This document shows, piece after piece, positions 1-64,000 of a DNA stretch of 64,000 nt (its first letter is position 1; each line of letters starts with the position of its first letter). Where the stretch lies: contig RPFO01000154.1 in the NCBI GenBank assembly GCA_009746045.1, forward strand, positions 7,738,693 to 7,802,692, in the 5' to 3' direction. Source of the stretch: Mesostigma viride. Its lineage: Eukaryota; Streptophyta; Mesostigmatophyceae; Mesostigmatales; Mesostigmataceae. A model generated the notes under the pieces. That model saw nothing but the letters and a program-made list of their open reading frames with translations, searched no databases and was not told the DNA's origin. The position numbers and the translations under genes were made by a program.

Positions 1-562
1 GGCTGCTGATGGCGGTAGTGCAGGGTATCTTCATTCTCGTCTCTCTGCTGCTCTGGATCAGGTGGTAGCCATTGTGGTCTCGTCTGGGGTTGTTGCTGCT
101 GCATCCGGGGTTGCTGCTGTTGCCATTGCTGCTGTGGTGACCGTTGCTGCTGCTGATGCTGCTGCTGCTGTTGCTGCTGCTGCGGTTGCTGCTGCTGCTG
201 CTACTGCTGCTGCTGTTGCTGCTGCTGCTGTTGCTGCTGCTGTTGCTGCTGTTGCTGCTGCTGCGAGTACTCTTGGAGCCTCTCTCGGTCATTCCTGTCA
301 TCTCCCTGCCTTGTTAAGGCGTCTAGATTGTCCCCATCCGCTGGGAACCTAGGGTTCTGATCTCTGGATCGTGGGAAGCCTTCCGCAGGTCTCTCCATGA
401 CCTCACCTGTATCTGTCCCTGCTTGGACGTGCAGTGGTACCTCTATCCTCTCTGTACCGTGCTCGTGGTTGTCTACCGGTTCTACTCTGTATTCTCTAGA
501 TCTCGTTCTCTAGTCTCTTCCTCTGTATCTCTGGCGTTCCTTGTTTGGGACCGTGTTGGCAT
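1..562 (-). pseudogene. Gypsy-like element G1: broken Gag start with CAG/CTG tract
   Basis: Minus-strand start of a Gag-like protein that runs off the left edge. It corresponds by position to the intact Gag of element G2 (40387-42510): both lie behind a leader containing a GA-rich stretch and accacgt, and both carry a glutamine-rich region. Here the CTG/CAG tract at about 90-260 encodes polyglutamine but is cut by a TAG stop at 201-203. The ATG at 560-562 leads into another frame that soon stops, so at least one frameshift is present. Translations in the other frames of this tract (poly-Ala/Val) are shadows. I read this as a decayed gag. Confidence is moderate because the rest of the protein is outside the window. 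Confidence 0.6.
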
Positions 563-1784
563 GGTGCTCGTACCGGTACCTTACACTGCAGGCAACACCT
601 CCCCAGGAAGGAAGAGAGAGAAAGAGAGAGAGCAACCACGTGCTATAGAGCTATAACTATAGAACCTAATACTACTCCCTAGTAATGGTCTCCTCTACTG
701 TTTGCTAGGGCCAATGGTCAGCTGAGAGAAGGTCACTGTAACTGCTGTCCCCTCCCCCTGACTGCTGAGCGTGGGTGGCTTAGAGCATTCACGTGTGGTG
801 TGCATCCCCTCAGGCAATGGCATGTGTTCCCTAACAAACCTATCTGCATCATGATGTTATCAAACCCTTCCACTTGCACTAGAGTCTTTAGACACTATCT
901 TGTCCTTGATGTGTTCTTCACATGCCTTCCAACTGTAAAATATGGCTGGTCTACCCTCGCCCCCATCATGGGCCACGGCATAGTAAGGAAATCCAGATTG
1001 ACCACCCTTATTTATTCTGTTGCGTCTGGGCATGTTACATCATAGGCTGGCAGAGGCTTGCAAGCAGGAGAGAAAGAGGGGATCCCAGGCTACCTCTAGG
1101 TGCAGTGACCTTTACCAACACAAACGAGGGAGAAGCACAGAGTCTAACACAGCACACGCCCGAGCCTTCCGCGGAACGGGCTATACGCACACACGGAGGT
1201 AAACACCGTCAACACAGTCGGCAACAGCCAGACGGTATCCACCCCCACGACCCCTTGCAGGTCAAACAACGAATGGCCGTCTCCGCGACGTCCATGGGCA
1301 CCAACGACATTTACAACCTATAGAGGGTACAACATATAACATAAACCCCCTACGCGTGCGGTCCCGGAGAGAAAGCGAGCTCGCCAGCTAGCCTTCAGCA
1401 GGCATAGCTTGTAAAGAAAGAATTCTAACTAGGGGACGTACCATCTTCGATGACGTTAATCCCTCCTGAGCTGGCCGCCACCCGGTGTCGTTGAAGGCAA
1501 GCCCTGGCCGCCACTAGGTGTCGTTGAAAACAGGAGAGCTGAACGCTATCGTTGACAGCACCTCACCACAGGACTATTGCTAGCCCCGCCGAGTATCCCA
1601 GACTGGCCGCTTGCTGCCTAGGTCGTCGTTGAATCCCTTTACGGGCTGGCCGCCGGCCTGACAGCAATCGTTGAATTCCGGAACCTCTACCTACGCCAAG
1701 CTTCGTCTTGGTATCCTAATTGGCTCACTAACCCTCTCCGCGAGAGTTAGCTAACCTTTCCAGCACATTTCCTCCGATAACCAG
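563..1784 (-). other. G1 untranslated leader with repeated CTGGCCGCC...TCGTTGAA units
   Basis: Region between the 5' LTR (1785-2368) and gag of the minus-strand element G1. No convincing coding sequence. On the plus strand, 1465-1680 contains four to five diverged units of about 30 bp. Each starts near ctggccgcc and ends with tcgttgaa. The same array occurs at the same place in G2 (43346-43565), so it is a conserved leader feature. A packaging or dimerisation signal is a possible role, which is inference. Confidence 0.6.
1771..1784 (-). other. Probable primer-binding site of G1
   Basis: Directly inside the 5' LTR, the element strand reads CTGGTTATCGGAGG. TGG followed by a tRNA-complementary stretch is the usual primer-binding-site layout. 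The primer tRNA would end in TCCGATAACCA. The same sequence is present in G2 at 43661-43674. The tRNA identity was not determined. Confidence 0.55.
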
Positions 1785-2368
1785 TGTTACGTCCCTGCCC
1801 AGACACCCTAGCCTGAGCTACGTAGCGAAAGACCCTTCTTGCCGGAATTAGGAATAATTCAAGATAGCCTAAAGTAGGTTGCGCTTCACGACGTGAGTCG
1901 TGAGATATCTGGCATCACGGCTTGATGCCAAGCTAATTAGTACACACTTATATTGGCTAGCAATACCAATTACAAATGGATAATTGCCCCGGGCTCAATG
2001 TGTAGGCGTATTCGCACTTATCATTCATTAAACCAAGAGGACGAGACTCTCGTCCTCGGACCAATTTAACCTAGGTTGGTTGCGGCGCAGATACACGCCA
2101 ATTTCCCTAGAACAATCCGAGTCACTCATTCCACGTAGGATCCGGGCCGACATCGACCCTCAACTATAGGATCCACGCCTAGAACTACGGACGGACTCAG
2201 AACTGGCGCGGCGCCACGGCACCGGCCCCTAAAAGGACAACCTAGGACCAAAATAACTAGTCCAATTCACACAATAGCCAAGGTCCATAAAACCCAAGTC
2301 CAATAGACCAAACAGCCTTAGTAATTTATTCCATTGTTACGTCCGACCAAAAGGGCTGGGACGTAACA
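1785..2368 (-). repeat. 5' LTR of Gypsy-like element G1, 584 bp
   Basis: Begins tgttacgtccc and ends gggacgtaaca, a perfect 11-bp terminal inverted repeat with TG...CA ends. Its interior resembles the G2 LTRs (for example gcttcacgac, gtcgtgagatatctggca, cttgatgccaagctaatta). It interrupts the reverse transcriptase of copia-C: the copia reading frame is normal up to LPVYAS at 2369 and becomes LTR sequence beyond it. The expected TSD is gctag (2369-2373), but the other copy lies outside the window. Confidence 0.85.
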
Positions 2369-3428
2369 GCTAGCATACACAGGTAAATCATGCCACCTAC
2401 CCAGCAATAAACATGGGTCCACAGATGACACCTTCAACCCACAGTGCTTAGTCAAGAAGTCTTCCAAGGTGAGCCTCCAAATGATGGGACTGGACCTGAG
2501 ACCTTCTAGACCCTTCAGAATCAGCAGGTAGCTAGACTGGAGCTCTGCCTCCCAGGCTACAGGAACTGGCACATGAAATGGAGTAACTTTCACAATGCCA
2601 CACCTGCTGAGCCACACTGGGATCACCCTTCAGAAATGCTCTCTTGAAATCTAGCAGAACTGAAGACATATCAGCACCCTGGTTCAGCATACCGACATAC
2701 AGGCACAATAAAATACGCCATGTATCATGTAGCATCCCAGGTGTATACAACTCCTCGCCTAGAAGATCCCCGGTACCACGGTATTCATTAACAAGAACTG
2801 GACGCACATGGGGAATAGACACCCCCTCCACCTCCTTCCGCTTGATGACAAATCTGAGCTTCGACCGTGTACTGTATGGGGGAACTTCATTCACAGGCTG
2901 ACAGCAGTCAAACTGCAACCACTCCTCTAGAGCCTTGGCAAATGCTAGCCTCCAGGCTTCAAACATCAGAGGAGAACTCATTTCCTGGACAAGCTGATCA
3001 TAGCTAAGAGGAGAATGAGCAGCCAGTGATCTCTTAGTAATACCAATACTGCTAGGATGAAGAGCAGCTGGCATCACAAGACTGGAAGCCACAGGAATCT
3101 GATCCTCAGGCCACTGCACATTCTTGATCGCTTTCACAGAATTAAATACACTGGTAAGGGAGGTTTTGAAATTGACCAAGGGTATGCTACCCCAGCCAAA
3201 CTTTCTCAGCTTATCAGATGCCACAACAGTTCTAGGAGAGCTCAGAAAATTTTGACCCAAGATGATAGGGCCATCATAATCTTCAAGCACAAGAAATGTG
3301 ACATCCTCACCCATGAAGGGTACCAGCACCTCTCCCAATACCATAATGTGTGTCCTGCCACTAAAGTCAGGCACCCAAGCACAACTAGGCGAAAGCACCT
3401 GCCGTTGACCTGTATGTTGAGATCCCAT
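2369..3428 (-). pseudogene. Copia-C pol: end of aspartic protease plus first half of reverse transcriptase
   Basis: The frame starting at 3428 carries the second half of a retropepsin (ILGQNFL) followed by the reverse transcriptase fingers. It includes LLDFKRAFLKGD with the first catalytic Asp and the conserved YTPGMLHDTWRILLCLYVG block. A second frame (2626-2369) continues with LKGLEGLRSSPIIW and SSVDPCLL up to LPVYAS, where G1 is inserted just before the expected HGDD box. The change of frame near 2580 and the G1 insertion make it non-functional. Its closest relative here is copia-A pol (10626-14183). Confidence 0.8.
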
Positions 3429-4227
3429 AACAGAAACCTCAGCATTGGTATCTACCTCTACTGTAGGACAGCATCCTCGGACTCCTCCAACTGGCTGAGC
3501 TTGGACACCCGAGGTCCTTGCTTGGCTTTTTGCATAGCCAGCACCACATCTTTCAGGCCCACTCCTCTATGCTTAGTGAGGCTAGAGGAGACCACATCTG
3601 CCTGTCCTAAGGATGGAGAGTTAACCGATCCAGGGGTCTGGCCAGGACTTACCCGGGGATTACTTCCAGCTTGAACGTGATGATCAGGGATGACGTCATG
3701 ACCAACTGGCAAGGTTGTCACATCAGGAGATACTGCCTCTGCTTCAGCACCCCTTAGACGTACATATGACCACGACAGACGGTGCACATTCTGGGGAGGA
3801 TCCTCCATCTTCACCCAGCACTTGTGCCCAGCTAGTTCCACCCTGGTCACTACTCCAGGGTGCCAGCTACCACGCTTGCCTGCAAGCTTGGGCTCTTTCC
3901 ACACAATTTCCCTCTGGCCAACAACAGGTTTCAGAACACTCCAGCCCTTGTCTTTCTGCCTCAACTTGGCAAACTTGAAGATAAGGCTATCTTTCCAGGC
4001 TTGCTCAACCTCAGTAGGGAGCTCCCGAAGATGCAATGATAATGGAGTCACAGGGACCTCTCCAACATACATGGATGCCCTGACATTTAATCTGTCCTCA
4101 ACTGACCTCAACCAGGCCGTCTTGATAATAGCTGGAACCAATCTGGGAATCTTCTTCTCCGTCAGCAGAATAGTCTTGAGCTCTCTGATTGTCCTCTCCA
4201 CCACGCCTTGACTGCCATGGGACTCCC
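3429..4227 (-). pseudogene. Copia-C pol: integrase end, integrase C-terminal domain and protease start
   Basis: The minus-strand frame continues from SHGSQGVVERTI, which carries the catalytic Glu of the integrase core. It then gives a C-terminal SH3-like region (DKGWSVLKP, VVWKEP, GKRGSWHPGVVTRVE) and a linker. The protease active-site segment DTNAEVSV lies near 3445 in the frame leading into the next piece. The integrase therefore precedes the protease. A stop or frame change around 3458 separates the pieces. The upstream half is displaced by the solo LTR at 4228-5049. Confidence 0.75.
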
Positions 4228-5049
4228 TGTTAGGGATATTATATCCACCTGGCCACAATATATCCCAGCCTGATTTCTATCTTGTTGGATTTATTCCATA
4301 TGGACTGGGAATTTGATAGCTATGATAAGCTAGATGAATCGGGCTCAATGAGCTGATCAATATCCATGTGCCATAGTCCTATACTTGGACATGGATGACT
4401 TGTACCCTGAGTCAGCCTAGTAGCATCACGTATTTGATTGACAAGTGGTGCTATGGCCTATTGGACAAGTGTTTGGTCCATGAGCTGACAAGTGTTGGCA
4501 GCTCATGATGACACATGTTATGACTTACATGATGACAAGTGGGTAGACTCATTGCATGACACTTGTCACTCCAAGGAAAAGAGATGTGTCACTTTATTGA
4601 TTATGTTATGTGGCACATTATTATGTAGACACTTGGCATCTAGCTATTATGCCAGCTCTTTGGATCATGTCTAGAATGTTCTAGGAATGTTCTAAGAATA
4701 TGCCAGGAATATTCCTGGAATATACTGAGAATATGCTGGGAGTATGCTAGGAATATGCTAGGATGTTTCTACAAGCTTCTGTGATGATGTCATTGCTGAT
4801 GTCATCCTTCCTAGCCTAAAAGGTATAAAAGGAAACTGCCCCCTAAGGGCAGGTACCTCCATTTAACCTCTATTGTACCTCCATTCAAACTCTTTTCCTA
4901 ATCTCTAAGCCTATGAAATAAAACTCTTTTTCTGGTCTCTCTTCCATTGTCTTCAAGCTCAGTCTTTCATCACCTGCAAGGTGAAAGGGTAGCAAGGCCA
5001 AGCACAAGGCATTGTGTAAAACCCATTAGTTTCCTCTACTTTTCCAACA
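4228..5049 (+). mobile_element. Solo LTR of another family inside copia-C, 822 bp
   Basis: Starts tgttaggg and ends ttccaaca, flanked by the direct repeat ctccc at 4223-4227 and 5050-5054. Removing it and one ctccc restores alignment of copia-C integrase with copia-A. It contains ggtataaaagg near 4820 (TATA-like) and an aataaa near 4917 (polyadenylation-like), consistent with a plus-strand LTR. No internal region is present, so it is a recombined solo LTR. A 5'-truncated relative lies at 47808-48283. Confidence 0.9.
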
Positions 5050-5054
5050 CTCCC

Positions 5055-5711
5055 TGTGTACAACAAATAACTCAGGGAGGTCTTCATGCCCCATGCAGCA
5101 CTCAAATTCTAAATCACACTGCAGCTGGATCACTGGTTTCATTCTGCGGGTTTCATCCAGGATCTGATAGCCTGGAGCCCAGCCACCAAACATGGCTTAG
5201 ACTTGTCTTGCAACAGCTCCAGCACCTTGTACTTGGTGTATCTGTCAACACCAACCAACAAAATCAGTTTCCTGATTTCTTGGATATCACATTGTACATA
5301 TCCAGGCTGCAACACAGGTTGTCTGACATGAGACTTCTTAGGCTTGGGAGCAACCAGCCTACAGGAACAAGCCTCAGCAACCTGCTTTACTGCATTAAAC
5401 AAAGATGTCCCTCCCAGCCTCCTTGCAAACTGGAGTGCCTGGGCAGCATGACCAAACATGTGATGCAATCTCAATGCAATATTGGACACAATAGACATTT
5501 TATTAAATACAGGTGAGGTGCTTGGAACAGCACTCTCACTTACAACCAAGCTCCCCATTGCATCATTCAGGCCATCAGCCTCATCCTCCTCCTCTAAAGG
5601 AGCCTCCTGCCCTAAGGCAGGACTTCCACGCTCCAACATTGAAGGAGTACGCAAACTACCTCCAAGAGCCATGTGGGAACGTTGTTGCCTTGTGGTAACT
5701 GCTTTCACCAC
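5055..5711 (-). pseudogene. Copia-C pol: integrase zinc-binding domain and start of catalytic core
   Basis: A 190-residue frame with the integrase HHCC region (LHHMFGHAAQAL ... CSCRLV) and the first catalytic Asp segment (VQCDIQEIRKLILLVGVDRYTKYK). The frame ends around 5139 with a stop, although homology to copia-A continues to 5055, indicating a small indel. The second catalytic Asp region lies in that frameshifted stretch, and the Glu lies beyond the solo LTR. A short acidic linker with a repeated VESLP motif lies upstream at 5656-5898 in another frame. Confidence 0.8.
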
Positions 5712-6206
5712 GGTGACGTGGGAAGACCCATGCAGTCACTACCCCATTGTGTTCTTCCTCCATGGATGCACCCTCAACCTGTGCAGGGAGACTCTCAACC
5801 TCAAGTGGGAGACTCTCAACCTGTGCAGGGAGCAAATCAACTTCATCCAGAGTAATGGGGGGGTCACTGTTAGCCCCCTCCCTGGCGGACCCTAGCAAGC
5901 CCAGGGAAGGCTGAGCCTGTCAGGTTGGGTTGTTATACCCTCCTTGGCCCCTTTACTTACGCCAGCGAGGGCAGTCCTTACGGATGTGGCCCTGCTGGTG
6001 GCAGAAATAGCGTGTGATACGAGGTGTCCCCACCCCAGGTGGTCCCCGCTGGGACCCCACCCTGTTGAAATCAAATCTGGGACGCTGAGCCGCTGGCTGC
6101 TCCTGGGAAGGACCTCCACGACGCTTGAAGCCACTGAAGCCATTGTTGGCCTGGAAGCCCCCACGCTTGGAAGGTCCTGACCTTGGTGGGCCATAACCGT
6201 TGGAGG
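5712..6206 (-). pseudogene. Copia-C gag end: degenerate zinc knuckle and gag-pol junction
   Basis: The last part of copia-C Gag after the copia-B insertion. A knuckle-like segment RYFCHQQGHIRKDC is readable near 5965-6010; copia-A has CYFCQGKGHFRNEC, so the first zinc-binding Cys has become Arg. A TAA follows, then a TGA at 5920-5922 in the same frame, after which the frame is open into pol (5898-5656). The TGA occupies the place of the in-frame TGA in copia-A and copia-D. Non-functional as it stands. Confidence 0.65.
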
Positions 6207-6211
6207 GCTGC

Positions 6212-6685
6212 AGTTAGATTGCGACGGGATATATTGCTTGAAGACACAGTGAATGCAATGAGCAGTGAATGCTTGGTTCATTAGAAAATAGGTTTACCCT
6301 TTATCAACGTTCCTCTCACCGGCTGCGCCGCCAGTGACCGTTGGGTGCAGACCGTTGGCCCGAGGCCACACGATGACAGGTAGCAGTCTAGTCACTGCAT
6401 CGTGCGATCACAGATCAATGCACGCTGCAGTACGGTCCCTATCTAGGATACTCTAGTACCGTCCAATGACAGGACACTACGTATACTGGGTACTGACATC
6501 TGTCACGTACCTCAGTACCCAAAGTACCTATCTAGGGAAACGTATGCGACTCGACTAGCATTCCTATCTGCATAGCCCACGTGGTATTTATATTCACATA
6601 CCAACGTAGGTTTACAAGGCTTATTCATACGTTGTATTCACAATGCCTTTGAGACTTAGTCTACAGCAAAGCATGGAGACTAACT
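6212..6685 (+). repeat. 5' LTR of copia-B
   Basis: 474 bp, starting agttagattg and ending gagactaact, matched by 22108-22581. Contains a tatttatatt promoter-like stretch near 6584 after a ccacgtgg motif. The termini are not TG...CA; the assignment rests on the matching pair and the gctgc TSD. Confidence 0.9.
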
Positions 6686-6906
6686 CCAGTATTGTTTTAT
6701 TAATTATTTCTTAATGCAGGTCTGCACCCCCAACATTATTGTTATTGTTTTTAAGTTGATTAGGGGTACAAAAGAGACATGGCTGGTTGAGCCAAGTTGG
6801 TGACAGCTGGCTGTTCTGGCCAGGTGTTATATTGCACATTAAATAAGGTGTACACAGCTGGCTGGTTCTAACTTTTTTGTATCTAACTTGAATTTTATTT
6901 GCTACC
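6686..6906 (+). other. Copia-B leader
   Basis: 221 bp between the 5' LTR and gag. No extra ORF here, in contrast to copia-A, C and D. No clear tRNA-complementary TGG site follows the LTR. Confidence 0.5.
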
Positions 6907-9178
6907 ATGGCTATCACGAACAAGAATGTCGCTAAGAAGCTTACCTACAACGAGGATGATGATGGGCAGGATAGGCGGATGCCCAAAGACAACAACCAGA
7001 AGCCGGCTGGCGATGCGGCCATTTCCAAGAAAAAGAAAAAGAACAAAAAGACTCACAATGTTTGCCAGGACGAGGGGACGGCGGCTGCAAAGCCGACCGA
7101 CCTACCCCCCTCCCCTGAGAAGCCGGAGGCCGAGACGGCTCCCCCCCGGGGGACCGGCTTACCCTCGACTCCGGCGGCTGCCCCAGCCGCAACCACGGCT
7201 GGAGCGGCCATGGCTGCGGAGCCCTCGGTGGTAAACCCCACTGAGGCTCCCCAGTTCGGCCCTCCGTTGCCAACTATTCGGGAGCTTCTGCCCCGTCAGA
7301 CGGCTTCGGTGGCGCCGGACGGGGCGATCACGTTTCGCCCCGCCACATCTGATATTCGTGTTCCCTTCGCTCAGGGACACAACCACATTGAGCTTCAGTT
7401 TGGGCGACCATCGTCCCTTCTTCGCAAGAAGAAGGACATGGAAAGCATTAAGCTCGCACGGGTGGTGCGTAAACCCGTGGAGCCCATCGGAGGACAACCA
7501 ATGTCCGACGATGAGGTCTCCGACACTGCCAGTCTCCCCGATGGGGAGACTGAGATCACTCTTACCCCAGCGCTCCTGGCGGTCGAGCAGGCCGCGCTGG
7601 TGGCTAATGAAGAACGCCGAGCGAGGCAGCGAGACCGGGAGGTCCGTCGAGAGGCGGCTTTTCGGCTCGCCGCTAAGCGGCAAGAATATGAGGAGGAGGC
7701 CGCCCGTCGTCTGGCCACCCACCAGGCGATGGCGGATGCGTACCGCGAGGCCACTCAGCGGCTACGCGACCTCCTCAAAAATGCTGACTATCCGATGGAC
7801 TATTCGGATGGTCAAGACCTGGCCGAGCTTGCTCGGTCAGCACATTTTAAAGCAATGTCCTCCATAACCCAAGCCAGGGTCACGGAGGCCATCTTGGCCA
7901 AGCATGGGGTGGTAGCTGAAGAAGCCCCCCCGCTGGAAACCACCAGCAAGAAACCCTCTCCTCCCCAACCCTTGCAGTACAAGGAGGGCCTGCTGGCCCT
8001 GGGCCCGAGGAAGGGCAAAGAGGCGGACTGTCCTGTCCGGCCTGCTATGATAATGGGAGACCCACTCCCTGACATTCCCGAGGATGAGGCTGCCTTTCAG
8101 GCGGCCCTCCGGGAGCATGAGGTACGCAAGGAGATGAAGCGTCTCATGCGGGAGGAGGCAGCGAGGAGAGCGGCGGCAGACACCCCTGCCCGCCCCTCCA
8201 CCGCTGGGGCTGGACCCAGTGGGGTTCCCCGGACCCCCCGGACTCCCCCGGGCCACCACGGCCCCCCCTCCCCCTCCCCCACCACCCCAGGTTCGCCCTG
8301 TGGGTTGGGGCCCCCTCCCCAACCAGGGGGGGTGGCCAGGACCCCAGGAGGCCCTGGGGGGAGGTCAAGAGGTGCCTAGGGCACCCACCCAACCTGCTGA
8401 GGCCCCCCCAAGGACGGGGGATATCCAGGAACAGCTCGCCATTCTCCAGGCTCAGCTGGCCTCGTTGCAAGACCAGCAGTTAACAGCTAACCAGCTGCAA
8501 ACTGTCGAGGGCCTGCGCGCCCTGATGTCGCGGTATGAGCGGGGGACCATCAACCTGGACCCCACCCGCCTGCAACAAGCAACCGACGTCTTCTTGAGGG
8601 CCAACCCCCCTCTCACAGGTGTGTTTAACCCTCATAAAAAGGAATCCAAAATCAATATTGCTGGCTTGCCTGAGGGTCACACTGTTGAACAAGCTAAACA
8701 ATTTGTCTTTGCTCTGGAGTATGGGATGGAAGGCCTCAACCTTAGACATCAGTTTAAGGCTCTCAGGGCCTCATCCACATTCCATCAATCATCTCCTGCA
8801 ATTAGAGCATTGATTCAAACCTATCAGGAACGCACCCTGACACCTGAAGCAGCCATTGAACAGTGGCCTACCTTTATCACTGATCTGAAACAGCTAGTGC
8901 TTACCAATAACCACATGGAAGCAGTAGAACGTTTCAATTGGCTTGCTGCATATAAGGTGAACAAGAATAACCTTTCTGGGGATGCAAAAACATACAGGGT
9001 AATGATAGAGAAAGACCTTGAGCTTCTCAAGCTCCAACCAAGGTATCTCATCCACACCTGGCTAACAAAAGCTAATTTGCAACCTTCTGTCCTGGCTACC
9101 CTGCTTACAGGCCTCAAGTCCCTCTGGGACAACTTCAGAGCTGCCATGCTCTATATCGAGGAGGCAGTGGACCCCCTG
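6907..9178 (+). pseudogene. gag: Copia-B Gag, N-terminal and capsid region (frameshifted)
   Basis: Starts at ATG 6907 in a good initiation context (taccatggc). The first 490 residues include a Lys-rich N terminus, a charged predicted coiled coil (about residues 215-330, rich in EERRARQRDREVRREAA-like sequence) and a Pro-rich stretch. The frame is lost in a C-run region around 8258-8300. The capsid-like part continues in a second frame (8219-9178) with FPGLPEGHT-type and AYKVNKNN blocks shared with copia-E Gag. It is cut by copia-A at 9178/9179 and resumes in frame at 17995. The frameshift could be mutation; nothing shows it is programmed. Confidence 0.8.
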
Positions 9179-9877
9179 AGTTAAACTTTCTTAGCACACG
9201 CAATGTGAAGGATATGGTTGCAATGCAGCAATGTGTGAATATGGTTGGAAACGGAGCTTTGTTAAATCGGATAATGTTTACAGCGCTCACACACTTGAGG
9301 CTTGTACACGCGCTTGCCAAGTCAAGGCACAACACGTGAGGCGGGCTCGCAAGAGATGCCCATTTGGCACTGGCCTATTGTTTATATACTTGTGCACTGT
9401 GCTTGCTAGTCCTGAGCAGCCTAGGAGGCCTGCTCAGTAATAACACCCCCGGTACAGTATTCACTACCTGTACAGCGCCCAGTTCCTATACAGTAGGTCT
9501 GCCATACAGGCACAGTGACCACAGAGTACAGTCACCACAGTGATTATTGCATCTGCACCTAGAAGTCCAGGACTAAGCCTGCGGTACCAACAGACCACAG
9601 GTTAAGGTTCCTATTTCCTGCGTACGACGTATTAATCCAATACCGTCGTAGGTACAGCACCTAATTCCTGTCAGCCCAGGAATTACTGTCGACCCCATAT
9701 GTCGTCGGCAAATATTCACGTCCGACTTAGAAGAACAGCCGGCTCGCGCTCGCGCGCGACCGGGAAGTCGGAACGCCATAACTTTCTTGATACTTGTCGG
9801 AATGAACTCGTTCCGGTGCCGCTGGAATCGCAGAGATATGCCGAATCAGGATCACGCCAATGCGCTTGGCGTTAACT
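9179..9877 (-). repeat. 3' LTR of copia-A
   Basis: Begins agttaaac and ends gcgttaact on the plus strand. Contains gtatataaac on the minus strand near 9379-9389, a candidate TATA box. Matched by 17291-17989. Confidence 0.92.
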
Positions 9878-9897
9878 CCAATCCTTTCTTTTCTTGA
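9878..9897 (-). other. Polypurine tract of copia-A
   Basis: On the element strand AAGAAAAGAAAGGATTGG lies immediately before the 3' LTR. Copia-D has the very similar AAAAGAAGAAAGGGTTGG at 35918-35935. This position and composition fit the plus-strand primer of LTR retrotransposons. Confidence 0.75.
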
Positions 9898-10625
9898 GCT
9901 GTAGCAGCTCACACAAGTCTACATACAAACACACACAATGGGTACTGGATATCCTCCCCAGACTACAAGTCACAACCCGCTGGGCATGACAGTCAGCTTG
10001 GATTCCTTATTATATGTACATAGCACCCATACTGGCTCAGGAGCACAAACAAATTACAATGAGTCCCTATCCCTTCACGGGAGGCTCGTTGTGTTACCCA
10101 TGTACAAGAGGTTGGCCAACTGTGGCAGCCCATAGGTGTTCAGCTAAGAACTTGAGAAGTATGTACAACCTTCAGGACCTTAGGCGAAACCCCACAGATC
10201 ACCCACAACAGCTCATCAGAAAACATTGCTGACCCCCAGACGGGAGTCGGCGCCGGTCTGCTGCCCCTTATCGAACCAGACACAACATCTACGCGAAGCA
10301 CATGCAAAACACAAGCTCCCATACTCGTTCCAACCGTGGAAAATCAGGGGACCTGTCGCCACCTCACCAGCATGGTGGATGGGTCAGCCAGTCCGTGAAA
10401 CTCCGCCTTAAGACGGCACCAGGGAATCGAACCCCGCCCACAAACCACAGATCTGGGGAAACCTCAGACTGAGATGAAAACCCCAGATAGACATCTCTCC
10501 ATCAGAGACAATGTCAGACATTCCCACACCAGAGACATGTCTCACCCCTCAAGGTGTGCTCAGGATTATGTACAATCAAGCTCCCAGCCTGATATCCAGA
10601 GACTTAAGCACCCAGCTCTCAGCTT
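9898..10625 (-). other. Copia-A 3' untranslated region with T-arm-like motif
   Basis: No coding sequence. On the element strand, GGCGGGGTTCGATTCCCTG (10420-10438) resembles a tRNA T-arm / pol III B box. It sits about 540 bp before the 3' LTR. Copia-D carries a matching motif about 500 bp before its 3' LTR (35415-35434). Confidence 0.5.
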
Positions 10626-13600
10626 TTAGACAGATAGACCGACTTGACAGTCAGCATTCATGAGCTTCCTCAGTACATTGTACTGGGCTGGGGCCTTGTG
10701 TGGCAGCTTTGTCAATGCATCAGCAGGGTTCTCCTCGCCAGGGATATGCTTCAAGTCAACCAAACTGGCCAACTCCTTCAGCAACAAATAATCCAGGTCC
10801 CGGCTCCTGGCCAGCTGCTTGTGAACAAACTGGACCATACCCATGCTGTCTGTTAGCAACAACGTCTCCATCTGCAAGGTCCAAGGGGTAACTGAAGCCA
10901 GCTCCAGCATTAACTCCTTTATGTACAGGCTGGACTGGATCCCCTCGCATATGGCCCTGCATTCTGCCACATCTGAACTGATACAGACCCTCTTCTGCAG
11001 TCTGCTGTACCAGCTGAACAAACTTGCCCTGCTCTGATAAAAAGCAAACAGAGCAGCAGATCTCCCCCTGACCTTGGTAACCTGGCGAGCATCCATGGAA
11101 CTGTCAACAAAGATCTCCAAGGTGATAGGCTGGGTAAAGTCAATCCCAGACAAAATCAGATCAGGGGTACTCTCCACCAACCGGGCTATGACTCGAGGCT
11201 TCTCATCCTCAAGCACCTCATCAGGCATTCTGCTATGGACCATCAAAGACGGACCACAGATGCTGGCAAACCAGGCCCACATGCCTCTCAACTCAGGTCC
11301 TGCAGCCTGGGTGATCTTCTCTGGCAAGGCCTTCACAATGGTCTGTTTATAATCTCCTCCAGCCTGAAGCCTGATACTCCACTCCCCGTCCCTCCTGAAC
11401 AGGGTAGCCTGCATTCCACAGAACACTACAGGCTTGTTGGGCTCCTGCCACAGCTCCTTGCCCAGTGAAAACTTGCCACTGATGACAGGAATAAACTTCT
11501 TCAGCCAGGTCGTGGGGGCTAGCAAATGCAGATCATCTCCATGCAAACTAGCATACACTGGCAGACCCTCCCATTGGGCCAGCAGCAAACAGGGATCAAC
11601 TGAAGACACTCTCAAGCCACACTCACTGATCAGAGCTTCCTGCAGCGTGAGTCTCCAGATGATTGGGCTCGACCTGAGTCCTTCCAGGCCCTTCAGAATA
11701 ACCAGGAATTGTTGATGCAGCTCCAGCTTCCAGATGGCAGGCACCTCAACACAGTAAGGCTCATCCTGCTTCCACACCCTCCTGGCCACTTCTGGATCAG
11801 ATTTTAAAAATGCCCTCTTGAAGTCCAGCAGCACTGATGACATAGCTGCTCCCCTGTTCAGCAACCCCACGTAGAGACATAGCAAAATTCTCCATGTGTC
11901 GTGTAGCATCCCTGGCGTGTATAGCTCCTCTCCTGGCAGACTCCCCGTGCCGTGATACTCATTCAGGACAGGCCTGACATGGGGCACTGATACCTCATCC
12001 ACAACCTTCCTCTTCAGCACAAATCTCAAAGCAAGCTTCCTTGATGCTGGGGGACGTCTGTCTGTTGGTGCAGCACACTCAAACTGCAACCACTCCTCCA
12101 ATGCCTTGGAGAAGGCGAGCTTCCAAGCCTCAAACAAAGTAGGCGAGCTCATCTCTTGGACCAGCTGGTCATATGTCAAAGGAGAGTGTGCAGCAAGGCT
12201 CCTGTGAGTTATGCCAATACTGCTGGGGTGCAACACAGCTGGAATCACCAAACTGGCCGCTGGGGGCACCTCCCCTTCATCCCATTTTACACCCTTGACC
12301 GGCTTGGCCCTGCACCTGACTGGAAATGTTGTCCTGAAATTTTCTAGGGGAATCATCCCCCAGCCATCTCTTCTCAGAGCTGTAGCTCTGATAGAAATCC
12401 CAGGATTGCCCAGAAAATTCTGACCCAAAATCACAGGGCCATCATAGTCCTCTAGGACAAGGAAGGTCACATCCACACCCATGACAGGGGCAGTAACCTC
12501 TCCCAACACCCTTAGATGCGTCCTACCACTGAAATCAGACACCCAGGGGCAACTTGGTTCTCCGACCAGCAGTTCTCCTGTATGCTGAGGTCCCATGACA
12601 GAAACCTGTGCATTGGTATCTATCTCCATGGCAGCTACCTCAGGTTCATCCAACTGGACAAGCTTGGACACCTTAGGCTCCTTCTTGGCTCTTTGCAAAG
12701 CCTGTACAATATCTGATAGACGCACACCCCTAGGCCTGGTGTCGGGCCGTTCCGGAGGTGCAGCCTGTCCGCCTGCTTGCCCAACCACCGTATGTGAAGG
12801 TACCCCAGGGGCCGGGCCAGGGTCACCCTGAGGGCTCGATACAGCTGTAGCACCCTGATCAGGAAGCTCCACGTCACCCCCGCCTTGTACACCAGCGGGC
12901 ACCTGGAAGAGGTCTCCTTGATTACCTCCCCGGGGACGGATCTTTGACCAGGACAGACGGTGCACTGCTTGGGAGCCATCAATGGCCACCCAGCACTTAT
13001 GGCCAGCGGCTTCTACTCGGGTCACCACCCCATCATGCCAGCTGCCACGTTTCCCTGGAAAGCTTGGTTCCTTCCACACAACAACCTGTTGTCCAACGTT
13101 AGGTTCTAGGACACTCCAGCCCTTGTCTTTCTGCCTCAGCTTGAGGAACTTGGCCTCTAGCTTCTCCTTCCATGCCTGCTCAGCATCAGCTGGCAGCATC
13201 CTGGTATGCAGCATAAGAGGATTGATGGCAATGTCACCAAAGAACATGGGAGTCCTCAGGTTCAGCCTGTCCTCCACAGAACGTAGCCATGCAGATGTCA
13301 CAATGGCAGATGACGTCCTTGGAATCCTCTCCACCAGCAGCACAGTCTTGATCTCTTGGATGGCTCTCTCCACCACCCCTTGCTGGCCGTGGCTCTCCCT
13401 GGGTGTAATCAGCAACTCTGGAAACTCTGGCAGGTTCTCACAGCACTCAAACTGAATGTCACACTGCAACAACTCCAACCCAGGGTACCTGCTCCTTGTC
13501 AACTTCAGAGCAGCAATCAATGTAGGCTTCTCCATGTCAGGCAGGATCTCTAGGGTCTTGTACTTGGTATATCTGTCCACTGCCACCAGCAGCTTCAAAC

Positions 13601-14183
13601 CCCTGATTCTCTGAATATCTACCTGCACATGGCCTGGCTGCAAAATAGGAGTCCTGGCATGAGACTGCTTGGGCTTTCTAGCAACTAGCCTGCACTTGCA
13701 AGCTTGAGCAACCTGTTGGCAGATGGAGTACAACTCACTTCCTCCCAGCCGTCTAGCAACTTGCAAAGACTGAGCTGCATGGCCAAACATGGTATGCAAC
13801 CTTGAGGCAATGTCATACAAGAGAGAAAACCTTTTATTGTCATTATTAGCACTCAAGGTATGTACAGATCCCTTATGTACAGGAGGCACCAGGGTCGTGC
13901 CTGTCAGACTGTCTCCAGCCCTATCCTCATCCTGACCATCCTGTGCCAGTCCTGCACGGTCAGAATGCTTCTGAGATCCACCTGGGTCCACATCACCAGG
14001 TCCTACCTCAGGCTCAGCACCGCCATGGCGGGCACGTTGGCGAGTAACCACTGCAGCTACAGCTGGCATACTCTCTGTGGTAACCAAGCTTGCCCCATCG
14101 TGTCCAATAGGCTCTTTCACTAGAGCATGGGGCTGCCCCTCACTGCTGTCACTAGCAGCTTCATTACACACCCCTGGGGGCAC
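10626..14183 (-). CDS. pol: Copia-A Pol: integrase, aspartic protease, reverse transcriptase, RNase H
   Basis: An open frame of 1185 residues that would copy and integrate the element. Approximate domain order: integrase zinc domain (LHTMFGHAAQ..CKCRLV, 129-162); integrase core with Asp near 190 (VDIQRI) and 241 (CDIQF) and Glu near 272 (GVVERAI); SH3-like integrase end (WKEPSFPGKRGSWHDGVV, about 350); protease loop DTNAQVSV near 520 and ILGQNFL near 586; RT with LLDFKRAFL near 784 and HGDDLHL near 882; RNase H with VDSSMDA, AECRA, TDSMG and ENPADALTK (1025-1155). The protease lies after the integrase, contrary to the usual copia order. The listed start is a GTG; the frame is open upstream to the TGA at 14217-14219, so translation more likely comes from Gag by readthrough. 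Confidence 0.92.
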   Translation of the reverse strand: MPPGVCNEAASDSSEGQPHALVKEPIGHDGASLVTTESMPAVAAVVTRQRARHGGAEPEVGPGDVDPGGSQKHSDRAGLAQDGQDEDRAGDSLTGTTLVPPVHKGSVHTLSANNDNKRFSLLYDIASRLHTMFGHAAQSLQVARRLGGSELYSICQQVAQACKCRLVARKPKQSHARTPILQPGHVQVDIQRIRGLKLLVAVDRYTKYKTLEILPDMEKPTLIAALKLTRSRYPGLELLQCDIQFECCENLPEFPELLITPRESHGQQGVVERAIQEIKTVLLVERIPRTSSAIVTSAWLRSVEDRLNLRTPMFFGDIAINPLMLHTRMLPADAEQAWKEKLEAKFLKLRQKDKGWSVLEPNVGQQVVVWKEPSFPGKRGSWHDGVVTRVEAAGHKCWVAIDGSQAVHRLSWSKIRPRGGNQGDLFQVPAGVQGGGDVELPDQGATAVSSPQGDPGPAPGVPSHTVVGQAGGQAAPPERPDTRPRGVRLSDIVQALQRAKKEPKVSKLVQLDEPEVAAMEIDTNAQVSVMGPQHTGELLVGEPSCPWVSDFSGRTHLRVLGEVTAPVMGVDVTFLVLEDYDGPVILGQNFLGNPGISIRATALRRDGWGMIPLENFRTTFPVRCRAKPVKGVKWDEGEVPPAASLVIPAVLHPSSIGITHRSLAAHSPLTYDQLVQEMSSPTLFEAWKLAFSKALEEWLQFECAAPTDRRPPASRKLALRFVLKRKVVDEVSVPHVRPVLNEYHGTGSLPGEELYTPGMLHDTWRILLCLYVGLLNRGAAMSSVLLDFKRAFLKSDPEVARRVWKQDEPYCVEVPAIWKLELHQQFLVILKGLEGLRSSPIIWRLTLQEALISECGLRVSSVDPCLLLAQWEGLPVYASLHGDDLHLLAPTTWLKKFIPVISGKFSLGKELWQEPNKPVVFCGMQATLFRRDGEWSIRLQAGGDYKQTIVKALPEKITQAAGPELRGMWAWFASICGPSLMVHSRMPDEVLEDEKPRVIARLVESTPDLILSGIDFTQPITLEIFVDSSMDARQVTKVRGRSAALFAFYQSRASLFSWYSRLQKRVCISSDVAECRAICEGIQSSLYIKELMLELASVTPWTLQMETLLLTDSMGMVQFVHKQLARSRDLDYLLLKELASLVDLKHIPGEENPADALTKLPHKAPAQYNVLRKLMNADCQVGLSV

Positions 14184-14216
14184 CCTCCAGGGTTCAGGGA
14201 TGTGTGCAGGCTCAAG

Positions 14217-15403
14217 TCAATGATCAGCAGCCTTGCCCTTGCCCTTGTCCTGGGATGGACCAGCCTTGTCCTTGCTGCCACCCTGAGCTGGCTTGCTCTG
14301 ACCTTCCTGCCTCAGGTACGAGGGACACTCATTCCTGAAGTGACCCTTCCCCTGGCAGAAATAACATTCCACCTGACTGATGTCCCGTGAGGTCCCACTG
14401 CTGGGCCCAGCCTTGGGAGGACCACCCACCCTCTTGAAGTCAAACTGGGACTGTGGATGTCCCGACTTCGGCGGGGTCCCCCGTCCAGCCCTTCTGTCAC
14501 GCCCCCTCCTGGACCTTCCTCGACCCCTTGAAGAGGTCTCAGGCCCTCTCGAGGCGCTGGGCCCCCGTGGCCCGATCCCCTCATGGACTTAACCGTGGGT
14601 TCAGTGGCCTCCTCATCACCCTGACGAGGGCGCTTACCACCCACGTACTTGCCGCTGAAACACTCATACAACTGGTCCGTCATGGCTGCCCAGCCATGGA
14701 CCTGTCGCATGTGGATGGTCACATTATCCATGGTGACCGGATCCAGCTGCAGCGACTTGAGAAAGTCGCCCATGGCCATCCGATCTGCGACGAAGAAGCC
14801 CTTGGCCATGGCGTCCTCCCTCAGCTTGACGAAGTCTTCAAAGGCGTGGACCACTAGTTGCCCCTTGATGGGCTTGTAGTCCAGGTATTCTTGCTTCAGG
14901 TGGGACCCATCTATGGTCCTCTTGTCACTCAGGAACGACCTGAGTCGCGTCATAAACGCCGTCCAGGTGTCCCCCGCCGCGTGTCGCTCCCGAACAAACT
15001 TGAACAGCCGCCTCGCCGACTGCCGTATGTAGGCACTAGACGCCAGGATGCGAAGCTTGTCACCGTTGTATATCTCCGTGTACAAGTTCATGTCCTCTAA
15101 CATCCTCTCAGCATCCCGGGGCTGCCAATTGTCCTTGATGGACTGAAACTGGCCTAGCACCGCGTACCCCTCAGCAACAGTTGGTCGCTTAGGCGCCGCT
15201 TGATCTGCGGCTGGCGCGTGCTGCCCGCCCTGCGATCCTTGGCTCTGATTATCTGGCACCTCAGCCTGGTCTCCCAGCGCCTGGCCGTCCCCGCGTCCAT
15301 CGCGTCCACCGCGTCCATCGCGTCCATCTCGTCCATCCATCCCAGCGCCGCGCCGTCCGAAGCCCATAAAGCCCGCTGGTTGGTTGATAGCTCCATCCTC
15401 CAT
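14217..15403 (-). CDS. gag: Copia-A Gag (capsid-like region and CCHC zinc knuckle, in two frames)
   Basis: Structural protein of the virus-like particle. Begins at ATG 15403, just before a DGRDGRGG repeat. It has a capsid-like helical region (GYAVLGQFQSIKDNW ... GKYVGGK, about residues 75-280) shared with copia-C Gag. The first frame runs to 14312, but the zinc knuckle CYFCQGKGHFRNEC is in another frame (14429-14217), so a shift between about 14560 and 14430 separates them. The knuckle frame ends at TGA 14217-14219, followed by CTT, and is in frame with pol. Whether the first shift is a mutation or programmed cannot be decided. Confidence 0.82.
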
Positions 15404-15505
15404 GATGGCCTCTGTTCAGATCTGCTACAGCCAGCCAAGTGGCCAAGCAGCAATTAAAGCAATATAAGCTACTGAACAAGAAAGGAAAGTGCCAAGTGTT
15501 ACCAC

Positions 15506-15761
15506 TCAGGCAAGACCACCACGGCTGGCCCCAGGCGCGTCCTGGTTCTCCTTGTCGCTGTCGTCGTCGCTGTCGCTCACCACAATCAGCTCTGGTACCC
15601 TGCTACCTGCTGCGCCGTCGTCGACCCGCTGTCGGCCCGCGATGACTGAATCGTCACCGTTGGTAAAGTAGCCAGGTGATAACCCGTCGTTGGTACCTCG
15701 CGGATTGTACGTTGGCACCTCGTGGTCGCCAAGTGTCTCGTCGCCTAGCCCAGCGACACCC
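15506..15761 (-). CDS. Copia-A pre-gag ORF, C-terminal part
   Basis: Continuation of the 16643-17290 ORF on the other side of the palindromic element. If the insertion and one copy of the TSD caccc are disregarded, the two parts share one reading frame. The end is acidic and contains ELIVVSDSDDDSDKENQ, which looks like a SUMO-interacting motif (hydrophobic core followed by Ser/Asp residues). That functional reading is inference only. The product is unknown. Confidence 0.6.
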
Positions 15762-15967
15762 AGTTACGTTAAATAGTGCCGGAACCTTTTGCCGCCTGAG
15801 GCAAATCGGTCCGTAACACTATTTTGCCCGGAATAACCACTTCCGAGCACCCAAGTTAATTCGGCCGAATTAACTTGGGTGCTCGGAAGTGGTTATTCCG
15901 GGCAAAATAGTGTTACGGACCGATTTGCCTCAGGCGACAAAAGGTTCCGGCACTATTTAACGTAACT
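15762..15967. repeat. Palindrome P, copy 1
   Basis: 206 bp, symmetric about 15864.5 (ttcggccgaa at the centre). The only differences I see between the arms are a few bases, for example gccgcc versus ggcgac around 15803 and 15928. Confidence 0.9.
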
Positions 15968-16050
15968 AAAACCTGGCCTCGTGGAGGGGGGACGAAGAGC
16001 CCGAGACATCCGCCTAGGCCGCTGAGCACGCACCACTAAATGCGCCGGAG

Positions 16051-16085
16051 CTGCCTCAGTGAGGATTCGAACCCCTGACCTCCAA
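16051..16085 (-). other. tRNA-like 3' half in spacer S (inverted copy at 16325-16355)
   Basis: On the minus strand, GGTCAGGGGTTCGAATCC followed by tcactgaggca resembles a tRNA variable loop, T-arm and acceptor end, with a good pol III B-box match (GGTTCGAATCC). No 5' half, so not a functional tRNA gene. The copy in S' is on the plus strand. Confidence 0.55.
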
Positions 16086-16099
16086 GGTGCACAGGTTTT

Positions 16100-16305
16100 A
16101 GTTACGTTAAATAGTGCCGGAACCTTTTGCCGCCTGAGGCAAATCGGTCCGTAACACTATTTTGCCCGGAATAACCACTTCCGAGCACCCAAGTTAATTC
16201 GGCCGAATTAACTTGGGTGCTCGGAAGTGGTTATTCCGGGCAAAATAGTGTTCCGGCCCGATTTGCCTCAGGCGGCAAAAGGTTCCGGCATTATTTAACG
16301 TAACT
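16100..16305. repeat. Palindrome P, copy 2
   Basis: 206 bp, same termini as copies 1 and 3. One half carries ttccggcccg where copy 1 has ttacggaccg, so the copies have diverged slightly or been partly gene-converted. Confidence 0.9.
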
Positions 16306-16436
16306 AAAACCTGTGCACCTTGGAGGTCAGGGGTTCGAATCCTCACTGAGGCAGCTCCGGCGCATTTAGTGGTGCGTGCTCAGCGGCCTAGGCGGATGTC
16401 TCGGGCTCTTCGTCCCCCTCCACGAGGCCAGGTTTT

Positions 16437-16642
16437 AGTTACGTTAAATAGTGCCGGAACCTTTTGCCGCCTGAGGCAAATCGGGCCGGAACACTATTTT
16501 GCCCGGAATAACCACTTCCGAGCACCCAAGTTAATTCGGCCGAATTAACTTGGGTGCTCGGAAGTGGTTATTCCGGGCAAAATAGTGTTCCGGCCCGATT
16601 TGCCTCAGGCGGCAAAAGGTTCCGGCACTATTTAACGTAACT
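16437..16642. repeat. Palindrome P, copy 3
   Basis: 206 bp. Its right end is the right end of the insertion, next to the caccc TSD. Confidence 0.9.
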
Positions 16643-17290
16643 CACCCCCTGCTCCTACCTCAAGGTCACTATCGTACCCAAGAGGTGCAAACTCCTCCCA
16701 ACGCGTCACACGAACGCGAAGGGGCGGGGGCAGCTCCTGAAAAGGAACTCTTACTCGCTCTGGAAACCTGCCGACTCTTGTCGCGCGCTGTCCTCCGGCG
16801 ATGGCTTCCGCTGTCGCCCCGACCTCTGCAAGCCGCCTGTGATGCTCCGCTCCGCGTCGTTCACGCCTAACTGGCCCCGCTGCAACACCCTCGTCGCCGA
16901 TGCCGCCTGCGAAAGCACGTGGTACTCCCGCGCCCGCTACTGTCGGTACAAACTCGTGTCGCCCTGCGCCAGCTGCTTCCGCAACCTCGCCTCGCCTTGC
17001 CGCCAACTCCGTCCGCACTCGCTCTGCTACTGCAGTAATCACCGTCTGGATGCCGACCAACCCGTGAAGCTCCTGCTCAAGGTCGTCGATGCTCCGGTGC
17101 TCCGGAATGACGATGGTTTGTACGTGTCGCAGAATTCGCTCCCAGTCTTCGACCTGGTCGTCGACGAATTGCACGAAGCTGCGATTTACAGGCGGACGAT
17201 CACCGGACGAGCTCCTCTCGTCGTCAACGCTGCACACCGCAACCGGCAACGACCCTCCTGGCCGTTCCGCTGAGACTGGCTTGTAATTTG
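16643..17290 (-). CDS. Copia-A pre-gag ORF, N-terminal part (unknown function)
   Basis: An open frame between the 5' LTR and gag on the minus strand, extending upstream into the LTR. I see no ATG after the LTR boundary, so the start is uncertain. It contains a predicted helical region (VQFVDDQVEDWERILRHV) and an Arg/Glu/Ala-rich part. Copia-C has an ORF at the same place (23509-24105) with a similar short block (HQFVDNLTQDLEIL). Copia-D has a broken one (28812-29956). Standard copia elements lack an ORF here. Product unknown. Confidence 0.55.
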
Positions 17291-17989
17291 AGTTAAACTT
17301 TCTTAGCACACGCAATGTGAAGGATATGGTTGCAATGCAGCAATGTGTGAATATGGTTGGAAACGGAGCTTTGTTAAATCGGATAATGTTTACAGCGCTC
17401 ACACACTTGAGGCTTGTACACGCGCTTGCCAAGTCAAGGCACAACACGTGAGGCGGGCTCGCAAGAGATGCCCATTTGGCACTGGCCTATTGTTTATATA
17501 CTTGTGCACTGTGCTTGCTAGTCCTGAGCAGCCTAGGAGGCCTGCTCAGTAATAACACCCCCGGTACAGTATTCACTACCTGTACAGCGCCCAGTTCCTA
17601 TACAGTAGGTCTGCCATACAGGCACAGTGACCACAGAGTACAGTCACCACAGTGATTATTGCATCTGCACCTAGAAGTCCAGGACTAAGCCTGCGGTACC
17701 AACAGACCACAGGTTAAGGTTCCTATTTCCTGCGTACGACGTATTAATCCAATACCGTCGTAGGTACAGCACCTAATTCCTGTCAGCCCAGGAATTACTG
17801 TCGACCCCATATGTCGTCGGCAAATATTCACGTCCGACTTAGAAGAACAGCCGGCTCGCGCTCGCGCGCGACCGGGAAGTCGGAACGCCATAACTTTCTT
17901 GATACTTGTCGGAATGAACTCGTTCCGGTGCCGCTGGAATCGCAGAGATATGCCGAATCAGGATCACGCCAATGCGCTTGGCGTTAACT
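17291..17989 (-). repeat. 5' LTR of copia-A
   Basis: 699 bp, apparently identical to 9179-9877. Followed on the right by the TSD ccctg and the resumption of copia-B gag. Confidence 0.92.
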
Positions 17990-17994
17990 CCCTG

Positions 17995-18300
17995 GGTACT
18001 GGCAACCCCCAGGCCCAGGACCCCAAGGTCCAGGGTGTCCAAGGCCACAAGCGCAAGGGGGGGGCCAGCCAGGGGGGGGCACCCAAGACCCACAAGTCCT
18101 CCCACCAAGGGGGCAGTGGCTCTCAGGGGCGTGGCAACACGTGGCACCGTGTGCCCCTGCATGGCAACCCCAACAACAACAACAACAACAATAACAACAA
18201 CAGGTCCCAGCAGGGCAATAACAACAACAGGTCCCAGCAGGGCCAAAACAACAACAACAACAGGTCCCAGCAGGGCCAGAACCGGCCCCAGCAGGGAAAT

Positions 18301-18332
<32 letters not shown>

Positions 18333-19410
18333 CCAACCTGGAAACCCTGGCCCACGGTGCCTGAGGTGCTTCCAGAGGGGGCATGACAGGAACCACTGCC
18401 CCAACAACGACTCCCTGGACACCAACGTGGATCTCTGCCCGGGTTGCTGGCACGCACGTCATCCCCTGGGACCTCCAGGCAGCCGGTGCAACAGGACTCG
18501 CTACCAAAAACAATGTGAGTTCTCTCACCTTGCTTACTCTGAGGATGATGATCTCATTACCATTGGGGATGGCAGCCAGGGCATAATTGATTTTGAGGCA
18601 GCAACCTTACTGTCCTCCCAACACCCTGTACTGGAACCTTACATAAAAGCACTAACCCCTACTGTTGACAACTCCATAGATATCAAGGAGCTTGCTCATC
18701 AGCTGCACCTAGCCATGGGTCATGAAACAGTGGCTGAGGAACTGGCCAGACGGCTGGGGGGTAGTAGCATGGGAAAACAACTCAGGAATGCAGTAAAACT
18801 GGCTAGACAACACTGTCAAGAATGTCAGTTCAATAGCCCCAAACCTCAAAAATGGCATACTGCAACTCCTTCCACCACTAGGGGCATGATAGTGGGGGAT
18901 GTGATGCACATCAACAAAGATGTCCAACCCTACCTGATCCTAAAAGACTCATGGTCCAGGTTCACAGTAATGGAACCCCTACCTGGCATGTCTGCAGGGC
19001 AGCTACGTGTTGCACTCATGATTGCTTTACCCAGATTCTACCCAGTTGACAGAATTTTGCTTGATCAACAATTTTCTTGTCTGACTGACCTGGAAGGGTG
19101 TGAAGCAATAGAGATTGCTGGGCTGGAAGATCATGAGGGTCAGGGGGTCATTGAAAGAACCATCAGATCTGTCAAAACCCTACTAGCCAAAAATCCTTCC
19201 AAGGATGCTACTTCAGGGGTCTATTGTGACAGGGCACTCTGGTGTCATGAAATGTGCACAACCCTAAACATGAGACCTGTCTTACATGCCCAGTGGGGTG
19301 AAGTAATCCCAGCAGGCCTGCAGGCAGGTGTATATCCCCCAGAGGTGATAGCACTGTACAACACTGCACGTGCACAAAGTTACCTCAGCAAAACTGGCAG
19401 AAAAAGATAA
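17995..19410 (+). pseudogene. Copia-B Gag end, zinc knuckle and integrase
   Basis: In frame with copia-B gag when copia-A is disregarded. An Asn/Gln-rich stretch encoded by aac repeats (18170-18330) leads to the knuckle CLRCFQRGHDRNHC. A second Cys/His motif follows, CPGCWHARHP with a later Cys. The integrase zinc domain comes next (LHLAMGHETV ... HCQEC), then the core with VGDVMHI, LLDQQF and GVIERTIR. There are 29 residues between the second Asp and the Glu. Gag and integrase are in one frame with no protease between them. The frame is lost near 19390. Confidence 0.85.
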
Positions 19411-20383
19411 AACCCATTCCAGGCCAGTATTCCAAAAAGGTGATCAAGTTCTCTACTACAATGAAAACAGCTTTGGTAAGGTTGGAACTTGGCTAGGTCC
19501 AGTTACCATCCGTGGATTTACCAAAAACAGCAAGACCGTGGAGGTCAAGCACAATATCAATGGGAAGCGTCACAGGGTGAGCTGTCATAGAATTAAGAAG
19601 TATTATTCTCCCATGGCAGACGTGCCTGGGGAAGAGTCTTTAAGCATGGACTCACTACTTCTATCTGGCAACTCCAGCATGCCCAGCAGTAGCCCTGAGC
19701 CACCAATTACTGCTGTTGACAGCACCACAACACCCTCTGTGAACCCTTCCACCCTCAGTGAAGCCAGGCCCACTTCACAACCTGGGGATTGCTTAACCAG
19801 GCACGAGGTAGCTGGGTTGGAAGCATTAGCTCAGCCCCAAGGCACGAACCTGTCTGCCAAACCTCCCGCTCTGAGGTCCAAATTGGCAGTCGCCTTGCAA
19901 GCACTACACAGGTCACATAAGCAACAAGCTGCTGTGGCCGCAGGGTTGGCAAAAGTCTCAGCTGTGTGCACTAGTCAGGACCCCTGGACCCTGGCAATAG
20001 ACACTCAGGCACAGGTCAGTGTGATCAGTGCACAAGCCATCCCTGGTCTTGAGATTGCACCTTCATTTTGGGCACGGGTGCAGGATTTCTCAGGCCAAAG
20101 CTCACTGGATGTAGTGGGACAAGTGATGCTCCCTATACTTGGTATTCAGACACCCTTCCAGGTGGTGGAGGGGTACTCTGGTAACACCTTGTTGGGGGAA
20201 CCTTTTGTATCCTATCCTGGGGTGCTTATCTCAGCTAATGAGCTCAGTGTCACAGGGGTGGGTGCAGTTCCTCTGGACCACTTTAAAATCCCTCTCTCCA
20301 GTATTGTCCCTGGTATGGATGCTGTCATCAAGGCAGTCAACACTCAGTATGCACCAGGGGAGATCCCTGATTGGACAAGTTAG
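19385..20383 (+). pseudogene. Copia-B integrase C-terminal domain and aspartic protease
   Basis: Second frame of copia-B pol. It starts with an SH3-like integrase end (VFQKGDQVLYY, TWLGPVTIRGF, HRVSCHRIKKYY). After a Ser/Pro/Thr-rich linker comes a retropepsin-like domain with DTQAQVSVISA around 20000 and the second hydrophobic-Gly motif TLLGEPF near 20190. Gln replaces the Gly of the usual D-[S/T]-G motif. The frame stops at 20383. Confidence 0.8.
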
Positions 20384-21497
20384 TGCACAGCCAGTTCCTC
20401 CATCCCTCAGCCTTTGGGCTGGGCAAGTGGGACATAGCCATGCACTCACCCCACCAAATCTCCCACGTCATACAAGAGTGCAAAACACAAAAAGGGTTTA
20501 CTAAGTGGCTGATGGCCATTGTCCACCAAGCCAGGCAGGAATGGGTCCTGCCCAACCCCAAAAACCCTCAATACAAACCTCCTGTCACCCCTTCATGGGA
20601 CGTGCCAGAGGGAGCCAAAAAGCTCAGATTAAAATTTGTTCTCAAACAAAAACCACAAAAAGTGGGCTCCCCAATCTTCCATGCCAGACCATGTGTCACA
20701 GAATTAAAGGGGACATCCACACTGCCAAAAGGGGAAACCTACACACCTGGGCTGCAACAAACCTCACTCAGGATCATGCTCTCCCTATTCCTCCACAACC
20801 TCAATGCAGGCCAAGACTATGTCTGCAAAGCAACTGACATTAAAAGGGCCTTCCTCAGGGGGGACCCAGAAAAGGCTGAATCTGTGTGGAAAGGGAAGGT
20901 GTACGTGGTAGACACCCCAGCTGTGTGGAAACCTTATATTGATGAGCCCCACCTTATTATCAACTTGTCAGTGCCCCAAAAATTTTCAGAGACTCAGCAG
21001 AGGAAGTATTCAAAAAGCTCAAGGCCACGTATGATGACCTGGACCCATGCTTTTTTGTTGTACCCACCCCCTCTGGACTGCTGTTCTTTGTGTGGCATGG
21101 AGATGACCAACTCCTTTGTGGGCCTAGAGCTGAGGTGGAAAAATTTATTCAGCAGGTCCAGGAATCATATGAGATTGGCAAACAGGTGGAATTGAGCACA
21201 ACCCCCATCCAGTTCTGTGGCATCATGTTGCAGCTGCACAGGCAGCCAGATCAATGGGCCTGCTCTCTCTCTCCTCCTGCAGAATATATTCAAGATTGTC
21301 TAGATCTGCTGCATCACACCTGCCTCCCCTTACACATGTGTGCCACTGTTCAGGGCAAACTGGGGTGGTGGTCAGCCATCTGTGGGGCTCCCTTAGCTGT
21401 CATCAGCAGGGTCACCCATGATGTTCTAGTCAAAATCAAATGCAGTCACATCAGGAAGTTGATCCATGACTGCCCCCCCTCATCCTCCATGGCCTGA
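20371..21497 (+). pseudogene. Copia-B reverse transcriptase (two frames)
   Basis: RT region after the protease. The first frame (20371 to about 20990) has LRLKFVLKQK, YTPGLQQTSLRIMLSL and TDIKRAFLRGD with the first catalytic Asp. A shift near 20990 moves to a frame (to 21497) with FVWHGDDQLL, the catalytic DD box, and PIQFCGIMLQLH. The fingers-palm connection between them is shorter than in copia-A. The shifts make it inactive. Confidence 0.8.
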
Positions 21498-21502
21498 ATC
21501 TG

Positions 21503-22027
21503 ATGGAAGACATCCACATACACAGTGTCATGGACAGCTCCATGGAGAGCAGAACAATCAATCAGATGGGGGCACGGGAATCAGGGCTGTTTTTTCTCAC
21601 CAACAGGTCAGATTACATGTCCCTCACTTCCTGGTACAGCAGGCTACACCGCAGAAAACCTGGCAGCAGCAACTCAGCTGAATGTCGTGCTGTGGTGTCT
21701 GCTGCATTGCATGCTCGTTCCCTGCAGCACATGCTCACCTGGCTACAAACCCAGGCAGGCAGCACATGCAATGTCATCTCACATCTCTATACTGACAGCT
21801 ATTCTGTGATCAGTTTTCTAACCAAGAAATCTGTTTCTACTGCTGTCCACACTGACCTGGATTGGGTGATCCTCAAACAGGAGGCAACCTACTTCTCCAG
21901 CTGGCATCATGTGGAAGATGAAGAAAACCCAGCCGATGCCTTAACCAAGCTGAGGGATGCAGCTGGCCCACAGTACCAGCTACTCTTTGAGAATATGAAT
22001 CCATATGGTATCCGTGTCAGTGTTTGA
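21503..22027 (+). pseudogene. Copia-B RNase H
   Basis: C-terminal pol domain in a third frame. MDSSMESRT carries the first Asp, SAECRAVV the Glu, YTDSYSVI the second Asp, and ENPADALTKL the end block typical of copia RNase H. It ends 80 bp before the 3' LTR. Confidence 0.82.
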
Positions 22028-22107
22028 ATAAATGACTGGCCATAGCACAGTACACAACCACCACACCCCCTTACCACAGCGATAGCTGCTGGGCGCCATA
22101 AAATTCA

Positions 22108-22581
22108 AGTTAGATTGCGACGGGATATATTGCTTGAAGACACAGTGAATGCAATGAGCAGTGAATGCTTGGTTCATTAGAAAATAGGTTTACCCTTTAT
22201 CAACGTTCCTCTCACCGGCTGCGCCGCCAGTGACCGTTGGGTGCAGACCGTTGGCCCGAGGCCACACGATGACAGGTAGCAGTCTAGTCACTGCATCGTG
22301 CGATCACAGATCAATGCACGCTGCAGTACGGTCCCTATCTAGGATACTCTAGTACCGTCCAATGACAGGACACTACGTATACTGGGTACTGACATCTGTC
22401 ACGTACCTCAGTACCCAAAGTACCTATCTAGGGAAACGTATGCGACTCGACTAGCATTCCTATCTGCATAGCCCACGTGGTATTTATATTCACATACCAA
22501 CGTAGGTTTACAAGGCTTATTCATACGTTGTATTCACAATGCCTTTGAGACTTAGTCTACAGCAAAGCATGGAGACTAACT
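22108..22581 (+). repeat. 3' LTR of copia-B
   Basis: 474 bp matching 6212-6685. Followed by the TSD gctgc (22582-22586). No purine-rich tract precedes it (the upstream sequence is gcgccataaaattca), unlike copia-A and D. Confidence 0.9.
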
Positions 22582-22586
22582 GCTGC

Positions 22587-23359
22587 CCCCCCCATTGGTT
22601 GCCCTTGACCTTGGGAACACTGACCCCTGCTGCGGCTGCCACCTCCACCTTGTCCTTCTCCTTCTGCTTGAATCTCCCTGGCCTTGTCTGCCTCCTTCTT
22701 GCCTCCCACATACTTGCCCCTGAAATAATCCTTGATCTTGGCCACCATAGCAGCCCAGGTGGTGCATGTACGCATGTGCACCTGCAGGTTATCCAAGGTG
22801 ACCTCATCCATTCCCAGGCTACCTAGGAAATCATCCATGGCAATCTCATCTGACACTGCATACCCCTTGCCAGCACAATTGTGCCTCAGCTCCTGAAAAT
22901 CCTCAAATGCCTGCAGAATCAGGCCCTCAGCCTTGAAATCAATGTGTACTCCTTCTTCCAAAAGGACCCATCACTAGCCCTCTTATCATCTAGGAACACC
23001 TCAAACTCAGCTATAAAAACATCCCAGGAATCTCCGTCCTCAAACTTGTCACTTACATACTTCTGCACCCTCTTGGGACACTTAAGAAGGTACTGAGACA
23101 TACACAGCACCTGCAGAGGATTGTTACCATTATACAAGCCCTTATATCCCTTAAGGTGCCTAATAGTGATATCCTTATCCTTAACAGTCCAGTGCTCCTT
23201 GAGACTGGGCAGCTGATTAAGAATAGCAAAGCCCTCCTGGGCCTTGGCTCTGCGGGGCTGCTCTGCTGCTGCTGCTGCTGCCGCTGCTGCTGGACGATTA
23301 AAATTCTGACCCCGCAGCACCCGTTCGTCGGGTATCTCGCCGTCTTCCAAACCCTGCAT
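22587..23359 (-). pseudogene. gag: Copia-C Gag, N-terminal and capsid-like region
   Basis: Starts at ATG 23359. An Ala run near residues 24-32 (gctgctgctg on the plus strand) is followed by a helical capsid-like domain resembling copia-A Gag (EGFAILNQLPSLKEHW, GDSWDVFIAEF, FRGKYVGGK). There is one frame change near 22940. The last residues before copia-B are Gly/Gln-rich. It resumes at 6206. Confidence 0.8.
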
Positions 23360-23508
23360 GGTTGCTGCGACTGCCGATGACCACTGTCAATGCCGATGCC
23401 GATGCCGAAGAAAGAATACAGCTGGGGAATTAATAAATTAATCCCTTAAGCTCTGGAACCAAGAAAAATTTTTCCTGAATTAATTCACTGTTAATTTTAA
23501 CAGAAAAT

Positions 23509-24105
23509 TTAATCCAGCCGCATATCGTCGCGCGGATGCTGCAATACGTTATCCAAAATCTGCTGTACAATACCCGGATATAAATCAGGAAGTCCCTCGT
23601 TATTTTCACCTGGCTCCTCAGCGTTTGATTGCCGCTGGATAGAAGCAGCAACGTTTATAATACCGTCGACAGAAGACGCCCACCCGACGTTGCGAATCGG
23701 AACAGCGACAGCCGGAAGAGTCGCCGAAATTCCAGACCACGCTGTCGCCAACGCCAGAACACCCAAGCCGTAGGTGCGAAGCGCCGAAATTACTTGAGCT
23801 TGTTCTTCTGATCCCGACGCTGCAAGCCTTCGGAAAATATGGGAATTTTCCGACAGGATTTCCAAATCTTGAGTAAGGTTGTCAACGAACTGATGCAGAT
23901 CGTTAGAAACCGGCGGCCTGCTGACGAGCGCTTGAGACAGCGAAGGTTGAGCAGCACGCGAATGCAGCTCAGCAGTAGATGCCGTACGTTGAACGTTGAA
24001 ATTAAAGCCTGAAGACGATGGAGCCGACGCACGCTCGGGAGATGGCTCACGATATTCACGCGTGTTTCCCATATAATGGAAAAACACCGTAAAATTTGCC
24101 GACAC
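23509..24105 (-). CDS. Copia-C pre-gag ORF (unknown function)
   Basis: A 198-residue open frame between the 5' LTR and gag. The natural start may be the internal Met of MGNTREYREPSP. It has a Ser/Pro-rich N terminus, a helical segment HQFVDNLTQDLEILSENS, a hydrophobic stretch (GLGVLALATAWSGISATLPA) that might be membrane-associated or a packed helix, and an acidic C terminus. No known domain recognised. The same position is occupied by an ORF in copia-A and by a broken one in copia-D. It stays open although the rest of copia-C is decayed. Confidence 0.55.
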   Translation of the reverse strand: MSANFTVFFHYMGNTREYREPSPERASAPSSSGFNFNVQRTASTAELHSRAAQPSLSQALVSRPPVSNDLHQFVDNLTQDLEILSENSHIFRRLAASGSEEQAQVISALRTYGLGVLALATAWSGISATLPAVAVPIRNVGWASSVDGIINVAASIQRQSNAEEPGENNEGLPDLYPGIVQQILDNVLQHPRDDMRLD

Positions 24106-24153
24106 CAGAAATCAATGCCGTAATCAGTAGATTACGAACTCGATTGTAATTCG

Positions 24154-24772
24154 AGTTAAAGAAACTGCGGCTGAACTGTGGTTCAGCCTGCACTGATTAA
24201 TATCTACAGAGGAAGTAGTTATATTAATCAATAGGTTTACGTTGCTGGTTATGGATACCAGCACAGAATGCACGAGGCACGCGAGAACCGTCGCCAAAGG
24301 TGCGAGGATACAGGTGCAGGGAAAGTGGTGCTACCAAGTGGCAGCGCCCTGCTCGTTATATACTAATTGTGACGCAGTCACATCCAGATGACTGATAGGA
24401 CAGATCATCTCACAATATTGCTGTCCTTCACTCTGGACCAGCAGATCTCGACTCGTTATCCATCATCAATGTCCTGTCGCACAAGTCCTGTCACTATTTG
24501 TTACGTCTAATCAATAGCATTGAATAGACCGCAGTGTCGGAGACTAAATGTCCTATCGTACACTGTGACAAGACGTCGTATGCCACGCGTCACTTGAAGA
24601 ACCACCGTGGAATCACCGAATCCAAGTAAAATGTAGTAGAACAGTATCTTGCTCATATCTCGAGCAATACTCATCAGAATGAACCCGTTTCTGGATTGTA
24701 GTAACCGGAAGTAGAATCTCTACAAACCAAGTAGCTTAGTAGAATAATATTGCTTGCCAGGCAATATTAACT
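24154..24772 (-). repeat. 5' LTR of copia-C
   Basis: 619 bp, beginning agttaaag and ending attaact, the termini of the other copia-like LTRs here. Left and right neighbours fit: pre-gag ORF on one side, interrupted copia-E pol on the other. Its partner is off the left edge, so the boundaries rest on the termini and on where copia-E homology resumes. Confidence 0.75.
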
Positions 24773-26816
24773 CTGGGAGGTACTTGGGCTTAACTGCATG
24801 GATAGCAGCATCCAACCCAGTGCTAATCTGGCTCAAAGGGATTTTAAAATGATCTAGAGGTACCTGTCCTACCCCTGCCACACTCAACCTCCCAGCTGAG
24901 ATGACAACACCAGGGTAAGATACAAAAGGTTCCCCTAACAGGGCATTCCCTGAGTGACCCTCTACCACCTGAAATGGAGTGGGCATACCCAAGATTTGAA
25001 TGCTCACCTGACCTTTGACCTGAATTTTTGTTTTGCCTGAAAAATCTGACACTCTAGCCCATGGTGAGGCCTTCATTTTCAGACCAGATACAGCTGCTGC
25101 ACTGATGATACTCACCTGTGCTTGGGTGTCAACAGCCAAAATGCTAGGATCTTGACCTGAATCCCCTACAGCGTTTACCTGTGCTGTACCTGTTGCCACA
25201 ACTGCTTTAGTGCTGTGTGCCTTGTGCAAGGCCTTAAGAATCTCAGCAAATGACTTCCTGGGAACGACAGGATCTGCTCTCTCTTGTGACTCCTCCAGGT
25301 GTGAGGGAGGGGCTGCCTGCTGCTCACCCTGTGCACCTTCCTCCTGCCCAGGTGGACTATTGGGTTGTAGTGTGGCTGCACTACTGAGGAATACAGGAGC
25401 TTCTACTGTGGTACTAGTGCTTGCATCAATGACGTCCCTAGCCAATTCATTGGGTGAGATCAATCCACCAGACTCCTGCTCTGAATCCATGTCCAAGAAT
25501 TCTACCCCTGACACGTCTGCCAGTGGTGGGTAATAAAGCTTGAGTCTATGCTTGCTGACCACACGCTCTCTGTCATGTTGTATAGTGACTGCAGTCCCTT
25601 CTTCATGAATCTTAGTGACTACAGCTGGACCGTGCCATCTGGCAGAGTGTGCTCTTCCTCTATCACCCTCTCTGAAAAACAACACATGGTCCCCCACTTC
25701 AAACACAGGCCTGGCATTATTTTTGTCTTTCTTTGCCAGCAACTTGGCTAAGTGCTGCCTTTGTGTGTTGTAGTGAGTGTGCACCTCTGAAGCATAGCTG
25801 CCTGACTGAAGGCCAGTTGGGGTAATTTCCCCAAAAGGTGAGGACATTATTGGTTTGGCGTTTAGCTGGGTAGTCACCCCTGCTGCCCAAGATGCCCTGT
25901 CAGCATAGCTACCAGAGTCAGCCAACCTGGATGGCATTTTTCTTATCACATCCCTGATGGCTCTCATGGTACGTTCTACCAACCCCTGACGTTCATGATC
26001 TTGAGCCCCAGACACTTCTATCTTGGGCAGATCATTCCTGTCCTGAATGCAGAGGAACTGCTGATCCAGCATTACCTTTTCAATGGGGTGAAAACGTGCC
26101 AAGGCTATCTGTAAAGCTCTGTGCAGCTGCTCTTTATCCATTCCAGGCAGAGGCTCCACTACCACAAACCTTGACCAGGCATCCTTTATGACTAGGTAGT
26201 ATACCGTGTCCTTAACCACGTGTATAACATCCCCAACCAGTTTGCCTCTAGCCAGTGGTGGTGTGGCCACATGCCATTTCCTGGGTTTAGGAGCGTATAG
26301 CTGACATTGCTCACAGTGCTTACGTACGTGCCTGCGCATCTGTTCCAGATCATGGCCTTGTATTTTATTGGCTAGCCTTTCAGCCACAGCCTCATGGCCC
26401 ATAACCTTGTGCAGTTGCTCTGCTAGAGCACCATACGTGATTACCTTTTCTGCTGCTGCACTGAGAGAAGCTATGGTGGGGTCACAAAGCATGTGTGACA
26501 GTGTCATATCATATGCCACATCCCAATCCACATCCTCACACTCAGGCAACACTTGGCAGATAGAAGGTAGCAGGTAACCATTTGTGAAAAATGGTGAGGG
26601 TAGCTTACAGGACTCTCCCTGGTCTGCTGCCCCCGCGCGGTTGTAGCGCCCCGGCGTGGTCTTGTTATGCCTTGGAGCGGTGCACCGCGCTCCTGCTGCA
26701 ATGGGGTGACGTGTTTTCCAACAACCAGGACAAACATCCACGTCCGAGCCATAATCAGGTTTGCCTTTCCAGCAATCATCCTTTAAGTGCCCCTTACAAA
26801 GGCACCTATAACACAA
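24773..26816 (-). CDS. pol: Copia-E Pol fragment: zinc knuckles, integrase, aspartic protease
   Basis: An open frame of about 680 residues ending at the copia-C insertion. Order: knuckle CYRCLCKGHLKDDC; second Cys/His motif CPGCWKTRHP; integrase zinc domain (LHKVMGHEAV ... HCEQC); core with VGDVIHV, MLDQQF and GLVERTMR (29 residues between Asp and Glu); SH3-like end (GDHVLFFREG, RWHGPAVVTKI); linker; protease loop DTQAQVSIIS and second motif ALLGEPF. The integrase precedes the protease, as in copia-A, B and D. The upstream gag frame ends at 26933, so the gag-pol join is broken here or needs a shift. RT is missing only because of the copia-C insertion. Confidence 0.88.
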
Positions 26817-26932
26817 TGCTTGGTGGGGTCATGAGGCAACCTCCTATCCCCCCCTGCTGGCTTAGCACCCGCTGGCTTGCTAGCTCCCCCACTTGGTTTT
26901 TGTTTTCTGTTGTTATTATTCTTCCCCCCCCC

Positions 26933-28131
26933 TTATTTCCACCTCCCCCACTTGTTTTTGTTTTTATCCCCCCCTAATACCGCCTTCACCTGGGCCACCA
27001 GCGACTGCATCTGCTTTTTAGAGAGCCCCGTACCTGAGGCCTCCTCCCCCTTAACCTGCTTCACCTTAACATCCTTGGCTGCAGCAGCAAATGGCTCTAG
27101 GCACTGCTGCACATAAGCCATTGCTTTCCTGAAATCCTCCCACTTGTCCTTCAGACCTGCCAGTATGACTAACAGCGTGGTAGGATCCAGTTCTGCCTTT
27201 TGCAACCACAGGTGCACTAGGTACTTCGCATTGAGCTTCTTAAGCTCCTCATCCCCCTCTATGTACATGACATACTTCTTATTGTCACTGACATAGTCAC
27301 GCTTGTTGACCTTGTACGCCTCTATCCACTGGAAGCCCTTGAGTACTTCTAAGTGCTCCCCCGTGGTGACTAGTGCACGAAGGTCTACGGTACCATGAAC
27401 TGTGCCCAAAAAACATTTTCTGCCACATCCACCCCACTGCTAGCACGTTTTTGATACAATGGTACCAACTGTTGGATGAGCTTGGCAGATTGATGAATAG
27501 GTGTGGAAGCACACAGGGATGCAAACCAGTCACGAACGTTATCACTAGCATAAGCATGTGAGAGCTTGAACAACCACTCCCTAGCCTCATCCTGGGTATG
27601 GCCCTCTGGCAGCCCCGGGAATACTAGCTTATCCTCTTTCTTCTTGGGATCAGACCTTGGCCTACACAAGGCCATAGTGGTGGTTGTGGTCGTTCCTGCG
27701 GGTGGCTGCTGCTGCTGCTGTTGCTGTTGCTGCTGCTGCTCCCCGCCCGCTCGTTGCCCTGGTGCAGATTCTTGGTCGCCTTGTCCTCCTCCGCCCTGGT
27801 TGCCCCCCCTTTCTCCACCATCCTCCCCCTCATCCCTCCTGCGCTTGGGGCGTGGTGCACATGCCTCAGCCTGTGCCCGTCTCTTGGCTGGCTTCAGCGA
27901 TGCCACCAACCTGGCCACCGTGTCTGCCAGCTCCCCCTGCGCGCCTGGGGACAGCGGATGATCCGCTTCAAGCATGGCTTGCGCCAATTGTAGTTGATCA
28001 ATAATGTCCTCCCTGTTTGACAGGTTGGACGGTCCAGCTTCCCCGGGCTGGCGGTAAGCACGCGTGCGTGCAGCAGTACCATCACGATTAGAAATCGTCT
28101 TCTTTGGTTGCGACAGGTAATCAAACATTTG
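26933..28131 (-). pseudogene. gag: Copia-E Gag, C-terminal part
   Basis: Two frames (28131 to about 27395, then 27409 to 26933). Contains an Arg/Gly-rich region, a polyglutamine run from CTG repeats at 27708-27745, then LVFPGLPEGHTQDEA and IEAYKVNKRDYVSD blocks shared with copia-B Gag. The codons at the copia-D junction stay in frame with the Gag start at 36594-37803, which supports the nesting order. Confidence 0.78.
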
Positions 28132-28780
28132 AGTTAGCATTTTGGGCAACCAATATGCTAAGTGGATGCAGTTTGGAAAGACCTTTCCAACGCCGTGCTG
28201 ACCGCCTGAAACAGACAAGGGACGAGAAAGATATGAGGTCCCGAAGTCCTAGCCGTCCGTGGCCGACTAGGGTGCAGTCCTCTGGTATAGTGGACAGGAC
28301 ACGTGGCAGGCCGTGCCTGCACAGGCTTAGCCTGACTATCACGTGACTGTGGTCCACGTAGACCAGGAGGAGCAGCAGCCTGTGACTGGTGGAATACTGG
28401 AGCTGGCACAGGACTGCAAGGATACTAGGCCTTGCAGGCTTGTGACAGGTCCTGTACTTCCTAGGTTGCAGAGTCTAGGCAAATCCAGTTCGTCCTGGCT
28501 CTGCACTGATGCCAGTGGACGTTGAGGATTTGCTTGCACGCCTGCACGTGCCTCGTCACGCCGATGGGAACGAGGAACAACGCAAAGGATATAGCTTGGT
28601 CATGGGGGATGACCAGCTATCTTGGCAAGCACGAACCGAGGCTCCCACATTGGACGTGGAAACGCTCACCGTGGTCGTGGCTTGGTGCACGGGTTAAAAG
28701 GTTGCTGCCTTGCAACTTTGGCTCATCCCGTTGTGCGCGTGAAAGACCAGGAGCTCACAGCTCTGGCTTGGTTGCTAACT
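28132..28780 (+). repeat. 5' LTR of copia-D
   Basis: 649 bp beginning agttagcatt and ending gttgctaact. Its first 90 bases also read as the start of an artificial fused ORF with copia-E gag on the minus strand, which should be ignored. Confidence 0.92.
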
Positions 28781-30008
28781 CGTATTATTGCATTCCTGTT
28801 GCGAGGTTTCATGTCGGCCGAGGCTCGGGTTGAACACCTGAGTCGTCTCTCCCAGGCGCGAAGCAGCACCAGAGTTGCCGGCGCGCGAGAACGCTTTCTA
28901 TCCCTATACTCATCAATCCAACGCTTCCACCTTCGTGCAGGCGGCCTACGTTGCGCGGGGCCTTGCGGAGGGCGGTTGGGTGGCTGTGTTTGGTAACGCA
29001 GCAGGGCCGTCGGCGAACGACCCGTGGTGATGAGGATCCGGGCGACGACGTCGCCAGGAGAAACAGGGAGGGTGTGCACGGAGCGTCTCGTGGCCATACG
29101 AGACGAGATAGCTTCGTTGATTTACAGTCTAGAAGTTGCGTACCAGGGCGGGCACGTGACCATCCAGGCGCTCGACTTAGCGCGAGAGACGCTGGGCCAG
29201 CTGGTGGCCATCTGTTTAGGTGGAACCAGGTTATATAATCACTGGGTGGCGACAAGCTCGCTGGGAGAGGGACCGACGCGTCGCACATAATTCGGGACGC
29301 GCAGACGCGCGAAGCGGACAGCCCGTGGGATTCCGCCGAGGTGGTTGCTCAGACTTGTGAGCATTTGGTCAACATTTTGATCCAGGAGTCGCGTGGTCAC
29401 GCGGATCACTGGGTTATCACCACACGTCCGCCAGGCATCTGGTCGACCTTGGACACGCCGAGGTACAGAGCAGGCCAGGGGCGACTGGGCCAACGGTGAC
29501 GGTAATCACCGGTCGGGAGGTCACCGACGAAGACTTCCACGAGCAATTCGTGGACAGACCGACGGGCATCATAGCCAGGTCGTCACAGCAGATTGACGAG
29601 GGCGACGGCACGAACGAGGGGTACTCAGCTCGGCGCAGAGCAGAGTTGCACATTCCGTTTGAGCCGGAGCACGACTTTGCTGAGATAGGTCGGGGGTCTC
29701 GCAACGATCGGCGAGGTGGTGGTAGCAGGTGGGTCAGGAACCTTCAGTGGTATCGCCGTGGCAGTGCGCCAGACTGCCGGTAGAGCAGACAGCAGCCGGG
29801 AGGCCGGTGAGCCGTGTGCTAGGTCCTTACAACGCGGAGGAGGTCCGCTCAGTTCCACGAGTGGGGACACCGGTGGCACGCACAGCGCAGGAGCGTGAGG
29901 AGGAGGCAGCACCTGGAGAGCAGCCAGCGGCTTCTTCAGGCAGCACCAGCGCTTGAGCCTGTTCTTCTTGTCTATCGCCTGTTTTGTTTTGCCATCCCAC
30001 TGTATATA
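28781..30008 (+). pseudogene. Copia-D pre-gag ORF, broken
   Basis: GC-rich region with protein-like segments in changing frames: from ATG 28812 (MSAEARVEHLSRLSQ), then STFVQAAYVARGLAEGGW, then ERLVAIRDEIASLIYSLEV (29080s), EHLVNILIQESRGHADHW (29350s) and MTVITGREVTDEDFHEQF (29496). The place matches the pre-gag ORFs of copia-A and C. I infer one ORF of roughly 350 residues broken by several indels. Function unknown. Confidence 0.5.
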
Positions 30009-31358
30009 ATGCCTCGTGGCAAACCGGGAGACGGCGACAAGGGCGAGATGGAGGCACCGGCTGGGGAGAGCCAGGAGCCTCGGAAGACAAGGAGCAGCTG
30101 GTGGGGGAGGCGATCCCAGCCAGCGACGGCGATGGGGGAAAGAGACCAGGCAGCAAGAGACGGCACGAAGACTCGGTGGAGGAGGCGCGCAAGGTGCGGG
30201 CGACAGGGCATCTGATGCAATAACGGTGGCGAATGGGCAACCAGCCGTGGAGAAGCGTAAGAGGGACACCTCCGCTGACGGCAATGGTAAGAGGCCTCAT
30301 GTGGATGTGCTCTCCCCTGTGCCTGCTGGCCCAAGTGGTGCTGTTGCTGTGACACCCACTGTGGTGGAGCCGGTGAAGGCGCTGCCAGGGTCGAGACCTC
30401 ACATGAGTGCAGTCACGTTATGAATGGACAAAAGCCTCTTAACCCACCACTAGCACAGGAAGCTTAGACAAGTGGCTAGAGGACATGGAGCTGGTTGTGT
30501 CTCCGTGGACCCCACTGTCAACCTAGTGCAAGTGTTTCACTCGTCCACGTGCAACAGGGACTCGTCAGAGCGTGTCAGGGAAAAGGCTAGGACTGGTGTC
30601 AAGGATAAGCTAACCTGGGCACAGTTCCTGGATGGGTTGAGGGAGGAGTTCTCTGACAAGGTTCTCAACCTCACCAACTATATAAACATCAGTATGACAC
30701 CTTTGAGATAGTGGGTCCTGTGGCAGAGGAATGGGCTAGGCTCAACCGTATCAGGGACAAGGGGGCCAAGTATGGCTTCCTGGTCACAGATAGGGCCTTG
30801 GCAGACTATTTCCTGGACCGTATGGGTTTGAGTGTGGATGGGAGGAACAGTGCCCGCATGTTTCTTAACCAGACTGATGGCTCCTTGCGTGCTCTGGAGC
30901 TTGTAATCCTCAGCATAAGGAAGCCAGATCCTGCCTGCAAAGCTATCCAGTCCCATGGCAGCAATGCCACCTCCGCTGTGCAGGGCCAAGGTGATGTCCC
31001 CGGGTACCCAGCCCGTGATGGGGCAAGGCCCAACAAGCGTAAGCGCTTCAGGCGCCAGAGGCAGGGGGCTCAGGGTGGCAAGGGTGCAGGTTCCCAAGGA
31101 GGGGTTGGGAGCCAGCAAGCTGGTGGTCAGCAGGGTAAGGGTGGCCAAGGGCAAGGCAAGGGCCAAGCTCAAGGCAACCAGGGCAAGCAGGGTGGGCAGT
31201 CTCAGGGAGGCCAGGGGAAGCCTGGCAAGGGTGGGGCTGGGTCTGGGAAGAAGGGTGGAGCATGCTTTGTGTGTGGCAAGGAAGGTCACTGGCGTCGTGA
31301 GTGTCCTGACAGGAAGGCCAAGCCTGCTGGGGCAGGGGGCCAGTCTGGGCAGCAGTGA
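30009..31358 (+). pseudogene. gag: Copia-D Gag with zinc knuckle, frameshifted
   Basis: Starts at ATG 30009 (MPRGKPGDGDKGEMEAP). At least three frame changes follow before the capsid-like segment (LDGLREEFSDKVLNL near 30640). From 30711 one frame carries YGFLVTDRALADYFLDRMGL, similar to copia-A Gag, a Gly/Gln/Lys-rich tail, and the knuckle CFVCGKEGHWRREC near 31261. It ends at TGA 31356-31358 followed by CTAG, in frame with pol. Confidence 0.78.
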
Positions 31359-31362
31359 CTAG
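31356..31362 (+). promoter_or_regulatory. Candidate stop-codon readthrough site between gag and pol
   Basis: The Gag frame ends with TGACTAG, and the same frame is then open into pol for more than 130 codons. UGA followed by CUAG is an established efficient readthrough context in eukaryotes. Copia-A has TGACTT at the same place (14219-14214), and copia-C has TGACAG (5922-5917). Confidence 0.6.
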
Positions 31363-32415
31363 CTACATCATCCCCTGTAAATAGTCAATCACCCCTTGGG
31401 GAAGGTGTGCTGGATGTACATAAGGATGGGGGTGTGCCCCTTGTGCAGCACCAAGGGTGTAAAGATGTTGTTCTTCCACTGGATTGCAATAACAATGCTG
31501 CAGCTGAATTCCCTATGCCTCATGCAGGTGGTGGGTCTCCAGCAGGTGCTGGCCTGGAGGGCCAAGGGACCTTGCTGGAAGGGCCTGGAGCGGTCCAGGG
31601 TGCAGGGCCTGGCTTGGGGCGTCAGGATGGCCTGCAGGGAAGCCCTGGAACCTCAGGAGTGGATCATGTGTCCCCACACACGGTTCAGACGTCTCGCCAG
31701 GTCAGTACTGACAGAGTGCTGAGCTATGCTGAGGCTGGCCATAGTTGCATCACATGTTTGGGCATTCTGGGCAGGCAGCAATGTTTGCTTGGAAGCTAGG
31801 TAGGGAGCCTTTGTGGGAGGCATGCCAGGCTGCTGCTGAGAACTGTGGTTGCCAGGAGAATGCTGTTCACCCACCTCAGTCCCATGCTAGGGAGCCTGCT
31901 AGGGAGCGTGGCGACATCCAGATGGATATCCAGCATATCAGGGGCTTGTATATATTGGTGGGGTGGACAGGTTCAGCAGATACAGGCTGATAGACGTTCT
32001 GCCTGGTATGCAGGAGCACCACTTGTTGTTGGGTATGAAGGCCCTGATCCCAGGCTTTGGGGTGTGCAAGAGTGTGCAGGCAGACTTGCAGTTTGACTGT
32101 TTGCTCAAGCATCAGGACCAGCTGCCTTGTAAGCTGGTAGTAGTCCCCAGGGAGAGTCATGGGCAGCAAGGGGCTGTAGAGAGATCCATACGTGAAGTGA
32201 AGACAGTGGTGCTAGCAGCAGAGTCAGTGCCACTTGTGGCATCTGCCTTAGAGAGGGCAGCCTGGTGTAAGGGGATAGAAGAGCAGCTGAACCACAGGGT
32301 TAACTATTACTTTGATGGTGTGGCTGTCTCTCCCCTGGCCCTGCAGTATAGCTTGTTACCTGAGAACGTGGTGCAGGCCAGTCTTAGGAAGGCAGATAGG
32401 TTTTTGCCCAGCTGA
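31359..32415 (+). pseudogene. Copia-D integrase
   Basis: Three frames. A linker runs from 31359. The zinc domain starts at about 31745 (MHHMFGHSGQAAM ... CGCQ), followed by the first Asp (IQMDIQHIRGLYILV). From 31963 MDRFSRYRLIDV leads to VQADLQFDC and GAVERSIREVKT with the catalytic Asp and Glu, 31 residues between them. Frame changes at about 31760, 31965 and 32410 make it inactive. Confidence 0.8.
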
Positions 32416-34328
32416 GACGTAAGGACAAGAACTGGAATGTGCTGAGGCCTCAGGTGGGGCTGAAGGTCAGGATGTGGAAGGAACCATCTATTCCAGGCAA
32501 GCGGGGGAAGTGGCAGGATGGGGTTGTCACTCGTGTGGAAGAAGCTAACAGATCTTGCCTGGTGGCTTTGGAAAAGGATCCAAGGCACGTGTACAGGTTG
32601 TCCTGGGCTCATGTCAAGGAAAGAAGGCCACATGCAATCTGGCCTGCAGACGGGCCAGGCCCTCCCAGCTGGGTTGAGGAGCCAGGCCAGAGCCAGGCAG
32701 CAGCAGCTAACAATCCTCTGGTGGTGGATGATGGTCTGTCCCTGCTGGAAGATGACGAGCAGGAGGAGGCTGCTGAAGCAACTGTCACAAGGCCAGAGGG
32801 GACGGGGCAGCCACCTAAGGCCCGGGGGCCTCTCATGGCGGACGTCATCCGAGCACTCATGCGCAGCAAACATGATCCCAAGGTATCCAAGCTCACGGGG
32901 TGGGGGTCGTGCTGGGCAGCTACAATGGAGGTAGATACCAACTCACAGGTGTCTGTCATCAGGGAAGAGGATGCTGTAGGCTTACAGATGTCCCATCCCA
33001 GTTGCCTTGCTGTGTCTGATTTCTCAGGAAAGGTGTCCATGAAGATCCTTGGGGAAGTGAGTGTGCCTATCTTAGGGGTGCCCACCACGTTCTGTGTGGT
33101 AGAGGGCTATCAGGGGCCTGCCATTCTGGGTCAGAACTTCTTGTGCATGCCAGGGGTTACTTTGACCTCTGATGAGTTGGCACTAGAAGGCAGGGGCAGC
33201 CTCCCCCTTGAAAGATATCACTATTCCCAGGGTCTTGCAGTGGCGGTGAAGGCTGTTAGGAGTCAGCCAGCTGAGGGTCCTCAAGGTCAGGAGCCCATAG
33301 CTGAGGACCTGTTGATAATCCCAACCACCTTTGATCCAAGGCAGTTAGGGGTAAACAGGTACCAGATAGCTGCTCACAGTCCTATTCCCTGGCGCCAGCT
33401 AGTCGAGATGATGCAAAGCCCCAAGATGGCTAAGGCATGGACTCTTGGCTTTGTTGCTTCTGGGCATGAGTGGATAGTTTCCAACTGTGCAGAACCTGTG
33501 GATGAGCTGCCAGAAGTTCACCAGCTGCTCAGATTGATGTTTGTCCTCAAGCTCAAGGAGGTAGATGGTGTCCAGGTGCCACATGTCAGACCAGTTGTAA
33601 CCGAGTATCATGGCACTGGCCAGTTGTTAGATGAGGAGCTCTATACTCCAGGGATGCTGCATGACACGTGGAGGATTCTGCTGTGTATATTTCTGTCTTT
33701 TCTGGTTAAGGGTGTGCCCTATAGCTCTGTGCTGATTGATTTCAAGAGGGCTTTTCTCAAGGGTGACCAAGATCAGGCTAGGCAGACTTGGAGAGATATC
33801 CCTCCTTTCTTTGTGACTGTACCTGCTGTATGGAGAGCAGAGATAAAGGCCAGGTACCTGAGAATTCTGAAAGGGTTGGAAGGTCTCAGGTCCAGTCCCA
33901 TTATCTGGAGAAAGAGCCTAGAGAAATTCTTGAAGAATACTTGTGGGTTTTCTGTGTCTCCAGTGGATCCCTGTTTGTTCCAAGGGTCCCACAATGGCCT
34001 TCCTGTCTTTGCCTCACTGCATGGTGATGACCTGCATCTCATAGGTCCACCAGACTGGGTTGAGGCTGTCTTGGCTAAGATCCAGAAGCGGTTTGAGCTG
34101 GGTAAGATACAGCACATGGTGGAGAATGAGCCTATGGTCTTCTGTGGCATGCAGGCTACGTTGTTCCAAGCCAAGGGCTCGTGGTTCATCAGGATGGAGG
34201 GTGGTAAGGACTACCCACAGCAGATTGTAGATGCATTGCAGGAGCCCATCACGCAGGCTAGGTGTGCTACCATCAGGGGCATGCTGGCATGGCTTGCAAG
34301 TATATGTGCCCCTGACTTGCTGGTTTGA
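32416..34328 (+). pseudogene. pol: Copia-D integrase end, aspartic protease and reverse transcriptase
   Basis: One frame of about 630 residues. It contains the SH3-like integrase end (MWKEPSIPGKRGKWQDGVV), then protease DTNSQVSVI near 32935 and ILGQNFL near 33127, then RT with LIDFKRAFLKGD near 33737, LKGLEGLRSSPIIW near 33870 and SLHGDDLHL near 34020. The stop at 34326-34328 separates it from RNase H by a frame change. The order integrase-protease-RT is clear within this frame. Confidence 0.87.
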
Positions 34329-34927
34329 GTCGACTTACTGATTCCCAGCTGGTTGAGGTGGGTGCTGAGAGTGTGGTGCAGGCTGTCATGATGTCTCCCC
34401 CTCTCATACTGGGTCCTGTGGATTTGTACAAGCCCCTTGACATGGTTCTCTATGTGGACAGTTCTATGGATAATAGGAAGGTCACAGAGGTCAGGGGCAG
34501 GGCAGCAGCATTAGTTACCCTGGAGCAAGATCACACCTCACTTGTTACCTGGTACAGTCGGTTGCAGAACAGGGTTACACCCAGCAGTGATATTGCTGAG
34601 TGCAGGGCAATCTGTGAAGGGCTGCATACTGCTCTTTACTTGAGGGAGCTCTTCTACCAGCTATGTCAAGTGGCTTCCTGTAGGTTGCAGCTGCACACAC
34701 TGGTGAGGACTGATAGCATGGGCATGGTGCAATTTGTGCACAGGCAGCTGGCCAGGAGCAGGGACCTTGACTACTTGTTGCTCAAGGAGATGTCCTACCT
34801 AGCTCACATTGAACATGTGCCTGGTGTGGACAACCCTGCAGATGCCCTCACCAAGCTGGAGGAGAAGGCGGAGAGGCAGTACCCCCTGCTCCGTGGGCTC
34901 ATGGACCCCTTACACGGGCGGCCATAG
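34325..34927 (+). pseudogene. Copia-D RNase H
   Basis: Frame carrying YVDSSMDNRKV, SSDIAECRAICEG, RTDSMGMVQ and DNPADALTKLEE, the catalytic and end motifs of copia RNase H. Separated from RT by a one-base frame change near 34325. Confidence 0.85.
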
Positions 34928-35917
34928 AGACCAGGCCTTGCTTCAGCTTGGGTGTCCCCAGTGGGCTGCTTGACCAAAGTACCAAGTGGTGACTGGTGCT
35001 TACTGGTTGACAGCCGGTCCTTCAGGGTTAGGTACACCCTCCTGGACAGGAGTTGGTGTGGAATGTCACTCCTACCAGCTGAGAATCATGCCTGGCCCTC
35101 CCCATGGGGTTCAGAAGAGTCGCCAGGACTTAAGTCGACGCCTTTGGCCTCAAACAGTTAGGCCATGCAAGGGCAACCCGAATGCTGGTTCTTACAGGTT
35201 GCTGTACATATGTTTTCTAGTGCTTGTTTCCAACCTGTTGCTAATAAAGAACCTGGTTGTGTGACCATGTGGAACATGGTTGCCAGGGGCCACATTCTGG
35301 GTTATATAATGCTTGAATAAAACATAATCATGTCATGTCATTCTCATGTTGTTCTCATGGTTGTAATGTTTCTCTTGTGTAAAGTTCCAGGTCACCTATA
35401 AACCTGGAGGTTGGGGTGGGGTTCAATTCCCCAGCAGAGCCACAGCCTGGCATGAGTGATTCCTGGGCTTAACACCCAGTGAAGACATGGGCTCCCCAAT
35501 AAGGCAGTATTTGCAGGTGCTACCTGAGTCTCTTTGAGCATAAAAGGGAAAGGCTGGCCAAGGCGGGCGCCATAAGAACGGGCGCCTGTGATAACTGTGA
35601 AAGATCAGGAACTCACAATAGTACGTTCTTGGCATCCTGTAATCCCAGCCATTGGACTAGGTAATGTGCCTTGACTTTAATCTAGCACCAAGTTCCCAAG
35701 GAAAGGTTGGGAGCTGACCAAGGGGTCAGGGGATAACCTGGGGTGACCTCTGATTCACTGGCCAGTACACCTAGCCTGGTCCAAGGGCAGATATGTTGTT
35801 ACCCAAAGGAGGCAGGAACCTGGGCCCTCAAAGGTCTGATCAACCTCAAGGGACCAAGCGGTCTGTGGCTGAGTGGGCACAAGCAAGGTTAGGCTTGTTT
35901 CAAGCTGGTCCAGCTCC
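34928..35917 (+). other. Copia-D 3' untranslated region with T-arm-like motif
   Basis: About 1 kb without coding sequence. GGTGGGGTTCAATTCCCCAG at 35415-35434 resembles a tRNA T-arm and matches the copia-A motif in sequence and distance to the 3' LTR. An aataaa lies near 35317. Confidence 0.5.
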
Positions 35918-35935
35918 AAAAGAAGAAAGGGTTGG
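35918..35935 (+). other. Polypurine tract of copia-D
   Basis: aaaagaagaaagggttgg directly before the 3' LTR, nearly the same as in copia-A. Confidence 0.75.
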
Positions 35936-36588
35936 AGTTAGCATTTTGGGCAACCAATATGCTAAGTGGATGCAGTTTGGAAAGACCTTTCCAACGCCGT
36001 GCTGACCGCCTGAAACAGACAAGGGACGAGAAAGATATGAGGTCCCGAAGTCCTAGCCGTCCGTGGCCGACTAGGGTGCAGTCCTCTGGTATAGTGGACA
36101 GGACACGTGGCAGGCCGTGCCTGCACAGGCTTAGCCTGACTATCACGTGACTGTGGTCCACGTAGACCAGGAGGAGCAGCAGCCTGTGACTGGTGGAATA
36201 CTGGAGCTGGCACAGGACTGCAAGGATACTAGGCCTTGCAGGCTTGTGACAGGTCCTGTACTTCCTAGGTTGCAGAGTCTAGGCAAATCCAGTTCGTCCT
36301 GGCTCTGCACTGATGCCAGTGGACGTTGAGGATTTGCTTGCACGCCTGCACGTGCCTCGTCACGCCGATGGGAACGAGGAACAACACAAAGGATATAGCT
36401 TGGTCATGGGGGATGACCAGCTATCTGGGCAAGCACGAACCGAGGCTCCCACATTGGACGTGGAAACGCTCACCGTGGTCGTGGCTTGGTGCACGGGTTA
36501 AAAGGTTGCTGTCTTGCAACTTTGGCTCATCCCGTTGTGCGCGTGAAAGACCAGGAGCTCACAGCTCTGGCTTGGTTGCTTCTTAACT
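35936..36588 (+). repeat. 3' LTR of copia-D
   Basis: 653 bp, ending gcttcttaact where the 5' LTR ends gctaact. Followed by TSD atttg. Confidence 0.92.
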
Positions 36589-36593
36589 ATTTG

Positions 36594-37803
36594 GCTTGCA
36601 GACACATCCTCCTCCGGCCCAAGGCCGAATTCGGCTCTCACCGCTTCACCAAGAGGACCCCTCACTGCTGTCTTGCGTGCATGCTTCAACATGCGACGCC
36701 GTTGCTTCAGGATGCGCTCCTCCAGCCTGCCCACGTTGGCTTCCCACCGGCCCAGCGAGCGTCTGTAACGCTCCTCCGCCTCCTGCCTGCCAGGCGCCTC
36801 CATCTCGGCGAGCCGCTGCAGCTTCATCGCCTGCGCCTTCTTCCAGGCCCTGAGCTCGCGGGCCATCCGGTCCCGGCGCACCTGCGTGATTGACATCTTG
36901 AGCTTAATGCGCTCCGCCAGAGCCACCTGCCGCTCGCGCTCCGCCTGCTCGCGCTCCTTCTTCGCCTCCGCCGCGGCCCTCCGCGCCTGCCGACGGACCT
37001 TGTCAGCTGTGAAGGTCTCCATGCGTTTCTTGGCCTCCCTCTCTCGCGCCACCATCGCCGGGGTCATGAGGATCTCGTCCTCAGCTGACGCCCCCGACGG
37101 GCCTGTCAAGGAGTACTCCGACTCCTGGTGCACACCGAGGTGCACTGTCGGCTCACGTGACCGACGCAGGCTTTTAAAACAAGCAAGGTCCCCCCGCCGC
37201 ATCACCTCATACCGCTCCTCACCAGAAGCAGAACCACTGCGATACAAAGCACAACGTACATTCTCGGCATCCGCCCGCTGCTGGGCGCGTGCCCGAGCGT
37301 GTGTGTCTGCCCGGCAAACCTCGCGCTCCTCGCGCTCAGCCATCGCCCGCGCGAGCCCTTCGTCCGCAGCCACCTGCCGCGAACGAGCGTCTTCCTGCTC
37401 CTCTGCCGAAGAGCCAGGCTGAAGACCATACAACTCCATGGACTCCTCCTCCGCAGGAGGTTCCGACGGTCCCGCCCCCGCCGCTGCAGCTGTCGGGGCG
37501 TATGGAGGAGGTCCCCCTCTGCCTGTTGGCCACAGGCGTGGACCCCCTCCCCTGAGGATACAGGGGCACGCGAAGAACGACACTGCTGTAAGACCCCTCT
37601 GACCAGTGTCCTGAGGACGACGTCCCCGAAGGCGAGGGGTCGGCCTCCATGGACTTGTCAAAACTGCGAGCCTCACGCTCGATCTCTCGCTGAGCAGCGA
37701 TTTCTGAGTCTGACGTCCCCGATGAGGAGGACGTCGGGGAGCTGTAGCTCTTGGCTCCCATCGGAGCCTTACCCTTGTTGTTGTTGTTGGGGTTCGACGA
37801 CAT
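36594..37803 (-). pseudogene. gag: Copia-E Gag, N-terminal part
   Basis: Starts at ATG 37803 (MSSNPNNNNKGKAPMGAKSY). A Ser/Asp/Glu-rich N terminus is readable to about 37560, after which protein-like sequence continues in another frame (GPSEPPAEEESMELYGL ...), so an indel lies near 37540-37560. A long charged coiled-coil-like region rich in Arg, Glu and Ala follows (residues around 210-330), as in copia-B Gag. The frame ends at the copia-D insertion with DVSASQ and continues in frame at 28131. Confidence 0.78.
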
Positions 37804-37897
37804 TCTTAGAGAAAGTGAGTGTAAAATGGGGTTTGGAATGAACGCTTCTGTTCGCTCGTCGTAAAAACACGTTCCTTTCGGGGTGTTTTTTAATGCA

Positions 37898-38083
37898 AGT
37901 TAGTGAGCATGGAGGTAACTGGAATGCTCAGTGAACGCAGACAATGCCAAATGGCCAGCGTGTGAACGACGAGACACCTTGGCATTAGGATAAAATGGCA
38001 CATATACTGCTGGTCAGCCGTCACTTGCGGCTGACCAGACTTTGCGTAAGTTAAGCCTAACTTACTGATTCTGGACGGACTAG
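37898..38083 (-). repeat. Copia-E 5' LTR, left piece
   Basis: Begins agttagtgagc. With the right piece (44358-44559, ending gactaact) it makes an LTR of about 388 bp interrupted by G2. Termini match the other copia-like LTRs. The partner LTR is outside the window. Confidence 0.7.
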
Positions 38084-38764
38084 TGTAACGAACCCAGATT
38101 TACACCTAAACCTGAGCTACGTCGCGAAAGATCAACTGTGCCGGTAAGAGGAAGAATCAAGGTGGCCTAATGCAGATTGCGCTTCACGACTGGGGTCGTG
38201 AGATATCTGGCACCGCGACTTGATGCCAAGCTAATTAATACACACTTATAATGGCTAGCAAGACCAATTACAAATGGATAAGAAGTGCCCCAGGTTCAAT
38301 GTGTAGGCTTCATCGCACTTTACATTCATCGAACCAAGAGGACGAGACTCTCGTCCTCGGACCAATTTCACCTAGGTCTGCCACCAAGCTGGCAAGTGGC
38401 GCCGACATGGCGCCGACCTTCCAGAGAATTACGAAGCATGCAGTCCACACAAGATCCTCGGGTCGACATCGACCCTCGCCAGGCTACAGAATCCACGCAT
38501 GAGTACAATATCTCAACCAGCTATAAAGTACGCAGCGCGGCGCGACTGCACCGGCCCCTAGAAGATCGCATACATCAACCTAGGCCCAAAATAACTGGTC
38601 CAAATCACACAAACTATCATAATTCCATACAAAAGTCCTGACCAAGGGACAATTCCCAAAATGAGTCCCGAAATGAGTCCCAAAGTCCTACGGACTATGA
38701 CAACAAGCCAAAACACATAATTTATTCCATTGTTGCGCCCGTTCCAAGGGTCGGGTTCGCAACA
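38084..38764 (-). repeat. 3' LTR of G2
   Basis: 681 bp. Relative to the 5' LTR it has the extra three bases aga (ggataagaagtgcc versus ggataagtgcc). Confidence 0.93.
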
Positions 38765-38781
38765 CTCCTCCCCCTCCCCGG
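38765..38781 (-). other. Polypurine tract of G2
   Basis: On the element strand ccccggggagggggaggag lies immediately upstream of the 3' LTR (tgttgcg), the expected place for plus-strand priming. Confidence 0.8.
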
Positions 38782-40386
38782 GGGACGGTAGTCCCTACCG
38801 TCATGCAGGTAAGGACCAACAACGAAAGGGAGAAAGCACACAACAAACATACTACTAACCACGCAGGGTTACTCTACTACTTGCCACGCAGGGCAAAATC
38901 AGATTGACCATAGGGGTACTATGTCCCAGCCCTTGTTCTCCAACGGGCCAGTAAAACCAATTCCCCCAAAACTCGCCACACAAGGACAAGTCTTGACGTA
39001 GTCAACGTATCTCCCTACTATAGGCCGAAGGGAGGAAACCAGATCCTATCACGTGAGGGCTTTCGGGTTTTGACCACAGAAACTTCTCCGCGTGGGTTAA
39101 CAGTCGCCTGAATGAACAGCTCGTTTGACTTTTTCGCCATGGCGGGGCTTCCATGACTAGAGACTGCTCCAGACGGCGGGGATATTCCCAGTACTGACGG
39201 TACAGGGCATCCATTGGCATTATAGGTGTGGGGCGCTCCACCTTGCCTGCTGGCTGTCTTCCCACCACGAAGTCATTCCTATAGTGTCCACCTTCCGACT
39301 CCCACGTTTGTCCTATCTACCGGGACCTTACACACAAGAACCAGGTCCAGGTTGGCCTAAGGCCGGCTACCTACCCCAGGTCAAGCATGACATTTCACGG
39401 TCGACTCAAGCAACATAATACCGTGACCTCATCACGTGAGGCACCACTGGAAACTGGAATTAACAAATCACAGGGCAATGTGACTGGAAACTCCGGATCT
39501 CTGGACTGGAACAACAGGAACATGAACCCCCATAATCCTTCCTGGAATCTCCCCCACTTCCCACAAATCCATCAATCTCCCTCTCACCGCTGCCCTCCCT
39601 GGCGACCGCGCTAGTGCAGGGCTGCGGCAGCATATAAAATTCCGCCAATGCTTATCACAACTGGGATAGTAATACGCGCGTGGCGGACACGTTGCGCGCG
39701 ACCATGCACAGCTAGCTGGTGGCGCGGACACGCAATAATTGGGGTTCGCAACAGTGGTCCGCGGGGCGCGCACGTGCCATCATGTGACAGCGTTGTAAAC
39801 GCCACAGCCGAGCAAAGGCAAAAATATGGATCACCGCAGCCGTCATCAACGACTACGGGAGGTGCTCGCGTGCAGAACTGACCAATGCAGTCGATGCAGG
39901 GAGGACCACCAAGCTGAATCACGTCTTGCCTGTGCGGAGATGCGCGCGCAAGCGCTGAACTCGCCATCTCGTCTGCAAGACCCCTGATGTCGAGTCAACC
40001 ACAGCGGAAGGCCACCTCCAGGTAAGGCAGAAGGCGGGGAGACCTCTGGGGCCTCCCGTCGTTCCTATCTACGTTATTGGCCTCTGGGGCCGACGCGTCT
40101 GCATCTGGTGCAGGCGTCTGTTCTACCTGGTTGACTAACTCTACTCCTCCCTTCCCCCTCGTCCGAAGATGTCGTCCGGGAAACGTATGAGCGAGAGGCA
40201 CCAATGGCCCGCAGCTAGTTTGGTAGAATGACACAAGCACCAATACTAGCTGCGACCATCACGTCTCCCGGGGGAAGTGACCGTGTACACGTCGGCCTCC
40301 TCCGCCTCCTCTTGCTGGTCACGTGCCTGGTATAGGTACTCCGCCACGACCACAGGAGGGCCGAGAGGTTCCAGCGCACTGAGGGA
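38782..40386 (-). other. G2 region between gag and 3' LTR, no pol
   Basis: 1.6 kb with only short unrelated frames. I find no protease, RT, RNase H or integrase motifs on either strand. This is what makes the element non-autonomous. Confidence 0.7.
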
Positions 40387-42510
40387 TCAAACCCGAGTGT
40401 GGGACCCCTCCCCTTCCCCAGGGGACCGCGCGTCCGCGCGCTGGTCGTCGTCATCCGGGGGGCCTTGCTGGAACTTGTGGGCCCACGCTGGAACACGTGT
40501 GCGCGTCTTGAGTCGCGGGCAGTCCTTCTTGAGGTGTCCGATCTCGTTGCACCTGAAGCAGCGGGCCTTGGACACGTCGATGGTGTGTAGCTGTGTGGCG
40601 GGCACCTCATCGTCCTCGGATTCCTCCTCCCGGACGGGTTCAACTTCCCGTGGGCTGGCTGAGCCCTGGTGCGTGATGATGTCGGCCACTTGGAGAAGGT
40701 ACTGCTGGACGGCGTGGATGTCAAGATTCGCCCAGGGCACCTCCGCGTAGTGCGTCTTAACCTCGTCCAGGAGGTCAGGGTGAATTGCCTCCAGAAACCG
40801 AATCTTGTACTCGGTCCACGTCAGGTCGCCGGTCAGCCGCGCCGCAAAGGAGTCAAAGGTGGTGAGGAACTCCGCCAAGTCAGTGTTGCCTTGACGTAGG
40901 CGGCCGAACTCAAACCGCTCGGTCAGTCGATAGCCGGGAGGGATGAGCTTGCGCCGGATGCGCTCCAGCAGTTCCTCAACCGTCTGCGGGTATGACTGAG
41001 CCGCCACACTCTCGACGTTAAGCATCCCGACTACTGATGGGTCCATGCACTTCACCACCACGTACGGGATCAGCACCTTGGTAGCCAGCTGCCACTCGTT
41101 GTGTTCACACCATACTGTGTACAGCTGCTGCCACATACGAGCCCACTCGTCGATCTCGCGGGGACTCATGCCCGCGTGGAGCTTGGGCACCGCCTTGAAA
41201 TCTGGCAGGGGCGGGGCCTTGACCGGCTCTCCCAGGGGCCCGCCCGTCTCGCAGTACGCGGGACTGGAAAAGGTGGGGGGCTGTTGGCGCCTCGCCCACG
41301 CTTCATAATGGGACGGTCCATGGGAGGGGGCATACGGGGCAGACTCGCGCCGGGATACAAGAGCGTCCGCGCCGCGCCAAGCTGGATAGTCGCCAGTCCC
41401 ACGTCGGGGCGCGTAGGCGTCAGATTGCCGCCGAAAGGCGAAGCGGTCCGACTCACGCCGCACGCGGACCGACGTGGGATGCTCGTAGCCAGGGTCGTCC
41501 AAGGGCAGCCGACTGAAGTTGACATTCGTGGGCGCGCTCCTGGCGGGTGTGTATGGTGGTACGGTGGGGAATGGGCTAGGAGGAGCGTGTCCATCGTCCC
41601 ATGGGTCGCCGTGGACGTAGGCCGACGATCCTGGCGCTCTAGGCGGGGACCTGGACTCTCGCTCGTAAGACCCGAAGGATACCCGACGAGGGACCCGCCC
41701 GGGCTCCGGCCTCGACCCCCCCCGTCCACGCCCGGCCCATGCATGGGTCAGACGCGTGTTCCCGCGCGCGTACGTCGCCGGGTAGTACCGATCCATGCGA
41801 GCAGCAGGCGGGGGTACGAACGGAGAGCTTGCTGTTGAGCTACCTGCGTCCTCTACATCCTCCTCCTCCTGCGCATCTTCCACGGAAGGGGGTCGCTGCG
41901 TAGGAGGTACCCTGTCCCAGTTGCCCATATGCTGGGTCAATAGCGTTCGCGGCTGCTGCTGCGTCTGCTGTCGCTGTCGCTGCTGGTGCTGCTGCGGCTG
42001 TCGCGACGGCGGAGACTGCTGAGACTGAGGCTGTCGCTGCGGCGACTGCTGAGACAATTGCTGCCGCTGCGGCGACGGCTGAGGCACATGCTGTCGCTGC
42101 GGCGACTGCTGAGGCTGAGGCTGTCGCTGCGGCGACTGCTGAGACAATTGCTGCCGCTGCGGCGACGGCTGAGGCACATGCTGTCGCTGCGGCGACTGCT
42201 GAGGCTGATGTTGTCGCTGCGGCGACTGCTGTTGCTGATCAAACCCTAGGGCAGCTTGTTCTATCTGCGACTCCAGAATAGTCTGCCGTTGTGCGGTAAC
42301 CCTAGCGGCTGCATCGGATCTCCGGGAGCCTCTGGACGTGCTAGATCTTCTGGAATCCTGACTGGACGTGCTGGATCTTCTGGAACCCTGACTGGACGCG
42401 CTAGATCTTCTGGAACCCCGACTGGACGCGCTAGCCGCGTCTTCTTTCTCTCTATTGTCCTCTGGGGACTGTGCAGTACCTGTACCTCGCCTCCTATGCC
42501 TCCGGGGCAT
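40387..42510 (-). CDS. gag: G2 Gag polyprotein with CCHC zinc knuckle, 707 aa
   Basis: Intact from ATG 42510. The N terminus has Ser/Arg repeats (SRRSSTSSQ, about 10-residue units encoded at 42330-42430). Then follows a Gln/Pro-rich region with a duplicated unit of about 30 residues (SPQRQHVPQPSPQRQQ, 42030-42215). After a Pro/Arg-rich middle comes a retrotransposon-Gag-type capsid domain (DEWARMWQQLYTVW ... RFEFGRLRQGNTDLAEFLTTF ... LTWTEYKIRFLEAIHPDLL). The end carries CFRCNEIGHLKKDC near residue 650. It would form particles and bind the element RNA. Being open in a pol-less element suggests recent mobilisation. Confidence 0.9.
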   Translation of the reverse strand: MPRRHRRRGTGTAQSPEDNREKEDAASASSRGSRRSSASSQGSRRSSTSSQDSRRSSTSRGSRRSDAAARVTAQRQTILESQIEQAALGFDQQQQSPQRQHQPQQSPQRQHVPQPSPQRQQLSQQSPQRQPQPQQSPQRQHVPQPSPQRQQLSQQSPQRQPQSQQSPPSRQPQQHQQRQRQQTQQQPRTLLTQHMGNWDRVPPTQRPPSVEDAQEEEDVEDAGSSTASSPFVPPPAARMDRYYPATYARGNTRLTHAWAGRGRGGSRPEPGRVPRRVSFGSYERESRSPPRAPGSSAYVHGDPWDDGHAPPSPFPTVPPYTPARSAPTNVNFSRLPLDDPGYEHPTSVRVRRESDRFAFRRQSDAYAPRRGTGDYPAWRGADALVSRRESAPYAPSHGPSHYEAWARRQQPPTFSSPAYCETGGPLGEPVKAPPLPDFKAVPKLHAGMSPREIDEWARMWQQLYTVWCEHNEWQLATKVLIPYVVVKCMDPSVVGMLNVESVAAQSYPQTVEELLERIRRKLIPPGYRLTERFEFGRLRQGNTDLAEFLTTFDSFAARLTGDLTWTEYKIRFLEAIHPDLLDEVKTHYAEVPWANLDIHAVQQYLLQVADIITHQGSASPREVEPVREEESEDDEVPATQLHTIDVSKARCFRCNEIGHLKKDCPRLKTRTRVPAWAHKFQQGPPDDDDQRADARSPGEGEGSHTRV

Positions 42511-43674
42511 TTAGGCCGTTGTACCTTACCCACACCGTACACTGCAAGCAACACCTCCCCAGTGAGAGAGAGAGAGATGACAACCACGTAATGTATATAT
42601 ATACTTCAATAGTACTTATTACTGATATTAACTATTAGCTATTAACTATTAACACTAGGCTATGACCAGTAGTGCTATAGAGCTGCTGTATCAAACACTA
42701 TCTAGTGCTTATGACCTAAAGGAGGTGCCCAGGTGGAGCTGCTCTAGTGCTCGCAACACATCATGTGCAGGTAGCTGTGTGAGATACCTAGTCTGGTGCA
42801 GCCCTTATGGGAGTAGTATATTATCCCTAATAGACTAACCTGCCTCTGTGATGAATACGTCTATAACCTCCGTCATTATTACGTCTATTGCGAGAGGTTC
42901 CCATGAACTACCGATTAGGTATAAAGCAATATCACACGGTATTGAAGCATGAAATGCAGGAAGGGAAAGAAAAGGAGGACAGCCCACCCAGGATACCTCT
43001 ACGTGCAGGTGACGTGCTCACAGCGAGAGAGAAACACAAGGCAGAAACAAAACGTTCACAAACAGTACGAAGAACGTTGAGGTACAGCCACCGGCAACAC
43101 AGTAAGGCAACGGCCAGCCGGTGACTACCCTCGAGCCGTAGGCAGCGTTGCCCTCTGGGGGTCCGCCCACGGCTCACGAACGTTGGCCTCTGGGGCAACG
43201 TGGGTACCAACAGTCACGAACATGAAATCGGACACGACAGAAAACATATACCCCGTTGCTACGCGCGTGGGTAAGACAGGGGACAAGAAGGACTTATATA
43301 TATATTGCTTTACCGATGCCTAACTGCCGTCAGTATCGTTGAAAACCCTGAGTTCTGGCCGCCACCTGGTGTCGTTGAAAGCCGGAGCTCTGGCCGCCAC
43401 CGGGTGTCGTTGAAAACTGGGGCTTTAGCCGCTACCGTCGGCAGCCCAACACCACGGGATCGCTGCTGACCACGCCGAGTATTCCTTACTGGCCGCTCGC
43501 CGTCTAGGTCGTCGTTGAATCCCTTGCGGGATTGCCGCCGACCTGTCCAGCGGTCGTTGAATAATGGAACCTCTATCTACACCAAGCTCCGCCTTGGTCT
43601 TCCTAACTGGCTACCCTAGCTCTCTCTGCGAGAGTTAGCTAACCTTGCCAGCAACACAAACCTCCGATAACCAG
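42511..43674 (-). other. G2 leader with repeated CTGGCCGCC...TCGTTGAA units
   Basis: 1.16 kb between 5' LTR and gag. Contains the same array of about 30-bp units as G1 (43346-43565 on the plus strand) and a ga-rich stretch near 42560. No coding sequence supported. Confidence 0.65.
43661..43674 (-). other. Primer-binding site of G2
   Basis: CTGGTTATCGGAGG on the element strand directly after the 5' LTR, identical to G1. Implies a primer tRNA ending TCCGATAACCA; tRNA species not identified. Confidence 0.6.
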
Positions 43675-44352
43675 TGTAACGAACCCAGATTTACACCTAA
43701 ACCTGAGCTACGTCGCGAAAGATCAACTGTGCCGGTAAGAGGAAGAATCAAGGTGGCCTAATGCAGATTGCGCTTCACGACTGGGGTCGTGAGATATCTG
43801 GCACCGCGACTTGATGCCAAGCTAATTAATACACACTTATAATGGCTAGCAAGACCAATTACAAATGGATAAGTGCCCCAGGTTCAATGTGTAGGCTTCA
43901 TCGCACTTTACATTCATCGAACCAAGAGGACGAGACTCTCGTCCTCGGACCAATTTCACCTAGGTCTGCCACCAAGCTGGCAAGTGGCGCCGACATGGCG
44001 CCGACCTTCCAGAGAATTACGAAGCATGCAGTCCACACAAGATCCTCGGGTCGACATCGACCCTCGCCAGGCTACAGAATCCACGCATGAGTACAATATC
44101 TCAACCAGCTATAAAGTACGCAGCGCGGCGCGACTGCACCGGCCCCTAGAAGATCGCATACATCAACCTAGGCCCAAAATAACTGGTCCAAATCACACAA
44201 ACTATCATAATTCCATACAAAAGTCCTGACCAAGGGACAATTCCCAAAATGAGTCCCGAAATGAGTCCCAAAGTCCTACGGACTATGACAACAAGCCAAA
44301 ACACATAATTTTTTCCATTGTTGCGCCCGTTCCAAGGGTCGGGTTCGCAACA
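43675..44352 (-). repeat. 5' LTR of G2
   Basis: 678 bp, nearly identical to 38084-38764. Followed by TSD actag. Confidence 0.93.
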
Positions 44353-44357
44353 ACTAG

Positions 44358-44559
44358 CCTATCAGTTACAACCTGATCTAGTCAGTCCTAACATGACAAC
44401 TACAATCCCGGTACTGAGGTACCGGCTCATCACATACTGAGTATAGCCACGTGTCCATGCCACGACTGCTCTAGTCCAGCACCGTCCCAGTACCCAATTG
44501 GGCGCCGGCGGTGCTGGCACGTGTCCACTTAGGCTACAGGCGGGAGACTTAGACTAACT
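44358..44559 (-). repeat. Copia-E 5' LTR, right piece
   Basis: Second part of the copia-E LTR, ending gagacttagactaact. Holds two CACGTG motifs (44448 and 44518). Confidence 0.7.
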
Positions 44560-44850
44560 ATCAGAACCGTGGTTTACTACAGCCTAGTAGAAATCTGCCA
44601 CGTGTAATATGTTAGACCATGGCTGTACGTCACGCCGGGCTGGCTCAGGACCGTGGTAGCCTATATGGACAAGTAGAAATATGCCACGTGGATAATGTTG
44701 GAGGTACGTACTGTACCTGTGCCTGCCACGTGGCCGGCTTTTCCTGGCCGCCACGTTCAAAGCCACTTAACCATCCGATCAGGTGCATGCCACGTGTGCA
44801 TGTGGATTTGTGTTGAGGGTTTTTACCGGCCACGTGGCAGCGGAACACTG
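44560..44850. promoter_or_regulatory. Cluster of CACGTG motifs
   Basis: Five CACGTG palindromes at 44599, 44685, 44727, 44791 and 44831, each preceded by gc or gg. Two of them sit in a duplicated unit (gtagaaat, then tgccacgtg, about 86 bp apart). CACGTG is the G-box/E-box recognised by bHLH and bZIP factors. No gene start is evident next to it, so a regulatory role is inference. Confidence 0.4.
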
Positions 44851-47807
44851 GAGTACGGACAGATGCAAGTATTAGTAGAATTGGTACTATCCGGCCTGTA
44901 GTAGGCAGTAGGAATGCTCCCTCGCACTGCCTGCAGGTAACCATGGTGCCGGCTCTCGGGCTTGCCGGTGGCGGGCTCCACGGTCCTGGACGCTACCGTG
45001 GTACCAGCAGCGTTGGGTGCCGGTCGGTGGCGGTCCACGCGTCATGGTTGGACCGCGGGCCCGGCCTTTTTGGTCCGGCGGTGGTGGTTTTTTGTGACCG
45101 CGGACCCTTGCCTGGATGTCACCCCTCCTGTTGTCCGTTCCGTCGTCCAGTCCCTGGCGAAGGTGGATACGGCGTCTCCCTGGCGAAGGCATCTACGGCA
45201 CCACCTCCCTCGCAACGAAGGAGGTGACATCATTCTGGTGAGTGGTGACATCCGGCATCCAGGTCCGTTGTTCAGGTCCGTTGTGGTCGTCTTCAGGATA
45301 TGCAAGGACGTGAGCATTTCCGTCAAAATGTGTGGACCAACGCATCCCACACCTCTCCTGAACGCCAAGCCACCTCCCTGGAAAAAGTTTGACCTCCCTG
45401 ATTGTACCCCTCCCTGAAAAATGTAGGTACGGCAAATTCCTAGTAAGTGCAGTTAGTCACGATGGATATCAGATACCATGAACTGAACTGCAGGTGTAAT
45501 TTGCCCGCCAGGGACTTTGTGATTTTGCGGAAAGTCTGGCTTGGGAATATTCAGGCTAATGTGTTCCTATGGAGAGTTACTTGCGGCAATTTTGCCGGCA
45601 AATAGCTCAGGGTGCACGATTCTAGCCAGGCAAATTTTCTGGTAAATAAATATACCCATTTACCCGGAAAAAAAATTTTCTGGCCTGGATCAGGCCTGGA
45701 TCGGGATTCGGGAGCCTTCAGTTGTACTGGAGAAAATCCATTTAAATTGCGTGGAGCCTACTGGGACCGAGAATGTGCATAATACAGCTTGAATACAGTA
45801 GCAAAAAAAAAAGTGATACAACGATTTTGGGCCATGGATGCATTAAAAAAGTGGGTGCGGGAATGACGTGCGGCGGATATGTCTACGCTATGTAATACGT
45901 ACGTATTAATGCGCCATGGAACTATGGACTATGGAGCTCAGCCGAATGAGCCATGAGCGATGGGCGATGAGACATGAGCGTGGCTACAAGTTTTGACAAA
46001 TTGTTAGCACCGCGACCTGCCACCGATTACTGTACTAGAATAGAAACGGAAAGTTACGAAAATCACCAGGATCGGACAACGACGGAAATGATTGGAAAGG
46101 GCTTACAAACTTACAATAAACAGCGGGCGCGCGCGTTATACGCACGCGTGGATCGGACCGGCCGCAGCAGCTCCGGCCTGCGGCATGATCATCAGCTAGT
46201 GCCTGCCATTTACGCCTTCCGTTAATACCAGGCGCTGATATTATAGCTAATTAGCTATCACTGCCTGTATCTTATATATGCCAGCTTCAATTTCGCAGCT
46301 GCCCGGAGCTCGATTAAGATATATCCTTATAAATGCTGCAGACTTATTAATTGCAGTACTTACTACTAGTTGAATGAAGCGATGCACTTATTGCACTAAG
46401 GCCACCAACATGTGCGTCGACGTTATAATCAATGCGCCTTTCTGATCGTGCATTGCGCATATATGCAGCGCATATTGCAGCCGGCATTTAGTACTAGACT
46501 GCATGTACAGCTGATACGTGTAGATTACATGAATATTGATAACATTAATTAAATATAAGGCAGTAGTACTAGACTAATAATAATTAAAGAATTATGGTGT
46601 CTTGCAACATTACATAGTATATATGTTTCAGCGTGTTGTGCTGGCAATTTTAATTGCCAGCTCATGTTTGGTATCACCCGGCTCATCAACATTTGAACCA
46701 GCTGCGCGCGGCAATGGAACCCGCGGCGACGTCGGTCGTAGCGGTAAGTGACAACTGCGAATAAGTACGTCCGTATAATACGTATACGTGGGGATCGCGG
46801 ATGATGCATGGAATTTCGAGTTGTCGTAACCGGCCGTACGCAATATTGGTTGCGTTGTACAATTACATCGTTTATAAATATTTTCAATGAGTTTTTTCAA
46901 TGGCTGTATTATATTACAATTATTGTGATTTTTTCACGTTTCTTTTTCGCGTTGCAATAATAATGGAAATTAACATCGATCGCCTTACTCGCCTGTTGGA
47001 TGCACAATCGACCTGCATGCGCAGAAAGTCATGCAGAGCTGCAGCAAGCTCATCATGGGCAAGCAGTCGTCGCTGTTCCCTCCGCATGGAACGCAACCAG
47101 CCGGCCCATTGCTATCTATATCGGTCATGAGCTGCACAACTCTCCTGAAGCTGAACCGGTTGCCGAGGATGTGGATCATGACGCTGATGCGTCTGCACCC
47201 ATGGCATCAACGGCGACGTCAGGGTCTCAGGAGACACATAATCATGAGGTACGGACTTTGATGTTTGACGTGACTGATGACTCAAGGATGCTAGTTGTGT
47301 ATGATGTCATCAGGGGTGGTGAATTGTGAAAGAAGGGCAGCTGGTCACGAGTCGTGAATACACGTGTAATTAGTAGTCCTTAAGTATGTAAGTGACATGC
47401 GAGACAAGTGACGAAGACGCTACATCATTGCAGGCCGTTGTAGTTACGGCCATTTTGCCACATTATAGCATGATTCTCCTTCTTTCTTTTTTTTTTCATG
47501 CTGCGAGGAAAATGATACAGTTTCGATCTTCTCGACTAAACTTTTCTTAATTCTCAATAGTTTCCGCGGCATTTGGCCCCCCGAGAATCTCGCGTTGCGG
47601 CTGCCCCCGCCCCCGGCGGAGCCTCCGCTGGCGGAGCCTCCGCTGGCGGCGTCTCGGCTGGCGGAGCCTCCGCGACCTCCGAAATCGGCCAAGTTCAAAC
47701 TGAAAAACGGCGAAAATCGTATGGCGTACGCGGTTGAAAGCGTAAGTACCGTGCAATACCGTGTACTTTCATACCCGAGTTGCCGTATGGACCAACACGG
47801 GTGTCGA
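44851..47807. other. Intergenic, no gene supported
   Basis: Only short frames without recognisable motifs. Becomes AT-rich after 45400. A GC-rich stretch at 47600-47680 has a degenerate 15-bp tandem unit (ctggcggagcctccg). 47495-47585 resembles 59259-59340 (ttcgatcttctc, aacttttc, aattctca), a diverged dispersed repeat. Confidence 0.5.
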
Positions 47808-48283
47808 TCACTTTTTTGATCATGTTATGTGGCACAGTATTACATAGTAGTATAGACACTTGGCATCTAGCTATTAATTGAGCCAGCTCATTGGATATGT
47901 CTAGATCGAATGTTCTAGGAAATATGTTCTAAGAATATTCAGGATCGAATACTCCTGGAATATACTGAGAATATGCTGGGAATATACTAGAAATATGCTA
48001 TGATGTTTCTACAAGCTTCCATGATGATGTCTATGCTGATGTCATACGTCCTAGCCTAAAAGGTATAAAAGGTCGAAACTGCCCCCTAAGGCAGGCACCT
48101 CCATTCAACGTCCAAACATTAATTAGCTCATCTCCAACTACTATTATATTTGTAATCAATCCATTTAATCTTCCACGTAAATTCAATGTCTTCAACCTCA
48201 CTTGCACTCATGATCTGCAAGGTGCAATTAAGGGTAGCAAGGCCAAGCACAAGGCATCGTGTAAAACCCATTAGTCTCCTCCA
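47808..48283 (+). repeat. 5'-truncated relative of the solo LTR at 4228-5049
   Basis: Aligns from gttatgtggcac through the TATA-like ggtataaaagg to gtaaaacccattag. Lacks the first 380 bp or so. Relative to the first copy it carries short insertions, three of which place tcg or tcga before gaa or aat. Confidence 0.75.
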
Positions 48284-48635
48284 CAATCCAAATAAAGGGT
48301 TCAGAAAGAAATGAAGCCCCGCTAAAGACAAGACGCTCAACATCTAACCAAAAGCGGAGCTTAAAATCCACGTAAAGGCAACTAGGGCTGCCCTGCGATG
48401 AAACCGGTAGAACTCAGGGAACAAATCCAGCCAAAAAGGCGACTCTCCTTGGTACTCAAATGACTCAATGACCATTGAAGGTGGCGTATGGCCGCCGCCA
48501 TCATTCTTTGGTGAGAGAAAATTCAAAACTCGTTGTATAGGGCTGACATACCGAGAGTCGGTCCATAATTAAGGTATGGTAAGCCGGATACCTACCTCGA
48601 TACCATGTTAATCCCTAAATATGGGCAGAAATACT
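48284..48635. other. Intergenic, no gene supported
   Basis: Two short minus-strand frames (60-71 residues) without recognisable motifs. Could be internal sequence of the neighbouring LTR family; not demonstrable here. Confidence 0.4.
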
Positions 48636-48665
48636 GGGGTGGTTTTACCGGATTAGGATACATTT

Positions 48666-49460
48666 TTTTGTCTAGGATACATTTGATGCACTGTGCAGTT
48701 TTCAGATGTGTTTGTGGGGGTTGATTGCGCCTAGCATGCATTTTATTGAAGCAATGAGTTTCCCAAGATATACATTATATAAACTAAGACAATTGACCCA
48801 TTAACGCAATGAGACAACATCAATGAGACAACATATGCCAATTGAAGGCTGCCCGCAACTTTATTCCAAGCTCATTATTATATGATTCCAAGACCATAAC
48901 TCTTCCAAGACCGTACATCTTCAAGATATAGCACAACAGACACCCACGCGGCTTCCGCGGTCATCACGCTCCTCCTCCAAGACAACTCAACCTTACAGGA
49001 CGTTGGGCCATCATACGTCCGGAATAATTGTGTCACTTATTACATAACCAAACTTTTTGAGGGATCGCCATGGTTGCATGGTTTCAACACATGCGCCCTG
49101 CACTCATGTGCATCAAAGGTGTTGCGTAGTGCCAACTCAGTGTCAAAGAACTGATTCAATAATATTTCCCGTATGGCCATGAAGGCCCACATGAGTTAAA
49201 CATGGCCGAGAGTGATTGCATCATCCTTCTTGGCGACATCGGTCTTGACGACGTCGATGGGGAAGACGGCAGCACCTGCATGTGAACAAAAGAATCCATG
49301 AACTGTGGCATCCAAAGGCAACAACATATTAGCATCCCATTGAACACGCAGCCACGCTGACCCGGCCATCCAGCCGCCCACGCAGCCACAGAGCCAGCCA
49401 GCCACGCAGTGACGCACCCACCCAGCCACACATCCACGCATCCACGCACCCGGCACCCCC
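48666..49460. other. Intergenic, no gene supported
   Basis: Low-complexity-free sequence with repeated gagacaacat segments near 48810-48835, similar to gagacaaca segments near 57505 and 57568 inside the other end of the unit. No coding signal. Confidence 0.4.
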
Positions 49461-52147
49461 CCCCCCCCAGCCAGCCACGCAGCCACGCAGCCACGCAGCC
49501 ACGCAGCCACGCAGCAGCGCAGCCACGCAGCCACACAGCCACGCACCCTCCTTTCCAGCCACGCAGCCACGCAGCCACGCAGCCACGCAGCCACGCAGCA
49601 GCGCAGCCACGCAGCCACACAGCCACGCACCCTCCTTTCCAGCCACGCAGCCACGCAGCCACGCAGCCACGCAGCCACGCAGCCACGCAGCCACGCAGCA
49701 GCGCAGCTACGCAGCCACACAGCCACGCACCCTCCTTTCCAGCCAAGCAGCCACGCAGCCACGCAGCCACGAAGCCACGCAGCCACGCAGCCACGCAGCA
49801 GCGCAGCCACGCAGCCACACAGCCACGCACCCTCCTTTCCAGCCACGCAGCCACGCAGCCACGCAGCCACGCAGCAGCGCAGCCACGCAGCCACACAGCC
49901 ACGCACCCTCCTTTCCAGCCACGCAGCCACGCAGCCACGCAGCCACGCAGCCACGCAGCCACGCAGCCACGCAGCCACGCAGCCACGCAGCAGCGCAGCC
50001 ACGCAGCCACACAGCCACGCACCCTCCTTTCCAGCCACGCAGCCACGCAGCCACGCAGCCACGCAGCCACGCAGCCACGCAGCCACGCAGCAGCGCAGCT
50101 ACGCAGCCACACAGCCACGCACCCTCCTTTCCAGCCAAGCAGCCACGCAGCCACGCAGCCACGCAGCCACGCAGCCACGCAGCCACGCAGCAGCGCAGCC
50201 ACGCAGCCACACAGCCACGCACCCTCCTTTCCAGCCACGCAGCCACGCAGCCACGCAGCCACGCAGCAGCGCAGCCACGCAGCCACACAGCCACGCACCC
50301 TCCTTTCCAGCCAAGCAGCCACGCAGCCACGCAGCCACGCAGCCACGCAGCCACGCAGCCACGCAGCAGCGCAGCTACGCAGCCACACAGCCACGCACCC
50401 TCCTTTCCAGCCAAGCAGCCACGCAGCCACGCAGCCACGCAGCAGCGCAGCCACGCAGCCACACAGCCACGCACCCTCCTTTCCAGCCACGCAGCCACGC
50501 AGCCACGCAGCCACGCAGCAGCGCAGCCACGCAGCCACGCAGCCACGCACCCTCCTTTCCAGCCAAGCAGCCACGCAGCCACGCAGCCACGCAGCCACGC
50601 AGCCACGCAGCCACGCAGCCACGCAGCAGCGCGGCCACGCAGCCACACAGCCACGCAGCCACGCAGCCATGCAGCAGCGCAGCCACGCAGCCACGCAGCC
50701 ACGCAGCAGCGCAGCCACGCAGCCACACAGCCACGCACCCTCCTTTCCAGCCACGCAGCCACGCAGCAGCGCAGCCACGCAGCCACACAGCCACGCACCC
50801 TCCTTTCCAGCCAAGCAGCCACGCAGCCACGCAGCCACGCAGCCACGCAGCCACGCAGCAGCGCAGCCACGCAGCCACACAGCCACGCAGCCACGCAGCC
50901 ACGCAGCAGCGCAGCCACGCAGCCACGCAGCCACGCAGCAGCGCAGCCACGCAGCCACACAGCCACGCACCCTCCTTTCCAGCCACGCAGCCACGCAGCC
51001 ACGCAGCAGCGCAGCCACGCAGCCACACAGCCACGCACCCTCCTTTCCAGCCAAGCAGCCACGCAGCCACGCAGCAGCGCAGCCACGCAGCCACGCAGCA
51101 GCGCAGCCACGCAGCCACGCAGCCACGCAGCAGCGCAGCCACGCAGCCACGCAGCAGCGCAGCCACGCAGCCACGCAGCAGCGCAGCCACGCAGCCACAC
51201 AGCCACGCACCCTCCTTTCCAGCCAAGCAGCCACGCAGCCACGCAGCAGCGCAGCCACGCAGCCACGCAGCAGCGCAGCCACGCAGCCACACAGCCACGC
51301 ACCCTCCTTTCCAGCCAAGCAGCCACGCAGTCACACAGCCACGCAGCCACGCAGCCACGCAGCAGCGCAGCCACGCAGCCACGCAGCAGCGCAGCCACGC
51401 AGCCACGCAGCAGCGCAGCCACGCAGCCACGCAGCCACGCAGCCACGCAGCCACGCAGCAGCGCAGCCACGCAGCCACACAGCCACGCACCCTCCTTTCC
51501 AGCAACGCAGCCACGCAGCCACGCAGCCACACAGCCACGCACCCTCCTTTCCAGCCAAGCAGCCACGCAGCCACGCAGCCACGCAGCCACGCAGCCACGC
51601 AGCAGCGCAGCCACGCAGCCACACAGCCACGCAGCCACGCAGCCACGCAGCAGCGCAGCCACGCAGCCACGCAGCCACGCAGCAGCGCAGCCACGCAGCC
51701 ACACAGCCACGCACCCTCCTTTCCAGCCACGCAGCCACGCAGCCACGCAGCCACGCAGCAGCGCAGCCACGCAGCCACACAGCCACGCACCCTCCTTTCC
51801 AGCCAAGCAGCCACGCAGCCACGCAGCCACGCAGCCACGCAGCCACGCAGCCACGCAGCCACACAGCCACGCACCCTCCTTTCCAGCCAAGCAGCCACGC
51901 AGCCACGCAGCAGCGCAGCCACGCAGCCACGCAGCCACGCAGCAGCGCAGCCACGCAGCCACGCAGCAGCGCAGCCACGCAGCCACGCAGCAGCGCAGCC
52001 ACGCAGCCACACAGCCACGCACCCTCCTTTCCAGCCAAGCAGCCACGCAGCCACGCAGCAGCGCAGCCACGCAGCCACGCAGCAGCGCAGCCACGCAGCC
52101 ACACAGCCACGCACCCTCCTTTCCAGCCAAGCAGCCACGCAGTCACA
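49461..52147. repeat. Minisatellite of 8-bp unit (cagccacg) with nested higher-order structure
   Basis: About 2.7 kb of tandem cagccacg with variants (cagcagcg, cagccaca) and regularly recurring accctcctttccag blocks. Because the unit is 8 bp, three units encode eight residues. Nearly every frame on both strands is open, giving spurious frames of up to 936 residues (SHAATQPR or GCVAAWLR repeats). Not a protein gene by itself. Confidence 0.92.
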
Positions 52148-52220
52148 CAGTCAAACCCCCCCTACACCCCCCCCCCACACACACACCCCCACCCCACCCA
52201 CTCAACACTACACGAATGAC

Positions 52221-52356
52221 TCACAAAGAACTGCTGCACCACCGATGATCCCTGCGGGAACTGCTCTGCTGCCGACGGTCCCTGCGAAAACTGCTGCAGT
52301 GCCGACAATGCCTGTGGAAACTGCGACATTGCCGACGCTGCCTGCGGGAACTGAAG

Positions 52357-52395
<39 letters not shown>

Positions 52396-52444
52396 AGTTG
52401 TTGCTGCAGTTGCTGCTGCAGTTGCTGCTGCAGTTGCTGCTGCA

Positions 52445-52497
<53 letters not shown>

Positions 52498-52558
52498 AGT
52501 TGTTGCTGCAGTTGCTGCTGCAGTTGTTGCTGCAGTTGCTGCTGCAGTTGCTGCTGCA

Positions 52559-52635
<77 letters not shown>

Positions 52636-52672
52636 AGTTGTTGCTGCAGTTGCTGCTGCAGTTGCTGCTGCA

Positions 52673-52728
<56 letters not shown>

Positions 52729-52801
52729 AGTTGTTGCTGCAGTTGCTGCTGCAGTTGTTGCTGCAGTTGCTGCTGCAGTTGCTGCTGCAGTTGCTGCTGC
52801 A

Positions 52802-52837
<36 letters not shown>

Positions 52838-53255
52838 GCTGGACCACTTGTTTCTGCACCTCTTGACGCAGCTGCAAACCAAGCTCTTCAACCTTCTTGC
52901 TTTGGTTCTCCATAGCTCGTTGCATCTCTCTCATCGTCTGTTCCACGCCCACCAGTACGGGGGTCGGCGGCGGCAGCGGCTGGGTACGCTCTGGCTGGGT
53001 GCGTCGAGGGCCGCCGCAGTCAGAGCATTGCCATTCCGTGCCGTCACCGTCTTCTGCGTGCCTGAAAATATGCGTACAGATGCCGTGCAGGACCTTGCCA
53101 CATCGGCCGGCGCATTGGTGGTTTGCACCGGCCAAAAAATCTACTTTCATGGCACCAGATTTCTTTCCTAGCACCCATTTTCTACAATCGTCCCCGGCAT
53201 AACACAAATCAATCAATTCGTCCATGTCATCGCTTCGGCTATCAGCATCGGGCAT
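52221..53255 (-). CDS. PHD-finger-like, coiled-coil, polyglutamine protein, 344 aa
   Basis: Starts at ATG 53255. Residues 17-80 show a Cys4-His-Cys3 pattern (LCYAGDDC ... CAGRCGKVLHGIC ... WQCSDCGG), the arrangement of a PHD zinc finger, a fold that commonly reads histone tails. A Pro-rich hinge and a coiled-coil-like helix follow (TMREMQRAMENQSKKVEEL). Then about 160 residues of Gln interrupted by regularly spaced Leu. The Arg/Ser/Cys-rich C terminus comes from an imperfect 30-bp tandem repeat (52250-52350). It is intronless as read. Could be a host chromatin gene or the accessory ORF of a mobile unit. Confidence 0.6.
52361..52835 (-). repeat. CTG/CAG expansion with caa/ctg-leucine interruptions
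   Basis: Long ctg tract broken by blocks of cagttgctg and cagttgttg. On the minus strand it encodes polyglutamine with Leu at intervals of four residues in the interrupted blocks. Confidence 0.9.
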
Positions 53256-53439
53256 AGTTCCCGTGGCTAGTGCCCATCATTCTTTCCACCTTGAGCGGGG
53301 CGAAGTCGCGAATTCAAGCGCGAAGTGCATTTGAATCAAGCGGGAACTGGGTGACACTGCTTGAAGACGTGCAGCTCCAAGGCATGCAAATGATGCAATG
53401 TCTGAAAGATACGATACGCAAAGTTCAGGTGTTCAGGTG

Positions 53440-54670
53440 AAGCCGTGAAGACGTGAAGCCGTGAAGCCGTGAAGACGTGAAGACAGGTGAAGACGCGGTG
53501 AAGACGTGAAGACGTGAAGACGTGAAGACGTGAAGACACGATACGGCAAGTTCAGGTGAAGTTCAGGTGTTCAGGTGAAGCCGTGAAGACGTGAAGACGT
53601 GAAGCCGTGAAGACGTGGTGAAGACAGGTGAAGACGCGGTGAAGACGTGAAGACGTGAAGACGTGAAGACGTGAAGACGTGAAGACACGATACGGCAAGT
53701 TCAGGTGAAGTTCAGGTGTTCAGGTGAAGCCGTGAAGACGTGAAGACGCGAAGCCGTGAAGACGTGGTGAAGACAGGTGAAGACGCGGTGAAGACGTGAA
53801 GACGTGAAGACGTGAAGACGTGAAGACGTGAAGACACGATACGGCAAGTTCAGGTGAAGTTCAGGTGTTCAGGTGAAGCCGTGAAGACGTGAAGACGTGA
53901 AGCCGTGAAGACGTGGTGAAGACAGGTGAAGACGCGGTGAAGACGTGAAGACGTGAAGACGTGAAGACGTGAAGACGTGAAGACACGATACGGCAAGTTC
54001 AGGTGAAGTTCAGATGTTCAGATGAAGCCGTGAAGACGTGAAGACGCGAAGCCGTGAAGACGTGGTGAAGACAGGTGAAGACGCGGTGAAGACGTGAAGA
54101 CGTGAAGACGTGAAGACGTGAAGACGTGAAGACACGATACGGCAAGTTCAGGTGAAGTTCAGGTGTTCAGATGAAGCCGTGAAGACGTGAAGCCGTGAAG
54201 CCGTGAAGACGTGGTGAAGACAGGTGAAGACGCGGTGAAGACGTGAAGACGTGAAGACGTGAAGACGTGAAGACGTGAAGACACGATACGGCAAGTTCAG
54301 GTGAAGTTCAGATGTTCAGGTGAAGCCGTGAAGCCGTGAAGACGCGAAGCCGTGAAGACGTGGTGAAGACAGGTGAAGACGCGGTGAAGACGTGAAGACG
54401 TGAAGACGTGAAGACGTGAAGACGTGAAGACACGATACGGCAAGTTCAGGTGAAGTTCAGGTGTTCAGGTGAAGCCGTGAAGACGTGAAGACGCGAAGAC
54501 GTGAAGACGTGGTGAAGACAGGTGAAGACGCGGTGAAGACGTGAAGACGTGAAGACGTGCATGCAAGGTATCAAAGATACGATACGCCGCAAGTTCAGGT
54601 GAAGTCGTGAAGACGTGAAGACGTGAAGACGTGAAGACGTGAAGACGTGAAGACGTGAAGACGTGAAGAC
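53440..54670. repeat. Satellite of gtgaagacg units with 149-bp higher-order period
   Basis: Built from 9-bp units (gtgaagacg, gtgaagccg). The marker cacgatacggcaag recurs at 53537, 53686, 53835, 53984, 54133, 54282 and 54431, exactly 149 bp apart each time. The array ends in plain gtgaagacg copies to about 54670. Frames through it encode VFTSSRLH-type repeats and are not genes. Confidence 0.93.
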
Positions 54671-54869
54671 GTGAAGACCAGGACTGTCACGTGAAGACTG
54701 GGACGTGAAGGCAAGTTGCAGCACTCGGCCGCTGCAGTCGCACGCAGGTAGAAACGAGTATTGCTGCTTGAATCTGTCAAGACCCCATCGAATGTAAAAC
54801 AGGTTTTTCGTAAAGAAATCCGATTTGTGGGCGGGCTTTACATATTGCTTCTGAAAACGCGGTCGCTCA

Positions 54870-56400
54870 ATGAAGGTGCACCACGCCGTCTTCTTCCAGG
54901 TACAGGGCAACACAGAGACCTGGTTGTCCTACCGGACCACGGAGTCCCAAAAGACGCCGTGGCAGCCCGCGGGGACTCGACAGGAAGGCGCGCCACGGTG
55001 CGGGAAGGCGATGACACAGCCATACAGGTTTGATGCGGAGGGGCGGCCGCTGTTTGGCGTCCGACTTGTGGATCCAGACCGCATTCCGATGTTGCAGGAC
55101 ACCCCAGCCTTCGCACCATTGAACATGGAGTTTCTGGGGAAGGAGCTGGAGTCGATCAAAACAAGGGTCGAGAAGTTGCCCCATGGCATCTGGCAGTGGT
55201 ACTTTCCGCCCGACACCATCAAGCCAAACAAGGCCTTTTTTCGCAAGTCAAGTCCCACATGCCCCTGAGGAGGTGCCTGAGGAGTGGCGCCCTTTGCCGT
55301 GGCCATCTCGCGCGGACATCTCCGCCCTGCGTGAGCACGATGCAGCGCCTGAACCACCACCGACGCAAGAAGAGCACTTCATGGCGTTGGTCGACGCAGA
55401 GGCGGTGCGCGTCACCCCGCTGGTAGACCGAGTTCGTCATGATGGCCACACACAGCAGGAATGGGCGGCAGAAGACAGGGCCATGGCAGCCAAGGTCGCT
55501 TACTTGAAGCGCATGCAAGGCGTTGAGAAAGGCTCCGCTGTTCTATACTGGCACCCTTCAGCTGGTATTCTCTGCAACTCGAAGCTCACGTGGACTCCAG
55601 TCCTCGTTGGCATCATCAAGGAGGTGGTTGCGAAGGAGGATGGCGGCCAACCTTCTATTGAGCTCTTTGTATACCGCGCTAAGCATTTGCATGACACGTG
55701 GCACCCGTGGAATACAGACATTGCGCAATGGCCCCATCCGCCAACCACTGCGGCGCACACGGTGATCATCACCGCCTCAGACCTCGTCTTGACACAAGTG
55801 GTGGGCAAGCGAGGTCAGCCGCCCCATGGAGTCTCCTTGGGTGCGAACAAAAAGCTCACCAAGGAGTGCCTAAAGGCGCTGAAGGAGGTGCCCTATGACG
55901 CGGAACACCCGGTCGTGAAGTGGCAAGATGCTGAATGCTCGAAGGGCATCGTCGGCATGGCGAAGGCATGCTGGGAAGGCGTAACGCTGCAGGTCAAGAG
56001 TGGCAGCCGCAACCTCGTAGGGCAAGTCGTGTGTCATTGGGCGTCGGAGCGTGTGACATCCGCGGACGGTCGCACCGAAAGCCGGGACGGCAGGTACCAT
56101 GGTCGTGTCGCTGTTGTCGACACGCAAAACGACATGGTAGCCATGTACTGGGGTGCCCGTTGGGAGGAGGACGCGGTTTCTTGCGTGCCTCTCCACGAGC
56201 TGGAGGCACAGATCTGCGGGTGCCCCGGTGTGGTCGTCCCTGCGTTGCAAGCGCCGGATATCACCCTGGCCGAGGCTCGATTGCGCGAGATGGTTCCACC
56301 CAGCGACGTTGTGGCGGAGAACAACAACGCAGGCGCCTCCCGGCGTCGGAAGCGAGCGCTCATCCTTGCCGATGACGATGACGACGACGACGACTGCTGA
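54870..56400 (+). CDS. Unknown acidic-tailed protein, with a frame change near 55238
   Basis: The first frame (54870-55268) contains PYRFDAEGRPLFGVRLVD and KLPHGIWQWYFPPDTIKP. The second (55183-56400, 405 residues if alone) continues as a well-formed protein with VEKGSAVLYWHPSAGIL, SIELFVYRAKHLHDTW and DMVAMYWGARWEED. It ends with a basic patch (SRRRKR, likely nuclear localisation) followed by a run of Asp. The shift falls at a run of six T (55236-55241). It may be an indel, an unspliced intron edge or a slippery site. No known domain recognised. Its place in the 30-bp inverted-repeat unit makes a transposon-borne gene possible. Confidence 0.6.
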
Positions 56401-57577
56401 AGCGCAAGCAGCGTTGTTGTCATTGAGCTGCTCATGTGCTGCTGCTGCTGCTGCTGTGCTGCCATGCTACTGCTGCTGCATTGCTGCCGTGCTGCTGCTG
56501 TGCTATTGTGCTGATGTGTTGCTGCATTGCTGCCGTGCCGCTGATGTATTGCTGTCGTGCTGCTGTGCTGCTGTGTTGATGCACTGCTGCATTGCTGCCG
56601 TGCTGCTGAGCTAGTACTGCCTATTAGTGAATTTCCTATCAATGGACTATAGTCCACTGATAGGAAATTCAGGAATCGGCATACTAAGTTGCTGCTGCGC
56701 TGACTTGTGCTCCTGCTATGCGGCCGTGTTGATGTGCTACAGTTGTGCTGCTGCTGTGCTACGGTCATGCTGCTGCTGTGTTGCTGGGCTGATGTGTTGT
56801 TGCATTGATGTAGTGGCTATTGTTCCGCTACTACAATTTGCTACTGATGCCGCTGCTGGTGCTTTTTTGCATGTCAGTGCCCGCTATGTTCACACCACTG
56901 TTGCCGCGGTTGGTATCGCGTGATTTCCACCGGTTGTGCGTTGACATGTGTTACTCATGCATTTCCCCCTATATTTGGTAGCACGCGGTTTCGCGTTAGT
57001 TAGGTGCAGACAGCTGCATGTAGACAAACATCTTGTTTAAGTCGGTCAATTAACTGTTCTTGACGCATCATGGTCCAAGTCGACCGACCTGTAGGGACCA
57101 GTAGAGCAATTGTCTAGGAGAAAGAGCGTGATCGCTGCAGAAGCCGCGTGGCAGCCGTGGCTGTACCTGTAGTACGACCTGCATATATATGGATACTGTA
57201 TTTGGATACTGGGTTGTTTATCAATTCTGGTTTTAATTTATTTAGTGTACCTGGTGTTGGCATGCCAACTCAGTGCTAAACTACTTTATGCACAATGATG
57301 CAACTTGATGCTATAGTGACGTGCCACGATGTAACTTTATTAACTTCACCATTAGTCATGGGGTCAATAGGATTGCTCATTATGCCATGTTAACATGAAC
57401 CATGGGTTACGTAATAGTGAAAACAGTAATCATGATGCTCCACTTGAAGTCTCCAACATGGTCATGTTTGGAATTTTATTGATCATATTTACAAGATATG
57501 AAAAGAGACAACAAACGTGGAAGCATGGCACGCCGAGGCCGATAATATATGTGTGAAATATGAAAAGAGACAACATC
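56401..57577. other. CTG-rich tail and intergenic DNA
   Basis: 56430-56620 and 56680-56800 are degenerate ctg/gct repeats downstream of the acidic-tailed gene. Frames here are low complexity. No further gene evident. Confidence 0.5.
56629..56670. repeat. 42-bp near-perfect palindrome
   Basis: Arms of 21 bases (gaatttcctatca ... tgataggaaattc) with one mismatch and no loop. Lies in the CTG-rich tail of the gene. Confidence 0.85.
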
Positions 57578-57610
57578 TTTGGCAAGCATGATCATATCAT
57601 GCTTGCCAAA
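57578..57610. repeat. 33-bp palindrome
   Basis: tttggcaagcatgat and atcatgcttgccaaa separated by three bases. Close to the right inverted repeat of the 9-kb unit. Confidence 0.85.
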
Positions 57611-57714
57611 CATATGAATGATATCGACCATGTCCAGAAACCATGTTTGCCAATGGTGCATTTAGGATACATTTGAAGCCGTGCAAATGTATCCTAATCC
57701 GGTAAAACCACCCC

Positions 57715-58939
57715 TGCCGATGCATCGGCTGTAACTTCACAATTCTGCAAACCAGATGCCATCCAACCCACCCATATCCAATGGCTGTCCTTGGGGGCCA
57801 AGCATGTCCATGAGTTGCCCTTCGGGTTGGTATATCACAACCTTACATATATGCAGGGTAGGCCATGTATAACTGCCGTCAAAGTCAGGGGGGTCAAGAC
57901 GAGCGTTTTCATTTTTGGTAGAATGTGCATTTTGAACTATGTTATAAGAGCTAGGCACCTACCACTTCAGGGATGATAAACAACTAGTTGCTGAACAGTT
58001 TGACTGTTTGAGCCATTGGGGTCATCATTTGGGTGGGTATACCAGCAGTTACACCCAGTACAGCCCATAGGGGTACCGGTGGTAAAAAGCAACCAAGGGG
58101 GTAGGGGTGGGCATACTACCTACTAATACCTACTAATATGGCCCCCAACCATGCCACACAATACATTTCCCTTCCACAATGATGCCCAGGGAAACATAAC
58201 CGCATCATCACACTGCCCTTACATGGCACCTATGTGCAGGTGCCACCTTGTCCATGCACGTAGGTAACGTGGTACGGATACCCTACGCAAGGCATGCATT
58301 CTAGGAGGCAGCCACCAACAAACTAGTGATTTTAAGCCTATTTCAGCTTGCCCTAGCAAGGATAAACTAGGCCTAAGCTGCCATAGCTTGCCAGGTGATG
58401 GCCAGCACACCTGGTGGCACATGCTGACAATGGGAAGCTTCTACTCACCGGTTACATGCTTGATGATGCCACAGAGACCAGCCAACTGCCTCACACTCAT
58501 GCAATATGTGTGTGGGAAATGTATAACAAACATATGTGGAGGTATTCAAACCCATACAGCCTCTAAAACTTATCACCATCACACTATGGCAGGTCAACTG
58601 ACTGAGGGAAGCATCTAAGAATGGTGTTTTAGGAAGGGGCCAGGCCATGGTCAAGAAAGAGCATGAATAATGAAGAAAGAATGTGCTACACAAGCTAGAA
58701 CGTATATATAAACGTCAAAAATCGACAAGAAAACGATAACTCAGCTTTACCTGGCATGGCTGGCATTATACCTTGGCCCAGGCGGTGGCCGCAAAATGGC
58801 GCATTGCGGCACACCAAAGTTGTGCAGCATGGTCGCTAGATTCGACGATTTCTGGCCACCCTTGCACGTTTACGACTACAAATCATCATAAAAAGTAAAA
58901 AGAAACCGATATATCCTTTAAAATACGCCGGAAAGGTAT
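57715..58939. other. Intergenic, no gene supported
   Basis: Short frames only, no motif recognised on either strand. Confidence 0.45.
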
Positions 58940-59200
58940 TGCTGTCAACGTTTCTATCGTCCGGCCTGATCGCAGTTTTTTCCAGCAAGAACGCTGCCGA
59001 CACCTATCAAATGGCATTCCCGCAAACCAAAAATTGGCCTGTATCATCTTTAGGACGTATAAAATCAATTTCCTGAGTTTGGTCAGAAAATTCGAACGAA
59101 AACGTAAATGCCATGCGTGGGCGCAAGCCGCCATGGCCAGGTCGTCGTTTTCCGGAATGCACGTTGTACGTGAAAAAGTACCCTTACCCCTTGTACTTTG
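58940..59200. repeat. Dispersed repeat R, copy 1
   Basis: Aligns with 62145-62390 over about 240 bp. Shared blocks include tcgcagttttt, gccgacacc, atttcctgagtttggtcag, gggcgc/aagccgccatg and gtgaaaaagtaccct. Moderately diverged. Possibly a promoter-proximal or transposon end sequence. Confidence 0.75.
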
Positions 59201-62144
59201 ACCGGCCAGAACACCTCTATAACTTTGTCAGAAGTATGCAAACCCTAGTACCATGCTGTGAGGAAAATTATAAACTTTCGATCTTCTCAGCTAAACTTTT
59301 CCTAATTCTCATTAGTTTTCGTGCAATTTGGTCCCCGGAGAAGGGGCCGACGTGTCGGCTGTAACTCAGTTTTAGGCGGAAAATCGGCAGCCAGACCATT
59401 TAGGGGTTAAAGCTCTACAACCCCCTTAGTAGAATATTTACCCAACTGGTAGAATATTTATAGTACCCCTATTTACCTATAGGGGTATACTAAGGTATAC
59501 TAAGGTTATACCCCTATAGGGGTATAATAAGGGTTGTACCTAGGGGTGCCATAGTCCGCTGACCCATTTTTGGCACTTTCATACCCCTGAAAATGAAAAA
59601 AATCATAACTCACAGGCCACAACTCCAAATACCCCCAACCAAGATGCTAGGAGTATCTGCACTTCAAGGGCTTTCAGAATATGCAATAATACCTTTATCA
59701 AAGCATTTGGATGATAGCTTCAGTCAAAGTTGGCCAAAAGACGATCTTTTTTCCCCAAGGAAAAGTCTACCCCACCCTAACTTCCCAGAGAGGGCAGGGA
59801 ATCTCAATAACAACATTGGACAACTTAGTTGGATAGTCCAATGGTGGTTTCCTTGGGTCAGACCACCCGGATAACCCATTACCCCTATATAACGTGCTCA
59901 TACATGTGTGTGGGTTACGCGCGTGTAAACAGCTATCTATGACAGGCAACACAATAATGCATTATAACAAGCTATCAAAGGCTGCCAAAAGTGCTGGAAT
60001 ACAAACACGTTGCCTACCTGCACTGACGGAGTGGTATACTCCAAAGAAATGCCAAAAACTGGGCACTTTCAGGGCTAATACCACTCTTTACAACAGGCAT
60101 GGAACTTGCTGAAATATGCATGGATAAAATCGTCATTTATAATGCATGGGATACGTATTCCGCTGCAAACAACTCGCAAATACGTTGTCTTACCTGGCTC
60201 GTTCGTGCCCTACCCGGATTCCGCTGGCCGGGACCCTAGCATATCTCACACATACTGATGCTCTACATTCAAAGGCCGCAATAGCCGCATACTTCATGAT
60301 CCGCCATGACTACCAGGTCGATGTTCCGTGCAAAGATGGCTAGTACTAAACTAGTCCGCATTCTCAGCAAACGCTGCAGCTGACGTCCCATACCCAAACT
60401 GGATGCCCGGGCTGGCGCAGATTGCCCGGCCATAGGGAGAAAATCGACCTATGATAAGCTATGACTCATCTGGAACTGACGACCAGGAAAGTTCTATTTT
60501 CCTAGCTGTATTTTCCCAACCCTATAAGTCTGGCCGTGCCTGACCTACGAAAACCATGCATCGTCATTCTGAGCAACATTCTGAACCGTTTCAAGCCGTG
60601 AGACGCAAAAATTTCGTAACAGCGGCACGTTGGCAGCCATATCTCATTACGCGCGCGCGCGAGCGAAAATTTCCCGCCAAAGTCACGTGATACATTCTCA
60701 ATGCACGTTGTAATTACCAGGCTATGGCGAATATTACCCCCAAACCTATGCATCACCTTCGTCCCTAAGTGTTCCCGGACCCACCGGACCACTGACATCC
60801 GTCACTGGTGGCGCGGCGCTCTCGGCGCGGCGCGAAATTCGACCGTTAGTCAAACCCCCCGACAGGTCGGGGGGTTAACGGACTAAGGGTTGTACCTAGG
60901 GTTGTATAGGGTATACCCTTATTTCCCTATAGGGTTGTACCCCTATTTACCCACCTGGGTAGAATATTTACCCAAACTTGGTAAATATTGGAGGATTCAG
61001 ATCTATTGGTTGGAGCAAAGATCTCAGTTCCTCCAAGACTGAGTTTGGGTATTGTAGCATTTTAACAGTGGCAACTATCTACATAGTACAGTAGTATCAT
61101 GCAGGACTTCACACAATATTTATCACCAACATGATCATGAATCGCAGTAAAAGCCTGTAACAAATCCTTCCCTGCTCGATAAAGTGTAAAGAAACCATGG
61201 GCGGCCGTTCAGCTTTTGAGCGCTGCCATGCCGGTGCAAAGTACTGTAAGAGTGCATGCCTCTCACACATGAGGAACTAACGTCCATACGCTGCCACAAC
61301 ATCCTTGCCACTAACACGTTTAATTATGGAATCCCTAATGCCTTCCCAAGAAGCTGCAGTGCCATAGGCTGCGATAGGGGGGGGGACGTCACGGCAAAAC
61401 TGCCCACTCCAAGTTTGGTCCGATGGGGCTCTGACAGACGTGGAGCGAGCTCCAAAACCGCCCCGTCGCCAGAATTATTAAAAAAGAGTGCGCTCAAGTT
61501 GGCTTTTTGAGGACGGCGGGAGGAAAATAGAACCGGAGTGCGCTCGGCAAACACGCCCGGCGCCTGGTTTTCAGGAAAGTTGCCCGCTCCCCGTGAGACT
61601 AGGTATTGGTCCGGCGCTTTGGCTTACATCGGACCGGAGTGAGGTACTCGTGGACGTACTAACGCACATATACGTACTAAGGTAATTACACGGTCATAAT
61701 TTATAGGACACGTGGTGAAACAAGTAGTGATCTTGGTGGCGTCAGATACAAGTCCTGACTGTGCCGACTACCTCCAGGTAGTCCTCGGCCGCTACAGACG
61801 CTCTGCTGCCCATGTGCAGCGTGGGATACAACTGACTGATTGACTGACCTCCCTAGCGTATAAATGCCACGTGTCACACGTCCAACGTGCACTCCGTTTC
61901 GCCCGACGGACCCATTTTGGCAAAGGTGTGCGCTCAGCCATTTTTCACTTTGGCTGGTGACGGACGGCGCTGGACGGCAAAAAAGTGTGTGGGCTCAAGT
62001 AGGAAAATGCCCGGGGGGTATGTCCCCCCCCCTGCTGCGATTGAAGCATCCTTGACCACGACAATTTGCGCGATAAAATGTAGAAAGGAACCTATAAACC
62101 CTTGAACTTGCGCCGGGAAGCAAGCGCAGCCATCAATTCTGTCG
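59201..62144. other. Intergenic with short palindrome-rich segments
   Basis: 59400-59560 and 60890-60985 share gtagaatatttaccca and cccctataggggtata-type palindromes. 60853-60876 is an 11-bp GC-rich stem with a 2-base loop (aaccccccgac ... gtcggggggtt). No coding sequence supported. Confidence 0.5.
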
Positions 62145-62390
62145 ACCTGCCTTATCGCAGTTTTTCCCAGCAAAAACAGACTGTGCCGACACCGGGTAAA
62201 TCGCATCCCCGCGAGCTGAAAATTGAGTTGTATCTGATCTATAGGACATATAAAATCTATTTCCTGAGTTTGGTCAGCTAAATCGTCCGCAAGCGTAAAC
62301 TGCATGCATGGGCGCGAGCCGCCATGCTAGGTCGTGCATTTCCCGAACTCACGTTTCATGTGAAAAAGTACCCTCACCACCTTTACTTTT
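62145..62390. repeat. Dispersed repeat R, copy 2
   Basis: Same orientation as copy 1 at 58940-59200. A minus-strand frame crosses each copy but the two are not conserved as protein. Confidence 0.75.
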
Positions 62391-63150
62391 ACCGTACGTT
62401 TAGCCACCCAAACAAAATCCACCCCCCCCCAAAAAACATGTCCAAGAAAGGTCTTTTCACGTAGTATTTGAATAAATTTTTAGGGCATTTTCCCGTCAAA
62501 CATCAGAACTGACCGGGGCAAATTTCTACAAACCTCAAAAACTCGGTAGAGGATTGAGACCGACTCAGTCCTCCGTAGAGGACCAGGGACAGACGACGAG
62601 TTAATGGCAGCCAGAAGGACTATTACTGCGTACTTCACTGCTTCCGGGCTGCCAACTGCAGAATGCAGCCAGAGTTTTGGCAGATTGGGTGTGTTATGAG
62701 CGTGGTAGCTAGCTGGAAAAAGGCGCCTGTTTTCGTGTTGTCACGCAAAAAATATTTTGAAGTCCATGCCCCTCCATCATATCGTTTTTCGGGTAATAAC
62801 AACTCTATTGATCACTAGCAAGCAAATATGCCAATGTGCACAGGATGCTGAACTCGTACCAATTTTTTGTGAAATAACATTTACTATGAAGTGAATGGAA
62901 CGCCTGGTGGACCAGATGCCGGCGGAGAGTCAGACTTTCTCTGTTGTGAACATTGGTGGGACATGGTTTTGTTGGATAACGTCCACTACCACCATGCAGC
63001 CATTCACGTGTTAGTGCAGTTTTTGCACAATCACTGTAGTGCTCATGATATATACCCGGGATATTCTGATTTGGCACTCCGCGAAGGTGAAAACCATTTG
63101 CGTTCAGTGCCGGTCCGCGGAAAACGCGGAAAACGCGATCTGCAAATGAA
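62391..63150. other. Intergenic, no gene supported
   Basis: No motif recognised; short frames only. Confidence 0.45.
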
Positions 63151-63208
63151 TCCGACCGGAATCGAACTGGGGACCTCTCGCACCAACTTTCGCTGACTAT
63201 AGGACGGA
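63151..63208 (-). other. tRNA-like sequence lacking an anticodon arm
   Basis: On the minus strand the ends TCCGTCC and GGTCGGA pair at six of seven positions like an acceptor stem. TAGTCAGCGAAAGTTGG resembles a D-arm/A box, and AGTTCGATTCC is a good B box. The total is 58 bases, too short for a normal tRNA. It may be a tRNA pseudogene or a SINE head. Confidence 0.4.
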
Positions 63209-63816
63209 CGTCTCTGGATCGCCAACTTACACCTACAGTCATCCGCAAAAGTTATCCTTTCCGGGGAGTGATGCAAGCCTTTCGGATTTGGGACTAGATA
63301 AATCATTCGAGATCTGTGTGTGTAGGAGTACTACACACGTGTCTGCACGCGAGACTTGTTCAGTCTCGCAACCCCGTCCGGGATATGCTGCGAATCTATG
63401 GTTTTTGGGACCAACTGCTCCAAGTGTGCTTATTAGTACTGCATAGGGCATCACAGGTTGTTTCTCGGGGACCCATTGCCTGTGCCCCGGATTTCGACGA
63501 ATCGGTCATCAATGTCAGACAAGTAAACCATGAATGCCCATGCTTATAACTAACACTACAGCACTGGAATATTGGGATTAGGCAAAGCTGACACCCTAAG
63601 TTTTTCCCCCTTGTGTGCTGCCATCCATGTGCCAATTGTGTGCATTGTTGGTTTCACTGCGTTGTTGCAGAAGATGGCACATTTCATGCATACCCGTCAG
63701 CTCCTTCAGGGGGGCAACATAGGTATGTCTTGTTGCTTCTGAAGGCAAGAAGGTGGAGGGGGGCTGAGGAAGACAGCTTGGGGGAGGGGCCAACCCCCTG
63801 TCGCCAAAGTATATAA
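63209..63816. other. Intergenic, no gene supported
   Basis: No motif recognised on either strand. Confidence 0.45.
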
Positions 63817-63950
63817 TTTCCCGATAATGCAGGCCACCCAATATCAATTTCTCGATTTTTTTGGCCCCGCTCTCGAGTCAGACTGGGTGGGTGGGTGGGG
63901 GGGCAAAATTTTTTGAGTTTCGATATTGGGTGGCCTGCATTGTCGGGAAA
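63817..63950. repeat. Hairpin repeat (MITE-like) with 29-bp arms
   Basis: 63817-63845 (tttcccgataatgcagg...) and 63922-63950 are inverted copies with one mismatch, enclosing 76 bp. Size and structure fit a small inverted-repeat element. No clear TSD beyond a flanking AT stretch. Confidence 0.6.
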
Positions 63951-64000
63951 ATATGTTTTTAACGGGGGTGGGTCCTCCCTATCCCCTGTCCACCTTCTTG

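What the first reader, a model, noticed from the sequence alone, without database searches (positions are those of the whole stretch)
10626..14183. Copia-like Pol with integrase before the aspartic protease
In the intact copia-A pol the integrase motifs (about residues 129-275) precede the retropepsin-like motifs (520-590), then RT and RNase H. The same order is seen in copia-B (integrase 18700-19180, protease 20000-20215), copia-C (integrase 5700-4150, protease about 3445-3240), copia-D (31745-32200, 32935-33140) and copia-E (26400-25970, 25130-24900). No protease-like segment is visible between the zinc knuckle and the integrase. Known orders are Gag-AP-IN-RT-RH (copia) and Gag-AP-RT-RH-IN (gypsy); I know of no named group with this arrangement. 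Polyprotein processing would have to differ.
Basis: partly seen in the sequence, partly recalled or inferred. Interest (0 to 1): 0.88.

Follow-up and report, generated by a model that had tools for sequence, protein, structure and literature searches.

The report
Retrotransposons with integrase before protease
A family of virus-like jumping genes in this genome carries its integrase ahead of its protease, an order of parts that I did not find described for such elements, which suggests that their standard blueprint has been rearranged in one more way than is on record.

Summary
Confirmed. Each of five LTR retrotransposons (A-E) has one recognisable protease, downstream of the integrase. RT and RNase H follow in A, B and D; C has a cut RT; E ends after the protease. 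P0001, a 66%-identical 1214-aa pol on another contig, shows the same order by sub-threshold Pfam hits. The integrase core and SH3-like CTD match retroviral integrases; its N-terminal HX4H/Cys domain is read from motifs. The DTNAQ...ILGQ segment models as a retropepsin: all 50 listed Foldseek hits and all 50 listed VIA rows, though with middling scores. RT and RNase H are copia-type. No protease was found between zinc knuckle and integrase. Departures from copia: ILG/LLG in place of LLS, D-T-N/Q in place of D-T/S-G, and LTR ends AGTTA...TAACT, with exact 5-bp target duplications in A, B and D. The order Gag-IN-PR-RT-RH is not among the integrase positions listed in PMC2774666, and ten full-text searches gave no report of it. 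New variant of a known kind; protease activity and host untested.

The parts
9179..9877 (-). element A, 3' LTR (699 bp; + strand reads AGTTAAAC...CGTTAACT)
   Evidence: 100% identical to 17291-17989; termini and TSD
17291..17989 (-). element A, 5' LTR (699 bp)
9174..9178 (.). target-site duplication CCCTG of A (second copy 17990-17994)
   Evidence: the empty site keeps the B gag frame open
14312..15403 (-). element A gag ORF, 363 aa
   Evidence: by-eye similarity to the gag piece at about 23.0-22.6 kb (-); no Pfam hit
14325..14366 (-). element A zinc knuckle CX2CX4HX4C, in another frame than the gag ORF
   Evidence: read from the translations
14217..14219 (-). in-frame stop TGA (context CAT TGA CTT) between zinc knuckle and pol of A
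12927..13841 (-). element A integrase, pol residues about 115-419: HX4H/Cys NTD (motif only), D-D-E core, SH3-like CTD
12276..12668 (-). element A retropepsin (D522-T-N-A-Q ... I-L-G-Q)
11238..12230 (-). element A reverse transcriptase, copia type, HGDD in place of YVDD
   Evidence: relatives
10629..11165 (-). element A RNase H, ends ADALTK
6212..6685 (+). element B 5' LTR (474 bp)
   Evidence: 100% identical to 22108-22581, TSD GCTGC
22108..22581 (+). element B 3' LTR
18358..18399 (+). element B zinc knuckle, same ORF as integrase, 102 residues before the HX4H motif
18655..19407 (+). element B integrase
19967..20359 (+). element B retropepsin (DTQAQ ... LLGE)
20401..21398 (+). element B reverse transcriptase, in more than one frame
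21473..22000 (+). element B RNase H
3935..5507 (-). element C integrase, interrupted
3102..3467 (-). element C retropepsin (DTNAE ... ILGQ)
2363..3059 (-). element C reverse transcriptase, cut short
28132..28780 (+). element D 5' LTR, TSD ATTTG
35936..36588 (+). element D 3' LTR
31356..31358 (+). stop TGA (CAG TGA CTA GCT) at the end of D's zinc-knuckle ORF; the frame is open beyond it, but D's integrase lies in other frames
31745..32382 (+). element D integrase, two frames
32886..33272 (+). element D retropepsin (DTNSQ ... ILGQ)
33336..34325 (+). element D reverse transcriptase; RVT_2 E 5.7e-5
34328..34906 (+). element D RNase H
26772..26813 (-). element E zinc knuckle, same ORF as integrase and protease
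25710..26459 (-). element E integrase; rve E 2.6e-5
24771..25175 (-). element E retropepsin (DTQAQ ... LLGE)

Best explanation
These are LTR retrotransposons whose Pol reads integrase - retropepsin - reverse transcriptase - RNase H. Supported by computation: the domain order, the folds of the integrase core, its CTD and the protease, copia-type RT and RNase H, LTRs with 5-bp target duplications, and recent insertion (100% identical LTRs in A and B). Inferred: Gag-Pol is made by UGA readthrough in A (perhaps D) and by in-frame fusion in B and E. Inside the particle the protease dimerises while still flanked by integrase and RT and cuts itself free; the long low-confidence linker between the integrase CTD and the protease (about pol residues 420-515 in A) is the likely release site of the integrase. 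The integrase then joins AG...CT cDNA ends to target DNA with a 5-bp stagger. Unlike elements whose protease comes first in Pol, this one cannot make a Gag-PR product without also making integrase.
Confidence: 0.87

Rival explanations
1. The retropepsin-fold segment is a catalytically dead relic or a spacer domain, and processing is done by a host protease or not at all. The order IN-PR would then be a fossil, not a working polyprotein plan.
For: D-T-N/Q in place of D-T/S-G in 6 of 6 copies. Retropepsins normally keep that glycine (recalled).
Against: Asp and Thr are invariant, the ILG/LLG loop is kept, and dN/dS is 0.17-0.47 in four pairs. No other candidate protease was found in the elements (Pfam).
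Confidence: 0.2
2. An ordinary copia element that is only scrambled by local rearrangement or nesting in this locus.
For: The locus is heavily nested (A in B in C), and B, C, D and E are broken.
Against: A's pol is a single open ORF, P0001 on another contig has the same order in one ORF, and two diverged branches share it. The two insertions traced by TSDs lie in gag, not between IN and PR.
Confidence: 0.02
3. A gypsy-type element with a permuted order whose RT only resembles copia.
For: ILG-type protease; W-x-G-P in the integrase CTD of B and E (by eye), like the GPY/F motif, a module reported absent from Ty1/copia integrases (PMC2774666 passage).
Against: RVT_2 is the only RT model that matches (3 of 4); RT and RNase H align with a canonical copia; the RNase H ends ADALTK.
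Confidence: 0.1

Closest known systems
Ty1/copia (Pseudoviridae), e.g. the canonical P0002
   Same: RT of RVT_2 type, copia-type RNase H, integrase upstream of RT, 5-bp TSD, CX2CX4HX4C knuckle
   Different: copia has PR before IN and an LLS-type protease (PMC2774666 passages) with DSGA or DTGC (PMC3587641 passage); TG...CA ends are usual for LTR elements (PMC12440569 abstract); YVDD-type RT (recalled). Here IN comes before PR, ILG/LLG, D-T-N/Q, AG...CT ends, HGDD
Gmr1 clade of Ty3/gypsy
   Same: integrase upstream of RT in an LTR element (PMC3587641, PMC8220671 passages)
   Different: Gmr1 keeps PR upstream of IN (PMC2774666 passage) and is classed as gypsy
Ty3/gypsy, BEL/Pao, Troyka, retroviruses
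   Same: PR directly followed by RT-RH; ILG-type PR; the order here is a circular permutation of PR-RT-RH-IN
   Different: their IN is C-terminal; their RT is not copia-type
Petunia vein clearing virus (Caulimoviridae)
   Same: integrase upstream of the protease (PMC2774666 passage: INT upstream of gag)
   Different: integrase lies before gag, not between gag and PR; a pararetrovirus without LTRs (recalled)
PyRE10G of Porphyra
   Same: by its title, a copia-like element with a gypsy-like integrase (Peddigari 2008; title seen in a reference list; paper not held)
   Different: GalEa-like (PMC3587641 passage); its domain order was not seen by me

Membership tests
LTR retrotransposon (general) | paired LTRs with short TSD | tested here: met
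   A, B, D: exact 5-bp TSDs; not found for C and E
LTR retrotransposon (general) | Gag zinc knuckle, integrase, RT, RNase H | tested here: met
Ty1/copia (Pseudoviridae) | RT of RVT_2 type | tested here: met
   3 of 4 members, best E 1.3e-5, A itself missed; hhalign 97% to P0002
Ty1/copia (Pseudoviridae) | copia-type RNase H | tested here: met
   hhalign E 8e-5, probability 61%, to P0002; no Pfam hit
Ty1/copia (Pseudoviridae) | order PR-IN-RT-RH | tested here: not met
   order is IN-PR-RT-RH
Ty1/copia (Pseudoviridae) | LLS-type protease motif (PMC2774666) | tested here: not met
   ILG or LLG in 6 of 6
Ty1/copia (Pseudoviridae) | protease recognised by Pol_BBD model | tested here: inconclusive
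   no hit in 6 members or by hhalign to P0002; a missing weak hit proves little
Ty1/copia (Pseudoviridae) | LTR ends TG...CA | tested here: not met
   AGTTA...TAACT in A, B, D; the gypsy-like element F in the same window has TG...CA
Ty3/gypsy (Metaviridae) | order PR-RT-RH-IN | tested here: not met
Ty3/gypsy (Metaviridae) | gypsy-type RT | tested here: inconclusive
   RVT_2 is the only RT model that matched; no reference tree was built
Gmr1 clade | PR-IN-RT order with gypsy RT | tested here: not met
   IN precedes PR
retropepsin (clan AA) | retropepsin fold | tested here: met
   50 of 50 listed Foldseek hits and 50 of 50 listed VIA rows are retropepsin-like, with middling Z and no Foldseek E below 1e-3
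retropepsin (clan AA) | catalytic D-T/S-G | tested here: not met
   D-T-N or D-T-Q in 6 of 6
retropepsin (clan AA) | proteolytic activity | not testable with these tools
   needs an assay
DDE integrase | D-D-E catalytic core and SH3-like CTD | tested here: met
DDE integrase | HX4H/Cys zinc-binding NTD | tested here: met
   motif invariant in the 4 integrases aligned; not separately modelled

The most novel reading that the evidence does not exclude
The group is a separate lineage of LTR retroelements, of family rank, with a mosaic Pol: copia-type RT-RNase H joined to an ILG-type retropepsin and an integrase with a gypsy/retrovirus-like C-terminus in the order IN-PR-RT-RH. That order is a circular permutation of the gypsy/BEL/retroviral order and lies one domain move from both known plans. 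It could be an intermediate in, or an independent repeat of, the move of integrase that created the copia plan. Its integrase also recognises AG...CT cDNA ends.
Probability: 0.35. Interest if true: 0.85.

Novelty: new variant of a known kind. Interest (0 to 1): 0.72.

Why it matters
The position of integrase relative to protease and RT is a classic character that separates the great groups of LTR elements. PMC2774666 lists five states for integrase position, none of them between gag and protease. An apparently recently mobile element with IN-PR-RT-RH would show that Pol tolerates another order, so order alone is a weaker guide to ancestry. It also gives a natural test of how a retropepsin frees itself when its N-terminal neighbour is a folded integrase. 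Annotation pipelines that classify by domain order could miss or misfile such elements.

Tried and rejected
Protein search: three searches of 5.8 billion proteins found one close relative (P0001) and one canonical copia (P0002); each scored only about 8,000 word-sharing candidates, so more relatives may exist. IMG/VR scans with P0001, RT, IN and PR patterns found no relative. The PR profile against PDB sequences gave two unrelated weak hits and RT gave none; whole A pol gave none. The 8-sequence whole-pol AF2 model is of use only over integrase core and CTD. UGA readthrough: TGA CTA (D) and TGA CTT (A) resemble known leaky contexts (recalled), but folding downstream is no better than shuffles, D's integrase is in other frames, and C has TAA. 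A D[ST][GNQ][ASTV] search found, besides the PR sites, DTNV in B just after the knuckle (not conserved in E, inside a Cys/His cluster) and DSGS in E downstream of the integrase D-D-E motif; both judged chance. tRNA and Rfam scans were empty; no primer-binding site was recognised by eye. NCBIfam gave only weak IS481 transposase hits to the integrase. The CTD pieces hit only weak Agenet/Tudor/chromo-type models, in 3 of 6. No RT phylogeny with reference groups was built, because reference sequences were not at hand. The host was not identified. Literature: of the ten searches, searches were for named groups, searches returned nothing; I saw sections of PMC12440569, passages of PMC2774666, PMC8220671, PMC12477816, PMC5445492, PMC2806351 and PMC3587641, and listings only for the rest.

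Full report
What was claimed.

Is it there. Yes. The 1185-aa ORF exists. Profiles from these elements, run on every frame of the window, place integrase, protease and RT in that order in A, B, C and D, and integrase then protease in E, for which no RT was found. RNase H was found in A, B and D. There are five protease matches in 64 kb at E <= 1, one per element. tblastn with A and with P0001 gives the same map. A's ORF is unbroken from integrase to RNase H, so nesting cannot have made the order. The only close relative found in 5.8 billion proteins (with about 8,000 candidates scored per search), P0001 (66% identity, 1214 aa, a 6,224-base ENA contig; whether from the same species is unknown), repeats it: rve 214-265, gag-asp_proteas 557-628, RVT_2 751-923 (all below Pfam's cut-offs). 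Element A's own ORF hits none of these models at E <= 5 when scanned whole.

Is there a protease upstream. None found. In B 102 residues, and in E 120, separate the zinc knuckle from the HX4H motif. In A the first 117 residues of pol are modelled with pLDDT under 50. A motif scan found in that interval only a DTNV in B, not conserved in E.

What are RT and RNase H. RVT_2 (the copia RT model) matches 3 of 4 members, not A itself, and is the only RT model that matches. The canonical copia P0002, found in the database search (E 1.9e-4), aligns with the RT (hhalign 97%, E 3e-11), with the RNase H (61%, E 8e-5) and weakly with the integrase (12%, E 0.0025, with the His, Cys and D-D-E positions lined up), but not with the protease. 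P0002 itself has the usual order (Pol_BBD, gag_pre-integrs, SH3, chromo, RVT_2), so it also serves as a control.

Element anatomy. A lies in B and B lies in C, each with an exact 5-bp duplication and an open reading frame across the empty site. LTRs of A (699 bp) and B (474 bp) are 100% identical, D 99.4%, so insertion was recent. LTR ends are AGTTA...TAACT in A, B and D (A and B; D); the gypsy-like element F in the same window has TG...CA and TSD ACTAG (read). LTR_retriever's list of terminal motifs quoted in PMC8220671 (passage) does not include AG...CT. In A a TGA followed by CTT separates the knuckle from pol in the same frame; in D a TGA followed by CTA ends the knuckle ORF and the frame stays open beyond it, but D's integrase lies in other frames. 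In B and E knuckle and integrase share one ORF.

How it works. See Best explanation. Order and folds are computed results; readthrough, autoprocessing, release of integrase from the long linker and use of AG...CT ends are inferred.

Compared with what is known. PMC2774666 (passages) gives five states for integrase position: downstream of PR (all known copia, Gmr1), downstream of RH, truncated and reversed (REM1), lost, and upstream of gag (PVCV). Between gag and PR is not among them. The same paper says copia proteases have LLS and others mostly ILG, and that the GPY/F module is absent from copia integrases. PMC12440569 (2025; sections 5, 12, 17) names the LTR groups and describes no such order in the parts read. 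Ten full-text searches gave no report of it in what I saw. Subscription papers, Repbase and GyDB were not searchable.

Verdict. A real and conserved Pol order, new as far as I could check, in copia-related LTR retrotransposons. It is filed as copia-related, not as Pseudoviridae, because order, protease motif and LTR ends were tested and not met.

Noticed in passing
15762-16642: An 881-bp near-perfect palindromic array of three repeats at 337-338 bp spacing in the leader of element A, between 5' LTR and gag.
   Followed up: no
38079-44352: Gypsy-like element F with TG...CA LTRs (99.3% identical), TSD ACTAG, a long gag ORF and no room for a full pol.
   Followed up: partly
2363-25175: Nest of insertions: A in B and B in C, shown by exact TSDs; C in E is only suspected from where E breaks off.
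   Followed up: partly
11238-12230: RT active site reads HGDD in A, B, D and P0001 instead of the usual YVDD of copia (YVDD recalled).
   Followed up: no
18400-18490 and 26676-26771: A second Cys/His cluster (CPGCW...RHP...C) follows the zinc knuckle in B and E.
   Followed up: no
49355-52200: Long minisatellite with an 8-bp register, and next to it CAG-type polyglutamine repeats at about 52200-52900.
   Followed up: no
P0002 875-922: Canonical copia relative with a chromodomain between integrase and RT, as reported for CoDi-A elements (PMC2774666 passage).
   Followed up: no
17250-17290, 6686-6725, 28781-28815: No primer-binding site starting TGG seen next to the 5' LTRs of A, B or D (by eye); priming is unexplained.
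   Followed up: partly
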